64,000 bases of DNA from NCBI RefSeq assembly GCF_003046175.1, contig NZ_PZZM01000001.1, positions 1,621,001 to 1,685,000 on the forward strand, written 5' to 3'. The first letter of the stretch is position 1; each line of letters starts with the position of its first letter. The stretch comes from Bosea sp. 124 (GTDB lineage Bacteria > Pseudomonadota > Alphaproteobacteria > Rhizobiales > Beijerinckiaceae). Position numbers and translations under genes: made by a program. Shown piece by piece: positions 1 through 64,000 of the stretch. Below the pieces are notes generated by a model that was given only the letters and a program-made list of their open reading frames with translations, was not told the origin of the DNA and searched no databases.

Positions 1-329
1 ACGTCTCGGCGGTGGCCCAGTCGATGGACTGGCGCATGGTCAATGCGGCGCGCAGCCTTGGCGCCTCGCCGCTCACCGCATTCCGGCGCGTCACCCTGCC
101 GGTGCTGGCGCCGGGGATCGCGGCCGGCGCCATCTTCGCCTTCCTGACCAGCTTCGATGAGGTCGTCGTCGCACTGTTCGTCAGCGGGTCGGGCGCGACG
201 ACACTGCCGGTGCAGATGTGGAGTGGCATCCGCTTCGAGATCAGCCCGATCGTCGCGGCCGCCTCCTGCCTGCTGCTCCTGGTCTCGTGCCTGCTGCTCG
301 CCCTGTTCTGGTTTCTCAAGCGGAAGTGA
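1..329 (+). CDS. ABC transporter permease, PotC-like, 5' partial
   Basis: This is the C-terminal end (about 109 residues) of an inner-membrane permease; the start lies before the window. The visible part carries the cytoplasmic loop that docks on the ATPase (A-A-R-S-L-G-A-S-P near residue 20 of the fragment), followed by hydrophobic segments and a short basic tail ending K-R-K. This layout is typical of the binding-protein-dependent permeases of the spermidine/putrescine and iron(III) type. It lies 4 bases before a creatinase-like gene and about 1.2 kb before a PotA-like ATPase, which is its likely partner. The substrate cannot be read from the fragment; a polyamine or related amine is inferred from the neighbouring amine-oxidase gene. 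Confidence 0.85.
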   Translation, partial: VSAVAQSMDWRMVNAARSLGASPLTAFRRVTLPVLAPGIAAGAIFAFLTSFDEVVVALFVSGSGATTLPVQMWSGIRFEISPIVAAASCLLLLVSCLLLALFWFLKRK

Positions 330-333
330 CGTC

Positions 334-1521
334 ATGACTGCAGCGATCCCGAAGCCGATCGTTCCCGCCGCGGAATTCGGCCAGCGCCGCCAGCGCGCCG
401 TCGCGGCCGCGAAGGCGCGCAAGCTCGACAGCCTGCTCGTCTGCTCGCGCGGCGGCGGCACGCTCGACCGCTATGCCGACGTGCTCTACCTGACGAATTT
501 CTACACCCACTTTCCCTTCATCCCGGACTTCGAGGGCAACTGGTCGGCGCGGGCCCACACCTTCCTGGTGCTGCCGGTGGATGCCACGCCCGAACTCGTC
601 ATCGACGTGCCCGACGACGGCCGCATCCGCCTCGATGACGGCTGCGTCACCTATTCGGATTTCGTACTGGACGATGCGGTCAAGGCCCTGACGAGAGCGG
701 GTCTCGGCAAGGCCCGAATCGGGCTCGTCGGCGGCGATGTCCTGACCTTCACCATGCTGAACAAGCTGCGCGCCGCCCTGCCCGACCTCGTGATCGAGCC
801 TGCCGACGACGTGCTGATGACCCTGCGCTCGATCAAGTCTCCGGCCGAGATCGCCATGCTGCGCCGCGCCTCGGCCATTGGCTCGCGGATGATCGAGGCG
901 ATGATGGCGGCGGCCGTCACCGGCGCCTCGCATGGCGATGTCGTCGCGGCCGGGCTGAACTATCTCGTTCCGGCCGGCGGCATGCTCTACAACTCCTTCA
1001 TGGCCTCGGGGCGCGGAGGCGATCCTTCGCGCTTCGCCAAGAGCAATTTCCCGACCTGGGGCTCGGACAAAAGACTGGCCGATGGCGACTGGATCCGCCT
1101 CGGCATTTCCGGTGCCGTCGACGGCTATGTCTTCGACCTCGCGCGCTCCAAGGCCGTCGGCCCCGTCACCAACCGGCAGGTCGAGCTGTTCGAATCCGCG
1201 ATCGCCAGCATCGAGGCGACGCTGGCCGCGATCCGCCCCGGCGCGACCGCGGGAGATCTCGGCGCCGCGGGCCTCGACAAGCAGCAATCCATGGGCTTCG
1301 CGGTGGATGGCGTGTTTTCCGCCATGGGCCACGGCATCGGCCTCGGCTGGGACGATCCCTGGCTGGCGCGCGGCGTCGCGACGCCGATCGTGCCCGACAT
1401 GGTGCTTTCGATCGAACGGACCATCACCCAGGACGGCTATCTCGGCGATTACGAGGAATCCGTGCTCATCACGCCGGACGGCTACGAGCGCCTGACAGAC
1501 GCGACGGCGCGGTTCTGGTGA
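334..1521 (+). CDS. M24 family (creatinase / Xaa-Pro aminopeptidase-like) protein
   Basis: A 395-residue pita-bread-fold protein with a creatinase-type N-terminal domain (about 1-160) and an M24 catalytic domain (about 170-395). Landmarks are G-H-G-I-G-L with His333, S-I-E-R-T with Glu361 and D-Y-E-E-S with Glu374/375. The first metal-binding Asp of M24 peptidases appears replaced: G-D-W-I-R-L-G-I-S has Gly257 where D is expected, while the second (Asp268 in V-F-D-L-A-R-S) is kept. That suggests a creatinase-like, possibly metal-free, C-N hydrolase rather than a true aminopeptidase. The ATG at 334 follows the permease stop by 4 bases; the open frame reaches further upstream only inside the permease. 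Its place between transporter genes points to processing of the imported compound. Confidence 0.85.
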   Translation: MTAAIPKPIVPAAEFGQRRQRAVAAAKARKLDSLLVCSRGGGTLDRYADVLYLTNFYTHFPFIPDFEGNWSARAHTFLVLPVDATPELVIDVPDDGRIRLDDGCVTYSDFVLDDAVKALTRAGLGKARIGLVGGDVLTFTMLNKLRAALPDLVIEPADDVLMTLRSIKSPAEIAMLRRASAIGSRMIEAMMAAAVTGASHGDVVAAGLNYLVPAGGMLYNSFMASGRGGDPSRFAKSNFPTWGSDKRLADGDWIRLGISGAVDGYVFDLARSKAVGPVTNRQVELFESAIASIEATLAAIRPGATAGDLGAAGLDKQQSMGFAVDGVFSAMGHGIGLGWDDPWLARGVATPIVPDMVLSIERTITQDGYLGDYEESVLITPDGYERLTDATARFW

Positions 1522-1537
1522 GCGGCAGGACCCCATC

Positions 1538-2623
1538 ATGACCGGCGCAGCCGTCCAGATCAGCCAGCTCAGCAAGCGCTACACCGATTTCGTCGCGGTC
1601 GACGACGTCTCGCTGGATGTCGCACCGGGCGAATTCGTCACCCTGCTCGGGCTCAGCGGCTCGGGCAAGACCACGACCTTGATGGCGGTGGCGGGCTTCG
1701 TCGAGCTCGATGCCGGGCGGATCGCGATCGACGGCCGCGACATCGTCGATCTGCCTCCGGAGAAGCGCGATCTCGGCGTGGTCTTCCAGAACTACGCGCT
1801 CTTTCCGCATCTCAACGTCTTCGAGAACATCGCTTTCCCGCTGCGCATGCGCAAATGGAGCGAGGCGGCGATCGCAAAGGCCGTCGGCCGCGTGCTGGAG
1901 ATCGTCTCGCTCGGCAGCTTCGCGAGCCGCAAGATCGCCGCGCTCTCGGGGGGCCAGCAGCAGCGCGTGGCGCTGGCGCGGGCGCTCGTCTTCGAGCCGC
2001 CGGTGCTGCTGATGGACGAGCCGCTCGGCGCGCTCGACCGCAGCCTGCGCGACCAGCTCCAGACCGAAATCAAGCGCATCCAGCGTGATCTCGGCGTCAC
2101 CGTGATCTATGTCACCCATGACCAGGAGGAGGCGCTGGCGCTCTCCGACCGGATCGCCGTGATGGCCGAGGGCAAGATCTGCCAGCTCGCCACGCCCGAC
2201 GAGATCTATGAGCGGCCGGCCTCGGCCTTCGTCGCCGGCTTCGTCGGCGAATCGAACTTCATCGAAGTCGAATTGCGCGGGCAGGACGGGCAGGTCGTCC
2301 GGGTCTCGCCGAAGGGGATGCCGGACGCGCTTTACGCGGCCACGGCGGCGGCGCCGACCACGCAAGGCGCAGCCCTGATGGCGATCCGCCCGGAGGCGCT
2401 GCAGCTCGATGCTGCGGAGGTCGCCGGCCCGGGCAACGCGCTCGCCGGCCGCGTCGCCCTGCGGGAATTCATGGGTGCGACCGTTCGCCTGACCATCGAC
2501 ACCGCGCTCGGCCCCCTGACCGTCCGCGACGGGCGCGTCAGCGAGGCTGCGCGCTTCCGGGCAGGTGACACCGTCCGGCTGTCCTGGAACGAGCGGGACG
2601 CGCTGCTCTTTCCACCACGTTGA
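1538..2623 (+). CDS. ABC transporter ATP-binding protein, PotA/FbpC type
   Basis: A 361-residue ATPase that energises the importer whose permease ends at 329. It shows Walker A G-L-S-G-S-G-K-T (38-45), the Q-loop in V-V-F-Q-N-Y-A-L-F-P, signature L-S-G-G-Q-Q-Q-R, Walker B L-L-M-D-E-P-L-G-A-L-D and the switch histidine in V-T-H-D-Q-E-E. The C-terminal third (about 240-361) is the TOBE-type regulatory extension typical of the polyamine, iron and maltose ATPases. It starts 17 bases after the creatinase-like gene and is clearly in the same operon. The exact substrate is not determined by sequence; amine-type compounds are favoured by context. Confidence 0.93.
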   Translation: MTGAAVQISQLSKRYTDFVAVDDVSLDVAPGEFVTLLGLSGSGKTTTLMAVAGFVELDAGRIAIDGRDIVDLPPEKRDLGVVFQNYALFPHLNVFENIAFPLRMRKWSEAAIAKAVGRVLEIVSLGSFASRKIAALSGGQQQRVALARALVFEPPVLLMDEPLGALDRSLRDQLQTEIKRIQRDLGVTVIYVTHDQEEALALSDRIAVMAEGKICQLATPDEIYERPASAFVAGFVGESNFIEVELRGQDGQVVRVSPKGMPDALYAATAAAPTTQGAALMAIRPEALQLDAAEVAGPGNALAGRVALREFMGATVRLTIDTALGPLTVRDGRVSEAARFRAGDTVRLSWNERDALLFPPR

Positions 2624-2678
2624 CCTCCCCCGTGGCGGCTTCGCCGCGCCGACCATGCCTCAAGGACAAGCCCGCGCC

Positions 2679-3023
2679 ATGCCGACGATCATCGATTTCA
2701 AGGATGCGAATGCCGAGCCGCGCGAGGGCGCGCCGGAGCCTGAGCGCGTCCTCCATGGCGACCCGCGCTGGCGCAGCTGGCTCTATCTTTCGGAGAACGG
2801 CATGACGAGCGGCCGCTGGGAATCCACGCCGGGCTGCTGGACCATCGCCTATGACAAATGGGAGTTCATGACGATCCTCGAGGGCCGCGGCGTGGTGCGG
2901 AGCGAGGACGGCTCCGCGACCGAACTCGTTCCGGGCGCGACGCTCGTCATCAATCCCGGCTTCAAGGGAACATGGGAGGTGCTGGAGACCATGACCAAGC
3001 ACTTCTTCGTGCGCCTGCGCTGA
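2679..3023 (+). CDS. small cupin-domain protein (Cupin_3 / DUF861-like)
   Basis: A 114-residue single-domain cupin. It contains the T-P-G-C-W-T-I-A-Y-D segment, the W-E-F-M-T-I-L-E-G-R-G-V-V strand pair and a closing G-A-T-L-V-I-N-P-G-F-K-G-T-W, the usual pattern of the small cupins related to the ureidoglycine aminohydrolase group. The start at 2679 is preceded by AAGGAC about 12 bases upstream; an in-frame ATG at 2655 would add eight residues. It sits between the transporter ATPase and an amine oxidase. Related small cupins often accompany amine-oxidase genes, but the reaction, if any, is unknown. Confidence 0.82.
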   Translation: MPTIIDFKDANAEPREGAPEPERVLHGDPRWRSWLYLSENGMTSGRWESTPGCWTIAYDKWEFMTILEGRGVVRSEDGSATELVPGATLVINPGFKGTWEVLETMTKHFFVRLR

Positions 3024-3025
3024 CC

Positions 3026-4327
3026 ATGATGCGCAAGCCTGCCGTCCTGCCCCAGCCTGAGACCCTGTGGTCGGCGACCGCTTCGGCGCCGCCGGTACAC
3101 AGCGAACCGCTGCAGGGTGAACGCACGGTCGAGATCGCCATCATCGGCGGTGGCTTCACGGGGCTGTCGGCGGCGCTGCACGCCGCCGAAGCCGGCGCCT
3201 CGGTCGCGGTGCTGGAAGCCGGACCGATCGGCTACGGCGCCAGCGGCCGCAATGGCGGGCAGGTCAATCCCGGCGTCAAGCTAGACGAAGCCGGGCTCGT
3301 CGCACGCTTCGGCGAAGCCGGCCGCGGGCTCTACCGAATGGGGCAGGAAGCGCCTGATTTCCTGGCCGGACTGGTCGAGCGCAAGGGCCTTCGCTGCAGC
3401 TTCGCCCGCCCAGGCCTCCTGCGCCTCGCCCATCATCCCGCCGCGCTCGCGGTCGTCCGGGAGGCTTCCGCCGGACTGCGCAAGACGGGCGTCGCGGCCG
3501 AGGATCTGAGCGTGGACGATGTCGCGCAGCGCGTCGGCACGCGGCGCTATCTCGGCGGCCTCTACGATCCGCGCGGCGCCAGCGTCCATCCGCTCGACCT
3601 TGCCCGCGAACTGGCCCGCGTCGCGCGCGAGGCGGGCGCCGCGCTGTTTCCCGGCTCGCCCGCGCTGTCGCTCGGCCGGGAGGCGGGGCTGTGGCGCATC
3701 GCGACCCCGGAGGGGGGGCTCCTTGCTCGCAAGGTTCTGGTCGCCACGAATGCCTATACGGATACGCTCGTGCCGGGGCTGGCGCAGAGCCTCTTGCCGG
3801 TGAACAGCTTCCAGATCGCGACGGCCCCGCTCGGCCCTGAGCATGACGGCATCCTGCCCGGCGGCGAGACCGTCTATGACAGCCGCCGGCTGGTGCTCTA
3901 TTTCCGCAGGAGCCCCGATAACCGGCTGATGCTGGGCGGGCGGGCTTCGTTCCGGTCGTCACGCGAAACATCGGCCGGCGTCGCCGACTATTCCGTGCTG
4001 GAAAAGGTGCTGCACGACATCTTTCCGGCTCTGCGGCAGGTGCCGATCCAGCATCGCTGGACCGGCCTTGTCGGCATCACCTTCGACTATCTGCCGCACT
4101 ATCACGCGCTCGGCAACGACCTGCACGTCATGGTCGGCTACAATGGCCGCGGTGTCGCACTGGCCAACCGCAGCGGCGCCTGGCTCGGCCGCAAGCTCGC
4201 GGGCAAACCGGAGATGCTCGACCTCCCAAGCTCGCCGGTGACGCCCTTCCCCTTCCATTTCGCCCGCAGCGCCGTGCTCGATCTCGGCATGAGATGGAAC
4301 CGGCTGCTCGACCTGGTGGGGCGCTGA
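3026..4327 (+). CDS. FAD-dependent oxidoreductase (DAO family, PuuB-like)
   Basis: A 433-residue flavoprotein of the D-amino-acid-oxidase/glycine-oxidase superfamily. The N-terminal dinucleotide-binding motif is I-I-G-G-G-F-T-G-L-S-A-A (39-50), followed by E-A-G-P-I-G-Y-G-A-S-G-R-N-G-G-Q, where the flavin is held in PuuB-like gamma-glutamylputrescine oxidases. A late G-Y-N-G-R-G-V-A-L motif closes the FAD site. Two adjacent ATGs (3026, 3029) follow the cupin stop by two bases. As the last gene of the operon it probably oxidises the amine, or its conjugate, brought in by the ABC system; the substrate is inferred. Confidence 0.9.
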   Translation: MMRKPAVLPQPETLWSATASAPPVHSEPLQGERTVEIAIIGGGFTGLSAALHAAEAGASVAVLEAGPIGYGASGRNGGQVNPGVKLDEAGLVARFGEAGRGLYRMGQEAPDFLAGLVERKGLRCSFARPGLLRLAHHPAALAVVREASAGLRKTGVAAEDLSVDDVAQRVGTRRYLGGLYDPRGASVHPLDLARELARVAREAGAALFPGSPALSLGREAGLWRIATPEGGLLARKVLVATNAYTDTLVPGLAQSLLPVNSFQIATAPLGPEHDGILPGGETVYDSRRLVLYFRRSPDNRLMLGGRASFRSSRETSAGVADYSVLEKVLHDIFPALRQVPIQHRWTGLVGITFDYLPHYHALGNDLHVMVGYNGRGVALANRSGAWLGRKLAGKPEMLDLPSSPVTPFPFHFARSAVLDLGMRWNRLLDLVGR

Positions 4328-4329
4328 CC

Positions 4330-4347
4330 GGCGATGAGGTCATCGCC
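4330..4347. terminator. hairpin between convergent genes
   Basis: An 8-base inverted repeat, GGCGATGA and TCATCGCC, separated by two bases, three bases past the oxidase stop and facing the end of the mipA-like gene. No T-run follows on either side, so its role as a terminator is plausible but unproven. Confidence 0.4.
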
Positions 4348-4398
4348 GCAGGCAGGCAGGCCGGAGCGGCAGCGCCTAGCCGCCGCTCGCCATCGGTC

Positions 4399-5235
4399 TC
4401 AGAAGCGGTAGAGCACACCCGCCACGGCATTGAACTGATTTTCCGAGCCCTCCCGTTTGACGATGGGGGATTTGGCGGCATCGCCGAGCAGCCGGGCGTA
4501 GCCGACACGGGCGTTGATCCCCCAGTTCGGAGAGAACAGGTACCGGGCGTTCAGGCCGATCTCGGCCTTCGTAATCCCCGCCGAGGCAGTATAGACGGGC
4601 AATCCGGTCGCAGCGGCACCGACCGGCCCGATGCCGAAATAGGCGTTCGAATAGTTCTTGTCGGCGAAGGTCGCCTTGGCGTCGACCGACATGAAGAAGG
4701 GCCTGGCGGTCTGGATACCGTAGCTCGTCTGCAGGCTGGCGGTGTAGCCCTCATGGCCCTCGGAGGCCTTGGCGAACTCCACGCCGAAGGAGAGCTGATC
4801 GTTGTGGATCAGAACCTGCTTCAGGTTCAGTTTCGCGAAGCCGCCGAACTCGATCGCGCTGTCCACCTTGGGGAGAAGCTTGATCCGGCGATTCTTCACA
4901 TCGTCATCGCGCCCGCCATCATATCCCACGAGCGGGCCGGCCTCGAACATGCCTCCGGGAATCACGTTGATCTTTGCCCGTGGGCCGACGACTTCGATGT
5001 AGTAGTCGCCATACGCCAGACGACCGAGCGGCACAGGCACGAATTTGTAGTCCTTTGAACCCGGAAACTCCGGCAGCATCGCGCCACCGACCGCAATGTA
5101 CCCGCTCCAGGGGGAGCGGGGCGCAGGCGGCTCTGGTTGCGGCTGTCGCGCAGCGGACCTGGACACGTCAGCCGCCAGCGCGGCGGCCGGCGCGGCAATG
5201 GTCGCCAGAAAAATGGCAAGTCCCGGAAGGCGCAT
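4399..5235 (-). CDS. MipA/OmpV family outer-membrane protein
   Basis: A 278-residue beta-barrel protein with a signal peptide (cleavage near A-L-A/A-D, residue 22), a Pro-rich linker and amphipathic strands ending in the outer-membrane signature V-A-G-V-L-Y-R-F with a terminal Phe. MipA/OmpV proteins act as outer-membrane scaffolds or porins and are often controlled by a neighbouring two-component system. Here the gene diverges from an OmpR-type regulator 164 bases away, which supports that arrangement. The start at 5235 is the only ATG giving a clean signal peptide. Confidence 0.88.
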   Translation of the reverse strand: MRLPGLAIFLATIAAPAAALAADVSRSAARQPQPEPPAPRSPWSGYIAVGGAMLPEFPGSKDYKFVPVPLGRLAYGDYYIEVVGPRAKINVIPGGMFEAGPLVGYDGGRDDDVKNRRIKLLPKVDSAIEFGGFAKLNLKQVLIHNDQLSFGVEFAKASEGHEGYTASLQTSYGIQTARPFFMSVDAKATFADKNYSNAYFGIGPVGAAATGLPVYTASAGITKAEIGLNARYLFSPNWGINARVGYARLLGDAAKSPIVKREGSENQFNAVAGVLYRF

Positions 5236-5399
5236 TCGGTATCTCCGTCAACGAGAGGCACGTGCCTCGCCCCGCGCTGATCGGCCGCCAACCTTACGGG
5301 CCGCTTACCGTGACCATCGTGCCGCCACAGGCTGTCTGAAAGGTTGCTGTAAGCTGGCTGTGCCAGATGCGGCGCTGGCCGGACAGTGGGGTATCGGAC
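5236..5399. promoter_or_regulatory. divergent promoter region, mipA-like / two-component system
   Basis: This 164-base gap separates the minus-strand outer-membrane protein gene from the plus-strand response regulator and must hold both promoters. I see no convincing -35/-10 pair. A run of CTG/GCTG-type direct repeats near 5327-5365 could be a regulator-binding stretch. Confidence 0.35.
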
Positions 5400-6080
5400 A
5401 TGCGTGTTCTGTTCGCGGAAGATGACGAGGCCGTCGGGCGGGCGACCGCCGCGTCCCTGACGGCGGCCGGTTTCGTCGTCGATCTCGTCGAAAGCCGCGG
5501 CGACGCATTGCACGCTCTGAAATCGCATCGCTACGACGCGGCCATCTTCGACATCATGCTGGTGGACGGCAGCGGGCTCGATGTGCTCGCCGAAGGGCGG
5601 CGGATCGGCTTCGACCTTCCGATTCTTCTCCTGACGGCCCTCAGCTCCGTCGACGATCGCGTCAGCGGCCTCAATGCCGGAGCCGACGACTATCTGGTGA
5701 AGCCCTTCGCGGTCGACGAGTTGATCGCACGGCTGCGGGCCCTGCAGCGTCGGCTAAGTACAACTTTGTCGATGGCGCTGACGGTCGAGAACACGAGCTT
5801 CGATCCGCTCTCCCGCATGATGTCGGTCAATGGCGGCAACGTCTCGCTCTCGCGCGCCGAGGGCATCATCGTCGAGCGTTTCATGCGCAGCTTCGGGCGC
5901 GTCGTCACGAAGGAACAGCTGGCGGAGAGCATCTACTCCTTCAACGAAGAGTATACCGAGAACGCGGTCGAGGTGCATGTCCACCGCGTCCGGCGCAAGC
6001 TGGAGAGCAGTGGCGCAAGCCCGTCGATCAAGACCGTCCGTGGGCTGGGCTACATCATGGTCGCGGACAAGACGTCATAG
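5400..6080 (+). CDS. OmpR/QseB-type response regulator
   Basis: A 226-residue two-domain regulator. The receiver domain (1-115) has the acidic pair F-A-E-D-D-E, the phospho-acceptor Asp51 in I-F-D-I-M-L-V-D-G, the switch Thr in L-L-L-T-A-L and the Lys of Y-L-V-K-P-F. The C-terminal winged helix (about 130-226) ends in V-H-V-H-R-V-R-R-K-L and V-R-G-L-G-Y-I-M. The start at 5400 gives a canonical N-terminus; the open frame extends 11 codons upstream without a better site. It is co-transcribed with the histidine kinase 11 bases downstream and probably controls the divergent mipA-like gene. Confidence 0.93.
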   Translation: MRVLFAEDDEAVGRATAASLTAAGFVVDLVESRGDALHALKSHRYDAAIFDIMLVDGSGLDVLAEGRRIGFDLPILLLTALSSVDDRVSGLNAGADDYLVKPFAVDELIARLRALQRRLSTTLSMALTVENTSFDPLSRMMSVNGGNVSLSRAEGIIVERFMRSFGRVVTKEQLAESIYSFNEEYTENAVEVHVHRVRRKLESSGASPSIKTVRGLGYIMVADKTS

Positions 6081-6091
6081 GTGACGAGATT

Positions 6092-7474
6092 TTGAAATCG
6101 CTCAGCTTTCGCATCGTCGTTGCTACCTCGATCGTCTTCATAACGGCCCTGACCTGCACCTTCTTGGTCCTTGTTCAGGAAGCCAAATACGGGCTCTTCC
6201 GCGTCCAGCGGAACAGCCTCACGGTCCAGGTCGACACGCTGGCGGAACATGTCCGCCTCGTGGACGGCAAGCCGACGCTCGAACTCGGCAACCTCGCCGA
6301 AGGGGCCGGCAAGACGGTTTCCTACGCGCTGCTCAATTCGACGGGACATGTCATCCAGTCTTACGGTCAGGGCGGGGTCGACGTTTCGCCGGCCACTCTG
6401 AAGCGCTACGACACGGATGATCCGTTCGGCTTCTCCATCGAGAGATGGCTTGATCCGAACCGCGGCGATCCCGTCATGCTGATCCTGCCCGACACCCGCG
6501 GTGTGCAACGGATCGTCGTGACGGTCCCTGCGCCCGGCGGTCTGCTGGTGCAGGCCTCTATGCCTCTGCTCGACAGCAATATCGCGATCGCGGACGTGCT
6601 CTACACCTTTACCGAAGGAACGGTCGTTGCGGTGTTCCTGCCGCTGCTTCTGGCCATGATCGCGATTCCGATCATCGTCAGACTCACCCTGAGACCGATC
6701 CGCCGCGTCTCTGGCCAGGCAGCCGAGATCGAGGCTTCGACGCTCAATCGCCGTTTTTCCCTCGAACGCGTACCGTCCGAGATGCGCCGTCTGGTCCTGA
6801 CCTTCAACGATCTCCTCGCCCGGCTCGACGCGGCGTGGCGCCTCCAGCGCGAGTTCACCGCCAACGCCGCGCATGAATTGCGGACGCCGATCGCCGCGCT
6901 GAGGGCCGAGGTCGAGGCCATCGTTCCCGCGCAGGCCCGTTCGATCCTCTCCATTCATTTCGACAAGGTCGCCCGCCTGCTGGCGCAATTGCTCGCGCTG
7001 GCCGAAGCCGACAGCAGGCTGATCGACGCGGCGGGCCGCTTCGATCCGATGGCGCTGGCGCGCGAGGTGGTCGCAGACATGGCGCCGGCCGCCATCGCCT
7101 CCGGACGGGAGATCGCGCTCGAACGCGGCAGCGGCAAGCCTGCTTCCGTACATGGCGATGTCGGGCTGGCGGAAATCGCCCTGCGCAATCTGATCGACAA
7201 TGCCGTGCGCCATTCCAGGGCTGGAAGCGCGATACGCGTCATCGTCGACGAGACCCGCATCTCGGTCGCCAATACCGGCAGCTCCATTCCGGAGGCGCTG
7301 CAGGCGACGATGTTCGAGCGGTTCTGGAAGCAGGATCGCCGCAGCAGTGGCAGCGGTCTCGGCCTCTCGATCGTCGACACCATCATGAAGCGCCTCGGCG
7401 GCGCCGTCGCTGTCGCCTCCGGCGAGGGGGCGGTGACATTCACGCTGGCATTCCGCCCCGGCGACGGAGCCTGA
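6092..7474 (+). CDS. sensor histidine kinase (partner of the upstream regulator)
   Basis: A 460-residue membrane kinase beginning with TTG. It has an N-terminal membrane segment (about 7-27), a periplasmic sensor domain (about 28-170), a second membrane segment (about 172-195), a HAMP linker, a dimerisation domain with phospho-accepting His261 in N-A-A-H-E-L-R-T-P-I, and a catalytic domain with the N box in N-L-I-D-N-A-V-R-H-S and the G box in G-S-G-L-G-L-S-I-V. The architecture matches QseC/TctE-like kinases. The signal sensed is unknown. Confidence 0.92.
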   Translation: MKSLSFRIVVATSIVFITALTCTFLVLVQEAKYGLFRVQRNSLTVQVDTLAEHVRLVDGKPTLELGNLAEGAGKTVSYALLNSTGHVIQSYGQGGVDVSPATLKRYDTDDPFGFSIERWLDPNRGDPVMLILPDTRGVQRIVVTVPAPGGLLVQASMPLLDSNIAIADVLYTFTEGTVVAVFLPLLLAMIAIPIIVRLTLRPIRRVSGQAAEIEASTLNRRFSLERVPSEMRRLVLTFNDLLARLDAAWRLQREFTANAAHELRTPIAALRAEVEAIVPAQARSILSIHFDKVARLLAQLLALAEADSRLIDAAGRFDPMALAREVVADMAPAAIASGREIALERGSGKPASVHGDVGLAEIALRNLIDNAVRHSRAGSAIRVIVDETRISVANTGSSIPEALQATMFERFWKQDRRSSGSGLGLSIVDTIMKRLGGAVAVASGEGAVTFTLAFRPGDGA

Positions 7475-7486
7475 CCGACGGCGCCG

Positions 7487-8197
7487 TCAGATCGCGGATC
7501 GATCGACGAGCCTCGCCATCTGGAGAAAAAGCCCGCCGGCGGAGGTCTGCAGGGCGGCCTTGAACGGCTGTGTCGGCAGGCAAGCAGCAAGACCGGCAGC
7601 GGCCCGCGACGCCGCAGCGGCGCTGATCCATGCCGGATCATGCGCAGCAAGCCGGGCGGCGTCATAGGCCGCGGCCCAGGCGGAGGCCCAGCAATCGTCC
7701 GACGCCTTGATCCAGCCCGCCTCACCGACGCCGAGCGCTTCCGCATTGGCCTCGTGACTGACCCTGGCCAGCACCGTCCTCATGTCGAAAGCCTGGGCGA
7801 GTTCGGTAATCGGGGGCAAGGCGTAAAGCAGGCGGGCCTGCTCCCGCAGGCCTGCGAGATTCAACCAGACCGGCGTGTAGGTTCGCACCAGCCGATCGGC
7901 CGCCATGAGCGCTCGTTTCCGCTCGACAGGAGGGGTGGCGCGCGTGTGGAGGGTCCTTGCCACCAGCGGGACGAGGATGAAACGCTCGTCTTGGGGCAGG
8001 CCCTCGTTCCAGGCTCGCATGAAGACGCCGATCACCGGGCAGACGCGGTTCGTCCGATCAGACCACGGCTCGGCCCCGACCCGTGAGAATGCCGCTGCTC
8101 CGCGCAGGGAGACGACGGCTGCACCAACATCGCCGGTCCTCGCCTTGTCGCGCCACAGAGACCGTCTCGGTCCTGACGTTTGATCCCTCTCGAGCAT
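7487..8197 (-). CDS. protein of unknown function
   Basis: A 236-residue, mostly helical, Ala-rich soluble protein that I do not recognise. Conserved-looking stretches include C-P-V-I-G-V-F-M-R-A-W-N-E-G-L-P and a Trp-rich segment W-A-S-A-W-A-A-A-Y-D-A-A-R. There is no signal peptide or membrane segment. I chose the ATG at 8197 because GGGAG lies 9 bases upstream; another ATG at 8206 sits too close to that site, and the frame stays open to an ATG at 8272. It converges on the histidine kinase with a 12-base gap. No function can be assigned. Confidence 0.6.
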   Translation of the reverse strand: MLERDQTSGPRRSLWRDKARTGDVGAAVVSLRGAAAFSRVGAEPWSDRTNRVCPVIGVFMRAWNEGLPQDERFILVPLVARTLHTRATPPVERKRALMAADRLVRTYTPVWLNLAGLREQARLLYALPPITELAQAFDMRTVLARVSHEANAEALGVGEAGWIKASDDCWASAWAAAYDAARLAAHDPAWISAAAASRAAAGLAACLPTQPFKAALQTSAGGLFLQMARLVDRSAI

Positions 8198-8579
8198 GCG
8201 AATCATCTCCCATCCGACTGGATGACGTCGTCTGGGCGGCGTAGCTTTCGCTTTGCTGACAAGCTGCGGCATCCGGCGCGCCTTGCGCTCGCGGAGGTGG
8301 GTCGCAAGGCCTTGGGGGGCTGCGATCGCGCGCGACCCGTCATGGGGACCGTCAGGAACGAAGGGCAGGCGCAGACGCTGTCTTCCGGAGAGGATGGCGG
8401 CTTCGAGGCCCCGTCATCGCGATCCGGTTACGCGCGCGGCGCTACGCGACCGGCCGGCATTTTCGCGTCTCCGGGGTAGAACGACGAAACGCCCGGAGCG
8501 TAAACTCTCGGGCGTCCTCACCTCCCGAGAAAGCCTTGCCTTCGCCTTCGCAAACAGCGGCCTACTCCGGCTCCTCGCA
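8198..8579. other. gap without a recognisable gene
   Basis: About 380 bases. The minus-strand frame of the unknown gene stays open to about 8420 but has no start before 8272 other than weak codons. A bulged hairpin (CGCCCGGAG at 8490-8498 against CTCTCGGGCG at 8505-8514) could end minus-strand transcription from the cellulose region. Nothing else is recognised. Confidence 0.5.
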
Positions 8580-8711
8580 TCACGAAACGAGATTTTTCCC
8601 GGTCACGCCTGCTGAACTGGAGGTCGGCGCCTGGTCTCGCCCGGCATACCAGAATGCGTAGCCGAGCCACCCAAAGGCGAGAATTCCAACCAGGGAGAGA
8701 ACATCGATCAT
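8580..8711 (-). CDS. putative 43-residue single-span membrane peptide
   Basis: A short frame read on the minus strand downstream of the cellulose TPR gene. It begins M-I-D-V-L-S-L-V-G-I-L-A-F-G and continues through a Trp/Tyr-rich segment (W-L-G-Y-A-F-W-Y) into a polar Ser/Thr tail. Residues 4-22 would make one membrane helix. The ribosome site is weak (GCGAG, about 9 bases upstream). It lies 233 bases after the TPR gene and could be a late member of that operon. No homologue is recognised, so the call rests on composition and position only. Confidence 0.35.
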   Translation of the reverse strand: MIDVLSLVGILAFGWLGYAFWYAGRDQAPTSSSAGVTGKNLVS

Positions 8712-8944
8712 GTTTTAGAACTCGCGTTGATCTTCACGAGCTATTGCCTGCCGGTGCTAAAATTCCGCCATTTGCATGTATCAAATTCTATGGATCTGCG
8801 TTTCCGACAAAACTGGCGCCCAACCGCGATCGACAGCCCAAAATGGCGACTGGCCTGCCTGCCAACTCCGGAACCCGGCAAGCTCCGCTCCCATGTGACC
8901 TCTCCATTCGGAATGACCGCTTCCGCCGGTCCTGCGCCATGGCC
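8712..8944. other. spacer downstream of the cellulose operon
   Basis: This 233-base gap is less GC-rich than its surroundings, especially 8727-8815. Short frames exist on both strands but none has a good start and codon pattern. No clear terminator was found. Confidence 0.4.
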
Positions 8945-11185
8945 TCAGTATCTGTTCCGCTGCGTGATATCGCGGATCGCGCTCAATCCGGAGAGCGCCT
9001 GCGGCGACGCATTGACCCGGTACAGCGCCGTAAACACCTTGCTGGCGTCATCGTAGCGGCCGAGATTGAAGTAGGACCAGCCGCGCATCAACATCAGATC
9101 GGAGGTTTCGGGTGCATGCCGCGCACGCTCCGACAGCGTCACGAGCGCCCCGGTGAAGTCCTTCGCGTCGTATTGGGCAAAGAACCTCTCGGACAGCAGC
9201 AGGGCGGAGAGTTCGCCGCGCCGCGCAGGAGGCAGGTTCGTGCCGGCCGCCGCGGCGCTGGCCTCCGCTGTCAGCCCCTGCTGAAGTTTTGCATAGGTTT
9301 TGCCTGCCGCGGCGTCGGCCACGACCTGTGCGCTGCCGCTGCGCATGGCCGCATCGAAGGCCTCGGCCGCAGCGGCCGGGCGCTTCAGATTGAGCAGACA
9401 CCAGCCACGCTGCAGGGCGGCAGCGCCGGACATGCCGTTGCCGCAGCCGCCGGACGGGCGGGCCTGCGCGCCGCGGCGACGTTGCGCGGGCGCGGCATCG
9501 ACATCCTCCTGAACGAATTGTCTAACCGTATCGGCACGGGCCGTGCGGCTTGGCACCAGATCGGCAGGCCTGTGGGCCGGCGGAAGCGCCGTGGCTTCCG
9601 CGGCCCTGTCTTGTCGACCCAGGTCTTGGCGGCCCAGGTCTTGTCGACCCAAGTCTTGCGGGGCCAGATCTGGCCGAGGCGCCTCCTGCCTGTTCGTCGC
9701 AAGGTTGCGTCGCGGATCGAGAAGGGTCGCAATCCGCTCGGAGCGGCGCCCCCATTCCGTCATGAGCGCACGCAGGCCAGCCTGGTCTCGCAGGCGCTGT
9801 CGCGTCAAAGCCAATCCATAGGCGGCGGGCTCATAGGCACGATCCCAGTTGCGGGCGGTCTCGAACCAGGTGGCGGCTGGCGAAATCTGGCCGGAGTTGT
9901 AGGCATACCAGCCAAGGCCTGCGGCGCCAGGCGCGTAGCGATCCGTGCCGACGGTCTTCGCGATCCGATCGAGGACCGCACGGTCGAGCCGGGGGGGCGG
10001 CTCCTGGGTGGTCAGGGTCATCGCGACATCGAGATAGGCCTTGCGGTTGGCAGCACCGGCCTCGAGCCATTGCGCACCCAGCGCCTCGGCCTCCTGGTAT
10101 TTCCGGTTGGCTCCGAGCGCGAGAACGGCGCCTTCGGCTGCCTTGGCTCCGCCATTGCGCGACAGCGCCGTCTTGAACCAGGTCTCAGCCTTGACCGGAT
10201 CGTTGCGGCGCAGCGCATGAAAGCCAAGCAGAATGGCATCGTCGGGCGTCGTCGCGGCATTTGCGAGCATTTCCACACGCCGAAGATCGTCCGGTGACAC
10301 GACGAGCGTGGAATCCTCTGCTGCCCGTCCGATCCGCCGCCGGGCAATTTCGTCGCGGATGCTCGAGAACTCGGTCTGCCTCTCCTGCGCCAGCAATTGT
10401 TCCGTCAGCGGGTCGGACAGCGTGGCGAGGGCCTTCTGCATGGTGCCGACCCGCTCGGCCGGCGTGTTGCAGTTGCCGAGGACATAGGCATAGGCGTCCC
10501 GGGCGCGCTCGGGCTTGCCGGTATTCACGAACGCCTCGGCTACGCGCCAAAGCGCATCGACATTCGCGCAGGTCAGCAACGCCGGCGTCTCGGTGCCGAG
10601 TCTGATGACCTGCTCCCACTGCCTCGCATTCGAAGCGTTCACCAGTCGCTGCGCTGCCTCGGCGGCATCGAGCCGGGCGACGAGATCATCCGGTGCTCGC
10701 CAGGCCGTATCCACCGTGCTGCGCTGTGCGATGGCAGCCCGTGCCTCGGCGATCTTGCCCTCCGAGAAAAGCTTCCACATCCGCTCCAGCTCGGCGTCTC
10801 CGGTCGGAAACGGGGACGTCAGATCAGCGGGTGGCTTCCATTCCGGATAGAGCGCCCGCAGCCGGGCGAGTTCGGCCTCCAGGCGGCGCGTGTCGCCCTG
10901 AGCCGCAAAATAACGCAGCGCGCTTTCGTCGACCGCGGGTGGGCGCTGCGGCTGCTGGCCGGCCTGGGCCGATGGAAGCGGCGCAACCGGGGTCGCAGTC
11001 GACGGGGCCTGGACGATCTCCGTCGTGGCAGGCGGCGCATCGGGAGTGGAGCTTCCTGCCGCCATTGCGGACTGGATCGTCGACGGGGCGCCCAGCGAAA
11101 GATCGGCCTTCTGACTGTTGCGACCGACGGCGTAAAAGGCGGCGCTCGAGGCGGCGATCGCCAGAACAAAATGCTTCACATGCAT
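8945..11185 (-). CDS. TPR protein of the cellulose operon (BcsC-position protein without barrel)
   Basis: A 746-residue protein in the place normally held by BcsC. It has an N-terminal membrane anchor or signal (about 5-20), a Pro/Ala-rich linker, and then helical TPR-like repeats throughout (for example Y-A-Y-V-L-G-N-C and W-S-Y-F-N-L-G-R-Y-D-D-A). BcsC is about 1150 residues and ends in an outer-membrane beta-barrel; here the protein stops after the repeats, so no export pore is visible. Between the two halves of the repeat region lies a Gln/Arg/Asp-rich linker made of repeated D-L-G-R-Q units. Its start overlaps the bcsZ stop by 10 bases. It probably organises the periplasmic part of the synthase. 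Confidence 0.82.
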   Translation of the reverse strand: MHVKHFVLAIAASSAAFYAVGRNSQKADLSLGAPSTIQSAMAAGSSTPDAPPATTEIVQAPSTATPVAPLPSAQAGQQPQRPPAVDESALRYFAAQGDTRRLEAELARLRALYPEWKPPADLTSPFPTGDAELERMWKLFSEGKIAEARAAIAQRSTVDTAWRAPDDLVARLDAAEAAQRLVNASNARQWEQVIRLGTETPALLTCANVDALWRVAEAFVNTGKPERARDAYAYVLGNCNTPAERVGTMQKALATLSDPLTEQLLAQERQTEFSSIRDEIARRRIGRAAEDSTLVVSPDDLRRVEMLANAATTPDDAILLGFHALRRNDPVKAETWFKTALSRNGGAKAAEGAVLALGANRKYQEAEALGAQWLEAGAANRKAYLDVAMTLTTQEPPPRLDRAVLDRIAKTVGTDRYAPGAAGLGWYAYNSGQISPAATWFETARNWDRAYEPAAYGLALTRQRLRDQAGLRALMTEWGRRSERIATLLDPRRNLATNRQEAPRPDLAPQDLGRQDLGRQDLGRQDRAAEATALPPAHRPADLVPSRTARADTVRQFVQEDVDAAPAQRRRGAQARPSGGCGNGMSGAAALQRGWCLLNLKRPAAAAEAFDAAMRSGSAQVVADAAAGKTYAKLQQGLTAEASAAAAGTNLPPARRGELSALLLSERFFAQYDAKDFTGALVTLSERARHAPETSDLMLMRGWSYFNLGRYDDASKVFTALYRVNASPQALSGLSAIRDITQRNRY
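9609..9668. repeat. four imperfect 15-base tandem repeats inside the TPR gene
   Basis: Four consecutive 15-base units, from CTTGTCGACCCAGGT to CTTGCGGGGCCAGAT, encode on the minus strand the repeated pentapeptide D-L-G-R-Q (first copy D-L-A-P-Q). They keep the reading frame and are likely to vary in copy number. Confidence 0.75.
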
Positions 11186-12195
11186 TGCGGATACCTCTCC
11201 CGGAGCATCGAGAGGGACAGGAGATGCAGCGTCGAGGGATAATAGGCCGTCGGTTGGAACGTCCTCAGATCGGCCGGGATCGCCGTCTTGTCCACGACGC
11301 AGGCCATGGCTGCGGCGAGAATGCGGTAGCCGGGGTCAGGCAGCGGCTCGACAGGCTTGCCGGTCCTGACATCGATCACCGCCGTGCCGCCAGCCCATGC
11401 CTGCCGGAACGGCTCGATGCGTGCCTTGTCGGCCAGTCCCGCACGCATCAGGTAAAGCGGGATGCGGATCGCGTTGTAGCCGAATTGAGCGGGAAACCCT
11501 TCCGCCGGTTTGGGCGGGCCCCTTACCGATACCCACTCCGGCGGCAGCATTTTCGCCTTTGCGAGAGTGTCGAGCAGCCGCAGGCCGCTCGCGTGCACCT
11601 GCATCCAGTTCTGGTCACCGGTGAGCTGGACCAAGGCAGGAAATACCTCGAAGACCCAATAGGAAGGGTTGACCACCGGACCGTCCGGCCTGTCCTTCTC
11701 CGCGAAGCCGGCCGCGCCGGGCATCAGCCATGTCTCGCTGCCGCGCCTGAGCAACGCGACCTTCGCCAGCGACCGGGCAATCTGGCGCGCCGCCGTCGTA
11801 TAGGCAGGCATGTTCCAGCGCGTGCCCGCACAACCGAGCGCTTCCGCGATCAGAAGATCGCCGTCGCTGGCGTTGTTGATGTCGGTGACGTGGGGGCTGG
11901 CCTTTGGGTCCCAACGCCAGGCCGCCAGCCCGTCGTCGCGGATCAGCAGCTCCGTTCGCGTGAAGCCAAAAATCCGCGCGAAGCTGCTGCGGTCGCCGGC
12001 CAGACAGGCCAGCAACAGGCCATAGCCCTGGCTCTCGCTGTGGCTGATCCCGCCATTGGCATCGTCGATGACCCGTCCTTCAGGCGTGACGAATTTCTGC
12101 CGGTAGAGTTCCCAGGCGCCATCGGGAAATGCGGCCTGGGCGCCGGATGTCAGCATCATCATGGCCGCAGCAAAGGTGGCAAGCAACCTCGTCAC
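11176..12195 (-). CDS. bcsZ: periplasmic endo-1,4-beta-glucanase BcsZ (GH8)
   Basis: A 339-residue secreted family-8 glycoside hydrolase that trims nascent cellulose and is needed for normal synthase output. The signal peptide ends near A-Q-A/A-F (residue 21). The general-acid motif is G-I-S-H-S-E-S-Q-G-Y-G with Glu54, and N-N-A-S-D-G-D with Asp111 is the usual substrate-binding motif. F-G-Y-N-A-I-R-I-P-L-Y is also typical. Its start overlaps the bcsB stop by 4 bases (ATGA), so translation is coupled. Confidence 0.95.
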   Translation of the reverse strand: MTRLLATFAAAMMMLTSGAQAAFPDGAWELYRQKFVTPEGRVIDDANGGISHSESQGYGLLLACLAGDRSSFARIFGFTRTELLIRDDGLAAWRWDPKASPHVTDINNASDGDLLIAEALGCAGTRWNMPAYTTAARQIARSLAKVALLRRGSETWLMPGAAGFAEKDRPDGPVVNPSYWVFEVFPALVQLTGDQNWMQVHASGLRLLDTLAKAKMLPPEWVSVRGPPKPAEGFPAQFGYNAIRIPLYLMRAGLADKARIEPFRQAWAGGTAVIDVRTGKPVEPLPDPGYRILAAAMACVVDKTAIPADLRTFQPTAYYPSTLHLLSLSMLRERYPQCM

Positions 12196-14654
12196 GATCG
12201 CCTCCCCAGCCGTCCAAGCATCAGCGACGTGCCGATCCCGAGGGCGATACAGGCAGCCAGAAGTGCCAAGGCATAGACGCCAATATTGCTCGACATCCAG
12301 TTGGCGAGGACGAGACGCATATTCGCCAGGCTGAAGGGGCGCGTCATCACGAAGGAGGTGCTGTCGGCGGAGAGGACATGGGTCTCCTCGGCGCCGCGGA
12401 AGGCCGTGATCTTGCCGGCCATGCTCGCCCAGTTGCCCGGCGAGACGATGCGGGCGACGCTGCTTTCGAGCGTTTCCTCGCGCCGGGCGATGAAGGCCGT
12501 CCAGACCTGCCGTGTCTCCGGATCGGCGGCCTGCGCCGCGATCAGGTCGGTTCCCTCGGCCGGCTCATAGAGGGAGCGAGCCCGCGATGGTGCTCGCAAC
12601 TGGGCGAAGGACAGATCGAAGGTCCGTTGGAGCCAGCCGTCGAACGCGACGAAATAGCGTGCGAGCGGGCCACCGAGCGATGTCCGCCAGCGGTCACGGA
12701 TCTCGTTTGTGGAGGGTGCGACGCCGCCCGAATCCTCCGGCGTCGTCTGTCGGCCCTGAAAGCGATTCAGAACGGCATCGAACACGGCGCCACCTTCGGC
12801 ATCGGGCGTGACCACCACCGCGTCGGCGCGCAGCGGCCAGGTGGTGCGGATGCTGTCGGCCACGCCCACGCGCGGCAGAATTCCGCTCGGCAGCTGGCCG
12901 ACGGCGCCCACGATCAGGACAGGCCGATCTCCCACGGCCGCCGCGTTCGCCAGCGTGTCGACCGCGAGGGGGCGGCTGGCGCGCTGGGCCAGCCGCCCCA
13001 GAAGCGTCGCCGCAGCGCCGAAATTGGCGGTGTCGAGCCGCCCCATGATCAGCGCCACGCGTGGAGCCACCGAATACGGAAATCCCGTGCCGGCTGTCGC
13101 GGCAAGGTTCGGTTTGACGCCGATCTTCGCGAAATCCGGAATCGAGAGGGACGTCGTGTCGAAAAGCGCAAAGCGATTCCTGCCCGGCAAGGTGGCGCCC
13201 GGTCCGCAAGTGAGATCGGTCTTCGCGAGCGTGACGGCTTCCAGCCAGACCTCGTTGATGCCCGGCCGGAAATGGCGCAACGGCACGGTGATCGGGAACT
13301 GCTGGAAAAGGCCGCCGGTCGTGGTGTTGAGTGGCACCGTCGCGGCGACGTTCCCGTTGACGAAGATTTCGATGTGGCTGACGCCGGGAAGAACGTCTTT
13401 GGAATAGGCGCCGTCAAGGTAAAGCGTCGCCTCGCCATAGGCGTTGGCGTAGAAGTCCCCGGGCAGAGCGATGACGGAGCGCACGCGCATGCGCCGGCCA
13501 GTCGATTCCTGCGTGGAAACGCCGAGGTCGGCGAAGCGCAGGACCTGGCTGTTCGAGATGAAGGGCGCATCCGGCATGTGCCAGCTGGCCGTGTCCATCC
13601 GTGTCCGGTTCATGTTGGTCGGGCGGGACACCGGCTCGGTCAGGATCTTGGCGACGATCGCCTCGATCTCGGGCCACCCCTGGCCGGTGACGAGGAGCGT
13701 GGCGGGGCCCAGCTTCTGGCTGGCAACGAAGCCCAGGAAGCTACGCGTGGCGGCCTCCTCGGGAACCGCTCCGAGCACCTCGCCCAGTTCGTTCGCCGTT
13801 CCGATGACGACTGTCAGCGAACCGGGGCGCGAGCGCTCGGGCGCCCGCTCCGAGACACGCATCACGGCCTGGGCATAACGCCCGCGCACGGCTACGGCCT
13901 GGGCGACCGCCAGGATGGTATTGCCGGCGATCGCGCGTGACGCGCTGGGCGCGACAATGTTGATCGTCGTCTGACCGCTCTCGTCGCCGCCCACCGCCGG
14001 CAGATCGTCGATGGTCAGAGGACGGAACTGGCGGACATCGCTGCCGCGGAAGCTCAGCTTCGTGCCGGCGCCGTCGATGCGCGTCCAGAGTTCATAGGTG
14101 GAAGCCACGGTGCAGTCGGTCCGATGACGGTGCACTGCCTCGAACCGGATCGTATTCTGACCCGGTCGCAAGAGGCCCTTGCGGATGGCCACCGACAACC
14201 GTGCCAGGCGGTCGGAGGAGGCGATCGGCTGCTCGATGACGCGCTCGCCATTGACCCTGACGGTCAATCGCGAGGCTTCCGGCATCACGACGAGGGCGTT
14301 CTGGAACGCCACCTCGAGGTTCAGCTCGGCGCCGGCTTCGTCCTGCGTCAGGTGGAAAGCCCAACTGCGCGAGTCACTCTCGCCCTCGAGCGTAACGCGG
14401 GCTGCCGGCAGCAAGGGCTTGTAGGCGAAGGCGGCCTGCCCGGCCGTGGCCGCGGGGCGCGGCGGTTGGGCCACAGGAGGAGGAGCCGGCTCGGCCGGAA
14501 CGGGTCTTGCCGCCGGTTGCTGCTCGGGCGGCACGATCTGAAAGGGGGCAGGACCAGGCGGCACCGACTGCGCGCGAACGCCCTGGGTGAACCCAAAGCC
14601 GCACAGGAACGGAACGGCCAAGACGGCCAGCAGGGGCAGCGGAACCCGCCTCAT
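12192..14654 (-). CDS. bcsB: cellulose synthase regulatory subunit BcsB
   Basis: An 820-residue periplasmic subunit anchored by one C-terminal helix (N-I-G-V-Y-A-L-A-L-L-A-A-C-I). A signal peptide is followed by a long Pro/Ala-rich linker (about 28-75) and the repeated carbohydrate-binding/flavodoxin-like domains that guide the glucan through the periplasm. The start codon overlaps the bcsA stop (ATGA at 14651-14654), which fixes the start. The much longer reading frame extending upstream to 15941 lies inside bcsA and is not coding. Confidence 0.95.
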   Translation of the reverse strand: MRRVPLPLLAVLAVPFLCGFGFTQGVRAQSVPPGPAPFQIVPPEQQPAARPVPAEPAPPPVAQPPRPAATAGQAAFAYKPLLPAARVTLEGESDSRSWAFHLTQDEAGAELNLEVAFQNALVVMPEASRLTVRVNGERVIEQPIASSDRLARLSVAIRKGLLRPGQNTIRFEAVHRHRTDCTVASTYELWTRIDGAGTKLSFRGSDVRQFRPLTIDDLPAVGGDESGQTTINIVAPSASRAIAGNTILAVAQAVAVRGRYAQAVMRVSERAPERSRPGSLTVVIGTANELGEVLGAVPEEAATRSFLGFVASQKLGPATLLVTGQGWPEIEAIVAKILTEPVSRPTNMNRTRMDTASWHMPDAPFISNSQVLRFADLGVSTQESTGRRMRVRSVIALPGDFYANAYGEATLYLDGAYSKDVLPGVSHIEIFVNGNVAATVPLNTTTGGLFQQFPITVPLRHFRPGINEVWLEAVTLAKTDLTCGPGATLPGRNRFALFDTTSLSIPDFAKIGVKPNLAATAGTGFPYSVAPRVALIMGRLDTANFGAAATLLGRLAQRASRPLAVDTLANAAAVGDRPVLIVGAVGQLPSGILPRVGVADSIRTTWPLRADAVVVTPDAEGGAVFDAVLNRFQGRQTTPEDSGGVAPSTNEIRDRWRTSLGGPLARYFVAFDGWLQRTFDLSFAQLRAPSRARSLYEPAEGTDLIAAQAADPETRQVWTAFIARREETLESSVARIVSPGNWASMAGKITAFRGAEETHVLSADSTSFVMTRPFSLANMRLVLANWMSSNIGVYALALLAACIALGIGTSLMLGRLGRRS

Positions 14655-16855
14655 TTCGGCGCCTCCGCTTTCACGGTGGGCGAGCGCTGCAAACGATAGA
14701 GGCCAAAGAAATACGACAGGCCGCGGCTTGTCTGGAAAAGCGCGATGCGCAGGAAACGCACGGTTCCGTAGATCACGCCCATATTCTGGCGCCGGGCCTT
14801 CTGAAAGAGCGACCACCTCTCTGCGTCGGAAAAGGCAAGATCGGCGATCATGCGGCTGTGCAGAGGTTCGCTGGCGAGGTAGCGGCAGCCCAGCAGTACC
14901 CCCTTCTCGTCGGGCGTGAGGCGCATCACGCGGACCGGCAGTGTGCCGCGTGGCATATCGATCGTGGTTTCGAAAGAGATCTGCGCCTCGCTGCCAACAG
15001 GCAGCTTGTCCAGCGTCGACGAGATGATGCGCAGCGCGATGCCATCGACCGAGGCATTCTCCGTCACGATCGGCGCCGTCTCTCCGTTGAACGTGATCTC
15101 CCCCCGACGCCTGACCGCGAAGCGCCTGGCGGCACGCCCCTCCGGTCGCTCCGAAACGACGCCGAGCGCGCAACCCGCCATCAACAGGTTGAGGAAGTTC
15201 CAGAGGCCCACCACCAGCGTCGTGTCGGCATTGTAGGGCTCGGTGATGGTGCGCCAATACGTGGCGACGACGCCCAGCGCCAGCACGGCGAAGATGATGA
15301 AGAAGGGCTTGCCCAGTTCCGAGACGTGGCGCGTTTCCAGCGACTCGTTCTTCGCGGTGACCTTGAAGGTCGGCTTGCTCGGATTGAGCATGACCGAGAT
15401 CACGGCGGGCAGCAGATAGACGGACTGGATGAATTCGTAGAGCTCCGAGATCCATGGCCAGCGATAGCGACCATAGAGGTAGTTCTGCATCATCAGGTTC
15501 ACGACCATATAGCTCAGAATATAGGCGAAGAACTCGCCGCCCGATGCCGTGAAGATCTGCAACCCGAAAAAGAGATAGAACAGTGGCGAGACCAAAAAGA
15601 TCAGCCGCGCGAAGGGGAACAGCCAGAACAGCGCCGAGGAGCAGTAGCAGAGCCGTTGCGGCAGCGAGAGCCCGCTTTTGAACAATGGCCGGTGATAGAT
15701 CAGGATCTGCATCATTCCCTGGGCCCAGCGCGAACGCTGCCCGATGAAGCTCGCGAAGGTCGCCGGCTGCAGCCCGGCGATCAGCGGCTTGTCGACATAG
15801 ACGCTGTGCCAGCCCGTGGCGTGCAGCGTGATCGCCGTCTCGGCATCCTCCGTGATGCTGCGTCCCTGGAAGCCGTTGGTCGTCTCGAGCGCGGTGCGGC
15901 GGAGCACGGCGGCCGAACCGCAGAAGAACGAGGCATCCCATTTGTCGAGGCCGCGCTGGATGATGCCGTAGAACATCTCATTCTCCGACGGCATGTCCTT
16001 GAAGGTCCTGAGATTTCGCTCCAGCGGATCCGGGTTGATGAAGAAGTGCGGCGTCTGCACCAGGAAGAGCTTCGGATCCAGCCCGAAATAGCCGACCGTT
16101 TCGGTGAGGAAGGACCGGGCGGGTGCGTGATCGGCATCGAAGACCACGATCAGCTCGCCCTGCGAATGAGCGATCCCGTTATTGAGATTGCCGGCCTTGG
16201 CGCTGAGATTGCGTTCGCGCGTCAGGTAGGTGACGCCGAGGCCCGCACAGAGAGCCTGGAGGGTGGCGCGGCGTTCCCTGGCGGCGCTGGCTGCGACGAA
16301 GTTGTCCGCGTTGCATTTCTCGTCGGTGCCGCCATCGTCGAGCAGAAAGACCTTCAGTCGATCCGCCGGATAATCCATCGCGAGCGCCGCCGAGAGCGTC
16401 GTCGCCAGCAGCTCGGGGTCTTCATTGTAGGTCGGCACGAAGACGTCGACCGTCGGCGCGGTCTGCGGATCGATGGGCGGCGTCTTGCGCCGCGGCAAGG
16501 GCATCGCCACCACGAACAGGCTGAGGAACAGCATGCCGATGTTGTAGAGTTCGGCCAGATAGAGGGTCATCGCAGGGATGAAGTCCTCGATCTGGTTCAC
16601 CGCCGGCAACGTGCTGGTGGTACGCCAATAGATGTAACGCAGCACGATGGCGGTCCCGAGCCCCAACGCAATCAGCCGCCAGACACCGCGAGGGCGCAGG
16701 AATTTCAGCACGATCATGGCACTGACCACGATCGCGCCCGCGATCAGATGAGCCTGCAAGCTGATCGGCAGGGTGATCATCAGGACGACCACGGCGGCGA
16801 TCACGGCCCAGACGATGACGTAGCTTGCTGTTCGCATCGGGCTTCGTGCCATCAT
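14651..16855 (-). CDS. bcsA: cellulose synthase catalytic subunit BcsA
   Basis: A 734-residue inner-membrane family-2 glycosyltransferase that polymerises UDP-glucose and extrudes the chain. Catalytic motifs are in order: D-D-G-G at 173-176, D-A-D-H at 240-243, T-E-D at 335-337 and Q-R-S-R-W at 373-377. Multiple membrane helices flank the domain. The C-terminal region has a PilZ domain (R-R-F-A-V-R-R-R-G-E and N-A-S-V-D-G), so it should respond to cyclic di-GMP. I chose the ATG at 16855; others lie at 16852 and 16837, none with a strong ribosome site. The open frame upstream runs through a tandem repeat and into bcsN. Confidence 0.96.
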   Translation of the reverse strand: MMARSPMRTASYVIVWAVIAAVVVLMITLPISLQAHLIAGAIVVSAMIVLKFLRPRGVWRLIALGLGTAIVLRYIYWRTTSTLPAVNQIEDFIPAMTLYLAELYNIGMLFLSLFVVAMPLPRRKTPPIDPQTAPTVDVFVPTYNEDPELLATTLSAALAMDYPADRLKVFLLDDGGTDEKCNADNFVAASAARERRATLQALCAGLGVTYLTRERNLSAKAGNLNNGIAHSQGELIVVFDADHAPARSFLTETVGYFGLDPKLFLVQTPHFFINPDPLERNLRTFKDMPSENEMFYGIIQRGLDKWDASFFCGSAAVLRRTALETTNGFQGRSITEDAETAITLHATGWHSVYVDKPLIAGLQPATFASFIGQRSRWAQGMMQILIYHRPLFKSGLSLPQRLCYCSSALFWLFPFARLIFLVSPLFYLFFGLQIFTASGGEFFAYILSYMVVNLMMQNYLYGRYRWPWISELYEFIQSVYLLPAVISVMLNPSKPTFKVTAKNESLETRHVSELGKPFFIIFAVLALGVVATYWRTITEPYNADTTLVVGLWNFLNLLMAGCALGVVSERPEGRAARRFAVRRRGEITFNGETAPIVTENASVDGIALRIISSTLDKLPVGSEAQISFETTIDMPRGTLPVRVMRLTPDEKGVLLGCRYLASEPLHSRMIADLAFSDAERWSLFQKARRQNMGVIYGTVRFLRIALFQTSRGLSYFFGLYRLQRSPTVKAEAPK

Positions 16856-16860
16856 GCTCG

Positions 16861-16935
16861 GGGTCAGGTGCCTAAGTTCAGAGTGCTTGTATTGAGAACG
16901 CTTCGGTTCCGAGTGCCTGGGTTCCGAGTGCCTGG
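16861..16935. repeat. five 15-base tandem repeats between bcsN and bcsA
   Basis: Five consecutive units of 15 bases fill the 82-base gap. The last two (16906-16920 and 16921-16935) are identical, GTTCCGAGTGCCTGG, and the others are degenerate copies keeping a GTGC core. They lie just ahead of the bcsA start, so copy number would change the spacing between the two genes. Confidence 0.8.
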
Positions 16936-16937
16936 GT

Positions 16938-17897
16938 TCAGGGGGCGGGTGGCGGCGGGACGATCGGATATCCTTCCAGGGGTCGGTCCGGGATGGGCTC
17001 CACGGCTTCGCTACGAACAGGCCGCGGCCGATGGCTGCGCGCAGCTCGCGGGCCTGCGGCCTGCTTCTGTCCCTCGGCCGTATCGGGCCAGGCAGTTTGG
17101 GCCACGGGATAGATCGGCACGCCGGCTTCGCCGAGCCCCGCCTGCGGCTGCGGCTGCGGCGCATCGCCGATCGGATTCCAGCCGGACCGCCTGAGCGAGC
17201 CGTTGATCGAATAGCCATAGGCCAATCGCAGCAGGCTCGCTTCCGAGGCGCCGGGCTCGCAGACACGCAGCCGGACGGAGATCAGGCCCGATTTGGGGCG
17301 GAAGACGCTGTCGCCGCTCGCGATCCGTTGCCAGGTGTAGAGGCAGCCATCGCCCGCCGCGCCGCGGCCGAAGGCATAGCCGAAGGGGCCATAGCGATTC
17401 TGGACGTAGATGGCGGCTGGCGCCATGGCGACGCCCGGCAGCCGTTCCTCCATCTCGCGCGCGATGGCGAAATCCTCGATGCTGGGATTCGGCAGGAGCC
17501 TGCCTTCGACGCCGGTGTCGTCTGGAACATCGGCCGCCGTCAGGAAGGCGACGTCGATCCCGTTCTCGCCCGGCGTGCGACCGCGCGTCGTCAGGCTGAT
17601 GGCCTGGGAAATGGCGTTGTCGTAGTTGCGCTGCGTGACGCTCACCACCGGGGGAGCGCCTGGAGGCAGGATCACCAAAGCGCGGCTCGGCTCGACGGCG
17701 GTGGCGCGTGTCGCGAACGACAGTTCATCATCCGTCAGCCTCTGCCCGCCGCAGCCCGCAACCGCCACGCCCAGCCAGGTGACCGTCGCAACAATCGCCA
17801 GGCTCCGCCGCGTTCCGTTGCGAGCAGATGCGAGAGCTGGGGGGCAGGATGGGCTCATCCGCATGAGGGCCAGCGGGGGGGAAACGTCATCATGCAT
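16938..17897 (-). CDS. bcsN: cellulose biosynthesis protein BcsN, lipoprotein
   Basis: A 319-residue lipoprotein: the hydrophobic leader ends in the lipobox A-V-A-G-C, with Cys49 as the lipidated residue. The body contains R-N-Y-D-N-A-I-S-Q and Y-V-Q-N-R-Y-G-P-F-G-Y-A, and the C-terminus is Pro-rich. Position directly ahead of bcsA matches BcsN of rhizobial cellulose operons, a protein of unknown biochemical role. The start at 17897 has AAGGG close upstream; the frame is open to 17993, so the exact start is uncertain. Confidence 0.8.
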   Translation of the reverse strand: MHDDVSPPLALMRMSPSCPPALASARNGTRRSLAIVATVTWLGVAVAGCGGQRLTDDELSFATRATAVEPSRALVILPPGAPPVVSVTQRNYDNAISQAISLTTRGRTPGENGIDVAFLTAADVPDDTGVEGRLLPNPSIEDFAIAREMEERLPGVAMAPAAIYVQNRYGPFGYAFGRGAAGDGCLYTWQRIASGDSVFRPKSGLISVRLRVCEPGASEASLLRLAYGYSINGSLRRSGWNPIGDAPQPQPQAGLGEAGVPIYPVAQTAWPDTAEGQKQAAGPRAARSHRPRPVRSEAVEPIPDRPLEGYPIVPPPPAP

Positions 17898-18393
17898 TGA
17901 CCCTTGATTAACAAAGGTTAACGCGGCCCTACCGCGCATTACCTCAATGAGATCAGGTCCCCCAACCGAATCAGCGAGGTCACTACAGACCATTCGCGCG
18001 TCCGGACCAACCCTTGATCACGCAGGCGGACCCGACACCGGCTCGCGCCGAGATGGCCGCCCGGTTCCCAAACCGCCGCATGGTCGGCAGTGGTCGCAGC
18101 GTCGCGTAGTGATGGAAAAAGTACGGTTGGTAAGCCGGGTATGGATGTCACACATGAGCGGCGCGCCATCGTCAAGCTGTCGACCAAGACCCGCGTCCGA
18201 AGCGGAAAGGGAGGTTCTTATCCGGAACGGGCCCTTCGCATTCGGGCCGCACTGGCGTTTCGGGACCGAAAATCGCCTCGACGCGGCCGTCGTTGCCGCT
18301 TTACGCAGACTTTACGGACCCGCCCTGCATTCGAGATGGCGGCGTTACGGGCAGCGCCCCTAGCTACGATCGGACACGCGATCGGAGCTCTCC
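17898..18393. promoter_or_regulatory. divergent promoter region, cellulose operon / kdp operon
   Basis: About 500 bases with no convincing gene. A locally AT-rich stretch at 17900-17925 contains the inverted repeat TTAAC-AAAG-GTTAA (17908-17921) just before bcsN. The kdp promoter, the expected target of KdpE, should lie toward the right end, but I could not pick a clear box. Confidence 0.45.
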
Positions 18394-18480
18394 ATGACCC
18401 TCGACATCCTGTTCCTGCTCGGCGGCCTCGGGCTTTTCGGGCTCGCCGGCCTCGCCGTCGCTGCCGCTGACCGGCTGTGA
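18394..18480 (+). CDS. 28-residue membrane micropeptide preceding kdpF
   Basis: A 28-residue peptide starting M-T-L-D-I-L-F-L-L-G-G and ending A-A-A-D-R-L, almost entirely one hydrophobic helix with a charged C-terminal tip. It has the same length and design as KdpF, which starts eight bases later with the similar M-P-L-D-I-I-L. Being first in the operon, in frame and tightly spaced, it is probably expressed. It may be an accessory peptide of the potassium pump or a diverged KdpF copy; no function is proven. Confidence 0.65.
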   Translation: MTLDILFLLGGLGLFGLAGLAVAAADRL

Positions 18481-18488
18481 GGCGAATC

Positions 18489-18578
18489 ATGCCCCTCGAC
18501 ATCATCCTCGGGCTGACGGCCGTGCTCGTTCTGCTCGTCTATCTCCTCAAGGCGCTGCTGCGCCCCGAATCCTTCTGA
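18489..18578 (+). CDS. kdpF: potassium-transporting ATPase small subunit KdpF
   Basis: A 29-residue single-span peptide, M-P-L-D-I-I-L-G-L-T with the typical C-terminal L-L-R-P-E-S-F. KdpF sits at the interface of the KdpFABC complex in the inner membrane and stabilises it. It starts 8 bases after the preceding micropeptide and ends 12 bases before kdpA. Confidence 0.88.
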   Translation: MPLDIILGLTAVLVLLVYLLKALLRPESF

Positions 18579-18590
18579 GAGGTCGCACCG

Positions 18591-20282
18591 ATGACCCTCG
18601 ATATGATCCAGTTCCTCCTCTTCGCTGCGCTGCTCTTGCTCGCGGCCTGGCCGCTCGGCCACTACATGGCGCGCGTCTTCACCGGTGAGGCCCGCTTCCT
18701 GGCGCCCATCGAGAACGCGATCCTCGCGCTGGCCGGCCAAAGCCAGCCCCAGTCCCAGCGCTGGCAGGCCTATGCTTTTTCGCTGCTGGCCTTCAATTCG
18801 GCCGGCTTCGTCCTGCTCTTCCTGATGCTGCGCTTCCAGAACTGGCTGCCGCTGAATCCGCAGGGCTTTGACGGGCTGTCGGCGCATCTCGCCTTCAACA
18901 CCGCGATCTCCTTCGTCACCAATACCAACTGGCAGTCTTATGGCGGCGAGACGACGCTCTCGAATCTCAGCCAGATGCTCGGGCTGACGACGCAGAACTT
19001 CGTTTCCGCGGCGAGCGGCGCGGCTGTCGCTGCCGCCGTGGCGCGGGGCTTCGCGGCAAAGCAGACGCGGGTGCTCGGCAACTTCTGGGTCGATCTGACC
19101 CGGGTGACGCTCTACATCCTGCTGCCGGCCGCGCTCCTGCTGGCGCTCATGCTGGTCGGGCTCGGCCTGCCGCAGACGCTGCAAGGCTCCTTCGACGCGA
19201 CGACGCTGGAAGGCGCGAAGCAGAGCATCGCACTCGGCCCGGTCGCGAGCCAGATCGCGATCAAGCAGCTCGGCACCAATGGCGGCGGCTTCTTCAACGT
19301 CAATTCGGCGCATCCCTTCGAGAACCCGACCGCGCTCTCGAACCTGCTGACGACGATCTCGATCCTGCTGATCCCGGTCGCTTTCTGCCTCACCTATGGC
19401 CGGCTCGTCGGCGACCGCCGGCAGGGCCGCGCCCTGTTCGCGGCCATGGCGGTGCTGTTCCTCGTCGGCTTCGCGGCGATCTATAGCGCGGAGCGCCTCG
19501 GCAATCCGCTCCATGCCGGGCTGGTCGATGCAACTGCGGGCAATATGGAGGGCAAGGAGGTCCGCTTCGGCATCCTCGCCTCGACGCTCTGGGCGGCCGC
19601 GACGACGGCGGCTTCCAACGGCTCGGTCAACGCCATGCTCGATTCCTTCACGCCGCTCGGCGGGCTCGTCGCGATGCTCAACATCCAGCTTGGCGAGGTC
19701 ATCTATGGCGGCGTCGGCGTCGGGCTCACCGGCATGCTGCTCTTCGTCATCATCACCGTCTTCCTGGCGGGGCTGATGGTCGGTCGGACGCCGGAATATC
19801 TCGGCAAGAAGATCGAGGCGCGGGAGATCAAGCTCGCGGCGCTGACCCTGCTGGTGATGCCGCTCGGAATCCTGGCGCTGGCCTCGCTCGCCATCGCGAC
19901 AGGGCAGGCGCAATCCTCGGTGCAGGACGCCGGGCCGCACGGGCTGTCCGAGCTGCTCTATGCCTACAGCTCGGCGACCGGCAACAACGGCTCGGCCTTC
20001 GCCGGCTTCACCGCCAACACGCCCTGGCACAATGCCTTCCTCGGCGTCGCGATGATGCTCGGTCGCTTCGGCTACATCGTCCCGATCCTCGCCATCGCCG
20101 GAAGCCTCGCGGCCAAGCGTCCTGCAGCCGAGACGGCCGGCACCTTCCCGACGCATGGGCCGCTCTTCGTCACGCTTCTGGTGGCGACGATCCTGATCGT
20201 CGGCGCCCTCACCTTCCTTCCCATCCTCGCCCTCGGCCCGATCGCAGAACACGTGTCGATCCTGGCCGGGCAGAGCTTCTGA
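18591..20282 (+). CDS. kdpA: potassium-transporting ATPase subunit KdpA
   Basis: A 563-residue channel-like subunit that binds and selects potassium. The four pore regions are visible: [27 protein letters not shown] and [10 protein letters not shown]. About ten hydrophobic helices span the sequence and the length is normal. The start at 18591 follows GAGAGGTCGC and fits the operon spacing. Confidence 0.97.
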
Positions 20283-20302
20283 GACAGTTGGAAAGTCATC
20301 GC

Positions 20303-22345
20303 ATGAGCAAGCATGCTCCCGCCGAGATGGGCCTTTTCTCGCCCGTCATCATCCGCCCTGCGATCCTGCAGGCCTTCCGCAAGCTCGATCCGCGCAGCCT
20401 CGCCCGCAATCCGGTGATCTTCTCGACCGCGCTGGTCTCTGTGCTGGCGAGCGCGCTCGTCATCCGCGAGGGGCTGACCGGGGGGCCGGTCTTCTGGATC
20501 GGTCTGCAGATCGCGATCTGGCTCTGGTTCACCGTCCTTTTCGCCAATTTCGCGGAGGCCGTTGCCGAAGGGCGCGGCAAGGCGCGGGCCGATGCCTTCC
20601 GCTCGACGCGCTCCTCGGCGCTGGCCAAGGTGCTGATCAACCCCGCCGACCGCGTCGTCTACGGCACCAAGGAGGTCGAGCTGGTCGAGCCCGGCGAGGT
20701 CATCCTCGTCGAGGCCGGCGACACGGTCCCGACCGATGGCGAGATCATCGAGGGCGTGGCCTCGGTGGACGAAAGCGCCATCACCGGCGAATCCGCGCCG
20801 GTGATCCGCGAATCCGGCGGCGACCGCTCCTCCGTCACGGGCGGCACGCGGCTGGTCTCGGACTGGCTGGTGGTCCGCGTCACGGCGCGGCAGGGCGAGA
20901 CCTTCCTCGACCGGATGATCGCACTGGTCGAGGGCGCCAAGCGCCAGAAGACACCCAACGAGATCGCGCTCGACATCCTGCTGGCGGCGCTGACGCTGGT
21001 CTTTCTCTTCGTCGTCGCGACATTGCCCTTCTTCGCCTCCTGGTCCGGCACGACGCTGCCCGTGATCTATCTTGCGGCGCTGTTCGTGACGCTGATCCCG
21101 ACCACGATCGGCGGCCTGCTCTCGGCCATCGGCATCGCCGGCATGGACCGGCTGGTGAAGGCGAACGTCATCGCCAAATCCGGCCGCGCGGTCGAGGCTG
21201 CCGGCGATATCGACGTCCTCCTGCTCGACAAGACGGGCACGATCACCTTCGGCAATCGCATGGCCCATGCCTTCGAGCCGGCACCGAATGTCAGCGAGCG
21301 CGATCTGGCGGAGGCGGCCTTCCTCGCCTCGCTCGCCGACGAGACGCCGGAAGGCAAGTCGATCGTCGATCTCGCCGCGAAGCGTTTCGGCTTCGATGCC
21401 GCCGCCGGCCAAGGTGCGACCTTCGTGCCCTTCACCGCGCAGACGCGGATGTCCGGCGCCGACCTGCCCGGCGGCATCGCGCTGCGCAAGGGTGCCTCCG
21501 ACACGATGGCGAAACTCACCGGCGGCACGCTCGCGGCCGGCGTCGAGCAGGCCGTGCGCAAGATCGCCTCCTCGGGCGGCACGCCGCTGGTCGTTGCGCG
21601 CGACCATGCCGTGCTCGGCGTCATCCACCTCAAGGATGTGGTGAAGCCCGCGATCCGCGAGCGCTTCGCCGAATTGCGGCGCATGGGCATCCGCACGGTG
21701 ATGATCACCGGCGACAATCCGCTGACGGCCGCCGCCATTGCAGCCGAGGCCGGTGTCGACGATTTCCTGGCCGAGGCGACGCCGGAGCGGAAGCTCGCCC
21801 TGATCCGGGAGGAGCAGGCGCAGGGGCGGCTCGTCGCGATGTGCGGCGACGGCTCGAACGACGCACCTGCCCTCGCCCAGGCCGATGTCGGCGTCGCGAT
21901 GAATTCCGGCACGCCAGCCGCCAAGGAGGCCGGCAACCTGATCGACCTCGACAGCGACCCGACGAAGCTGATCGAGATCGTCATGGTCGGGAAGCAGCTT
22001 CTCATTTCGCGCGGCGCACTGACCACCTTCTCGATCGCCAACGACGTGGCGAAGTACTTCGCCATCCTGCCGGCGCTGTTCATCGCGGCCTATCCGGGGC
22101 TGGCCGTCCTCGATGTCATGGGGCTGGGAACGCCGGAATCGGCGATCCTGTCGGCGATCATCTTCAATGCGCTGGTCATCGTCGCGCTGATCCCGATCGC
22201 GCTGAAGGGCGTGCGCTATGCGCCGGCTTCGGCCTCCAAGCTGCTCGGCCGCAACCTGCTGATCTATGGGTTAGGGGGGCTCATCGTCCCCTTCATCGGC
22301 ATCAAGGCGATCGACCTGATCGTCGACCTGCTGCATCTCGCCTGA
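20303..22345 (+). CDS. kdpB: potassium-transporting P-type ATPase subunit KdpB
   Basis: A 680-residue P-type ATPase that powers the pump. The phosphorylated aspartate is Asp309 in [14 protein letters not shown] (actuator domain) and [10 protein letters not shown] (hinge) are also present. The start at 20303 is chosen because GGAAAG lies 7 bases upstream; an in-frame TTG at 20288 would add five residues. Confidence 0.97.
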
Positions 22346-22358
22346 AGGAGACTTGATC

Positions 22359-22949
22359 ATGACCTCCTATCTTCGCCCCTCCCTCGTCCTTCTCGGCGTC
22401 TTCAGCCTGCTGACGGGAGCGGCCTATCCGCTCGCCGTCACCGGCGTCGCCCAGGCAGTGTTTCCGTCGCAGGCGAACGGCTCGGCCATCCTCAAGGATG
22501 GGACCGTGATCGGCTCGGCCCTGATCGGCCAGTCCTTCGCCTCCGAGCGCTACTTCCACGGCCGGCCCTCGGCCACGACGGCCGCCGATCCGCAGGATGC
22601 GACCAAATCCGTCGAGAGCCCCTACAACGCCACGAACTCGACCGGCTCGAATCTCGGGCCGAGCTCGGCCGCGCTGAAGCAGGCGATCTCCGAACGGGTC
22701 GCCGCGCTGGGCGGCGGCGCCCAGCCTGCCGATCTGGTGACCGCGTCCGGCTCCGGTCTCGACCCGCATATCTCGCCTGACGCGGCTCTGCTCCAGGTCG
22801 CGCGCGTCGCCAAGGCGCGCGGGTTGCAGGAGGAGCGGGTCAGGCAGCTTGTGCTCGAACAGGCCGAACCGCGCCTGCTTGGCGTTCTCGGCGAGCCCCG
22901 CGTCAATGTCCTGGCGCTCAACCTCGCGCTCGACAGGCTCGGGCGCTGA
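22359..22949 (+). CDS. kdpC: potassium-transporting ATPase subunit KdpC
   Basis: A 196-residue subunit with one N-terminal membrane helix (about 5-30) and a periplasmic domain containing F-H-G-R-P-S-A and S-G-S-G-L-D-P-H-I-S, both typical of KdpC. The ATG at 22359 is preceded by AAGGAG at 8 bases. It completes the KdpFABC pump and is 84 bases ahead of kdpD, a gap filled by an intergenic repeat. Confidence 0.96.
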   Translation: MTSYLRPSLVLLGVFSLLTGAAYPLAVTGVAQAVFPSQANGSAILKDGTVIGSALIGQSFASERYFHGRPSATTAADPQDATKSVESPYNATNSTGSNLGPSSAALKQAISERVAALGGGAQPADLVTASGSGLDPHISPDAALLQVARVAKARGLQEERVRQLVLEQAEPRLLGVLGEPRVNVLALNLALDRLGR

Positions 22950-22980
22950 TGCTCTGGTCCGCAGATCAGATGGAGTCGGC

Positions 22981-23030
22981 GCATGGCTTTGGCGAAAGAC
23001 CGGTTCCCACTTTTTCGCGCCATGCTCTAG
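22981..23030. repeat. dispersed intergenic repeat, copy 1
   Basis: A 50-base element between kdpC and kdpD, with ends GCATG and CATGC, an internal CCGGTTCCCACTTTTTC and a terminal ATGCTCTAG. A second member of the family lies at 59146-59194. Elements of this form are widely scattered in rhizobial genomes. Confidence 0.6.
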
Positions 23031-23033
23031 CCG

Positions 23034-25751
23034 ATGCCGAGCGCGCCTGACGAGAGACCGACACCTGAATCCTTCCTCGCCGAGGCCCGCGGCGAGGAAG
23101 GCGGCGGGGTCGGTCGCCTCAAGATCTTCCTCGGCGCCTCGCCCGGTGTCGGCAAGACCTTCGCCATGATCGAGGAGGCCCGCGTGCGGCAGCGCGCGGG
23201 CCTCGACGTCGTGGTGGCGCTGGTCGAGACCCATGGCCGGACCGAGACGGCCGCCCTGCTCGAGACGCTGGAGCAACTGCCGCGCCGCCCGGTCGCCTAT
23301 CGCGGCCAGATGCTGAGCGAGCTCGACCTCGACGCGCTGCTCGCGCGCAAGCCCGCCATCGCTTTGATCGACGAACTCGCGCACAGCAACGCGCCGGGCT
23401 CGCGCCATCCCAAGCGCTGGCAGGATGTCGTCGAGGTGCTCGACGCCGGCATCGACGTCGTCACCACGCTGAACATCCAGCATGTCGAGAGCCTGAACGA
23501 TGTGGTCGCGCGCATCACTGGCGTGCGCGTGCAGGAAACGGTGCCGGACCACATCCTGCAGCGGGCCGACGAGATCGAGCTGATCGACCTGCCCCCCGAG
23601 GAGCTGATCAAGCGACTGAAGGACGGCAAGGTCTATGTGTCGCAGCAGATCGGCCAGGCGCTGGAGAACTTCTTCGGCAAGGGCAAGCTGACGGCGCTGC
23701 GCGAGCTCGCGCTACGCACGGCGGCGAGCCGGGTCGATGCCGAGATGCTGGCCTGGATGCAGGCCAACGCCGTCAAAGGCCCCTGGCCCGCCGAAGAGCG
23801 CCTGCTCGTCTGCATCAACGAGGCGCCGGTCGCGCGCAGCCTGGTGCGGGCCGGCAAGCGCATGGCCGAGCGGTCTCGGCTGCCCTGGATCGTCGTGACC
23901 GTGACGACGCCCCGGCACGAGGCGATGCCGGCCGAGACGCGGGCGGTCACGGTCGAGGCGCTGCGGCTGGCGGAGACGCTCGGGGCCGAAACCGTCGTGC
24001 TGCGCGCGGAATGCGATGTCGCGGGCGAGGTGCTGCGCTATGCCCGCCAGCGTAATGTCTCGCGCATCGTGATCGGCCGGCCGCGCTCGCACCGCTCCTG
24101 GTGGCAGAGACTGGCCGGGGCCTTCCGCGAGCCGGTCGCCGACCGCCTGCTCGACGACGCGACCGATTTCGAGATCACGGTGGTGACGCCGCATTCCCGG
24201 ATCGAGCGACGCAAGGCCTCGTCGGCACCTGTCATGCGGTTCGCATGGCAAGGCTACGCCATGGCCTTCTCCGCCATCGCCGTAGCGACGCTTCTCGCAC
24301 TGCCGATCTCGATCTGGGACGCCGTTCCCGGTGGCGCGATCTCGGCCCTCTATCTGATCGCGGTGCTGATGGTGGGCGCCCGCTGGGGTCTCGGGCCGTC
24401 GCTCGCCGCCGGCGCTCTGGGCTCGGTCGCATACAATTTCTTCTACACGCCACCGTTCTACTCCCTCCACATCAGTCGTTCGGAGGACGTGGTCTCGATC
24501 GCCATCTACTTGCTGGGCGCGCTGTTCACCGGCACTCTGGCCGGGCGTCTCAAGGCGCAGGTCGAGGCGATGCGCGCGGCGCAGCGGCGCACCGAGACCC
24601 TCTACGACTTCGCCCGCAAGATCGCTTCCGCCACGCAGACCGACGACGTGCTCTGGGCGGCGGCCTTCCACATCGCTGCGACGCTGGACTGCCATTCGCT
24701 CATCCTGATGCCCGATGCGGGCGGAACCCTGCAGCAGGTGCAGGGGCATCCGACGATCGAGGATCTCGATGCCCGCGCCGAGGGAGCCGTGCGCTGGGCC
24801 TTCGAGAAGAACGAACCGGCGGGAGCCGGCACCGCGACGTTGCCGATGAGCGAATGGCTGTTCGTGCCCTTGGCGACCGCCGGCGCGACGCTCGGCGTCA
24901 TCGGCGTGCGCTTCCGCGACCGGCAGCGCGGACTCGACCCCGAAACGCGGCGGCTGCTGATCGCGGTCGAGGATCAGGTCGCGGTTGCGGTCGAGCGCAC
25001 GCGCCTCGCTCAGGAGCTCGCCAATGCGCGGGTCTCCGCCGAGGGCGAGAAGCTGCGCGGCGCGCTGCTCAACTCGGTCAGTCACGATCTGCGCACCCCG
25101 CTCGTCACCGTGATCGGGGCGGTCTCCAGTCTGGCGGAAACCGACGGGACGCTCAGCCCGGCCGACCGGCGCGAGCTGACGGCGACCGCCCTCGACGAGG
25201 CGCGCCGCCTCGACCGCTATGTCCAGAACCTGCTCGACATGACGCGGCTCGGGCATGGCGCGCTGGCGCCAAAGCGGGCGGCTGTCGATCTGCGCGAGAT
25301 TCTCGGCGTCGTTCGCAACGACCTGAAGCGCGTGCTGACCAGGCACAGCCTCGCGATCGAGACACCGCGCGACCTGCCGGCGCTGCTTGTCGATCCGGTT
25401 CTGATCGGCCAGGCCATCGCCAATGTCGTCGAGAACGCCGCGAAATATGCGCCTGCGGGAAGCGCCATCCGCATCACGGCGAAACGCGATGGGGCGATGG
25501 CCGCAATCGCCGTGATCGACGAGGGGCCAGGCATTCCCGAGGATGAGCGCGAGCGCGTCTTCGACCTTTTCCACCGCGTCGCCGACGGCGATCTGCGGCC
25601 TGCGGGCACGGGGCTCGGGCTCTCCATCGTGAAGGGGCTGGTCGAGGCGCATGACGGGACGGTCGCGGCCATGGCCGGCCCGGATGGACGCGGGACGGCC
25701 ATCGTGATCAGGCTGCCTTTCGCGCCCTCCAGCAGCGATGATCCGGAATGA
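23034..25751 (+). CDS. kdpD: osmosensitive potassium-channel sensor kinase KdpD
   Basis: A 905-residue kinase of full length. The N-terminal KdpD domain has Walker A A-S-P-G-V-G-K-T, then a universal-stress-like domain, a four-helix membrane region (about 405-510), a GAF-like segment, the phospho-accepting His684 in S-H-D-L-R-T-P-L, and a catalytic domain with N-V-V-E-N-A-A-K-Y-A and G-T-G-L-G-L-S-I-V. It senses potassium limitation and ionic strength and passes phosphate to KdpE, whose gene overlaps its stop by 4 bases. Confidence 0.96.
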   Translation: MPSAPDERPTPESFLAEARGEEGGGVGRLKIFLGASPGVGKTFAMIEEARVRQRAGLDVVVALVETHGRTETAALLETLEQLPRRPVAYRGQMLSELDLDALLARKPAIALIDELAHSNAPGSRHPKRWQDVVEVLDAGIDVVTTLNIQHVESLNDVVARITGVRVQETVPDHILQRADEIELIDLPPEELIKRLKDGKVYVSQQIGQALENFFGKGKLTALRELALRTAASRVDAEMLAWMQANAVKGPWPAEERLLVCINEAPVARSLVRAGKRMAERSRLPWIVVTVTTPRHEAMPAETRAVTVEALRLAETLGAETVVLRAECDVAGEVLRYARQRNVSRIVIGRPRSHRSWWQRLAGAFREPVADRLLDDATDFEITVVTPHSRIERRKASSAPVMRFAWQGYAMAFSAIAVATLLALPISIWDAVPGGAISALYLIAVLMVGARWGLGPSLAAGALGSVAYNFFYTPPFYSLHISRSEDVVSIAIYLLGALFTGTLAGRLKAQVEAMRAAQRRTETLYDFARKIASATQTDDVLWAAAFHIAATLDCHSLILMPDAGGTLQQVQGHPTIEDLDARAEGAVRWAFEKNEPAGAGTATLPMSEWLFVPLATAGATLGVIGVRFRDRQRGLDPETRRLLIAVEDQVAVAVERTRLAQELANARVSAEGEKLRGALLNSVSHDLRTPLVTVIGAVSSLAETDGTLSPADRRELTATALDEARRLDRYVQNLLDMTRLGHGALAPKRAAVDLREILGVVRNDLKRVLTRHSLAIETPRDLPALLVDPVLIGQAIANVVENAAKYAPAGSAIRITAKRDGAMAAIAVIDEGPGIPEDERERVFDLFHRVADGDLRPAGTGLGLSIVKGLVEAHDGTVAAMAGPDGRGTAIVIRLPFAPSSSDDPE

Positions 25752-26458
25752 CCGACAGCAAGCCCGCGCGCATCCTCGTGATCGACGACGAGGCGCCGAT
25801 CCGGCGCTTCCTCGCGATCGTGCTCGGCGCCGGCGGATTCGAGATGCTGGAGGCCGATCGCGGCCGGCTTGGCGTCGAACGCGCCGCGACCATGGCGCCC
25901 GATGCCGTGCTGCTCGATCTCGGCCTGCCCGACATGGACGGCAAGGCTGTGATCGAGGCGATCCGCGAATGGTCGAGCCTGCCGATCCTGGTGCTCTCCG
26001 TGCGCGATGCCGAGACCGAGAAGATCGCGGCGCTCGATGCCGGCGCCGACGATTACGTCACGAAGCCGTTCTCGACCGGCGAACTGCTCGCCCGGCTGCG
26101 GGCGTTGCTGCGCAGCCGACGCGACCGCGCGACCGAGCCCGCCGCGATCCGCATCGGCGGACTCGAGATCGACCTGGCGAGCCGCGGCGTCGCCGTCGAT
26201 GGCGTCCAGGTGAAACTGACCCGCAAGGAGTTCGACGTCGTCGCGCTGCTGGCGCGCAATGCCGGCAAGCTCGTCGGACACCGGCAGTTGCTGACGACGA
26301 TCTGGGGGCCCGCCCACGCCGCCGACACGCATTACCTGCGCATCGCCGTCGGGCATGTCCGCGAGAAGATCGGCGACGATGCCGCCGATCCGCGCTTCAT
26401 CATCACCGAACCAGGCGTCGGCTACCGGCTGGTCGACGCCGAGGCCGGCGACAGCTAA
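25748..26458 (+). CDS. kdpE: response regulator KdpE
   Basis: A 236-residue OmpR-type regulator. Receiver Asp57 lies in V-L-L-D-L-G-L-P-D-M-D-G; the Lys motif is Y-V-T-K-P-F. The C-terminal winged helix contains L-T-R-K-E-F-D-V-V-A-L and the KdpE-like T-H-Y-L-R-I-A-V. It activates the kdp operon when phosphorylated by KdpD. Its start overlaps the kdpD stop (ATGA), so the pair is translationally coupled. Confidence 0.96.
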   Translation: MTDSKPARILVIDDEAPIRRFLAIVLGAGGFEMLEADRGRLGVERAATMAPDAVLLDLGLPDMDGKAVIEAIREWSSLPILVLSVRDAETEKIAALDAGADDYVTKPFSTGELLARLRALLRSRRDRATEPAAIRIGGLEIDLASRGVAVDGVQVKLTRKEFDVVALLARNAGKLVGHRQLLTTIWGPAHAADTHYLRIAVGHVREKIGDDAADPRFIITEPGVGYRLVDAEAGDS

Positions 26459-26516
26459 CGGATCGTCACGATCGAGGCCGGCGCACGGCCCGGCCCCGCA
26501 TGGTGCCGAGGACCGC

Positions 26517-27431
26517 TCAATCCGGCCAAATACAGCCCGACGTGGCCTCGTAGCCTGAGAGCTCTTCGCGCACGACGCTCAGAAAGCCGTCGATCAGCGG
26601 ATTCTCACGCTGGTGGGTCGAGAACATCGCATGGCCATGGAACATCACCTCCGGCTTGAAGGGCACGAAGGCGATGCCGCTGCGCCGATAGTCGTCGGCG
26701 GCGATGGGATTGACGATGCCAACGCCAAGGCCCTGCTCGACCAGTGCGCAGATCGCGGCGCTGAACGGCGTCTCCAGTGCGAGCTGGCGCCTGACGCCGG
26801 CATTCTCGAAGACGCGGTCGACGCGGGCCCGCGCCCCGTCCTCAAGAGACAGCGAGATGAAGGCCTCGCCCTCAAGGTCCTTTGGCCTGATGCAGTCGCG
26901 CTTCGCAAGGCGGTGTCCCGGCGGCAGGGCACAGACGCCAGCGATGGCATAGAGCGGACGATGCTCGACCATCGGGATGTCGATGAGGTTCGCGACGAAG
27001 CCGATGTCGCAATAGGATGACGACATCCAGCGCGTCACCGTGCCGTCGTGGCCCATCTGCAGGGAGATGATGGCGTTCGGGAAGCGCTCCCTGAACCGGC
27101 GGATGCAGCGCGGGACGAAGCCCAGCGCCATCACCGGCATCGCCGCGACCCTCAGCCGGCCCGTACCGAAGGCGCGGATGTCGCGCGCTGCGTGGGACAG
27201 GTTGTCCAACCCGATGAAGCTGCGCTCGACCTCGCGGTAGAACGACAGGCCTTCGGGCGTCGGCCGCAGACGCCCCGCGCTGCGCTCGAACAGTTTCAGA
27301 TCGATCTCGCCTTCGAGCTCCGCGATGAGGCGGCTGATGCTGGGCTGCGAGGTTCGCAACTCCTGCGCGGCGGCGGTCATGGAGCCGCGCAGCATGATGC
27401 TCCGGAACGCTTCGACCTGTCTCAGATTCAC
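26517..27431 (-). CDS. LysR-family transcriptional regulator
   Basis: A 304-residue regulator with an N-terminal helix-turn-helix (M-N-L-R-Q-V-E-A-F-R and T-S-Q-P-S-I-S-R-L-I) and a ligand-binding domain (about 90-300). The HTH region resembles the OccR/NocR group that senses opines, though the resemblance is only by eye. It diverges from the PLP-enzyme gene 81 bases away and is the likely activator of the whole module to 35.3 kb, with the imported compound or a product as inducer. Confidence 0.9.
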   Translation of the reverse strand: MNLRQVEAFRSIMLRGSMTAAAQELRTSQPSISRLIAELEGEIDLKLFERSAGRLRPTPEGLSFYREVERSFIGLDNLSHAARDIRAFGTGRLRVAAMPVMALGFVPRCIRRFRERFPNAIISLQMGHDGTVTRWMSSSYCDIGFVANLIDIPMVEHRPLYAIAGVCALPPGHRLAKRDCIRPKDLEGEAFISLSLEDGARARVDRVFENAGVRRQLALETPFSAAICALVEQGLGVGIVNPIAADDYRRSGIAFVPFKPEVMFHGHAMFSTHQRENPLIDGFLSVVREELSGYEATSGCIWPD

Positions 27432-27443
27432 GGCGGCCTCATA

Positions 27444-27453
27444 TCACTGGTGA
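27444..27453. promoter_or_regulatory. candidate LysR operator
   Basis: The perfect palindrome TCACTGGTGA, within the wider TATCACTGGTGAATA, lies in the 81-base gap between the LysR gene and the operon it faces. Size and position fit a T-N11-A LysR box. Confidence 0.45.
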
Positions 27454-27476
27454 ATAGGGGTGCCAAAAACTGACAT

Positions 27477-27505
27477 TTGACCAGATAGACGCCGGCTACA
27501 ATACT
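27477..27505 (+). promoter_or_regulatory. candidate promoter of the PLP-enzyme operon
   Basis: TTGACC (27477-27482) and AATACT (27500-27505) are separated by 17 bases. Transcription would begin near the ATG at 27513, which has no ribosome-binding site, so the first gene might be read from a leaderless message. The match to the consensus is only partial. Confidence 0.3.
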
Positions 27506-27512
27506 TTTGTCT

Positions 27513-28727
27513 ATGTCCGCTGGTCCCGCCATCGCCGTGACGCCCCGCCTGACAGGCATGGTCTGTCTGCGCTGCGAAGCCGACTGGCCGGTGGCGGAGC
27601 ATGAGGCGGGATGTCCGCGCTGCGCGGCGCAGGGGCACGCATCCAATCTGCGGCTCGTCTATGCCCCTGGATCTGAACCCGTCGCGCTGCCCTATCCGGG
27701 GGCACTGTCGCTGGGCGAGGGCTGCACGCCTCTGGTCGAGGTGCCCGAACTCGCGGCATTCCTCGGCGTCGGGCGTGTTTCGCTCAAGCTCGAATGGTGC
27801 AATCCGAGCGGCTCGCACAAGGACCGGATGAGCGCCCAACTCATGGCGCGGGCGCTGGATCGCGGTGCGACGCGGATCGTGGCGGCGTCGAGCGGCAATG
27901 GCGGGCTGTCTGTAGCCGCCTATGCTGCGCGCGCCGGCATCCCCGCCGAGATCGCGACGAGCGACGCTCTGCCCGCGAGTTATCGCCGGGCGATCGAGGC
28001 CCATGGCGCAACCCTCGTCGGCTTCTCCGACAGCATGGCGCGCTGGCACCATCTGGCGCGGCGCGTGGTGGATGACAGTGCTTTCGCGGCGACGAATTAT
28101 CGCCTGCCGGCGGTCGGCACGAACCCCTTCGGCATAGAAGGCTACAAGATGGTCGCGGCCGAGATCGCGGCGGTCGCGCTGCCGGACCTCGTGGTTGCGC
28201 CCAGTTCGCGCGGCGATCTGCTGTCGGGGCTGCATCTCGGCTTCGCTGAACTGGGACGCGGCATGCCCCGGCTGGTGGCGGCAGAACCATTCCCGCGGCT
28301 GGCGCGCGTTCTGGCCGGGGCCGATTATCGCGAGACCTTCGCGGGCGATACGGCGCAGTTCTCCATCGCCGGCAGCACGGTGACCTGGCAAGCCGTGAAG
28401 GCCCTGCGCGAGAGCGGCGGGCTGGCCGTGCCGGTCGACGATGAGGCGGCCACGCTGGCTCGGGCGAAGCTTGCCGGCCTCGGCTTCCATGTCGAGCTTT
28501 CGGCCGCCTCGGCGCTGGCGGCGCTCGGGAGGCTTGCGGAGGATGGCCGGCTCGCCGGACGCCATGCGGTGCTCGTGCTGACGGGCTCCGGCTTCAGGGA
28601 CATCACCAACGGGGTGCTGGCAGACAGCCCTCCGCAGCGAGATCGCCGCCCCGCAAGGGCGAGCGCGCAGCCGGCGCAGACCGGCGCTTCACCCGGACCA
28701 ACCATCCAACAGAGGGACAACGGATGA
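27513..28727 (+). CDS. threonine-synthase-like PLP enzyme with zinc-ribbon N-terminus
   Basis: A 404-residue fold-type-II PLP enzyme. A zinc ribbon is formed by Cys18/Cys21 and Cys34/Cys37. The PLP lysine is Lys103 in N-P-S-G-S-H-K-D-R-M, and the phosphate-binding loop is S-S-G-N-G-G (126-131). The layout matches threonine synthase and diaminopropionate-lyase relatives. Because it leads an amino-acid transporter operon beside a lyase and an oxidase, a catabolic beta- or gamma-elimination is more likely than threonine synthesis. The C-terminal 35 residues are Pro/Gln/Arg-rich and probably disordered. An in-frame TTG at 27507 is an alternative start. Confidence 0.82.
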   Translation: MSAGPAIAVTPRLTGMVCLRCEADWPVAEHEAGCPRCAAQGHASNLRLVYAPGSEPVALPYPGALSLGEGCTPLVEVPELAAFLGVGRVSLKLEWCNPSGSHKDRMSAQLMARALDRGATRIVAASSGNGGLSVAAYAARAGIPAEIATSDALPASYRRAIEAHGATLVGFSDSMARWHHLARRVVDDSAFAATNYRLPAVGTNPFGIEGYKMVAAEIAAVALPDLVVAPSSRGDLLSGLHLGFAELGRGMPRLVAAEPFPRLARVLAGADYRETFAGDTAQFSIAGSTVTWQAVKALRESGGLAVPVDDEAATLARAKLAGLGFHVELSAASALAALGRLAEDGRLAGRHAVLVLTGSGFRDITNGVLADSPPQRDRRPARASAQPAQTGASPGPTIQQRDNG

Positions 28728-29572
28728 CCCATCTTTTTGCCACGCGCCTCGGCGCTCTTACCGCGCTCGCCGCCACGGCGCTTGCGGCCACCCTGTCAGG
28801 CGCACAGGCACAGGGCCTGCCGCCGCTGCCGGAGGCGATCAAAGCGGCCGGCCTGCTCAGGGCCGGCGTGCGCTGCGACCAGCCGCCCTATGGCTACAAG
28901 GACGAGACCGGCAAGTTCGCCGGTGTCGAGACCGATATGGCGATCCAGATCGCCACCTGGGCCTTCGGTTCGGCCGACAAGATCGAGCTGACCTGCGTCA
29001 CCGCCGAGAACCGCATCCCGCAGCTCAACGGCAAGAAGGTCGATCTCCTGATCGCCACGCTGGGGGTGACGCCGGAGCGTGCCCGCGTCGTCGATTTCTC
29101 CAAGCCCTATCGCTGGGGCGGGTCGGACATGCTCGTCGCCAAGGACAGCCCGATCAAGAAGCTCGACGACGTCGCCGGCAAGATCGTGATCATGCTGAAG
29201 GGCTCGACGCAGGCGAAATGGTTCGAGGACACCATGCCGAAGGTTGACAATCTGCGACTCAACACCGCCTCCGACGCACTGCAGTCGCTGAAGCAGGGCC
29301 GCGGCGACGCCTACACCCATGACGCCGCCACGCTGATCGTGATCGCGGCGAAGGACCCGTCGCTGCGCCTGGTCGGAGAGCCCTTCGCCGTCTCCGACGC
29401 CGCGGTCGGCGTGCGCAAGAACGAGGCGGCATGGCTCGCCTATGTCGATGCCGCGCTCGACCGCATGAAGACCGAGGGCCTCTACGCGAAATGGGTCGAG
29501 AAGTGGATTCCGGCCGATATCCGGCCATTCTACACCGACGCCTTCACCAAGCCGAAGCCGACGGCGCGCTGA
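28724..29572 (+). CDS. polar amino-acid ABC transporter substrate-binding protein
   Basis: A 282-residue periplasmic binding protein of solute-binding family 3. The signal peptide ends near A-Q-A/Q-G (about residue 30). Family landmarks are G-V-E-T-D-M-A-I-Q-I-A, L-L-I-A-T-L-G-V-T-P-E-R and V-D-F-S-K-P-Y. The start overlaps the PLP-enzyme stop by 4 bases. It delivers the substrate to the two permeases that follow. Confidence 0.92.
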   Translation: MTHLFATRLGALTALAATALAATLSGAQAQGLPPLPEAIKAAGLLRAGVRCDQPPYGYKDETGKFAGVETDMAIQIATWAFGSADKIELTCVTAENRIPQLNGKKVDLLIATLGVTPERARVVDFSKPYRWGGSDMLVAKDSPIKKLDDVAGKIVIMLKGSTQAKWFEDTMPKVDNLRLNTASDALQSLKQGRGDAYTHDAATLIVIAAKDPSLRLVGEPFAVSDAAVGVRKNEAAWLAYVDAALDRMKTEGLYAKWVEKWIPADIRPFYTDAFTKPKPTAR

Positions 29573-29587
29573 GCCGCGCCGATTGTT

Positions 29588-29609
29588 CGGAGGTGGGCTG
29601 CCACCTCCG
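29588..29609 (+). terminator. intercistronic hairpin after the binding-protein gene
   Basis: CGGAGGTGG and CCACCTCCG form a perfect 9-base stem with a 4-base loop, 15 bases after the binding-protein stop. No long T-run follows. Such hairpins after binding-protein genes protect the upstream message and lower expression of the permeases. Confidence 0.6.
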
Positions 29610-29644
29610 GTTCCTCCATCGCGACAGCGGGGTTGGCTGCGACC

Positions 29645-30307
29645 ATGGAATTCGATCTCGCCTATTTGGCCGCACAGGGGCCGGCCCTGATGCGCGGCCT
29701 GTGGCTGACCATCCAGGTCAGCGTGCTGTCGATCGTCCTGTCCGTCGTGGTCGGACTGTGCGGCGCGGCGGTCCGGGTGCTGCAGGTGCCCGTGCTCGAC
29801 AAGATCGTCGTTGCTTACGTCGAGTTCATCCGCAACACGCCGCTGCTCGCGCAGCTCTTCTTCATCTTCTACGGCCTGCCGGGGCTCGGCCTGAAGCTCT
29901 CGCTGTTCTGGTCGGGTGTGCTGTCCCTGACGCTCTGGGCCGGGGCCTACCAGATCGAGAACATTCGCGGCGGGCTGGAGACGGTCGGCAAGGGGCTGCG
30001 CGAGGCGGCGTTTTCGCTCGGCCTCTCGCCCTGGCGCTTCTTCCGGCTGGTCGCCGCGCCGATGGCGATCCGCGTCGGGCTGCCCTCGATGCTCAACACC
30101 TCGATCTCGCTTCTGAAGAACTCCTCCTATCTCCAGGCGATCGGGCTGGCCGAGCTGACCTATGTCGCGATCGACCGGATCTCGATGGATTTCCGCACCA
30201 TCGAGATGTTCGCGGCGATCTGCGTGATCTACCTCGCGCTCGTCCTCGTGCTCTCCTTCTTCGCCAGCCGGCTCGAATACCGGCTCAACACCCCGTTCCG
30301 GGTCTGA
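29645..30307 (+). CDS. amino-acid ABC transporter permease 1 (HisQ/GlnP type)
   Basis: A 220-residue inner-membrane permease of the histidine/glutamine type, with about five hydrophobic helices and the ATPase-docking loop G-L-R-E-A-A-F-S-L-G-L-S (about 110-125). ATG 29645 is used; an in-frame TTG at 29633 has no advantage. It pairs with the next permease to form the channel. Confidence 0.9.
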   Translation: MEFDLAYLAAQGPALMRGLWLTIQVSVLSIVLSVVVGLCGAAVRVLQVPVLDKIVVAYVEFIRNTPLLAQLFFIFYGLPGLGLKLSLFWSGVLSLTLWAGAYQIENIRGGLETVGKGLREAAFSLGLSPWRFFRLVAAPMAIRVGLPSMLNTSISLLKNSSYLQAIGLAELTYVAIDRISMDFRTIEMFAAICVIYLALVLVLSFFASRLEYRLNTPFRV

Positions 30308-30316
30308 GGCAGGGCG

Positions 30317-31033
30317 ATGGAACTCCTGATCAAGAACCTGCCCTTCATCCTGCAGGGCATCACCATGACGCTCTCGCTGGCGCTGGCGACGCTGTTCTTC
30401 TCGACGATCATCGCCTTCGTGCTCGGCACGCTGGCGACGCTGCGCTTCCGCTGGCTGCGCGTCGCGGTGAAGGTCTATGTCGAGCTGTTCCGCGACATCC
30501 CGCTGATCGTGAACATCTTCTTCGTGTTCTTCGTCGCGCCGCTCTTCGGGGTGGAGCTGTCGCCCTTCGCTGCGGTGACCGTAGGCCTCTCGCTCTGGGG
30601 CAGCGCCAATGGCACCGAGATCGTGCGGGCCGGCTTCGGTTCCGTTCCCAAGCATCAATGGCAGAGCGCGGCCGCGCTCGGGCTGAAGCCTTACGAGGTC
30701 TACCTCTTCGTCACCGGGCCGCAGGCGCTGCGCTCGATCCTGCCGCCCTTCGTCGGCCTGCTCACGCTGCTCGTGCAGGCGACATCGCTCGGCGCGCTCG
30801 TCGGCGTCACCGAGTTCTTCAAAGTCGGCCAGATCATCGTCGAACGCACCACGATGATGGAGGGCTGGAATCCGGCCTTCACCGTCTATGGCGCGGTGCT
30901 GCTGATCTACTTCGTGATCTGTTCGACGCTGACCTGGTTTGGCCGCTGGCTCGAAAGACGGCTGAAAGCCGATCGCAGCCGGGTGGCGCCGGGAACGCAC
31001 CCCGTCGAACAGCCAGCCACGCAGCTTCCCTGA
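30317..31033 (+). CDS. amino-acid ABC transporter permease 2
   Basis: A 238-residue permease of the same family as the preceding gene, 9 bases downstream. Docking loop: H-Q-W-Q-S-A-A-A-L-G-L-K-P. The C-terminal 25 residues are charged and cytoplasmic. Together with permease 1, the binding protein and the ATPase at 32.6 kb it forms a complete importer. Confidence 0.9.
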   Translation: MELLIKNLPFILQGITMTLSLALATLFFSTIIAFVLGTLATLRFRWLRVAVKVYVELFRDIPLIVNIFFVFFVAPLFGVELSPFAAVTVGLSLWGSANGTEIVRAGFGSVPKHQWQSAAALGLKPYEVYLFVTGPQALRSILPPFVGLLTLLVQATSLGALVGVTEFFKVGQIIVERTTMMEGWNPAFTVYGAVLLIYFVICSTLTWFGRWLERRLKADRSRVAPGTHPVEQPATQLP

Positions 31034-31070
31034 GCCCCTTTTCGCTTTCCGCTATCCAGAGGACGTCGTC

Positions 31071-32570
31071 ATGGAATCCAAAGTCAGCCGTCGCCTGACC
31101 GAAAAGGTCGCCCAAGAGGTTTGCGACCATATCTACGCGCCGCGGCTTGCGCGGGATTTCCGCAATGTCTTCAGCTATATGAGCGATCTCAATCAGGCGC
31201 ATGTGCTGATGCTGGCGCGCTGTGGCCTGATTTCCCCGCAGGCGGCCAAGTCGCTCGCCGGGGGCCTGCTGCGGATGGAAGAAGAGGGACCGGAGGTCGT
31301 CGAGCTCGATCCGCAGCGCGAGGACGCCTACTTCAATTACGAAGCCCACCTGATCAAGCTGATCGGCACCGATGCGGGCGGACGCATGCATATCGCCCGC
31401 AGCCGCAACGACCTGACGGCGGCGCTCGACCGGCTGCGCGCGCGGGATCTGCTGCTCGACGCCAGCCAGGCGCTGCTTCAGGTCGAGGAGCATGCGCTCG
31501 ACGGCGCCTTCCGATTCCGCGACGCGGTGATGCCGGGCTACACCCATCTCCAGCCGGCCCAGCCGGTGACCTATGGCTTTTATCTCGCCGGCGTGGCGCA
31601 GTCCTTCGAGCGCGATCATGGCCGGCTCGTCGACGCCTGGGCGCGCACCAATATCAGCCCGCTCGGCGCCGGTGCGCTGGCGGGTACGACCTTCGCCATC
31701 GACCGTGAGGCCGTGGCCGCCTCGCTCGGCTTCGAAGGGCTGGTCGAGAACACGCTCGATGCGGTTGCGACCCGCGATTTCGGCCTGGAGATCCTGGCGG
31801 GTCTGTCGCAGATCGCGCTCGGCTGGAGCCGTGTCGCGCAGGATTATCATGTGCTGGTCTCGCATGAGTTCCAGACGGTCGAATTCCCCGACCGCGTGAC
31901 CGGCACCTCCAGCATCATGCCGCAGAAGAAGAACCCGGTCGTTCTCGAACATCTCAAAGGCAAGGCGGGACATCTGCTCGGGCTCTATGTCTCCTCGGCG
32001 ACGGCCGTGAAGGGCACGCATTTCACCAACACGATCGACGGCAATCGCGAGGCGATGCGCGGTGTCTGGGAAGCGGGCGAGGAGACCCTGCGCTGCCTCT
32101 CGCTGTTCGACCTGATCATCTCCACCGGCCGGCCCAACGCCCCCTTGATGAAGCGGCGGGTGACAGAGGACTTCGCCTCGGCGACCGACCTCGCCGATGT
32201 GATGGTTCGCGATGCCGACCTGTCCTTCCGTGAGGCTCATCACGTCGTTGGCGGCGTGGTGCGCGCGGCCATGGACAAAGGGCTCGCAGCCGACGGCATC
32301 ACCACCGAAATGGTCGACGACGCCGCACGCGAGCAGCTCGGCCGTCCGCTCGGGCTCGATCCCGAGGTCGTGCGCCGCAGCCTAGACCCCGTGGCGAGCG
32401 TGGCCGCGCGAACATTGCCGGGCGGACCGGCTCCGGAGGCGGTCGCCCGCTCGGTCGAGACGGCGCAGGTCCGGCTTGAGGCCAACCGGGCCGCGCTCGC
32501 GGCAAAGCGGGGCCGCCTGCAGGCGGCACGCGAGACGCTGAAGCACGATTTGCGCGAGCTGGCCGCATGA
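31071..32570 (+). CDS. argininosuccinate-lyase-like enzyme (fumarase/aspartase superfamily)
   Basis: A 499-residue lyase. The superfamily signature [12 protein letters not shown] (279-289) is intact, including the catalytic serine region and lysine, as is G-Y-T-H-L-Q-P-A-Q with His159. The substrate loop differs from true argininosuccinate lyase: R-S-R-N-D-L-T (110-116) where R-S-R-N-D-Q-V is the rule, and I-A precedes it where T-G is usual. An elimination releasing fumarate from an N-substituted aspartate is therefore likely, with a substrate other than argininosuccinate. Its place inside an importer operon, between permease and ATPase genes, argues for catabolism. Confidence 0.85.
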
Positions 32571-33331
32571 GCCCGCAGCCGCTGATCAGCCTGCGCGGCA
32601 TCGGCAAGCGCTTCGGCGCCCATCAGGCGCTGCACGGGATCGACCTCGATATCGAGCCCGGCAGCGTCGTGGTGCTGATCGGCCCGAGCGGCTCGGGCAA
32701 GAGCACGCTGATCCGCTGCATCAACGGCCTCGTCCGACCGGACGACGGCACGCTGCGCATCGACGGAAACCCGGTCGACATCCACCATGAGAGTGCCTGG
32801 CAGCGGATGCGGACCGAGGTCGGCATGGTCTTCCAGGACTATTCGCTGTTCCCCCATCTCAGCGTCCTGCGCAACATGACGATCACGCCGGAGCGGCGCC
32901 GCGGCATCCCGCGCGCCCGGGCGGAGGAGGAGGCACGCGTGCTGCTGGCGCGCGTCGGCCTTGCCCACAAGGCGCAGGACTATCCCTCCGCCTTGTCCGG
33001 CGGGCAGCAGCAGCGCGTCGCGATCGTGCGGGCGCTCGCCATGCGGCCGAAGGCGATCCTGTTCGACGAGCCGACCTCGGCGCTCGATCCCGAAACGATC
33101 GGCAGCGTGCTCGACGTGATGAAGGATCTCGCCCGCGAGGGCACGACCATGGTCGTCGTCACGCATGAGATGGGCTTCGCACGCGAGGTCGCCGACCGCG
33201 TCGTGTTCATGGCCGAGGGGCGGATCGTCGAGGAGGGGCCGCCCGGTGCCTTCTTCGACAATCCCCGCCACGAACGCACCCGCGCCTTCCTGTCCAATAT
33301 CAGATCCTTCGGAGAGGCTACCCATGGCTGA
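32567..33331 (+). CDS. amino-acid ABC transporter ATP-binding protein (GlnQ type)
   Basis: A 254-residue ATPase with Walker A G-P-S-G-S-G-K-S (39-46), Q-loop V-F-Q-D-Y-S-L-F-P, signature L-S-G-G-Q-Q-Q-R, Walker [12 protein letters not shown] and the switch histidine in V-T-H-E-M-G-F-A. Its ATG overlaps the lyase stop by 4 bases and its own stop overlaps the next start, so the operon is tightly coupled. Confidence 0.94.
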
Positions 33332-34649
33332 GCCGGCCGGCGTCCTGGCGCCGAACTTCACCACCGATCCCTATTGGTGGGACGCCGCCCCGCCCGAGAC
33401 CGCGCGCGATCCGCTGCCCGAAGAGACGGATGTGCTGGTCGTCGGCTCCGGCTATTGCGGCCTCTCGGCGGCGGCCGAACTCGCACGCAACGGCGTCGAC
33501 GTCACGGTCGTCGATGCCGAGGAGCTCGGCGCCGGCGCCTCGACGCGTTCGGGCGGCATGGTCTCCAGCGGCCAGAAGCTTGTCATCGGCGGCGCGATCA
33601 AGGGCGTCGATGCCGCGCGCATGGAGCGGCTGCTGGAGGATTCGCTCTCGTCCTACGAGCATCTCCGGACGCTGATCCACGAGAAGGACCTCGATGCCGA
33701 TCTCGGCGTCTTCGGACGCTATTTCGGCGCGCATGTGCCGCGTCATTACGACCGGCTGCGCCGCCATGGCGAATTGCTGGCGAAGCACACCGGCGTCACC
33801 GTGCACGAGATTCCGAAGTCGCGGCAGCATGAGGTGACCAGGACGGATTTCTACCATGGCGGCATCGTCATCGACGATTATGGCGGCCTCCATCCGGCGA
33901 AGTACCACCGCGCCTTGCGCCGCCTTGCACAGGCCAACGGCGCGAAGCTCCGCTCGCATGCGCCGGTCATCACGGTCGGCCCCCTCGCGAACGGCTTCCA
34001 CGCGGTCGAGACCGGCCGCGGCCTGGTGCGCGCGCGCCATGTCTTCTTCGGCACCAATGGCTACAGCGACAAGGCGAGCGGCTTCCTGCACAAGCGGATC
34101 GTCGGCGTGCGCAGCTACCAGATCGCGACCGAACCGCTGCCGCCCGCGCTGATGGCCGAGATCAACCCCGGCCGGCGCATGATCACCGATTCCAAGCGCG
34201 AGCTGATCTATTCGCGTCCCTCCCCGGACGGGACGCGCATCCTGTTCGGCAGCCGGCCCGGCATGTTCGACCTGCCGGAGCGCGAGGCGGCGCCGCGGCT
34301 TCACGCCATGATGCTGAAGGTCTGGCCGCAGCTCGCCGGCTACAAGGTCAGCCATTGCTGGAGCGGCAAGGTTGGCATGAGCGCCGACAAGATCGCCCAT
34401 ATGGGCAAGCGCGACGGCATCGACTTCGCCGTCGGTTGCAACGGCAACGGTGTCGCGCTGATGACCTATCTCGGGCATCAATCGGCGCTGAAGCTGCTCG
34501 GCCAGCAGAACCAGCCGAGCGCCTTCGACGACCCGTCCTTCGCGGCGATTCCGGTGCCTCTCTATGACGGGCGGCCGTGGTTCCTGCCGATCGTCAGCGG
34601 CTGGTATCACCTGCAGGACGCGATCGACCGCCGTCTGGCGCGGCTGTGA
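33324..34649 (+). CDS. FAD-dependent oxidoreductase (DAO family)
   Basis: A 441-residue flavoprotein with FAD motif [12 protein letters not shown] (39-50) and [14 protein letters not shown], where the flavin attaches in the amine/amino-acid oxidase group. A late [11 protein letters not shown] motif completes the site. It starts inside the ATPase stop region (8-base overlap) with GGAGAGG 8 bases upstream. It probably oxidises a secondary or primary amine left by the lyase; it is related to, but not a copy of, the oxidase at 3026. Confidence 0.9.
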
Positions 34650-34659
34650 GGAGGACGGC

Positions 34660-35349
34660 GTGAAGGTTGCGATGATCTCCGGCGCGAGCCGCGGCATCGG
34701 CCGCGCCATCGCCGCCGAGCTCGGCCGGCAGGGCTTCGCGCTCAGCCTGGGAATCCGTGACGCCGGACTGGTGCCGCCGGACGGCTTCGCTCCGGCCGGG
34801 CTGGCGAGCTTCGGCTACGAGGCCGGCGAACCCGGCAACGAAGCGGTCTGGGTCGAAGCCACGCTCGCGCGCTTCGACCGTATCGACGTTCTGGTCAATG
34901 CCGCCGGCATCCTGCGCAACGTCTCGCTCGAAAGCGGAGACCCGGCCGATCTCGACGCCCTGCTCGCGATCAACGTCAAGGCGCCCTTCCGCCTGATAAA
35001 GGCGGTGCTGCCGCATCTCAAGGCGAGCGGCGAAGGGCGGGTGGTCAACATCGCCTCGCTCTCCGGCAAGCGCGTCCGCAACGCCAATGCCGGCTACCAG
35101 ATCAGCAAGTTCGCCATGGTCGCGCTGTCGCACGCCGTGCGGCAGGCCGCCTTCGACGCAGGCGTGCGGTCGCTCGCGCTCTGTCCGAGCTATGTCGCGA
35201 CCGACATGACGGCAGAGGCAGCGCTACCGGCCGCGCAGATGACGCAGCCGGAGGATCTGGCCCGGCTCGTCGGCCTGATCGTCCAGTTGCCGAACACGGC
35301 CTCGATCTCCGAGCTGGTCGTGAATTGCAGCTATGAGATCATGTTCTGA
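34660..35349 (+). CDS. short-chain dehydrogenase/reductase
   Basis: A 229-residue SDR starting with GTG, with GAGGAGG just upstream. Cofactor motif S-G-A-S-R-G-I-G (7-14), structural N-A-A-G (80-83), catalytic Ser133, Tyr146 and Lys150 in Y-Q-I-S-K. The basic residue after the glycine motif suggests NADP(H). It is the last gene of the module and probably oxidises or reduces an aldehyde or hydroxy product of the preceding steps. Confidence 0.9.
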   Translation: MKVAMISGASRGIGRAIAAELGRQGFALSLGIRDAGLVPPDGFAPAGLASFGYEAGEPGNEAVWVEATLARFDRIDVLVNAAGILRNVSLESGDPADLDALLAINVKAPFRLIKAVLPHLKASGEGRVVNIASLSGKRVRNANAGYQISKFAMVALSHAVRQAAFDAGVRSLALCPSYVATDMTAEAALPAAQMTQPEDLARLVGLIVQLPNTASISELVVNCSYEIMF

Positions 35350-35452
35350 GCCGGCAATTCTTCTCTGGCATCGCCGCTGGCGCGCCGCCGCATTGCTTCG
35401 GGCGCTTCGCGGGTCCCGATGGCCATCGGCATGACCGAGGCAGCGTGAACGA

Positions 35453-36319
35453 TCAGAAGCCGCGAAAAAGAGCCCGCAGCAGCTTCTCGACGAAGGCGGC
35501 CTTGCAGCGATCCGGGTTGAAGACGGCCGTCAATGTCGCCCCCTTCGCGGTGATGTCGGCGAAGGGGGCCGCCAGCCGGCCCTGCTCGATGAGATCGGCG
35601 AGGACGAGCGGCGGGCCGATGATGCAGCCCTGTCCCGCCATGGCCGCCTGCGCCGCGATGTAGAAATGCGGCGCCGGGCGGATCGCCCCCGGCCTCCCGA
35701 TACCCGCGGCCTCGATCCAGCTTTCGAGTTCGCCGCCGCGGGTGTCGGCGACGAAGACGGTCTCGGCCTCGAGGCCGGCGGGGCCGGTTCGGCGAAGCGC
35801 CTCGGCACGGTCCGGCCGGGCGAGCAGGGTTAATCGCTCGACGCCGATCTCGCGATGCTCCCAGCCTTCCGGCTTCCAGGCGTTGCGCAGGATGCCGATG
35901 TCGAACTGCGCGTGCTGCCAGTCATCCGTGGTGTGGAGTGCCGAAACGCGGATGGCGCGCCCACCCGCCGCGACTTCGGCATCGACCAGCCGCGGCATGA
36001 TCCAGTGAACCGAGAGCGTCGCATTGGCGGCCAGTGTCAGGACGCGCCGCTGCCCCTTCCGCGACGCGGCCTCCCAGCCGCCGCGGATGGTCTGGAGGCC
36101 CGACCCGACCGCCTGGGCGAGTGCCATGGCGAGCGCCGTCGGGCGCAGGCGGTGCCCTTTCTCGAAGAGGGGCTCGTCGAGCGCGTCCTGCAACTGGCCG
36201 AGCTGCTTGCTGACGGCGCCGGGTGTCACACAGAGTTCATCAGCCGCTGCGACGATATTGCCAGTGCGCACGACGGCTTCGAAGGTCGCAAGCGCGCGCA
36301 GCGAAGGTATATGAGACAT
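35453..36319 (-). CDS. LysR-family transcriptional regulator (GcvA-like)
   Basis: A 288-residue regulator with HTH L-R-A-L-A-T-F-E-A-V-V and T-P-G-A-V-S-K-Q-L-G-Q-L, the pattern of the GcvA subgroup. It diverges from the phosphonoacetate hydrolase gene 101 bases away and is therefore the likely PhnR-like activator of that module. Confidence 0.9.
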   Translation of the reverse strand: MSHIPSLRALATFEAVVRTGNIVAAADELCVTPGAVSKQLGQLQDALDEPLFEKGHRLRPTALAMALAQAVGSGLQTIRGGWEAASRKGQRRVLTLAANATLSVHWIMPRLVDAEVAAGGRAIRVSALHTTDDWQHAQFDIGILRNAWKPEGWEHREIGVERLTLLARPDRAEALRRTGPAGLEAETVFVADTRGGELESWIEAAGIGRPGAIRPAPHFYIAAQAAMAGQGCIIGPPLVLADLIEQGRLAAPFADITAKGATLTAVFNPDRCKAAFVEKLLRALFRGF

Positions 36320-36420
36320 TCAATGTGACCTCACCTCAAATTCGATCGACCATAATTCGCTTTCATGTCGACGTAAATAAGTAGATATCACCTTGGCGAA
36401 GGTAATAGCTGAGGTATTTT
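36320..36420. promoter_or_regulatory. AT-rich divergent promoter region, LysR / phnA
   Basis: This gap is clearly richer in A and T than its surroundings. It carries ACCTCA near 36333 and the complementary TGAGGT near 36410, about 75 bases apart, which could be paired regulator half-sites. No convincing -35/-10 pair was found. Confidence 0.4.
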
Positions 36421-37695
36421 GTGTCTGATACATCGATTTATATCAATGGCCGCAGATATTATCTGCCACTCAACCCTAAAATTGTCATCTGCTATGATGG
36501 AATGGATCCGTCATATCTCGCAGATGCTGTGATAAGGGGCATTTCACCGCGCCTGTCCGTCATGGCGGAACACGGCTTTTATGCCAGCGCGCATTCCGCC
36601 ATGCCGAGCTTCACCAATCCGAACAACGTCTCGATCGTCTGCGGCGCGCCGCCCAGCGTCCACGGCGTCTCCGGGAATTACTGGTATGACCGCGATACGG
36701 GCCAGGAGGTCATGATGACCGATGCCGGCCCGCTGCGCGCGCCGACGATCCTCGCCGGGCTGGCCGGGGCCGGCGTCAAGGTCGCGGCCGTCACGGCCAA
36801 GGACAAGCTGCGCAAGGCGCTGGCCGTCGGGCTCGCCGGCGAAGGCCTGACGGGCATCGCCTTCTCGGCCGAGAAGGCGGCCGGCGCCACGCAGGCGGAA
36901 CATGGCATCTCCGGCGACGAGGCCCAGGCCGGCCACCCCGTTCCCGACCAGTATTCTCCGGAGCTTTCGCTGTTCGTGCTCGATGCGGGGCTTCGGCTGC
37001 TCCGAAGCGGCCGGGCCGAGGTGCTCTACCTGTCGCTCTCCGATTTCGTCCAGCATGCCCATGCTCCGGGCGCACCCGAATCCGACGCCTTCATCCGGGC
37101 CGTGGATGCACGCGTCGGCGCGCTGCTCGACGCCGGCGCGACGGTCGGCATCGTCGCCGACCATGGCATGACCGATCTTTCGCTCGCCGACGGCAGGCCG
37201 AACATCCTCTATCTCGGGGACCGGCTGGATGCGCGCTTCGGCGCCGGCGCGACACGGGTGATCTGCCCGATCACCGACCCTTTCGTGCGCCATCACGGCG
37301 CGCTCGGCGGCTTCGTGCGTGTCCACATCCTGGGCGATCTCGACCGCGACGCGGTCCGCGCTTTCCTGGGCCGCCTGCCCGGCGTCGAGCTCGCCCTCCT
37401 GCGCGAGGAGATGTGCCGCCGGTTCGACCAGCCGATGGAGCGGGAGGGCGACATCGCCGTGATCGCCGGCAAGGGCGTCGCGCTCGGCACACATGACGGC
37501 GCGCATGCCCTCGGCGATCTCGCCGGCGCGCGGCTGCGCTCGCATGGCAGCCTCGCCGAACGGGACGTGCCCTTCCTCGTCTCGGAGCCGCTTGACGCCG
37601 CCTACCAGCGCAAGGCCGCGACGCAACAGCTCCACAACTACGACATCTTCGATTTCGTGCTGAACGGCACGCGCCGGGAGGGCATCGCGCCATGA
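36421..37695 (+). CDS. phnA: phosphonoacetate hydrolase
   Basis: A 424-residue alkaline-phosphatase-superfamily enzyme that cleaves the C-P bond of phosphonoacetate to acetate and phosphate using two zinc ions. The expected ligands are in order: Asp26 (C-Y-D-G-M-D), nucleophile Thr65 (S-F-T-N-P-N-N), Asp208 and His212 (S-D-F-V-Q-H), Asp247/His248 (V-A-D-H-G-M) and His358 (G-T-H-D-G-A-H). The spacing matches the rhizobial enzyme. It starts with GTG. Codon use in the first 30 codons is AT-richer than usual for the window. Confidence 0.92.
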   Translation: MSDTSIYINGRRYYLPLNPKIVICYDGMDPSYLADAVIRGISPRLSVMAEHGFYASAHSAMPSFTNPNNVSIVCGAPPSVHGVSGNYWYDRDTGQEVMMTDAGPLRAPTILAGLAGAGVKVAAVTAKDKLRKALAVGLAGEGLTGIAFSAEKAAGATQAEHGISGDEAQAGHPVPDQYSPELSLFVLDAGLRLLRSGRAEVLYLSLSDFVQHAHAPGAPESDAFIRAVDARVGALLDAGATVGIVADHGMTDLSLADGRPNILYLGDRLDARFGAGATRVICPITDPFVRHHGALGGFVRVHILGDLDRDAVRAFLGRLPGVELALLREEMCRRFDQPMEREGDIAVIAGKGVALGTHDGAHALGDLAGARLRSHGSLAERDVPFLVSEPLDAAYQRKAATQQLHNYDIFDFVLNGTRREGIAP

Positions 37696-38972
37696 CGAAG
37701 CAGCGCCGTGCGGTCGCCCTCGTCCTCGACGGGTTGCGACGCGATTTCGTGACGCCGGATCTGATGCCCCGGCTTTCGGCGTTTCGCCAGCGAGCGAGCT
37801 GGGGAGCGGAACACCGTTCGGTCTTTCCCTCCGTCACCCGCGTCGTCTCGTCGAGCGTGGCGACGGGTTGCCGGCCCGCCCGGCACGGGCTCGCCGGCAA
37901 CACGATCGCGCTTTCGGTGGATGGCGCGCTCGCACTCTTCGACGCCGGCAAGCCGGAGTTCATCGCCGACAAGCAGCGCCTGACCGGCCAGGTGCTCGCC
38001 ATGCCGACGCTGGCCGAACGCCTCGCGCCACATGGCGGCGTCGTGGTCTTCAACAACGTCTCGCCAGGGGCGGCCTATCTGCATGACCCGCTCGGCCACG
38101 GCCATGTCTATCACCGGGCCGGCAGTTTCGGCCCCGGCCGGGCGCCGATCACGGGCGAGCGCGCGCTGGCGATCGAGGGCGACCTCGACGGCGACGCCAC
38201 GCTCATCGCCCGATTCACGGCCGAGCTTATCGACGAAGGCGGCCCGGCGCTGGCGCTGGCCTGGCTCGGACATCCCGACACGACCCAGCACGACTGCCCG
38301 CTCGGTTCGCCCCGGCACCATGACGCTTTGCGCCGCGCCGACAGCCATGCCGGTGCCGTCATCGACGCGGTCGATGCGGCGCGCGGGCGCGGCGAGGACA
38401 TCCTGCTGCTGATCGCCTCCGATCACGGCCACCAGACCGTGACAGGGGTCGTCGACATCGCGGGCGAGCTCATCGCGGCAGGGCTCAAGGCTTCGCCCGT
38501 CTCCACCGATGTCGTGGTTGCACCGAACGGCACCGCGGCCCTGATCTATATCGATCCGGAGCAGGCGGAGCTTGCCGCGCGGGTCGGTGCCTTCCTCGCC
38601 GGCCGCCCCTGGGTCGGCCGCCTGATCGCGCCGGAGGCATTCGCGGAATTCGGCGTTCCGGCCGGCGGGGATCTCGCCTTCGCCGTGGCGATGGCCGCCG
38701 ATGACGAGGCCGTCAACGACCACGGCGTGCCCGGCCTCAGCCTGGCGGCCAAGCCTGCCGGCGGCAAGCCCGACCGCCTCGGCTGCGGCCAGCATGGCGG
38801 GCTCGGCCGCTACGAGCAGTCGCCCGTCCTGATGCTCGAAGGCTCCGGCTTCGAGGCCGGGGCGACGTTCGCCGCCGCGACGTCGGCCATCGATCTGGCG
38901 CCGACGCTCCTCGCCTTTCTCGGACACGCGGCGGACGGCCTGGACGGCCGGCCGCTCCAGCTTCGCCCCTGA
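37692..38972 (+). CDS. alkaline-phosphatase-superfamily phosphodiesterase/hydrolase
   Basis: A 426-residue enzyme of the nucleotide-pyrophosphatase/phosphodiesterase type. Metal ligands: Asp13 (V-L-D-G-L-R), nucleophile Thr49 (F-P-S-V-T-R-V), G-H-P-D-T-T-Q-H, S-D-H-G-H-Q and C-G-Q-H-G-G-L. The ATGA overlap with phnA shows coupled translation. It is related to PhnA but not a duplicate. It might release phosphonoacetate or phosphate from an ester taken up by the transporter downstream; the substrate is unknown. Confidence 0.85.
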   Translation: MTKQRRAVALVLDGLRRDFVTPDLMPRLSAFRQRASWGAEHRSVFPSVTRVVSSSVATGCRPARHGLAGNTIALSVDGALALFDAGKPEFIADKQRLTGQVLAMPTLAERLAPHGGVVVFNNVSPGAAYLHDPLGHGHVYHRAGSFGPGRAPITGERALAIEGDLDGDATLIARFTAELIDEGGPALALAWLGHPDTTQHDCPLGSPRHHDALRRADSHAGAVIDAVDAARGRGEDILLLIASDHGHQTVTGVVDIAGELIAAGLKASPVSTDVVVAPNGTAALIYIDPEQAELAARVGAFLAGRPWVGRLIAPEAFAEFGVPAGGDLAFAVAMAADDEAVNDHGVPGLSLAAKPAGGKPDRLGCGQHGGLGRYEQSPVLMLEGSGFEAGATFAAATSAIDLAPTLLAFLGHAADGLDGRPLQLRP

Positions 38973-39001
38973 CCTCCACGAGCCGATCGGACCCGCAAGC
39001 C

Positions 39002-40552
39002 ATGACCCCTTCTTCCCCTGTACGCGGCCTTGACCGCCGCCATGTCCTCGCCGGAGCCGCGAGCCTTGCCGGCGCGCTGGCCGTCCTGCCCGTCGAGGCC
39101 TTCGGCCAGGCCGCCCGCAAGGGCGTCCTGAAATACGCCACGCTCGGCCTCGACACCTCGGACCCGCATCGCCACACCGGCAGCATCGCCTTGCAGCAAT
39201 GCTATGTCGAAACGCTGACCTCGATCGCCGCCGACGGCTCCGTCGAACCCTTCCTCGCCGAGAGCTTCGAGATGTCGCCGGACGGGCTGACCTATCGCTT
39301 TAGGCTCAGGCCAAACGTCAGGTTCCACAATGGCGAGGTGATGAGCGCGGCCGACGTCGCCGCTAATTTCGAGCGCGTGAAGACCAAGGTGAAGGGCGGC
39401 TGGCTCGTCTCGGCGATGAAGCGCGTCGTCAAGCTCGAGACGCCCGACGCAACCACGCTCGCCGTCACCCTGCAGGAGCCCTATTCGCCCTTCCTCAACC
39501 TGCTCTCGGAACTCTGGATCCTGTCGCCGAAATCGGAGGGCTGGGAGGAGACGATCAAGACGCCGCTCGGCACCGGGCCGTTCACCTTCGGCACCTGGCA
39601 GCCCAAGGTGAAGCTCCTCGCGCCGGCCTTCGCGGGCTACTGGAAGAGCGGCGCGCCGCATCTGGAAGCGGTCGAGTTCGATCTGCGCGACGGCATCGAC
39701 AAGAGCCTCGCGCTGCGTGCGGGCGACGTCCATATCATCAGCGCGGAACGGGAAGCCGCCGAAGGCCTCGAGAAGGCCGGTGTCGCCACCATCTCGGGCC
39801 TGAAGGACTCGACCTGGTATTTCGTCGCTTTCAACAACCGGAAGCCGCGCAAGCCGTTCGACGATTTGCGCGTGCGCCGAGCCCTGGCACTGGCCGTGGA
39901 CAAGGCCGCCTTCATGAACTTCGTCGGCGGCGCAAAAGGCATCGTCACCAACCAGATCGTGGCGCCCGGCAATCTCTATTTCGACCAGGCGACACATGAC
40001 GCCGACGCCTTCCGCAAGCCGGATCTCGACCAGGCCCGGAAACTGCTCGCTGAAGCGGGCGTGAAGCCGGCCGAGCACGTGATCGAGTTCGTCTCCTGGC
40101 AGGAGCCCTATGCGCAGGTCGTCGTGCAGATGGTGCGCAAGCTCGGCTTCAAGGTGAACCACGTCGCGCTCGACGATATCGGCGCCCAGAAGCGCCTCGG
40201 CCAATACGACTGGGACATGAACGCGATGGCGTCGGGCCCGCGCTCCGACATCTTCCTGCGCTATGTCCGGCTGATGAGCGACGGCCCCAATCCCGTCCTC
40301 TGGGGCGGCATCCAGGACCCCGATCTCGACAAGCTGATCGACGAGGCCGTCAAGGAGCCCGACGCGGCCGACCGCAAGGCGACCTATCTCAAGGCCTCGA
40401 AGCGCGTCATCGAGAAGGGCTATTTCCACGTGCTCGGACACGCACCGAGCCTGATCGCCATCCGCAAGGGCGTGAAGGGCTACGACCCCGGCTTCACCTG
40501 GGCCTGCCACTGGGCGAGCGGCGGCGTCGCCCACACCACGATCGACGCCTGA
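39002..40552 (+). CDS. peptide-type ABC transporter substrate-binding protein
   Basis: A 516-residue family-5 binding protein. The leader L-D-R-R-H-V-L-A-G-A-A has a twin arginine followed by a hydrophobic core, so Tat export is likely. Family landmarks are F-L-A-E-S-F-E-M-S-P-D-G and G-T-G-P-F-T-F. It starts 30 bases after the phosphodiesterase gene and probably feeds the phosphonate hydrolase pair with substrate. Confidence 0.9.
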   Translation: MTPSSPVRGLDRRHVLAGAASLAGALAVLPVEAFGQAARKGVLKYATLGLDTSDPHRHTGSIALQQCYVETLTSIAADGSVEPFLAESFEMSPDGLTYRFRLRPNVRFHNGEVMSAADVAANFERVKTKVKGGWLVSAMKRVVKLETPDATTLAVTLQEPYSPFLNLLSELWILSPKSEGWEETIKTPLGTGPFTFGTWQPKVKLLAPAFAGYWKSGAPHLEAVEFDLRDGIDKSLALRAGDVHIISAEREAAEGLEKAGVATISGLKDSTWYFVAFNNRKPRKPFDDLRVRRALALAVDKAAFMNFVGGAKGIVTNQIVAPGNLYFDQATHDADAFRKPDLDQARKLLAEAGVKPAEHVIEFVSWQEPYAQVVVQMVRKLGFKVNHVALDDIGAQKRLGQYDWDMNAMASGPRSDIFLRYVRLMSDGPNPVLWGGIQDPDLDKLIDEAVKEPDAADRKATYLKASKRVIEKGYFHVLGHAPSLIAIRKGVKGYDPGFTWACHWASGGVAHTTIDA

Positions 40553-40575
40553 CCGGACGAAGGCGGGGTGGCGCC

Positions 40576-41511
40576 ATGGCGGTGCAGGCTTCAGCAGGGG
40601 AATCGGGCCGTGGCCGGGCGCCCTCCCGACGCCGCCATCGGCCGGTCGGCCTCGTGCTCGCCTGCACCGTCGTGCTGCTGGTCGCCGCCGCCAGCCTGGC
40701 CGCGCCCTGGCTGACCGGGAACTCGCCGCTCGACCAGGACCTGCTCCAGATCAACAAGGGGCCGAGCGCGGATTTCCCGCTCGGCACCGACCATCTCGGC
40801 CGGGATGTCTTCGCGCGGCTGCTCTACGGCGCCCGTTCGACGCTCGGCATCTCGGTGACCGGCACGGCGATCGCCTTCGCGATCGGCGCCGGGCTCGGCC
40901 TGCTGGCGCTGAGCTTCGGGCGCTGGCCGGCAGCCATTCTGTTCTCGGCGATCGACCTCGTGCGCGCGCTTCCCGGCACGCTGCTCGCCCTGCTGCTGAT
41001 CGTCGGCCTCGGCAGCGGCGCCGGCCCGCTGATCCTGGCGCTCGGCATCTCGTTTGCGCCGCTCGTCGCCTATGTGACGCGCGCGACCTATCTGCGCGAG
41101 CAGGCGCGCGACTATGTCCAGGCGGCGTCGAGCTTCTGCGGCGGCAGGCTGCACATCCTGCGGCGCCACATCCTGCCCAATATCGCCGGCGCTCTCGTGA
41201 CCCAGGCGGCGATCATCCTGCCGCGCTGCATCGTCACGGAATCGGTGCTGAGCTTTCTCGGCGTCGGCTCCTCGCCGGACGCGCCGACCTGGGGCCGCAT
41301 GATCGCGGATTCGAGCCGCTTCGTCGAACGCGCGCCGCACGCGATCCTGGTGCCGCTGCTGGCGCTCGTCCTGCTGACGCTCAGCCTGTCGGCCATCGGC
41401 AACCATCTGCGGCGCCATCTCGACCCTGTTCGCGGCGAGGCCGACGGCCCTGCCGCGGAGGACGAGCCGGAGCCCGTCGCGCCGTCCCGCGCACCGCTCG
41501 CGATCACCTAG
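40576..41511 (+). CDS. peptide ABC transporter permease (DppC type)
   Basis: A 311-residue permease with an N-terminal membrane helix, the L-G-T-D-H-L-G-R-D-V-F motif characteristic of DppC/OppC, and docking loop Y-V-Q-A-A-S-S-F-C-G-G. The C-terminal 35 residues are acidic and Pro-rich. The order DppC before DppB is the reverse of the commoner arrangement. Confidence 0.9.
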   Translation: MAVQASAGESGRGRAPSRRRHRPVGLVLACTVVLLVAAASLAAPWLTGNSPLDQDLLQINKGPSADFPLGTDHLGRDVFARLLYGARSTLGISVTGTAIAFAIGAGLGLLALSFGRWPAAILFSAIDLVRALPGTLLALLLIVGLGSGAGPLILALGISFAPLVAYVTRATYLREQARDYVQAASSFCGGRLHILRRHILPNIAGALVTQAAIILPRCIVTESVLSFLGVGSSPDAPTWGRMIADSSRFVERAPHAILVPLLALVLLTLSLSAIGNHLRRHLDPVRGEADGPAAEDEPEPVAPSRAPLAIT

Positions 41512-41523
41512 GAGGAAGCCGTC

Positions 41524-42432
41524 ATGGCACGCGCCATCGCCGTTCTGGCCAGCCTGTTGCGGGGCCTCGCGCAGGCCGCCTTCATCGTGATGCTGACCTT
41601 CTTTCTCTGTCGCGTCATGCCGGGCGACGTCGTCGACGTGCTCGGTCTCGAAGGCGGCCTTACGGCGGAGCAACAGGCCGAGATGCGCCACGGCCTCGGG
41701 CTTGACCGGCCCTTGCCGTTGCAGTTCGCCAACTGGGTCGGCCAGGCGCTGAGCGGCGATTTCGGCCGTTCGATCCGCTTCGACCGCCCCGTCGGGGAGA
41801 TGCTCGGAACGGCCTTGCCGGTCACCGCGCGGCTTACCGCGCTGAGCTTCTGCTTCGGCGTGGCACTGGCCTTGCTGCTCGCGGTCGCCGCCACGGCGCG
41901 GCCCTCGCGCTGGCTCGATGCCGTCATCGATGCCGTCAACACCTGGTCGATCGCCGTTCCGACCTTCTGTGCGGGGGTCGCGGCGATCCTGGTCTTCTCG
42001 ATCTGGCTGGGCTGGCTGCCGGTCATCGGCGGGCTTCTCGTGCCCGTGCTCGTGATCGGCCTCGACAACGCCGGGCAGATCGTCAAATCGCTGCGCGAGG
42101 AGCTGCGCGAAGCGGTGATGCTGCCGCATGTCCGCACGGCTCGCGCAAAAGGCCTGTCGCCCTGGCGCATCGCCTTCGCCCATGTGCTGCCGGCCGCGAT
42201 GCCAGTCATGCTCGCCTTGTCGGGACTCGTGCTGGGAGGGCTGGTCGCAGGCTCGCTGACGATGGAGGTGCTGTTCGCGCTGCCCGGCCTCGGCAGCCTG
42301 ACGCTCAACGCCATCCATGGCCGCGACTATCCGATCATCCTCGCCGCCGTCACCCTGATCGCCGTTGCGCTCGTCGCCATCAACACGGTCGTCGACATGC
42401 TACACCGCCTGATCGATCCGAGGCTTGCCTGA
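41524..42432 (+). CDS. peptide ABC transporter permease (DppB type)
   Basis: A 302-residue permease with six predicted helices. It has the D-L/V-L-G-L-E-G-G-L-T and L-G-L-D-R-P-L-P-L-Q-F pattern of DppB proteins and docking loop A-R-A-K-G-L-S-P-W-R. AGGAGG lies 7 bases ahead of the ATG. Its stop shares one base with the next start. Confidence 0.9.
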   Translation: MARAIAVLASLLRGLAQAAFIVMLTFFLCRVMPGDVVDVLGLEGGLTAEQQAEMRHGLGLDRPLPLQFANWVGQALSGDFGRSIRFDRPVGEMLGTALPVTARLTALSFCFGVALALLLAVAATARPSRWLDAVIDAVNTWSIAVPTFCAGVAAILVFSIWLGWLPVIGGLLVPVLVIGLDNAGQIVKSLREELREAVMLPHVRTARAKGLSPWRIAFAHVLPAAMPVMLALSGLVLGGLVAGSLTMEVLFALPGLGSLTLNAIHGRDYPIILAAVTLIAVALVAINTVVDMLHRLIDPRLA

Positions 42433-44081
42433 TGCGCCCGATCCTCGACGTCGCCGATCTCGACATCACCATCGCCGGGCGCTGCGTGGTGCGCGATCTC
42501 TCCTTCGCGATCGCGCCCGGCGAAACCATGGCGCTGATCGGGGAATCGGGCTCCGGCAAATCGATGACCGCGGCCGCGATCATGGGGCTGCTGCCACCCG
42601 GCGCGCGGATCGGCACGCAGGCGCGCCTGCGCCTCGACGGCGAACTGCTGAAGCCCGAGGACGAGGCGGCGATGCGCCGCCTGCGTGGCCGCGCCATGAG
42701 CATGGTCTTCCAGGACCCGATGAGCTGCCTCAACCCCTTCATGCCGGTCTCCGGACAGATCGACGAGGCGCTGCAAAGACTCGGTACGGGCGCCGGCCGG
42801 GAGCGCCGCGCGCGCCTGCTCGAACTGCTAGCCATGGTCGAGCTGCCCGATCCCGCCGCCATCGCGCGGCGCTACCCGCATGAACTGTCCGGCGGCCAGC
42901 AGCAGCGCGTCATGCTCGCCATGGCGCTGGCGGCCGAGCCGCAACTGCTGATCGCCGACGAGCCGACGAGCGCGCTCGATGCGACGGTCCAGGCCGAGAT
43001 CCTGGCGCTTCTGAAAAACCTCCAGCGCAAGCTCGGCAACGCGCTGCTGTTCATCACGCATGACCTGGCGGCTGCGGCCGAGCTCGCCCACCGCATCGTC
43101 GTGATGCAGGCCGGACGGGCGGTCGAACGCGGCCCGGTCCCGGTCATCCTCGGCGCGCCACGCGAGGATTATACGCGCAAGCTCGTCTCGACGCGGCGGA
43201 TGCTCGCCGCGCCGCCACAAACGCAGCCCGCGCCCCGCGTCGGCGAGCCCGCCCTGCGGATCGAGGGGCTCGTCCATGACTATCCCGCCAGGAGCCTCTT
43301 CGGCCGTGCGTTCCGGTCGCTCGACGGGGTCTCCCTGACGATCGCGCCAGGCGAGACGCTCGGCATCCTCGGCGAATCCGGCTCGGGTAAATCGACGCTG
43401 GCGCGGATCGCCATCGGTCTTGCCCGCCCGAGCGCCGGCGAGGTGACGCTCTTCGGGACGCCGATCGCGCGGCTGGCGCGGCTCGACCGCGCCCTGCGAC
43501 GCCGCTGCCAGATCATCTTCCAGAACCCCTATGGCGCACTCAATCCCCGGCTCACGATCGAGTCCGCCATGCGCGAGCCGCTGGAGCTGCTCGGCCTGTC
43601 TGGCCCCGGCGACCGAGACCGGATCGCAGCGGCACTGGGCGATGTGCGGCTCGGGCCGGAGCATCTCGCGCGCTACCCGCACCAGCTATCCGGCGGCCAG
43701 CGTCAGCGCGTCTGCATCGCCCGAGCCTTGCTGTCGGAACCGGAGCTGCTGATCTGCGACGAGATCGTGTCGGCGCTCGACGCCACGGTGCAGATGCAGG
43801 TCATCGCCATGCTGAAAGCGCTCCAGGCCAGGCGCGGATTTGCGATGATGTTCGTCGGCCACGATATCGAGATCGTGCGCTGGATGTCGGACCGCATCGC
43901 CGTGATGCATCGCGGCCAGATCGTCGAGCAGGGACCGGCGGGATTGCTCGTCGAGGCGCCGCAGGAGCCCTATACGCAAAGGCTGATCGCCGCGATGCCA
44001 CGGGCGCATACGATGACAGGCGAAGCTGACGAAGGTGGCGGCACGCCGCATCGCGATCTCGCCGAGCCGGCCCTCGGATAG
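42432..44081 (+). CDS. fused peptide ABC transporter ATPase (DppD-DppF)
   Basis: A 549-residue tandem ATPase. The first domain has Walker A G-E-S-G-S-G-K-S (37-44), signature L-S-G-G-Q-Q-Q-R and Walker [12 protein letters not shown]. The second has Walker A near 312-319, signature L-S-G-G-Q-R-Q-R and Walker B L-I-C-D-E-I-V-S-A-L-D, where the usual Pro is Ile. It completes the importer of the phosphonate module. Confidence 0.93.
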   Translation: MRPILDVADLDITIAGRCVVRDLSFAIAPGETMALIGESGSGKSMTAAAIMGLLPPGARIGTQARLRLDGELLKPEDEAAMRRLRGRAMSMVFQDPMSCLNPFMPVSGQIDEALQRLGTGAGRERRARLLELLAMVELPDPAAIARRYPHELSGGQQQRVMLAMALAAEPQLLIADEPTSALDATVQAEILALLKNLQRKLGNALLFITHDLAAAAELAHRIVVMQAGRAVERGPVPVILGAPREDYTRKLVSTRRMLAAPPQTQPAPRVGEPALRIEGLVHDYPARSLFGRAFRSLDGVSLTIAPGETLGILGESGSGKSTLARIAIGLARPSAGEVTLFGTPIARLARLDRALRRRCQIIFQNPYGALNPRLTIESAMREPLELLGLSGPGDRDRIAAALGDVRLGPEHLARYPHQLSGGQRQRVCIARALLSEPELLICDEIVSALDATVQMQVIAMLKALQARRGFAMMFVGHDIEIVRWMSDRIAVMHRGQIVEQGPAGLLVEAPQEPYTQRLIAAMPRAHTMTGEADEGGGTPHRDLAEPALG

Positions 44082-44136
44082 CGCCTGCCGGGGCCGACCC
44101 GGCTCGGCTCCGCATCAGGCCGCGTGAGCCGTCAGG

Positions 44137-44152
44137 CCGTCCTGCCGGACGG
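44137..44152. terminator. short hairpin after the transporter operon
   Basis: CCGTCC and GGACGG with a 4-base loop. It lies between convergent genes beside a stronger hairpin at 44168-44196. Confidence 0.35.
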
Positions 44153-44167
44153 GCGGCACATCGGGAC

Positions 44168-44196
44168 GCGTGCTGCCGATCGATACGGCAGCACGC
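44168..44196. terminator. strong hairpin between convergent operons
   Basis: GCGTGCTGCCG and CGGCAGCACGC form a perfect 11-base stem with a 7-base loop, in the 128-base gap where the phosphonate operon and the minus-strand binding-protein gene meet. No T-run is present, so termination is inferred from stem strength and place. Confidence 0.55.
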
Positions 44197-44209
44197 AACC
44201 AGTGGGCGG

Positions 44210-45040
44210 TCAGCGCGGCTGGCTGTTGATCATGATCGCGGGCAGGGCCGAGTCGGACAGCTCCCACTTCTCGAAGATCTTGCCGTAGGTGCCATCCTTG
44301 ACCAGTTCCTGCAGCGCGTCGGCGACCGCGTCGCGGAAAGCGCTGTCGGTCTTGCGGAAGGCCGCGCCGTAATAGACCACGGTCATGGGCTTGCCGATGA
44401 CCTTGTAGATGCCGCCTTCCTGCTTGCTGGTGAAGGGGATCGTCTCGCCGCCCTGCACGGCCGCGTCGACGCGGCCCTGCTTGAGCTGCAGACGCGCATC
44501 GGGCGAGCTTTCCGTGCCGACGACCTCGATCGGCCCCTTGCCGGCCTTGACGCAATTCTCGTCGCTCCAGTCCTTGACCTGGCCGGGATAGGTGGTCGAA
44601 CGGACGGTGGCGATCTTCTTGCCGCAGAGCTCGACCGGATCTTTCAGGGCGCTGCTGGTCAGCGTGTAGAACATCGCGCCGGCGCGCATGTAGTTGACGA
44701 AGTCCATGGTCTCGCGGCGCGCCGGTGTGTCGGTCATGCCCGAGAGGATGAAGTCCGTGCGGCCGGTGGTCAGGGCCGGAGTGAGCTGGGCGAAGAGACC
44801 GTCCGTGCGCTCGACCTTGAGGCCGAGTTTCGCCGCCAGCGCGTCGACCAGATCGATGTCGAGCCCCTTGAAGGTGTTGGTTTCGGGGTCCTTGTACTCC
44901 ATCGGCGGATAGGTCGCGTTGATCGAGAGCTTCAGAACGCCCGCATCCTTGATCGCCTTCGGAATCTCGCCCGCACCGGCAGCGGCGGGCAGCAAGGCGA
45001 GGCCGAGAAAGGCGGCGCGGCAAACGAACTGTTTCAGCAT
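44210..45040 (-). CDS. amino-acid ABC transporter substrate-binding protein
   Basis: A 276-residue solute-binding family-3 protein with signal peptide (about 1-22, A-G-A/G-E). Landmarks are Y-P-P-M-E-Y-K-D, G-L-D-I-D-L-V-D-A-L and D-F-I-L-S-G-M-T-D-T. ATG 45040 is chosen because GGAGAG lies 6-7 bases upstream; the frame is open further. No permease is adjacent; the nearest unpaired permease and ATPase are at 50.3-52.0 kb, so it is probably their binding protein. Confidence 0.88.
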   Translation of the reverse strand: MLKQFVCRAAFLGLALLPAAAGAGEIPKAIKDAGVLKLSINATYPPMEYKDPETNTFKGLDIDLVDALAAKLGLKVERTDGLFAQLTPALTTGRTDFILSGMTDTPARRETMDFVNYMRAGAMFYTLTSSALKDPVELCGKKIATVRSTTYPGQVKDWSDENCVKAGKGPIEVVGTESSPDARLQLKQGRVDAAVQGGETIPFTSKQEGGIYKVIGKPMTVVYYGAAFRKTDSAFRDAVADALQELVKDGTYGKIFEKWELSDSALPAIMINSQPR

Positions 45041-45137
45041 GGAACTCTCCAGCGTTGGATTATCGGGACATGGTCTGCATCGAGGCGTAGGCCCGCTCGC
45101 GATCCGGCGGCGACGGTTGCAAGACTCCAGCCAGGGC

Positions 45138-46043
45138 CTAGGCCGCGACCGCATCGGCGCAGCGCTGGTCGAAAAGCCGCCTGGCCGTACGCGGTGTCAC
45201 GAACTGGCCGCCCTGTTCGGCGATATAGGTGAGGATGCCGGTCAGGCGGTCTTCGAACTCGGGCTGCCCCATGGTGTAGGTGTGGCAGACCATCGAGACG
45301 ATCTGCGGCTCGGCGGCGGTGCTGGCGCGCAGCGCGACCGCATCCCAGACGCGCCGCATCGCCGGCAGGTTCGAGAACTCGTTGATGATGTAGTTCTCGC
45401 CGACGACGCGCGGACGCGCGGTGCCGGGAGCAACCCCATCCCAGGCCCAGGGAATCTCGAACAGCGCACCGGCTTCGCCCGGCGCCGCCAGACGGGCCGG
45501 CTCCTGCGCCGACATGTAATAGGCGCTGAGCGGCGCGCCCTGCCAGGCGGCGGCCTTGTCCGGCCAGACGATGCCGGGCGCGCACGACAGCTCGATGCCG
45601 ATGCCGGCCTCCTTCACCACCGCGCCGATGGCCGAGGTGAAGCCATGATAGCCACCGCGATAGGCGGCAAAGGGAAGGCCGAGCCTGCGCATCGCCGCCG
45701 CCTTCTCGAGGATCAGCGGCCGCATGTGGTCGATATCGAAATAACTGCAGGAGCCGGGCTCTTTGCCGGGCGGTGGCCCGTAGAGATCCTCTTCCGCATG
45801 CAACACCAGATCGGCTCCGTCGCCGTCCAGCTCGCGCCAGAAATCGGTGAAAGGCGGCTCGAAGAAACGATCGCGGCAGACCGGCCCGGTCAGCACCGTC
45901 CAGGCGGCTGCGCCACCGGCATGCTCGGCCAGGATCGCGCGCATCCGGCCGTATTTCGCCAGCAGCGAGGCGTCATCCTGGTAGACCGAGACGGGATCGG
46001 GATCGCTGTCGACATTAATGACGAGATAAACGCGTTCAGCCAT
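45138..46043 (-). CDS. polysaccharide-deacetylase-fold (NodB-like) protein, degenerate motifs
   Basis: A 301-residue protein that resembles the NodB/polysaccharide deacetylase superfamily: V-I-N-V-D-S-D-P-D (motif 1), L-V-L-H-A-E-E-D-L-Y-G (motif 2 region) and A-Y-R-G-G-Y-H-G-F (motif 3). The second histidine of the metal site is not obvious, so it may be divergent in metal binding. It has no signal peptide and is therefore cytoplasmic, which suggests small-molecule amide hydrolysis as in PuuE allantoinase rather than polysaccharide work. It lies between the binding-protein and XRE-regulator genes, on the same strand. Confidence 0.65.
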   Translation of the reverse strand: MAERVYLVINVDSDPDPVSVYQDDASLLAKYGRMRAILAEHAGGAAAWTVLTGPVCRDRFFEPPFTDFWRELDGDGADLVLHAEEDLYGPPPGKEPGSCSYFDIDHMRPLILEKAAAMRRLGLPFAAYRGGYHGFTSAIGAVVKEAGIGIELSCAPGIVWPDKAAAWQGAPLSAYYMSAQEPARLAAPGEAGALFEIPWAWDGVAPGTARPRVVGENYIINEFSNLPAMRRVWDAVALRASTAAEPQIVSMVCHTYTMGQPEFEDRLTGILTYIAEQGGQFVTPRTARRLFDQRCADAVAA

Positions 46044-46201
46044 CGCTACGGTCCAACCCTGTCCTCAGCGTGTGTACGACGCAGCGGTTGCGCGGCGGAG
46101 GGCGAAGTCGCCCGCCCGGCTCGCTCCCGGTACGCAGCGCGACATCGTCGCCCCGCGCTGTCTCGGAGGGAGCATGGCGCTGACGTGACAACTAAGCAAG
46201 T

Positions 46202-46211
46202 AACTTGACAA
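46202..46211. promoter_or_regulatory. half-site of the XRE-region operator
   Basis: AACTTGACAA here is identical to ten bases of the operator palindrome at 46889-46921, and another TGACAA lies 20 bases upstream. It sits ahead of the minus-strand NodB-like gene and could let the XRE regulator control that gene too. Confidence 0.4.
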
Positions 46212-46242
46212 GGCATTACATGGCTTGAATTTGTGCAACCGA

Positions 46243-46848
46243 CTAAAAGGTCGGCGGGGTGTTGACCCACAGGATCCGGGCCAGCTCATCGCCTGGGTTG
46301 GCATAGCCATGCGGCTCCTCAGACGGGAACGAGAAGGAGTCGCCCGTGAAGAGGCGGCAGGTCTGATCGCCCACCGTCAGATCGAGCATGCCTTCCAGCA
46401 CATAGCCCATCTCCTCGCCGACATGGGAAATCAGCCCGTGGCTGCCGCCACCGGCGACGACCTGGTGGATATTGACCTGAAGCAGCGAGTTGCGGGTCTG
46501 CGGGATGAGCCGCTCCAGCACGACGCCGTCGGCATTCTGGCGCAACCTCGTATTGATCGTCGGTCTTTCGCCGGCCCGCATGACGAAAAGAGGCCCGTTG
46601 CCCTCAGTCTCGTTGCTGAACATCGCGGCGACATTGATGCCGAGGAACGCCACCAGTCGATGCAGCACGGCGAGCGACGGCTGAACCTTGTCGTTCTCCA
46701 GCTTCGAGATGAAGCTTTCCGACACGCCGATACCGGCGGCGACATCCTTCAGGCTCATGCCCTTCATCAGCCGGGCGTGGCGCAGCCTGCCGCCGATCTT
46801 GATCTCAGCACCGGCCTCGGCCGTCGCTACCTTATCGTCGTTCGCCAT
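46243..46848 (-). CDS. XRE-family regulator with cupin domain (PuuR-like)
   Basis: A 201-residue two-domain regulator: N-terminal helix-turn-helix (L-R-H-A-R-L-M-K-G-M-S-L-K-D-V-A, V-S-E-S-F-I-S-K-L-E) and C-terminal cupin (G-Y-V-L-E-G-M-L-D-L, F-P-S-E-E-P-H-G-Y). PuuR-like proteins sense small amines or amides through the cupin. Start 46848 is used for GGGA about 8 bases upstream; ATGs at 46869 and 46932 are possible. It is divergent from the second NodB-like gene and lies next to a strong palindrome. Confidence 0.85.
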   Translation of the reverse strand: MANDDKVATAEAGAEIKIGGRLRHARLMKGMSLKDVAAGIGVSESFISKLENDKVQPSLAVLHRLVAFLGINVAAMFSNETEGNGPLFVMRAGERPTINTRLRQNADGVVLERLIPQTRNSLLQVNIHQVVAGGGSHGLISHVGEEMGYVLEGMLDLTVGDQTCRLFTGDSFSFPSEEPHGYANPGDELARILWVNTPPTF

Positions 46849-46888
46849 CGCAATCCCGGCTCCAAGCATCGCATCACTTGCCGCGACT

Positions 46889-46921
46889 TTCCTATTTGTC
46901 AATGAACTTGACAAATAGGAA
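46889..46921. promoter_or_regulatory. operator palindrome of the XRE regulator
   Basis: TTCCTATTTGTCAA and TTGACAAATAGGAA form a perfect 14-base inverted repeat around a 5-base spacer, in an AT-rich island between the divergent XRE gene and the plus-strand operon. Its size and position make it the best regulator-binding site in the window. Confidence 0.75.
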
Positions 46922-47069
46922 GTGCGACGCAACAGTCCCGAGCATCGGTTGGGGGTGGTCGGGTGGTAAGCAAGGGCCGTTCCAGCGCCGGGGATGACCC
47001 GGCGAGGGCTGTGGCTTCCACGACCCGCCCGGCGCGACCGTCCCTGCCGGCCGAAAGGTGCGTTCCACG

Positions 47070-47969
47070 ATGATCGAGAATCCGATCCCCTGGCCGGACG
47101 GCAAGCGTTGCGCCGTCTCCTTCAGCTTCGATGTGGACGCGGAATCGCTGCTCCATCTCAATTTCCGCGAGACAGCGCCGACCCGGGTCGCGATGTCCTC
47201 GATGCTGCGCTACGACGTGAATGTCGCGGTGCCGCGCCTGATCGAGATCTTCCGGCGCTACGACATGCGCCAGACCTTCTTCGTTCCCGGCTGGTGCGCC
47301 GAGACCTACCCCGCAATGGTGGAGAAGATCATCGCGGCCGGGCACGAGATCGGCCATCACGGCTATCTCCACAAGCGCCCTAACCAGCAAAGCCGCGACG
47401 AGGAGGCCCAGAGCATGGGCCTCGGCATCGAGGCGCTGGTGAAGCGAACAGGCAAGCGGCCGGTCGGCTTCCGCGCGCCGGCTTTCGCCTTCTCGCAGAA
47501 CACGCTCGAACTGCTTCAGGCCGAAGGCTTCGCCTATGACGCCTCGCTGATGGGCGGCGACGTGCCTTACCTCATCGGCAACGAAAAGGGCGACCTGGTC
47601 GAGCTGCCGTCCGACTACGTGCTCGACGACTGGATGCAATATGTCTGTCTGGGCGACTTCAATTACATGCTGCCTATCGCCTCGCCGCAGCGGGCGATGG
47701 AGGTCTTCCGCGCCGAATTCGATGCGGCATGGCGGCATGGCGCGCTGTGGGTCACCGTCTGGCATCCCTTCGTCTCGGCCAAACTGTCGCGCGCCGACGC
47801 CATGGTCGAGCTGATCGATTACATGCAGGAGAAGGGCGGCGTCTGGTTCGCACCGCTCGACGAGATCGCCGCCCATGTTCGCAAGGTCGTGGCGAGCGGC
47901 GCCTGGACACCGCGCCGCGACACGCTGCCCTACTGGCCGGAGCCACGCCCGGCCGACGCCCCGGTATGA
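47070..47969 (+). CDS. polysaccharide-deacetylase-family hydrolase (PuuE-like)
   Basis: A 299-residue NodB-fold hydrolase with intact metal motifs: S-F-D-V-D (Asp21/Asp23), H-E-I-G-H-H-G-Y-L-H (His97 and His101) and F-R-A-P-A-F (motif 3). There is no signal peptide, so it acts in the cytoplasm. Cytoplasmic members include PuuE allantoinase and cyclic imide hydrolases, and a ureohydrolase-like gene lies two genes downstream. ATG 47070 follows AAAGG by about 12 bases; an in-frame GTG lies at 47058. Its stop overlaps the next start (ATGA). Confidence 0.85.
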   Translation: MIENPIPWPDGKRCAVSFSFDVDAESLLHLNFRETAPTRVAMSSMLRYDVNVAVPRLIEIFRRYDMRQTFFVPGWCAETYPAMVEKIIAAGHEIGHHGYLHKRPNQQSRDEEAQSMGLGIEALVKRTGKRPVGFRAPAFAFSQNTLELLQAEGFAYDASLMGGDVPYLIGNEKGDLVELPSDYVLDDWMQYVCLGDFNYMLPIASPQRAMEVFRAEFDAAWRHGALWVTVWHPFVSAKLSRADAMVELIDYMQEKGGVWFAPLDEIAAHVRKVVASGAWTPRRDTLPYWPEPRPADAPV

Positions 47970-48937
47970 GCACGATGCCGCGCCGGCTCAGCGTCAGCCA
48001 CTACATGCCGGAAGACCACGGCAGCCATGCGGACTTCATCGCGCCCTGGGCGAAGGCCGTCGAAACGGCTTCGCAGGGCCGGCTGTCGTTGACCGTCCAT
48101 ACTGGCGCCAGCGCCTTCGGCAAGCTGGAAAGCCAGTACGCCCAGGTCGTCGCGGGCGCTGTCGATGTCGCGCATTCACCGGCAGGGCTGCCCGAGGGCC
48201 GGTTTCCGCTGACGACGCTGATGAACCTGCCCTTCATGGCCGCCTCGTCGGCGCAAGGCACGCAGATGCTCAGTGCTTTGCTGGAGCCGCATCTGGCGCC
48301 TGAATACGAAGGCCTCAAGGTGCTGGCACTGCATGCCGATTCCGGCGGCGTGCTGCATACGCGCGACGCGCCTGTCACCCGGCTGGAAGACGTGGAGGGC
48401 CTGCGCCTGCGCTGCCCGGCGGGACCGATGGAAGCGGCTTTGCGCCTGCTCGGGGCCGAGCCCGTGCCACTGACGCCGCCCTATATCCGCGCCGCCGCGG
48501 AGGAGGGCCGCATCGACGGCGCCGTAATGGCCTGGGACGTGCTGGCCTATACCGGCACCGCTCCGATCTTCCGCCACCATACCGACACCAAGCTCTATGT
48601 CTCGCCGCTCTATTTCGTCATGAACGGTGAGAGCTGGGACGGCCTCGATCCACAGGCCCAGGCCGCGATCGAGCGCTGTTCCGGCGCAGCGCTCGCCGGC
48701 CGCTTCCCGCAATGGTGGGACGCCTGGGAGGCGCCGGGCCGGGCGCTTGGCCTCGCCGAGGGGCAGTCCATGGGCGCGCTCACGACGGCTGAACTCGAAC
48801 GCTGGCGCAAGGCCGCCGCCCCTGCCGCCGAGGCGCATGTCGAATCCCTCGTCGCCGCCGGCCATGCCGGTGCGCGGTCGACCTATGAGGCGGCGCTCGC
48901 CCTGCGCGACCGCCATTCCACGCAACAGGAGTCCTGA
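47966..48937 (+). CDS. DctP-like (TRAP solute-binding) protein without signal peptide
   Basis: A 323-residue protein with the DctP fold: H-A-D-F-I-A-P-W-A-K-A-V-E, G-K-L-E-S-Q-Y-A-Q-V-V, L-R-L-R-C-P-A-G-P and the late W-D-G-L-D-P-Q-A-Q-A-A-I-E. The N-terminus M-S-T-M-P-R-R-L-S-V has no export signal, and no TRAP membrane subunits are nearby. It may be a cytoplasmic binding or sensing protein, or its signal was lost. The start is fixed by an ATGA overlap with the deacetylase gene. Confidence 0.8.
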   Translation: MSTMPRRLSVSHYMPEDHGSHADFIAPWAKAVETASQGRLSLTVHTGASAFGKLESQYAQVVAGAVDVAHSPAGLPEGRFPLTTLMNLPFMAASSAQGTQMLSALLEPHLAPEYEGLKVLALHADSGGVLHTRDAPVTRLEDVEGLRLRCPAGPMEAALRLLGAEPVPLTPPYIRAAAEEGRIDGAVMAWDVLAYTGTAPIFRHHTDTKLYVSPLYFVMNGESWDGLDPQAQAAIERCSGAALAGRFPQWWDAWEAPGRALGLAEGQSMGALTTAELERWRKAAAPAAEAHVESLVAAGHAGARSTYEAALALRDRHSTQQES

Positions 48938-48939
48938 CG

Positions 48940-50007
48940 ATGCCCCATTATCCCGGCTGGGATGCGACCTTCCGCGGCAAGGTCTGGCGCACCACGCATT
49001 TCCCGCGCATCAAGGAAGACATGCCGACCTTTCTCGGCGTGCCGCATGCCGTGACGAAGAAGGACCTCGAAGGCGCCGACGTCGTCATCATCGGCGCGCC
49101 CTTCGTCGCCGGCTTCGGCCGGCAATACAGCGGCGTCGACAAGGACGAGTGGATCGTCGCGACCAAGCATGTGCGCCAGCAGTCGATCCGCTATCGCTCC
49201 GGCTATATCCAGGATTTCGATCTCGACGTTTTTGAGCACCTGAAGGTCGTCGACTATGGCGACGCCAACATCCCGCCCGAGACCAGCTATGAGGGCACGG
49301 TCGAGAAGATCCTGGAGGCGCAGGAAGCCACGATCGCCAAGGTGCAGGATGCGCTCGATATCGGCGCCATTCCGATCGTCATCGGCCAGAACTCGCCCTG
49401 CGGCTCCTATGCGGTCGGCAAGCCGGTCGCGGACAGGGCCAAGGGTCCGGTCGGGATGGTCAGCCTCGACACACACTGGGACGCCTGGCCGTATGACTGG
49501 GCGACGATGAGCCCGCATATCGCCGGCTCGACCAACTGGAAGGACAAGCTCTACCGCGACTGCCCTAACATGAGCATCCCGCATCTCGTCGAGATCGGCG
49601 AGCGCGGCATGCTCGAGGACCCGGCAACGATCCGGCGCTATGTCAGCCAGGGCGCCAATTTCATGCCGATGTGGAAGATCCGCACGGAACTCGGCATCGA
49701 AGGCTGTGTCAGAAACCTCGACCAGGCCTTCGCCGGCAGCGATGCGGTCTACTGCCATTTCGACATGGATGTGATGGGCGGCGCCGGCCCCTCGGACGGT
49801 GACATGCTCGGCGAACTCGCCGAACCGATCGGCATGACCGATTACGAGGCGATCCGGCTCGGCCATGAATGCGGCAAGCGCGGCGCAGACGCGCTCTCCT
49901 TCATCTGCATTCCGCCCGGATCGGCCGTGACCTACCGGGTCATCGTCTATGTGATGATGTATTTCATGGCGGGGCTGGCGATGCGGAAGATCGGCAAGGG
50001 CGCGTGA
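48940..50007 (+). CDS. ureohydrolase (arginase/agmatinase family) with altered metal site
   Basis: A 355-residue ureohydrolase-fold enzyme. Of the three metal-binding motifs, the second (D-T-H-W-D, Asp177/His179/Asp181) and third (F-D-M-D, Asp275/Asp277) are intact. The first, normally G-G-D-H-S, reads I-G-Q-N-S with Asn151 in place of the metal-binding His. Expected chemistry is cleavage of a guanidino or amidino group, but the missing ligand makes the reaction uncertain. It starts 2 bases after the DctP-like gene; CAGGAG lies just upstream. Confidence 0.85.
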   Translation: MPHYPGWDATFRGKVWRTTHFPRIKEDMPTFLGVPHAVTKKDLEGADVVIIGAPFVAGFGRQYSGVDKDEWIVATKHVRQQSIRYRSGYIQDFDLDVFEHLKVVDYGDANIPPETSYEGTVEKILEAQEATIAKVQDALDIGAIPIVIGQNSPCGSYAVGKPVADRAKGPVGMVSLDTHWDAWPYDWATMSPHIAGSTNWKDKLYRDCPNMSIPHLVEIGERGMLEDPATIRRYVSQGANFMPMWKIRTELGIEGCVRNLDQAFAGSDAVYCHFDMDVMGGAGPSDGDMLGELAEPIGMTDYEAIRLGHECGKRGADALSFICIPPGSAVTYRVIVYVMMYFMAGLAMRKIGKGA

Positions 50008-50065
50008 ACGGGCGGCGGCCCGGCTGGCAGGATTATTGCTGCCCGGAACCTTCCGGAGGTGCACC

Positions 50066-50278
50066 ATGCAACCCAGTCTTTCGGCACCGTCGCCGCTGTC
50101 CGTCACATCGTTCCTCCTCGCAGGGCTCCCGGCTTTCGTCGGGGACCTGCTGACCACCGCTCATGGCGCCGTCGCCCGGTTACGATTCGTCGATGCAGGC
50201 GGGGACGGCGGCGAAGGGCCGTCCTCGGCAGCCTTCGAGCGACGCCAGGCGATGCTTTCCGCCATGCGCTGCTGGTGA
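50066..50278 (+). CDS. putative 70-residue small protein
   Basis: A 70-residue frame starting M-Q-P-S-L-S-A-P-S-P and ending M-L-S-A-M-R-C-W. Its chief support is a perfect ribosome site, GGAGGT, five bases before the ATG. A weakly hydrophobic stretch lies at about 12-30; the rest is Gly/Ala-rich and charged. It sits in the 334-base gap between the ureohydrolase and permease genes. I recognise no family. Confidence 0.5.
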   Translation: MQPSLSAPSPLSVTSFLLAGLPAFVGDLLTTAHGAVARLRFVDAGGDGGEGPSSAAFERRQAMLSAMRCW

Positions 50279-50341
50279 GAATGCGCGGAGCGGCATCGGC
50301 AAGGAAGGACGCAGTGGCCCGAGCGCCATGCGCACAGGAAC

Positions 50342-51178
50342 ATGATGAACAGCGATCCTGAAAACCTCGTCATCGTCCAGCGGCGCCATTACGGCCGGCT
50401 GGTCGGCGCCGCCATCGTGCTGGTCGGGCTGGCCGCCATCGTCCATGCCTTCGTCGTCGGCCAGATCGAATGGAGCTATGTCGGCCGCTTCCTGACCGTC
50501 CGGGCGATCATGGAGGGTCTCGCCAACACGATCGTCATGTCGATCCTGGCGATGCTGCTGGGACTCGTGCTCGGCGTCGTCTTCGCGATCATGCGGCTGT
50601 CGGCGAACCCTGTGCTGTCGACCACGGCGCTCGGCTACATCTGGTTCTTCCGCGCGATCCCGGTGCTGCTACAGCTCCTGCTCTGGTACAATCTCGCGCT
50701 GGTCTTCCCGACGATCGGCATCCCCGGCATCGCGAGCTGGAAGACCGTCGACGTGATGACCCCCTTCGTCGCGGCGCTGCTGGGCCTGGGCATCCAGCAG
50801 GGCGCCTTCACGGCGGAGGTCGTCCGGGCCGGCCTGCTCTCGGTCGATCAGGGCCAGTACGAGGCGGCCCAGACGCTGGGCATGACACGCCTGCAACTGC
50901 TGCGCCGGATCATCATGCCGCAGGCGATGCGCGTGATCGTGCCGCCAGTCGGCAACGAGTTCATCGGCATGGTGAAGCTCACCTCTCTCGCCAGCGTGGT
51001 GCAATTCGCCGAGGTGCTGCACAGCGCCCAGAGCATCTACTACGCCAATTCGCGGGTCATCGAACTGCTGCTCGTCGCGGCCTTCTGGTATCTGATCGTC
51101 GTCACGATCCTCAGCCTGCTGCAGGGACGGGTGGAAGCCTATTATGAGCGCGGCGTCGCCCGCTCGCCCGGCCGTTGA
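50342..51178 (+). CDS. amino-acid ABC transporter permease
   Basis: A 278-residue permease of the polar amino-acid family: an N-terminal cytoplasmic tail, about five helices and docking loop [11 protein letters not shown]. Two ATGs (50342, 50345) are possible. It is a single permease and would act as a homodimer. Its binding protein is probably the one encoded at 44210-45040. Confidence 0.9.
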
Positions 51179-51189
51179 GGAGACGCGCG

Positions 51190-52008
51190 ATGGAAACGAC
51201 TCTCGCCCCCGTCAAAGCCCTCGACGCCGACCACCTCGCGCCCGGCGCGCCGCTCGTCCTTGCCCGCAAGGTCCAGAAGCAGTTCGGCGACCTCAAGGTG
51301 CTCAAAGGCATCGATCTCGCGGTGAACCGGGGCGAGGTGCTCTGCATCATCGGCCCGTCGGGCTCCGGCAAGAGCACCTTCCTGCGCTGCATCAACCAGC
51401 TCGAACGCATCGACGGCGGCGCTCTCTTCGTCTCGGGCGAGCGCGTCGGCTTTCACCAGGCCGGCAACAAACTCTACGAACTCGACGACAAGGCCATCGC
51501 CCGCCAGCGCCGCTCGATCGGCATGGTGTTCCAGCGCTTCAACCTGTTCCCTCATCTCACCGCGACCCAGAATATCATCGAGGGCCCAGTCCAGGTTCTC
51601 AGGCAGCCGGTGGCGCAGGCGCGCGAGCGAGCCCATGCGCTGCTCGAACGCGTCGGCCTCGCAGACAAGCGCGACGCCTACCCGTCGCAGCTTTCGGGCG
51701 GCCAGCAGCAGCGCGTCGCCATCGCACGCTCTCTCGCGATGCAACCCGAACTCCTTCTGTTCGACGAGCCGACCTCGGCGCTGGATCCCGAACTCGTGGC
51801 GGAGGTTCTGCTCGTGATGCGCGATCTCGCCCTGACCGGGATGACGATGATCGTCGTGACGCATGAACTCGGCTTCGCCCGCGACGTCGCGCATCGCGTG
51901 GCCTTCATGGATCAGGGCCAGATCGTGGAGATCGGCCCGCCGCAGTCCCTCCTCACCGATCCGAAGGAAGCGCGAACCCGCTCGTTCATCAATGCCGTCC
52001 GGCATTGA
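51190..52008 (+). CDS. amino-acid ABC transporter ATP-binding protein
   Basis: A 272-residue ATPase: Walker [10 protein letters not shown]-loop V-F-Q-R-F-N-L-F-P, signature L-S-G-G-Q-Q-Q-R, Walker [12 protein letters not shown], switch histidine [14 protein letters not shown] lies just upstream of ATG 51190. It completes the importer with the preceding permease. Confidence 0.93.
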
Positions 52009-52066
52009 CGCCGGACCCCGGCAGCACCGCAGTGTCTTTTCCCAGCGATAAAAGCCGACGCAGGAG

Positions 52067-52948
52067 CTAGTTCGGCCGATCGGGCCAGCGCAGCCGGCTG
52101 GCGCGCTGCAGATGGCGGCGCATCTGGGCGGCCGCGACCTCCAGATCGCCGGCCTCGATCGAATCGAGGATCTGCAGATGCTCGCGGCAGTTCACCTCGA
52201 CACGCTCGAAGCCGAACACCCAATCATAATTGGAGAGCCGCCGAAGCTGGTTCTGCCGACGGATCGCCGCGTGGATGAAGCGGTTGCCGGATGCCGCCGC
52301 CAATCCCTCATGGAAGGCCGCGTTCATCTCGAAGAAGCTGATCGCGGAGGTCTCGCGCCAGGGCTGCGCCAGCGTCGCCCGATGGCGCTCGCGCATCTCC
52401 GCGAGCCACCCCCGGTCGAGTCCGAAGCCCGGCTCGAGGAAGGCCATCGGCTCGATCAGCAGCCGAAAGCGATAGCGTTCCTCATGCACGCGCGGATCAC
52501 GCGGCTCCTGCAGGAAGCGCCAGCCATAGCCCGGCCTGCGCTCGACCATGTCGAGATCGGCGAGGCGCGCCAGCAGCCGCTTCGCCTCGGGCCGGCCGAG
52601 CCCGTAGCGCCGCATGATTTCCTGCTCGGAGAACGCATCCTCCAGCTCGCCGGCCTCGTGCTCATGGGCGAGCCGGATCAGGGCGAGTTCCACCTCATCC
52701 GGCGGACTTGCGCCCGCATCCGGCAGGCCGGGAGCGCTGATCAGCTCGAGCCCGCGATGCGGGTTGCGGCGCACCAGCCCGCGCGCCTGGAGCCAGGCGA
52801 AGGCGGCGCGCACCGGCGTCCTGGAGACGTCGAGCCGGCGCGCGATGACGCTTTCGTTGAGGCGGGCACCGGCGATCAGCCCGTCCTCGCGCGCCAGATC
52901 GAGGATGCGCTCGGCGAGGTCCTGCTGGAGACGGGAAGGCTGAGACAT
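52067..52948 (-). CDS. GntR-type regulator with two winged-helix domains
   Basis: A 293-residue regulator. The first winged helix (about 11-70) is GntR-like: L-N-E-S-V-I-A-R-R-L-D-V-S-R-T-P-V-R. A second (about 88-146) reads F-S-E-Q-E-I-M-R-R-Y-G-L-G-R-P-E-A and ends R-P-G-Y-G-W-R-F-L. An FCD-like helical ligand domain follows. The doubled DNA-binding region is unusual. It is convergent with the transporter operon on its left and divergent from the C45 gene on its right, so it may control the latter. Confidence 0.82.
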   Translation of the reverse strand: MSQPSRLQQDLAERILDLAREDGLIAGARLNESVIARRLDVSRTPVRAAFAWLQARGLVRRNPHRGLELISAPGLPDAGASPPDEVELALIRLAHEHEAGELEDAFSEQEIMRRYGLGRPEAKRLLARLADLDMVERRPGYGWRFLQEPRDPRVHEERYRFRLLIEPMAFLEPGFGLDRGWLAEMRERHRATLAQPWRETSAISFFEMNAAFHEGLAAASGNRFIHAAIRRQNQLRRLSNYDWVFGFERVEVNCREHLQILDSIEAGDLEVAAAQMRRHLQRASRLRWPDRPN

Positions 52949-53025
52949 GACCGCTCTTGATTGTCTTAGTTGCAGATGAAATACATTAATAGCCGACCGC
53001 TGGCCATGGGCCGGGAGAAACGACG

Positions 53026-54168
53026 ATGATCCAGCCCTGCCCCTTCGTGGATGTCTCTGGAACGCCCTATGAGCGGGGACGGCAGCATGGTGCGGCGGTG
53101 CCCGCGCGCGTCAAGCGCTCGATCGAACTCTATGGCGGACAGCTCGACGAACTCGGCTACGGCGCTGCGGCCAAGACGGCGCTGATCGGGGAATTCGCTC
53201 GCGAGATCGAGGCTTTCGGCGCTCATTACGTCGAGGAGATGGCCGGCATCGCCGAGGGCGCCGGCGTGTCGCTCGAAGACATCATCATGATCAATGCCCG
53301 CACCGAGGTCATCGCCAAGGCGCGGCTGGTCAAGAACAGGCCGGTCGAGGCGACCGAAGAGCTCGACGATGGCTGCACCGGGGCAATCATCCTGCCCGAG
53401 CGCAGCGCCAACGGCACGCTGATCCACGGCCAGAACTGGGACTGGAAGGCCGAATGCGCCGAGACCGCGATCGTGATGCGGGTGCGGCGCGACGACGGGC
53501 CGGACTTTCTCACCTTCGTAGAGGCCGGCGGGCTCGCCCGCTGCGGCATGAATGCGGCCGGCATCTGCATCACCGCCAACTACCTCGAATCCGAGCGCGA
53601 CTTCACACAACCCGGCGTGCCGCTCGCCCTGATCCGACGCAAGGTTCTGGAGCAGGAGCATCTCGCCTTCGCGATCAAGGCTGTGGCGACGACGCCGAAG
53701 GCCTGCTCCAACAACATGATGCTGTCGACCGTGAAAGGCTTCGGCATCGACTTCGAATGCGCACCGGACGAGGCCTTCCCGCTCTACCCGAGCGAGGGGC
53801 TGATCGTGCACGCCAACCACTGGGTCGGGCAGGTCGCGCTGACCAAGCTGCGCGACACCGGCACGCCACGCGTGCCCGACAGCTTCTACCGCGACTGGCG
53901 GGTGCGGAAGCTGCTGGACGAGGCCGGCGGCAAACTCACGGTCGACGATCTGAAAGCGGCCTTCTTCGACGATTTCCTCACGCCCCATTCGGTCTGCCGC
54001 CCGCCGCGCCCGAACGACACCGGCAACCTGTCGGCGACGGTCGCGATGGTGATCATGCAGCCGGCGGAAGGGATCATGGAGGTCTGCCCGCTGCCGGCGC
54101 TGAACCGGAGCTTCACCCGCTACAGCCTGACGGCGGGACCGCTGACTCTTGCGGAGGCCGCCGAATAG
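53026..54168 (+). CDS. C45 peptidase / acyltransferase-like Ntn-hydrolase
   Basis: A 380-residue Ntn-hydrolase of the acyl-CoA:6-aminopenicillanate acyltransferase group. Cleavage of the precursor at G/C in D-D-G-C-T-G would expose Cys117 as the nucleophile. G-Q-N-W-D-W and a late V-H-A-N-H-W are also typical. Such enzymes deacylate or transfer acyl groups on amino compounds. GGGAG lies about 9 bases before the ATG. Peptide-transporter genes follow, so it may process imported acylated peptides. There is no signal peptide. Confidence 0.85.
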   Translation: MIQPCPFVDVSGTPYERGRQHGAAVPARVKRSIELYGGQLDELGYGAAAKTALIGEFAREIEAFGAHYVEEMAGIAEGAGVSLEDIIMINARTEVIAKARLVKNRPVEATEELDDGCTGAIILPERSANGTLIHGQNWDWKAECAETAIVMRVRRDDGPDFLTFVEAGGLARCGMNAAGICITANYLESERDFTQPGVPLALIRRKVLEQEHLAFAIKAVATTPKACSNNMMLSTVKGFGIDFECAPDEAFPLYPSEGLIVHANHWVGQVALTKLRDTGTPRVPDSFYRDWRVRKLLDEAGGKLTVDDLKAAFFDDFLTPHSVCRPPRPNDTGNLSATVAMVIMQPAEGIMEVCPLPALNRSFTRYSLTAGPLTLAEAAE

Positions 54169-54218
54169 ACCACCGAACCGCCGCAGCATGCCGTTACGAC
54201 AATAGGGGGAACAGGCCG

Positions 54219-55793
54219 ATGCTTCGACAGATCAGGACCACCACCATCATCGCCGGCGTTGCCTTCGCCGGGCTGGCGCTCGCGGGACTGGCCGCCACCG
54301 CCCAGGCCGCAACGGCACTGCGCGTGCAACTGCCCGCCGACATCCGCTCGATCGACCCCGGCGTCAACCGCGACCACAACACCGACGGCGTCGTGCTTCA
54401 CATGGTCGAGGGGCTCGTCGCCTATGGCGAGGATGCGGCACCGAAACCGCTGCTCGCGGAGAAGGTGGCGATCTCCGAGGACGGCAAGACCTATAGCTTC
54501 ACGCTGCGCCAGGGCGTCAAATTCCACAACGGCGCCGAGATGACTGCAGCCGATGTGGTCTGGAGCTGGAACCGCTACATGACGCCGAAGACGGACTGGC
54601 GCTGCTTGTCGGAGTTCGACGGACGTGGATTGGTCAAGGTCGAGAGCGTCACGGCGCAGGATCCGCGCACCGTCGTCTTCCAGCTCGACAAGCCGAGCGC
54701 GCTGTTCCTCACATCGCTCGCCCGCACCGACTGCGCCATGACCGGCATCCTGCACAAGGATTCGGTCAAGGCGGACGGATCGTTCGACAAGCCGATCGGC
54801 ACCGGCCCGTTCAAACTCGCCGAATGGAAACGCGGCGAGTTCATCAGGCTGGAGCGCTTTGCCGACTACGCAGCGCTGCAGGGCAAGATCGACGGGCTGG
54901 GCGGCGCCAAGCGCCCGCTCGTCGACGAAGTCCGTTTCGTCGTCATCCCCGACAGCGCCACCGCCAAGGCTGCGCTGGTCAGCGGCGACATCGATGTCGT
55001 GCCCGACGTCGCCAATGCCGATGTCGCGGAGCTCAAAAGCGAACCCAAGGTCAAGCTCTCGGTGGTCTCGCATATGGGCCTGGTCGGCCTGATCATCCAG
55101 ACGCGCGACCCGGTGATGGCCAACGTCAAGCTGCGCCGCGCCATCGCCACCGCGATCGACAAAAAGGAGCTGGTCGACGCCGTCACCGACGGGCTCGGCA
55201 AGCCCAACGGTTCGATCGTGCCGACGCTCTCGGCCTATCACAGCAAGGCGCAGGAGCAGGATGTCACCTATGACGTCGCCGCCGCGAAGAAGCTGATCGC
55301 CGAGTCCGGCTACAAGGGCGAGAAGATCGTGATGATGGCCAACAAGCGCTATCCGCAGAGCTTCAATGCGGCTGTGGTGGCGCAGCAGATGCTGCAATCG
55401 GCCGGCCTGAACGTCGAGATCGAGGTCCTTGAATGGGCGACGCAGCTCGACCGCTACAACAAGGGCAGCTACCAGATCCAGGCCTTCCCCTATTCCGGCC
55501 GGATGGATCCATCCTTGTCCTTCGAGTCGATGACCGGCCCCAAGGACAAGCAGCCGCGCAAGCTCTGGGACAACCCGGAGATCCAGGCACTGCTCGATAA
55601 GTCGATGATCGTTGCCGACAAGGGCGAGCGCCAGGCGATCTTCGACGAGTTGCACAAGCGCTTCCTCGCCGACATGCCGATGGCGATGCTCTACAACGGC
55701 ATCGCCGGCGGCGCGGTCGGCAAGCATGTCAGCGGCTATGTCTCGTCGCTGACCTCGCTGCCCCGGCTCTGGGAGGTTTCGCTGGCGCCCTGA
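54219..55793 (+). CDS. peptide ABC transporter substrate-binding protein 1
   Basis: A 524-residue family-5 binding protein with signal peptide ending near A-Q-A/A-T (about 32). It is clearly paralogous to the protein encoded at 57546-59105: they share G-V-N-R-D, F-H-N-G-A-E and A-R-T-D-C-A-M-T. Two cysteines in matching positions (W-R-C, T-D-C) suggest a disulfide. It precedes a convergent GntR gene and no permease is immediately adjacent, so it may share the membrane channel at 59.2-62.6 kb. Confidence 0.9.
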   Translation: MLRQIRTTTIIAGVAFAGLALAGLAATAQAATALRVQLPADIRSIDPGVNRDHNTDGVVLHMVEGLVAYGEDAAPKPLLAEKVAISEDGKTYSFTLRQGVKFHNGAEMTAADVVWSWNRYMTPKTDWRCLSEFDGRGLVKVESVTAQDPRTVVFQLDKPSALFLTSLARTDCAMTGILHKDSVKADGSFDKPIGTGPFKLAEWKRGEFIRLERFADYAALQGKIDGLGGAKRPLVDEVRFVVIPDSATAKAALVSGDIDVVPDVANADVAELKSEPKVKLSVVSHMGLVGLIIQTRDPVMANVKLRRAIATAIDKKELVDAVTDGLGKPNGSIVPTLSAYHSKAQEQDVTYDVAAAKKLIAESGYKGEKIVMMANKRYPQSFNAAVVAQQMLQSAGLNVEIEVLEWATQLDRYNKGSYQIQAFPYSGRMDPSLSFESMTGPKDKQPRKLWDNPEIQALLDKSMIVADKGERQAIFDELHKRFLADMPMAMLYNGIAGGAVGKHVSGYVSSLTSLPRLWEVSLAP

Positions 55794-55802
55794 CCGCGTG
55801 CT

Positions 55803-56492
55803 TCAGCCCATATCCTTGTCGATATGGCGGGTGATCAGGGCCGCGAGTTCCGCCGCATCGCGCCGCCTCAACGCCTCGACCATGGCGTGATGATCGCGCG
55901 CACTGGCGAGCAGCGCTTCGTGCGAGGCCCAGACCGTGACGGATGAGCCACGTGAACGGTCGCGCAGCGCCCAGATCGTTTCGTCCAGAACCGGATTGCC
56001 GCAGGAGGCATAGATCAGATGGTGGAAGGCGCTGTTGATCTCGCTCTGGTCGTTGCGGGTGCCGGTGGCAGCCGCCTCGCTGAAGGCCATGGCGAGCTCG
56101 GCGAGACGGGCGATCTCCGCCTCGCCGATATGGGCGACGACGCCCGCCATGGCGCCGGCCTCGATGATGATGCGCGTGTCGCGAATGGCGCGATAGGTCG
56201 CCAGATCGATCTCGGCGACGCGGTAGCCGCGATTGGGGACATGCTCGATCGTCTTGCGGATGGCGAGTTCCTCGAGCGCACCACGCACGTCGAAGCGCGT
56301 CGCCTGAAACTTCTCCTCGAGATCGATCTGCCGGAGCCATTCGCCGGGGCGGTACATGCGCAGCCGGATCGCCTGGGCGATCTCGCTCGCCAGGGCACGC
56401 TTGGCGATGACGGGCTTGGCAACTGCAGGTTTCGCGGGCGCGGGTTTTGCGGCGGCAGGCTCGGCAAGAGCAGGCTTGATTTTCGGCTGCAT
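55803..56492 (-). CDS. GntR-family regulator with Lys/Pro/Ala-rich N-terminus
   Basis: A 229-residue FadR-type regulator. Residues 1-32 form a histone-H1-like tail of repeated A-K-P-A/V units, followed by a winged helix (about 33-95: W-L-R-Q-I-D-L-E-E-K-F-Q-A-T-R-F) and an FCD ligand domain with the metal histidines in F-H-H-L-I-Y and H-H-A-M. It is divergent from the alpha/beta hydrolase operon, with a clear inverted repeat between them. Confidence 0.87.
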   Translation of the reverse strand: MQPKIKPALAEPAAAKPAPAKPAVAKPVIAKRALASEIAQAIRLRMYRPGEWLRQIDLEEKFQATRFDVRGALEELAIRKTIEHVPNRGYRVAEIDLATYRAIRDTRIIIEAGAMAGVVAHIGEAEIARLAELAMAFSEAAATGTRNDQSEINSAFHHLIYASCGNPVLDETIWALRDRSRGSSVTVWASHEALLASARDHHAMVEALRRRDAAELAALITRHIDKDMG

Positions 56493-56532
56493 GACAGCGT
56501 TCTAGCCCATCGCGACGGGGGATGCACAAGCC

Positions 56533-56561
56533 TGTTGCACGACATCCTTCATCGTGCAACA
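56533..56561. promoter_or_regulatory. candidate GntR operator
   Basis: TGTTGCACGA and TCGTGCAACA form a perfect 10-base inverted repeat with a 9-base spacer, between the GntR gene and the hydrolase operon. It is the likely binding site for that regulator. Confidence 0.65.
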
Positions 56562-56562
56562 A

Positions 56563-56576
56563 AATTGGCGCCAATT
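56563..56576. promoter_or_regulatory. 14-base perfect palindrome
   Basis: AATTGGCGCCAATT lies two bases after the GntR inverted repeat and 20 bases before the hydrolase start. It may be a second operator or part of the promoter. Confidence 0.45.
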
Positions 56577-56596
56577 ATTCAGCCAGATCGAGAGAC

Positions 56597-57502
56597 ATGG
56601 CCATGACCAAAGCCGACGCGACATCTGCCGCAGGCGCCGCCGCTGCCGGCCAGGACGCGGCGGCGATCGCGCGGGCGCTCTACGATCTAGGCCCGACGCC
56701 CGTGATCGCCTGCAAGGCCGATCCACGTTTCAGCTACTGCCTCTATGTGCCGCCCACTCTCGGCCAGACGACGCAGCCGCCGGAACTGATCGTCGCGATG
56801 CACGGCACGGGCAGAGGCTTCACCGGCTATCGCGACGCCTTCCAGGAGTTCGGCCGCTGGAATAACTGCATCGTGCTGGCGCCGCTCTTCCCGATCGGCG
56901 TTCTCGGCGACGACAACCGCGACGGCTTCAAATACATGCGCGAGGGCGCGATCCGCTACGATCACATCCTGCTCGCCATGGTGGCCGAGATCGAGGCGCG
57001 CTACGGCGTCAGCTTCCCGCGCTTCGGCCTGTTCGGCTATTCGGGCGGCGGGCATTTCGCCCATCGCTTCCTGATGCTGCAGCCGCAGAGGCTCTGGGCC
57101 TGCTCGATCGGCGCACCGGGCTCGGTGACGCTGCTCGATCCAACCCGCGATTGGTGGGTCGGTACGCGCAACATGGCCGAGCTGTTCGGCGCGGCGCCCG
57201 ATATCGCGGCGATGAAGACGGTCGCCGTCCAGATGATCGTCGGTGCCGCCGATCTCGAGACCTGGGAGATCACCCACAAGCCGGGCGGCCGCAACTGGAT
57301 GCCCGACGCCAACCACGCCGGCGCGACCCGGCCCGAGCGCCTCAGCTCCTTGCGCAAATCCTTCGCGGACGCCGGCATCGCGGCACGCTTCGATCTCGTG
57401 CCCAACATGGCCCATGACGGCCTGCGTGCGGTCCCGAAGGTCGAGGATTTCTTCGCCGACCATCTCGCCAGGCTTCGCGCCGGCACGGCCAAGGCGGCCT
57501 GA
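56597..57502 (+). CDS. alpha/beta hydrolase
   Basis: A 301-residue esterase/peptidase-like protein: nucleophile Ser149 in G-Y-S-G-G-G, oxyanion region A-M-H-G-T-G-R-G, candidate acid Asp219 and His273 in M-A-H-D-G. There is no signal peptide, so it acts on an imported compound. ATG 56597 is used; a second in-frame ATG lies two codons on. It leads an operon with a peptide-binding protein and transporter. Confidence 0.85.
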   Translation: MAMTKADATSAAGAAAAGQDAAAIARALYDLGPTPVIACKADPRFSYCLYVPPTLGQTTQPPELIVAMHGTGRGFTGYRDAFQEFGRWNNCIVLAPLFPIGVLGDDNRDGFKYMREGAIRYDHILLAMVAEIEARYGVSFPRFGLFGYSGGGHFAHRFLMLQPQRLWACSIGAPGSVTLLDPTRDWWVGTRNMAELFGAAPDIAAMKTVAVQMIVGAADLETWEITHKPGGRNWMPDANHAGATRPERLSSLRKSFADAGIAARFDLVPNMAHDGLRAVPKVEDFFADHLARLRAGTAKAA

Positions 57503-57545
57503 AGACCGCCGACGCCACGCGCCAACGACAACAGGGGATCCACGC

Positions 57546-59105
57546 ATGAACCGGCTTCTCGCCTCCGCCTGCCTCTTGTCCGCCGGCCTCGTGCCGCTGC
57601 TGGCCAGCCCGACGCTCGCCCAATCGCTCACCGTCGCGGTGCAAGCCGACGTCCGCAGCATCAATCCGGGCGTCAACCGCGACGACGGCACCGACGATTT
57701 CGTCCTGCAAATGGTCGAGGGTCTCGTCGGTTATGACGATGGCGGAACGCCGCAACCTCTGCTCGCGGAGAAGATCGACCTTTCGGCCGACGGCAAGACC
57801 TACAGCTTCACCCTGCGCAAGGGCGTGAAGTTCCACAACGGCGCCGAGCTGACCTCGGCCGACGTGCTGTGGAGCTGGAACCGCTACATGGACCCCAAGA
57901 CCGAGTGGCGCTGCGCCTCGGATTTCGACGGCCGCTCCGGCCTCAAGGTCGAGGGCGTCGAGACGCCTGACGCGCAGACCGTCGTGATGAAACTCGACAA
58001 GCCGAACGCCCTCTTCCTCGACAGCATGGCTCGCACCGACTGCGCGATGACCGCGATCCTGCACAAGGATTCGGTCAAGGCCGACGGTGCCTTCGACAAG
58101 CCGATCGGCACCGGCCCCTACAAGTTCGGCGAGTGGAAGCGCGGCGAATACTTCACCATGACCGCCTACGAGGGCTACGCCTCACCGAAGACCGACGGCA
58201 AGGCTGACGGCTATGTCGGTTCCAAACGCCCGCTGCTCAAGGACGTGAAGTTCCTCGTCGTCAAGGATCCGGCCACGGTGAAGGCCGGGTTGATCTCGGG
58301 CGCGCTCGATCTGAGCGAGATTCTGCCGAGCGATGTCGCCGAGATCCGCAAGCTGCCCAAGCTCGAGGTCGTCACCGCCGCCACCGCGGTGCGCCAGGTC
58401 CTGCTGATCCAGACCCGCGACGCCGTGATGGGCAATCAGAAATTGCGCCAGGCGATCGCGGCCGCGCTCGATATGGACGAGGTGGTCGCTACGGCCTCCG
58501 ATAATCTCGGCCAGTCCAACACGTCGCCGATCTATTCCGGCTCGTCCTATTTCGGCGCGGTCGAAAAACAGGGCCATAAATACGATCCCACCCGAGCCAA
58601 GAAGCTGCTCACTGAGGCAGGCTACAAGGGCGAGAAGATCGTCATCCTCGCCAACAAGCGCCCGCGCGTGCCGAGCTTCCCGGCCGCCGTCGTCGTCCAG
58701 GCCATGCTGCAGGCCGCCGGCATCAATGCCGAGATCGAAGTGCTCGACTGGGCGACCCAGCTCGACCGCTACAACAAGGGCAACTACCAGATGCAGTCCT
58801 TCTCCTTCTCGGCGCGCTTCGACCCGGCTTTGGCCTTCGAGCAGTTTGCCGGCCCGAAGGACAAGCAGCCGCGCAAGGTCTGGGATAGCCCGCAGGCGCA
58901 GGAGAAGATCGACCGGCTGATGTCCCTCCCCGATCGCGCCGAGCGGCAGAAGCTCGTCGACGAGCTGCACAAGGCCGTCATCGACGAGGTGCCGCTGATC
59001 TTCATGTTCAACGGCGTCGATGCCATCGCCCACAGCAAGCGCATTACCGGCTTCAAGCCCTGGCAGTCGAAGCTGCGGATGTGGGAAGTCACTGCCGCGA
59101 AGTGA
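57546..59105 (+). CDS. peptide ABC transporter substrate-binding protein 2
   Basis: A 519-residue family-5 binding protein with signal peptide (about 1-25, L-A/Q-S). Shared blocks with protein 1 (54219-55793) include H-K-D-S-V-K-A-D-G, F-D-K-P-I-G-T-G-P and A-T-Q-L-D-R-Y-N-K-G, showing a recent duplication. It lies 105 bases ahead of its permeases and is the principal receptor of this importer. Confidence 0.92.
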   Translation: MNRLLASACLLSAGLVPLLASPTLAQSLTVAVQADVRSINPGVNRDDGTDDFVLQMVEGLVGYDDGGTPQPLLAEKIDLSADGKTYSFTLRKGVKFHNGAELTSADVLWSWNRYMDPKTEWRCASDFDGRSGLKVEGVETPDAQTVVMKLDKPNALFLDSMARTDCAMTAILHKDSVKADGAFDKPIGTGPYKFGEWKRGEYFTMTAYEGYASPKTDGKADGYVGSKRPLLKDVKFLVVKDPATVKAGLISGALDLSEILPSDVAEIRKLPKLEVVTAATAVRQVLLIQTRDAVMGNQKLRQAIAAALDMDEVVATASDNLGQSNTSPIYSGSSYFGAVEKQGHKYDPTRAKKLLTEAGYKGEKIVILANKRPRVPSFPAAVVVQAMLQAAGINAEIEVLDWATQLDRYNKGNYQMQSFSFSARFDPALAFEQFAGPKDKQPRKVWDSPQAQEKIDRLMSLPDRAERQKLVDELHKAVIDEVPLIFMFNGVDAIAHSKRITGFKPWQSKLRMWEVTAAK

Positions 59106-59145
59106 CGCAAACTCCGCTCCGCTGACTCCAAGCTATTGTTTTGAC

Positions 59146-59194
59146 GCATTTTCCTCACGCGAACCGGTATCCACTTCGCTCGAAAATGCTCTAG
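59146..59194. repeat. dispersed intergenic repeat, copy 2
   Basis: A 49-base element with ends GCATTTTC and GAAAATGC, internal CCGGTATCCACTTCG and terminal ATGCTCTAG. It is related to the element at 22981-23030 and lies between the binding-protein and permease genes. Confidence 0.65.
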
Positions 59195-59210
59195 AGCCCG
59201 AAGGCCGCCA

Positions 59211-60155
59211 ATGCTGCGCTTCGCCCTGACCCGGGTCGCCATGGCCCTGCCGACGCTGCTGATCGTGGCAGTGTCGGTGTTCGTGCTGATCCGGCTGATC
59301 CCGGGCGATCCGGCATCCCTGCTGCTGGGCGACCTCGCGACGCCGGCCTCGATCGCCGATCTCAGGGCAAAGCTCGGCCTCGACCAGAGCCTGTTCGTTC
59401 AGTTCGGCATCTGGTTCGGCAATCTGCTCAGGGGCGATCTCGGCATCTCGATCAATACTCAGGAGCCGATCCTGCCGCTGATCCTGTCACGTTTCTGGAT
59501 CAGCGCGCAGATCGTGCTGGTCGCGGTTCTCTTCGCCAGCCTGGTCGCGGTGCCGGCCGGCGTGATCGCCGCCTGGAAGCAGGATTCGGGTCTCGATCTC
59601 GGGCTCGTCGCCATCGCGACGCTTTTGCTCTCGATACCGACCTTCTGGCTCGGCCTGCTGCTGCTGCTGTTCTTCGGGCTGAAACTCGGCTGGCTGCCGG
59701 TCGTCGGCTATGTCGCGATCGGCGACGATCCCTGGCGCGGCGTGCTCTATCTGGTCATGCCGATCCTGACGCTGTTCCTGCACGAGATCGGCGTGCTGCT
59801 GCGGATGGCGCGGGCCTCGACGCTGGAGGTGATGCGGCTCGACTACATCACCCATGCCCGCGCCAAGGGGCTGTCGGAGATGGCCGTGCTCTGGCGCCAC
59901 GCCTTCAAGAACGCGTTCGGGCCGACCTGGACGCTGATCGGCCTCGTGCTCGGCAACCTGCTCGGCGGCATCGCTGTCGTCGAAACCGTCTTCACCATCC
60001 CGGGTCTCGGCCGCCTGCTGGTCGATGCGATCTTCGCGCGCGACTATCCGGTGATCCAGGGCTGCATGCTGTTCGTCGCCTTCACCTATGTGCTGGTGAA
60101 CCTCGTCATCGACCTCTGCTATCCGATCTTCGACCCGAGGGTGATGGCCGAATGA
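59211..60155 (+). CDS. peptide ABC transporter permease (DppB type)
   Basis: A 314-residue permease with the DppB pattern R-L-I-P-G-D-P-A, L-R-A-K-L-G-L-D-Q-S-L and docking loop A-R-A-K-G-L-S-E-M. Six helices are evident. Its stop overlaps the next start by 4 bases. Confidence 0.93.
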   Translation: MLRFALTRVAMALPTLLIVAVSVFVLIRLIPGDPASLLLGDLATPASIADLRAKLGLDQSLFVQFGIWFGNLLRGDLGISINTQEPILPLILSRFWISAQIVLVAVLFASLVAVPAGVIAAWKQDSGLDLGLVAIATLLLSIPTFWLGLLLLLFFGLKLGWLPVVGYVAIGDDPWRGVLYLVMPILTLFLHEIGVLLRMARASTLEVMRLDYITHARAKGLSEMAVLWRHAFKNAFGPTWTLIGLVLGNLLGGIAVVETVFTIPGLGRLLVDAIFARDYPVIQGCMLFVAFTYVLVNLVIDLCYPIFDPRVMAE

Positions 60156-60970
60156 AGCTCCCCCCTCTCAACGCCCTGATCGGCGGCACGCTGATCGGCA
60201 CGCTCGCGGTTACCGCCGCCATCGGCGCGGTGTGGACGCCCTATGATCCCCTGCGCCTGTCCTTCCGCTACAAGCTCGCGCCGCCATCCTCGCTGTACTG
60301 GCTCGGCACCGACGAATTCGGCCGCGACGTGCTCTCGCGGTTGATGGCCGGCGCCGCGACCTCGGTCTGGATCAGCATCCTGACCGTGACGCTCGCCGTC
60401 ATCCTCGGCACCACGATCGGCCTGTTCTCCGGCTATATGCGCGGCTGGATCGACCGTGTCGTGATGGCCTTCAACGATGCGCTGCTGGCCTTCCCCGGCA
60501 TCCTGCTGGCGCTCGGCCTGCTCGCCGTGGTCGGCGCCAACAAATACGGCATCATCCTGGCGCTCGGCATCGCCTATACGCCGTCCGTCGCGCGCATCGT
60601 GCGCGGCACGGTCCTGTCGCTGCGCGAGAAGGAGTTCATCGCCGCCTCGCGCGTGATGGGCAACTCCGAGGCCTTCACCATGGCCCGCCACGTCCTGCCC
60701 AACTGCATCGCGCCGCTGACCGTGCTGGCGACCTCGATGTTCGGCTATGTGCTGCTGGCGGAGAGCTCGCTCTCCTTCCTCGGGCTGGGCGTACCGCCAC
60801 CGGCCCCGACCTGGGGCAACATGCTGGCGGGTTCGCGCGCCTATATCGGCCAGGCGATGTGGCTCGGCATCTTCCCGGGCCTGTGCATCTCGCTGACCCT
60901 GCTCGGCATCAATCTGCTCGGCGACGCGGTGCGCGACCGGCTCGACCCGCGCATGCGAGGCGCCCGATGA
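60152..60970 (+). CDS. peptide ABC transporter permease (DppC type)
   Basis: A 272-residue permease with the DppC motif L-G-T-D-E-F-G-R-D-V-L-S-R and docking loop F-I-A-A-S-R-V-M-G-N-S. It overlaps genes on both sides by 4 bases (ATGA), in a tightly coupled operon. Confidence 0.93.
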   Translation: MKLPPLNALIGGTLIGTLAVTAAIGAVWTPYDPLRLSFRYKLAPPSSLYWLGTDEFGRDVLSRLMAGAATSVWISILTVTLAVILGTTIGLFSGYMRGWIDRVVMAFNDALLAFPGILLALGLLAVVGANKYGIILALGIAYTPSVARIVRGTVLSLREKEFIAASRVMGNSEAFTMARHVLPNCIAPLTVLATSMFGYVLLAESSLSFLGLGVPPPAPTWGNMLAGSRAYIGQAMWLGIFPGLCISLTLLGINLLGDAVRDRLDPRMRGAR

Positions 60971-62607
60971 GCGCGCCCCTGCTCGAAGTCGAGAACCTCA
61001 CCCTCGCGATCAGATCCTCGGGCCGCGAGGTCGTGAAGAGTGTCGGCTTCTCGATCTCGCGCGGCGAGATCGTCGGCATCGTCGGCGAATCCGGCTCCGG
61101 CAAGACGCTGGCGGCCCGCGCCGTCATGGGCTTCGTGCCACCGGCCGTGACGCTCGCCGCGGGCTCGATCCGCTTCGACGGCGAAGAGATCACCACCATG
61201 GCGCAAAAGCGCCTGCGGGCAGTGCGCGGCTCCAGGGTCGGCATGGTCTTCCAGGAGCCGATGACCTCGCTCAACCCGTCGATGACGATCGGACGGCAGC
61301 TCGAGGAAGGGCTCGCGCTCCACCGCAAGCTCGATGCCGCCGGCCGCCGCGCGCTGATCCTCGACATGCTCAGGCGTGTCGGCCTGTCCGACCCCGAGGG
61401 CGCGCTCGACGCCTTCCCGCATCAGTTCTCCGGCGGCATGCGCCAGCGCATCATGCTGGCCTCGGTGATGCTGCTCAAGCCCGCGCTGCTGCTCGCCGAC
61501 GAGCCGACGACCGCGCTCGACGCGGTCGTACAGCGCGACGTGATGGAGCTGATGGTCGGCCTGACGCAGGAGAACGGCACCGCCGTGCTGCTGATCTCGC
61601 ATGATCTCGGCATGGTCGCGCGCTATTGCAGCCGCATCGTCGTGATGTGCCAGGGCGAGGTCGTCGAGCAGGGACCGTCGCAGGACATCCTGGCGCGGCC
61701 GCAGCACCCCTATACCCGCAAGCTGCTCGCGGCGATGCCGCAGCGCGGGCCGGCGCGCGAGCTGCCTGCCGCCAAGACGCCTATCGTGGCAGTGCGCGCT
61801 CTCGTGGTCGACTATCCCGGCCGGCAGCGCTTCCTGCGCAAGAGCGCGCCGAAGCGCGCCCTGCACGGCATCTCGCTCGACGTGCAGCCGGGCGAGGTCG
61901 TCGCGGTCGTCGGCGGCTCGGGTTCGGGCAAGACCACGCTCGGCCAGTCGATCGCCGGGCTGGTCAAGGCGAGCGGCGGCGCGATCCTGTTCGACGGCAA
62001 GCCTATCGCCCGCAGCGAGGCCGCTTACTGGAACTACCGGCTGAACTGCCAGATGGTGTTCCAGGATCCTTATTCCTCGCTCGACCCGCGCATGACCGTG
62101 CGCCAGCTCGTGGCCGAGCCGCTGCGTCTCGTGCCGGGGATGGCGGCGCCGGACAAGCAGGCCCGCGTCGACGAGGTGCTGGCCGAGGTCGGTCTCGCCG
62201 ACGGCTTCGGCGGGCGCTATCCGCACGAGCTTTCCGGCGGGCAGCGCCAGCGCATCGCCATCGCGCGCGCCGTGGTGCGGCGCCCGAGCTTCGTCATCGC
62301 CGACGAGCCGGTCTCGGCGCTCGACGTCACGGTACGGGCGCAGGTGCTCGAACTGTTCGCGGAGCTGCAGCGCAAGCATGGCTTCTCCTGCCTGTTCATC
62401 AGCCATGACCTCGGCGTGGTCGAGCAGGTTGCCGACCGCGTCGTCGTCATGAACGAGGGCCGCATCGTCGAGGAAGGCTCGCGCGACCAGATCTTCGACG
62501 CACCGCGCCACCCTTATACGCGCAAGCTGCTCTCGGCCGTGCCGGGGCTCGAGAGCATGCCGGACGGCGGGGTCAGGCTGTTCTGGCGGCTGGGGGACGG
62601 GGCGTGA
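60967..62607 (+). CDS. fused peptide ABC transporter ATPase (DppD-DppF)
   Basis: A 546-residue tandem ATPase: first Walker A G-E-S-G-S-G-K-T (40-47), signature F-S-G-G-M-R-Q-R, Walker B L-L-A-D-E-P-T-T-A-L-D; second Walker A near 316-323 (G-G-S-G-S-G-K-T), signature L-S-G-G-Q-R-Q-R, Walker B V-I-A-D-E-P-V-S-A-L-D. Both halves look active. The start is set by the ATGA overlap. Confidence 0.94.
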   Translation: MSAPLLEVENLTLAIRSSGREVVKSVGFSISRGEIVGIVGESGSGKTLAARAVMGFVPPAVTLAAGSIRFDGEEITTMAQKRLRAVRGSRVGMVFQEPMTSLNPSMTIGRQLEEGLALHRKLDAAGRRALILDMLRRVGLSDPEGALDAFPHQFSGGMRQRIMLASVMLLKPALLLADEPTTALDAVVQRDVMELMVGLTQENGTAVLLISHDLGMVARYCSRIVVMCQGEVVEQGPSQDILARPQHPYTRKLLAAMPQRGPARELPAAKTPIVAVRALVVDYPGRQRFLRKSAPKRALHGISLDVQPGEVVAVVGGSGSGKTTLGQSIAGLVKASGGAILFDGKPIARSEAAYWNYRLNCQMVFQDPYSSLDPRMTVRQLVAEPLRLVPGMAAPDKQARVDEVLAEVGLADGFGGRYPHELSGGQRQRIAIARAVVRRPSFVIADEPVSALDVTVRAQVLELFAELQRKHGFSCLFISHDLGVVEQVADRVVVMNEGRIVEEGSRDQIFDAPRHPYTRKLLSAVPGLESMPDGGVRLFWRLGDGA

Positions 62608-62692
62608 GCGGCAGTAAAGGCCTCGACGTCATGCTCGGCCTTGTGCAGAGCACCCACGTCTTGAACATCGCCCTCGCCAAAGGAAGACGCGG

Positions 62693-62715
62693 ATGGTCGG
62701 GACAAGCCCGACCAT
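62693..62715. repeat. REP-like palindrome
   Basis: ATGGTCGGG and CCCGACCAT form a perfect 9-base stem with loop ACAAG, in the gap between the ATPase and gamma-glutamyltransferase genes. Hairpins of this form are abundant dispersed repeats in rhizobial genomes; it could also act as a terminator or attenuator. Confidence 0.6.
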
Positions 62716-62751
62716 GACGGAGAGGGCGGCGCATATGATGAGACCTCGCGC

Positions 62752-64000
62752 ATGAAGAACGGAATGATCGTCTGCCCACAGCCGGAGGCGGCCGAGGCCG
62801 GGGCGGCCGTGCTGGAGCGTGGCGGCAATGCGGTCGATGCCGCGATCGCCTGCGCCTTCGTGCAAGGTGTGGTCGATCCGCTGATGAGCGGCATCGGCGG
62901 CTTCGGCTCGATGCAGCTCTACATGCCGGGCAAGGGCGTCCACCAGATCGTCGAGTTCTATGCCAAGGCCTCACTCTCGGCGACGCCCGAGATGTGGCTC
63001 GACAAGCTGCTCGGCCAGTCGCGCGACGGCTTCGCCTTCCTGCTGGAGGGCGGCATCAGCGAGTTCGGCCATCTCGCCGTCTGCACGCCGGGCAGCGTCA
63101 AGGGCTATGACTACGCGCTGGCACATTACGGCACGATGGACTGGGCCGACATCATCGCGCCCGCGATCCGGCAGGCGCGGGAGGGGGTACTGGTGCGTCC
63201 GCACATGCACTGGTTCTGGTCGCAGGACCAGAGCGGCTCGGGCCAGGCCAACACCCCCGACAAGCTGCGCTACAGCGAGACGGGCAAGCGGCTGTATTTC
63301 CGCCCCGATGGCAGCCTGAAGCGGCCGGGCGACATCGTCGCCAATCCCGACATGGCGACCACGCTGGAGCGGCTGGCGAAGGGCGGCGCCGGCCTGTTCT
63401 ACACGGGCGAGCTCGCCGAGGAGATCGCCGCCGATTTCGCCGCGCATGGCGGGCTGATCTCGCGCGAGGATCTGGCCGCCTACGAACTCTCGGTCGCCGA
63501 GCCGGTCTGGGGCTCCTATCGGGGCCATCGCATCTCGACCAGCCCGCCGCCGGCGAGCGGGATGCTGATGCTGCAGATCCTCAACATGCTGGAGAGTTTC
63601 GAGATCGGTGCGCTGACGCATGGCTCTGTCGAGCATGTCCGGCTGCTGGCCGAGGCGATGAAGCGCATGACCATCGACAAGGACGCTCATATGGGCGACC
63701 CGGCCTATGTCGACGTGCCGGTCGAGCAGCTGCTTTCGAAGGAGCACGCTGCGGCACAGGCCGAGAGCATCCGGCGCGGCGAGCGCGCCGATGTGAAGCG
63801 GCTGGAGCGCTCCTCGTCACGCGAGACGACCCATGTCTCGGTCGTCGACCGGCATGGCAATGCGGTGGCGCTCACCCATACGCTCGGCTCGCCCTCGGGC
63901 GCGATCACCGACGGGCTCGGCTTCATCTACAACGGCACGATGAGCCGTTTCGATCCGCGCCCCGGCCGGGCCGGCTCGATCGCGCCCGGCAAGCGACGCT
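62752..64000 (+). CDS. gamma-glutamyltransferase family protein, 3' partial
   Basis: The first 416 residues of an Ntn-hydrolase; the frame is still open at the window end. The N-terminal block G-G-N-A-V-D-A-A-I-A-C and G-I-G-G-F-G-S-M are typical of the family. The autocleavage site and nucleophile are in E-T-T-H-V-S-V-V-D, with Thr359 (codon at 63826) as the expected new N-terminus. No signal peptide is seen, so a cytoplasmic enzyme acting on imported gamma-glutamyl or related peptides is likely. The start is the only ATG in this frame near the family N-terminus; its ribosome site is weak. Confidence 0.9.
   Translation, partial: MKNGMIVCPQPEAAEAGAAVLERGGNAVDAAIACAFVQGVVDPLMSGIGGFGSMQLYMPGKGVHQIVEFYAKASLSATPEMWLDKLLGQSRDGFAFLLEGGISEFGHLAVCTPGSVKGYDYALAHYGTMDWADIIAPAIRQAREGVLVRPHMHWFWSQDQSGSGQANTPDKLRYSETGKRLYFRPDGSLKRPGDIVANPDMATTLERLAKGGAGLFYTGELAEEIAADFAAHGGLISREDLAAYELSVAEPVWGSYRGHRISTSPPPASGMLMLQILNMLESFEIGALTHGSVEHVRLLAEAMKRMTIDKDAHMGDPAYVDVPVEQLLSKEHAAAQAESIRRGERADVKRLERSSSRETTHVSVVDRHGNAVALTHTLGSPSGAITDGLGFIYNGTMSRFDPRPGRAGSIAPGKRR

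Follow-up and report, generated by a model that had tools for sequence, protein, structure and literature searches.

A conserved, movable gene set for the putative uptake and catabolism of a ureide- or amidine-like compound in Bosea and scattered relatives

A set of eight linked genes around one putative operator, at positions 44210-52008 of the 64,000-nucleotide stretch of Bosea sp. 124 analyzed here (the window), is conserved and movable, and is found in Bosea and in scattered relatives. The chances are about even that it is an accessory cassette for the uptake and catabolism of a cyclic ureide or amidine, or of an N-carbamoyl or N-amidino amino-acid-like compound. In a literature search of titles and abstracts this gene set was not described; the nearest system was metformin hydrolase, which is also of the arginase fold.

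The linkage of these genes was examined in 13 relatives with intact clade-I loci, spanning Bosea to Pseudomonas, Azospirillum and Sodalis, using a linkage limit of 8 kb and a custom-written gene caller. In all 13 loci the XRE regulator, solute-binding protein (SBP), permease and ATPase genes were within 8 kb of the gene for the arginase-fold protein, although four of these loci are from one genus (Azospirillum) and hence are not independent. Clade-II relatives of the arginase-fold protein, with 56-65% identity, sit in other contexts; under the same limits, XRE, NodB1, NodB2, DctP, SBP and carbamoylase-type M20 were found at none of 16 such loci. An earlier note on this DNA had proposed a gene-neighborhood check, in which a lack of conserved co-occurrence would have refuted its proposal; the genes proved to co-occur, and that refuting outcome was not obtained. 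This conserved linkage supports its proposal of one uptake and catabolic system under one XRE-cupin regulator. NodB1, NodB2 and DctP form an all-or-none trio, with all three in five of the 13 loci and none in the other eight; absence here refers to the 8 kb on which the linkage search was based, in L036-L038 as elsewhere. Since most relatives (eight of 13) lack a NodB match over that distance, ring opening is placed outside the core.

Each gene that the earlier note had named is present at its place, but the cluster does not extend to 52948 as had been suggested. The GntR-FCD gene at 52067-52948 (minus strand) was rejected as a member; it has no match within the approximately 21-kb loci L032 and L033, and the conserved unit is therefore taken to end at 52008. 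The downstream C45 and SBP5 genes were likewise rejected, a C45 match being absent from L032 and L033; of 61 Bosea genomes, 48 have a C45 match at E <= 1e-100 and three have the NodB1 orthologue. None of the plasmid records holds NodB1. Upstream, an Opp-type operon comes after a phosphonoacetate hydrolase gene (36562-37695).

The presence of a divergent cluster with one XRE-cupin regulator and a strong palindrome, as previously described, was confirmed. The regulator (46243-46848, minus strand; PF01381 and PF07883) has a PuuR-like architecture, its NCBIfam PuuR match (6.1e-26) being below the cut-off, and it was matched in all 13 intact clade-I relatives. The operator-like palindrome, TTCCTATTTGTCAA-TGAAC-TTGACAAATAGGAA, is located in the divergent intergenic region at 46889-46921 and has perfect 14-bp arms and a 5-nt loop. 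When its 11-base half-site was searched with up to one mismatch, only the two arms were found in 64 kb, where 0.06 matches were expected. The core, TTGTCAA-N5-TTGACAA, occurs at a single place in the 5.47-Mb genome (control matches, 0), and its half-sites are kept in L032 and L033. A simple inverted-repeat search found no copy beside the regulators of more distant clusters, so conservation of the operator is seen for the three Bosea-type loci only.

The predicted importer is encoded at both ends of the unit. SBP3, a family 3 solute-binding protein of the polar-amino-acid type (44210-45040, minus strand; PF00497 1.8e-31), has a signal-peptide-like N-terminus, as do L032 and L033, when translation is taken to begin at the ATG at 45040; the listed ORF begins too far upstream, at 45154. 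The HEQRo-type permease (50342-51178, plus strand; PF00528, with TIGR01726 above cut-off) is followed by an ATPase assigned by profile to the GlnQ/EhuA type (51190-52008, plus strand), which is matched in all 13 intact clade-I relatives. The binding protein and the permease/ATPase pair are 6 kb apart in the window, and the suggestion that they belong together is upheld by their contiguity in L034, L035 and L040. SBP3 copies are 64-91% identical in the five relatives with the long cluster. In the eight relatives without NodB, the imported compound may differ, since the permease there is only 31-34% identical to that of the window and a different SBP is used.

Two cytoplasmic NodB-fold hydrolases had been predicted; both proteins have the fold and no signal peptide, but one of them lacks the standard metal motif. 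In NodB1 (45138-46043, minus strand) the NodB fold is seen in the predicted structure only: its sequence gave no Pfam, NCBIfam or PDB matches at E <= 0.001, and a profile search of the PDB returned chance-level matches only (E 0.42 or worse). The usual HxxxH is replaced by HxEED (H82, E84, E85, D86), which is invariant in all 39 aligned NodB1 sequences; two remote homologues have H-x-H-E-E. With NodB1, a NodB-fold family is defined that no Pfam profile matches. NodB2 (47070-47969, plus strand; PF01522 1.5e-18, 67.4 bits against a gathering score of 23.1) has both the D and HxxxH motifs and the full NodB set D21/D23, H97/H101, R135 and H232. Its closest solved structure is 3rxz (217.8 bits), followed by HP0310 (3qbu, 115) and PuuE (3cl6, 68.6). 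Against the PuuE allantoinase profile TIGR03212, NodB2 scored 77 bits, where the cut-off is 424.6, and NodB1 had no match.

The DctP-fold protein (47966-48937, plus strand; PF03480 2.1e-32), whose gene shares 4 bases with that of NodB2, begins without a leader or signal peptide, as judged from where the N-terminus falls and from a rough hydropathy window rather than a dedicated predictor. An SHYMP-type motif lies no more than 20 residues from the start in 82 of 104 homologues. Arg149 is kept in all 91 of these that could be aligned, and an Arg at this position in DctP binds carboxylates (PMC4646407). A TRAP (DctPQM) system pairs an exported binding protein with DctQ and DctM; neither partner was found among the genes called in 44210-52008. 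From its sequence, this DctP-like binding protein seems to have been relocated to the cytoplasm, and would be an example of a TRAP binding protein with an apparently intracellular role. Newly catalytic histidines were considered and rejected: nearly all are already present in three relatives that are exported (P0282, P0284 and P0289), and a place in the binding site is therefore the likelier role.

The arginase-fold protein (48940-50007, plus strand) has the arginase alpha/beta fold and keeps five of six metal ligands (D177, H179, D181, D275 and D277). Six conserved ligands, four Asp and two His, are given for the ureohydrolase superfamily in PMC11271267. The first His is replaced within a GQNSP motif that is invariant in the best 120 of 868 relatives found at E <= 0.001; the replacement is N151 or S152, with a one-residue ambiguity in the alignment. 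Its earlier designation as a ureohydrolase was therefore right as to fold and wrong as to the canonical metal site. The best NCBIfam profile is hutG (3.9e-7), but the score against TIGR01227 is 29.6 bits, far below the cut-off of 229.15. Residues 19-205 match Trypanosoma cruzi formiminoglutamase, of the HutG type, best in the PDB, whereas the structures nearest to its predicted model are those of metformin hydrolase MfmA, guanidinase and proclavaminate amidinohydrolase. The earlier note had envisaged removal of a urea or amidine group; that urea is taken off a guanidine is not supported, because the first metal His is missing and the protein resembles both formimidoylglutamase and guanidine hydrolases.

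The missing ligand could instead mean that the protein has no catalytic activity and serves as a partner or regulator, in which case the cassette would be for uptake only, with hydrolases as accessories; in metformin hydrolase, according to PMC11271267, the metal center is held by MetCa only and not by MetCb. We consider this highly improbable. MetCb-clade proteins lose three to five ligands according to the same paper, whereas five of six are kept here, and T. cruzi formiminoglutamase, which has Asn at the same place (wild type GGGND; N114H variant GGGHD), was solved with Mn2+2 according to the structure titles (4mxr, 4myn). In addition, of all cassette proteins the arginase-fold protein is, in every one of the 13 relatives, the most nearly identical to the window copy (71-97%), a ranking in which M20 and some SBP rows were scored against other references.

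In schemes for hydantoin and allantoin, ring opening is followed by the action of an M20 hydantoinase/carbamoylase-family amidase. All 13 clade-I relatives have an M20 gene of this family no farther than 8 kb from that for the arginase-fold protein, although that of L036 is a 101-aa fragment and those of L032 and L033 are of a different subtype, 5.5-7.2 kb away. M20 proteins scanned from eight of the 13 loci scored 238-382 bits with TIGR01879, the profile of the hydantoinase/carbamoylase subfamily, which has a cut-off of 204 bits. The ring-opening idea put forward previously gains support because the M20 gene adjoins the arginase-fold gene or is one gene off in 11 of 13 relatives (one of them the fragment). 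The window cassette itself has no M20 gene, and NodB1 has no standard motif. The window genome has six matches to the L034 M20, all <=40% identical and located elsewhere than the cassette. L033 continues with a third NodB, an ATZ/TRZ-type amidohydrolase, an M20, an Asp/Glu/hydantoin racemase and a D-hydantoinase (TIGR02033 above cut-off), and L032 carries the same extension by 79-91% identity. This D-hydantoinase cluster was not found at the window locus; the window genome has a D-hydantoinase orthologue (83%) at 4.50 Mb, with no other cluster-gene matches in the surrounding 19 kb. Two further Bosea, G276 and G246, have remote homologues of NodB1 (31% each) with an M20 gene 4-5 kb away, of the NCBIfam carbamoylase type in G276 and 34.6% identical to the L037 M20 in G246. 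The G276 locus also has a dihydroorotase/hydantoinase-like gene, an amino-acid SBP and permeases.

The same distribution bears on two other readings. The core of importer, arginase-fold protein and M20 could handle a linear N-amidino, N-formimidoyl or N-carbamoyl amino acid, for example a guanidino acid, as in agmatine and guanidinobutyrate pathways, with NodB and DctP added later to deal with a cyclic precursor. In eight of 13 clade-I loci the XRE gene, importer, arginase-fold gene and M20 (the L036 fragment included) are present with no NodB or DctP match, annotated examples occur in Azospirillum and Sodalis, and the nearest structural models noted above include guanidine hydrolases. However, the tight trio in the window and five relatives is left unexplained, and the canonical first His is missing in the best 120 of 868 homologues; we regard this as a possible but rather doubtful account. 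It is less probable still that the substrates are peptide-like or N-substituted amino acids (diketopiperazine-, lactam- or aminopolycarboxylate-like), broken down by the cassette with the M20 as a deacylase. Clade-II locus L041 does lie beside an Opp-type importer and ArgE/DapE-type M20, Lyase_1, MmgE/PrpD, M24 and M28 genes, a context that L042 shares by gene order, but the clade-I M20s scanned (eight of 13 loci) exceed the TIGR01879 cut-off and are not ArgE/DapE, and the importer profiles are of the amino-acid and not the Opp type.

For the reading that we favor, a cyclic or N-substituted compound of the kind named at the outset, the following order of steps is proposed. SBP3, with the single permease and ATPase, would import a small polar compound, and the XRE-cupin protein would repress the divergent operons at the palindrome until relieved by substrate or product. 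Inside the cell the NodB-fold enzymes would open a cyclic imide-, ureide- or amidine-type ring to give a carboxylate, after which the arginase-fold enzyme would act on an amidine, formimidoyl, guanidine or ureide group and cut one of its C-N bonds. A hydantoinase/carbamoylase-type M20 amidase, assumed for the window to be supplied from elsewhere in the genome, would take off the remaining N-carbamoyl-type group, leaving an amino-acid-like compound and ammonia, urea or formamide. The cytoplasmic DctP would bind the carboxylated intermediate, either as a sequestering or channeling protein or as an enzyme. We suggest, tentatively, that the type of pathway may be new, in that a binding protein moved to the cytoplasm would hold a carboxylated intermediate or process it chemically. 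It would do so together with an arginase-fold C-N hydrolase whose metal site has been rebuilt and an HxxxD NodB ring opener, so that three protein classes would have changed together for one ureide or amidine substrate. Finding the substrate would add a pathway by which bacteria of soil and plants obtain nitrogen, perhaps with useful amidase or hydantoin-type biocatalysts. The scheme also offers a function that can be tested for proteins that lack a canonical metal ligand and are known only by the annotation 'arginase family protein' or 'agmatinase'.

Several known systems resemble parts of the cassette. NodB1 differs from PuuE allantoinase (3cl6) and HP0310 (3qbu) in its HxxxD and in having no sequence match, and NodB2 falls far under the PuuE cut-off. 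Metformin hydrolase MfmA/MetCa (8snf), guanidinase (9fek) and proclavaminate amidinohydrolase (1gq6) are 20-23% identical to the window arginase-fold protein; unlike known ureohydrolases, the window-type protein lacks the first ligand His and is linked to M20 and XRE-cupin genes. HutG and T. cruzi formiminoglutamase share with it the best profile match and, in the T. cruzi enzyme, a natural Asn for the first His; HutG differs in that the score is far below its cut-off and no cassette gene was assigned to another hut enzyme. TRAP DctP solute-binding proteins have in common with the window protein the Pfam DctP domain, the invariant carboxylate Arg and, in exported relatives, the binding-site histidines, whereas the window protein is without signal peptide and DctQ/DctM and is co-encoded with cytosolic enzymes. 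Hydantoin utilization and allantoin clusters have an M20 amidase where the window's own cassette has none, and in the cassette the ring opener would be of the NodB fold, accompanied by an arginase-fold enzyme and a cytosolic DctP; the proposed scheme resembles these clusters in its general order, with ring opening before an M20-family amidase, and L032 and L033 add a D-hydantoinase and an Asp/Glu/hydantoin racemase.

The gene content described in the earlier note agrees with the genes found in the window, which covers positions 1621001-1685000 of a 5.47-Mb genome on a single contig. A leftward block encodes the XRE-cupin regulator, the NodB-fold protein NodB1 and an amino-acid-type solute-binding protein (SBP3); a rightward block encodes a second NodB-fold protein (NodB2), a DctP-fold protein without a signal peptide, an arginase-fold protein (48940-50007), a permease (50342-51178) and an ATPase (51190-52008). 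NodB2 and the DctP-fold gene overlap by four bases, and the arginase-fold gene begins after a gap of two bases. The blocks diverge between 46848 and 47070, where there is an inverted repeat with perfect 14-bp arms and a 5-nt loop. A genome search placed its core at this single site, and the inner half-sites are also kept in the Bosea-type loci L032 and L033. Upstream, the gene for phosphonoacetate hydrolase PhnA (36562-37695; TIGR02335, above cut-off) and then an SBP5/Opp-type ABC importer (39002-44081), which directly precedes the cluster, are likely a separate phosphonate operon. A C45-family autoproteolytic acyltransferase/hydrolase gene (53026-54168) and then an SBP5 gene lie beyond the ATPase.

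Conservation of the cluster was examined in its closer relatives (clade I), comprising all eight matches from the genome-contig search, one from genome G055 and five plasmid loci taken from eight records at 60-80% identity. One of these 14 loci, L039, is broken and was excluded; the 13 counted include four from Azospirillum. The regulator, a solute-binding protein, the permease and the ATPase were found within 8 kb of the arginase-fold gene at 80 bits in all 13, as was a hydantoinase/carbamoylase-family M20 amidase gene, some SBP and M20 queries having come from L033, L034, L037 and L038 themselves, rows that match by construction. The M20 count includes a 101-aa fragment in L036 and, in L032 and L033, genes of another subtype that lie 5.5-7.2 kb from the arginase-fold gene; in the other 11 loci, L036 included, M20 adjoins that gene or is one gene away. 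Family assignment was by scans for L033-L038, L040, L057 and L059 (for L036, of the fragment), by names in the records for L058, L060 and L061, and by 79% identity to L033 for L032. NodB1, NodB2 and the DctP-fold gene were all present in 5 of the 13 loci and all missing in 8. As an internal control, neighbourhoods were fetched for all 16 places with 56-65% identity (clade II). None had the regulator, NodB1, NodB2, DctP, SBP or the hydantoinase/carbamoylase-family M20 under the same limits; in four (L041, L042, L043 and L047) the permease or the ATPase was matched weakly (28-34%), as expected of such large families. Neighbourhood L055 has weak NodB2-like pieces under the 80-bit limit, an amidohydrolase and a gene resembling a hydantoin racemase, 56% identical to the racemase gene of L033. 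In L041, scans placed the clade-II arginase-fold gene with Lyase_1, MmgE/PrpD, ArgE/DapE-type M20, M24, M28 and an Opp importer; L042 has the same set by gene order. The two loci show a further uncharacterised catabolic cluster around this enzyme family.

The gene set looks like an accessory, mobile cassette. Of 61 Bosea genomes, three, counting the window's own, have a NodB1 orthologue (81-100%) and two others a match at 31%, while 48 of the 61 match the flanking C45 gene at E <= 1e-100. Orthologues of the arginase-fold protein (80-100%) are present in 4 of 298 genomes of the family. Different flanks surround the set in the window and in L032/L033. Mesorhizobium loti LU, which holds the intact locus L034, also carries the broken L039 as a second copy of cassette parts.

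The earlier note had described the importer as split, with unpaired parts. L034, L035 and L040 have the regulator gene, then NodB2, M20, DctP, arginase-fold, NodB1, SBP3, permease and ATPase, with the last three contiguous; the split seen in the window therefore arose by rearrangement of a single contiguous set. Among the eight relatives lacking NodB1, NodB2 and DctP (short clusters), the arginase-fold protein is 71-76% identical to that of the window, the permease is 31-34% identical, and the solute-binding protein is a different one (21% identity in L037). We read this as one enzymatic core combined with differing uptake parts. On three Azospirillum plasmids (L058, L060 and L061), genes for a TRAP transporter, namely its binding protein and its small and large permeases, come after the short cassette together with a gene of the mandelate racemase family.

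NodB2 has the motif set of an ordinary NodB protein, and its nearest solved structures are 3rxz, HP0310 and PuuE-type proteins; the earlier note places cyclic imidases in this group as well. In L076 (176-9978), a remote NodB1 homologue lies among amino-acid ABC genes, genes of the ornithine-cyclodeaminase and M20 carbamoylase families, a PLP aminotransferase gene and a dihydroorotase/hydantoinase-like gene.

The first-strand motif lies no more than 20 residues from the start in 82 of 104 homologues of the DctP-fold protein. It comes later in seven, five with a clearly hydrophobic leader and two without. The other 15 fall outside the pattern; several of them are fragmentary or begin within the motif itself, and the start of one, P0294, is hydrophobic. 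Arg149 is invariant in the 91 homologues aligned and, in an alignment to exported relatives, corresponds to the conserved DctP arginine, which PMC4646407 describes as limiting TRAP binding proteins to carboxylates. The histidines of the protein are common to exported relatives, and the family therefore looks like a binding protein that has lost export.

In the simplest scheme joining all parts, the compound would be imported, its ring opened, a C-N bond cleaved by the arginase-fold enzyme and a carbamoyl-type group removed by M20. Against this scheme, the window cassette has no M20 (the best match elsewhere in its own genome is 40%), and in 8 of the 13 clade-I relatives no NodB gene was matched close to it. 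In L033 (13120-18925), and also in L032, the cassette is immediately followed by a third NodB gene, an ATZ/TRZ-type amidohydrolase, M20, an Asp/Glu/hydantoin racemase and a D-hydantoinase, an extension not present in the window. In the literature searches, neither this combination of genes nor the three altered sites was described in any of the titles and abstracts listed. Every part of the cassette is of known fold, and its logic resembles that of hydantoin and allantoin catabolism.
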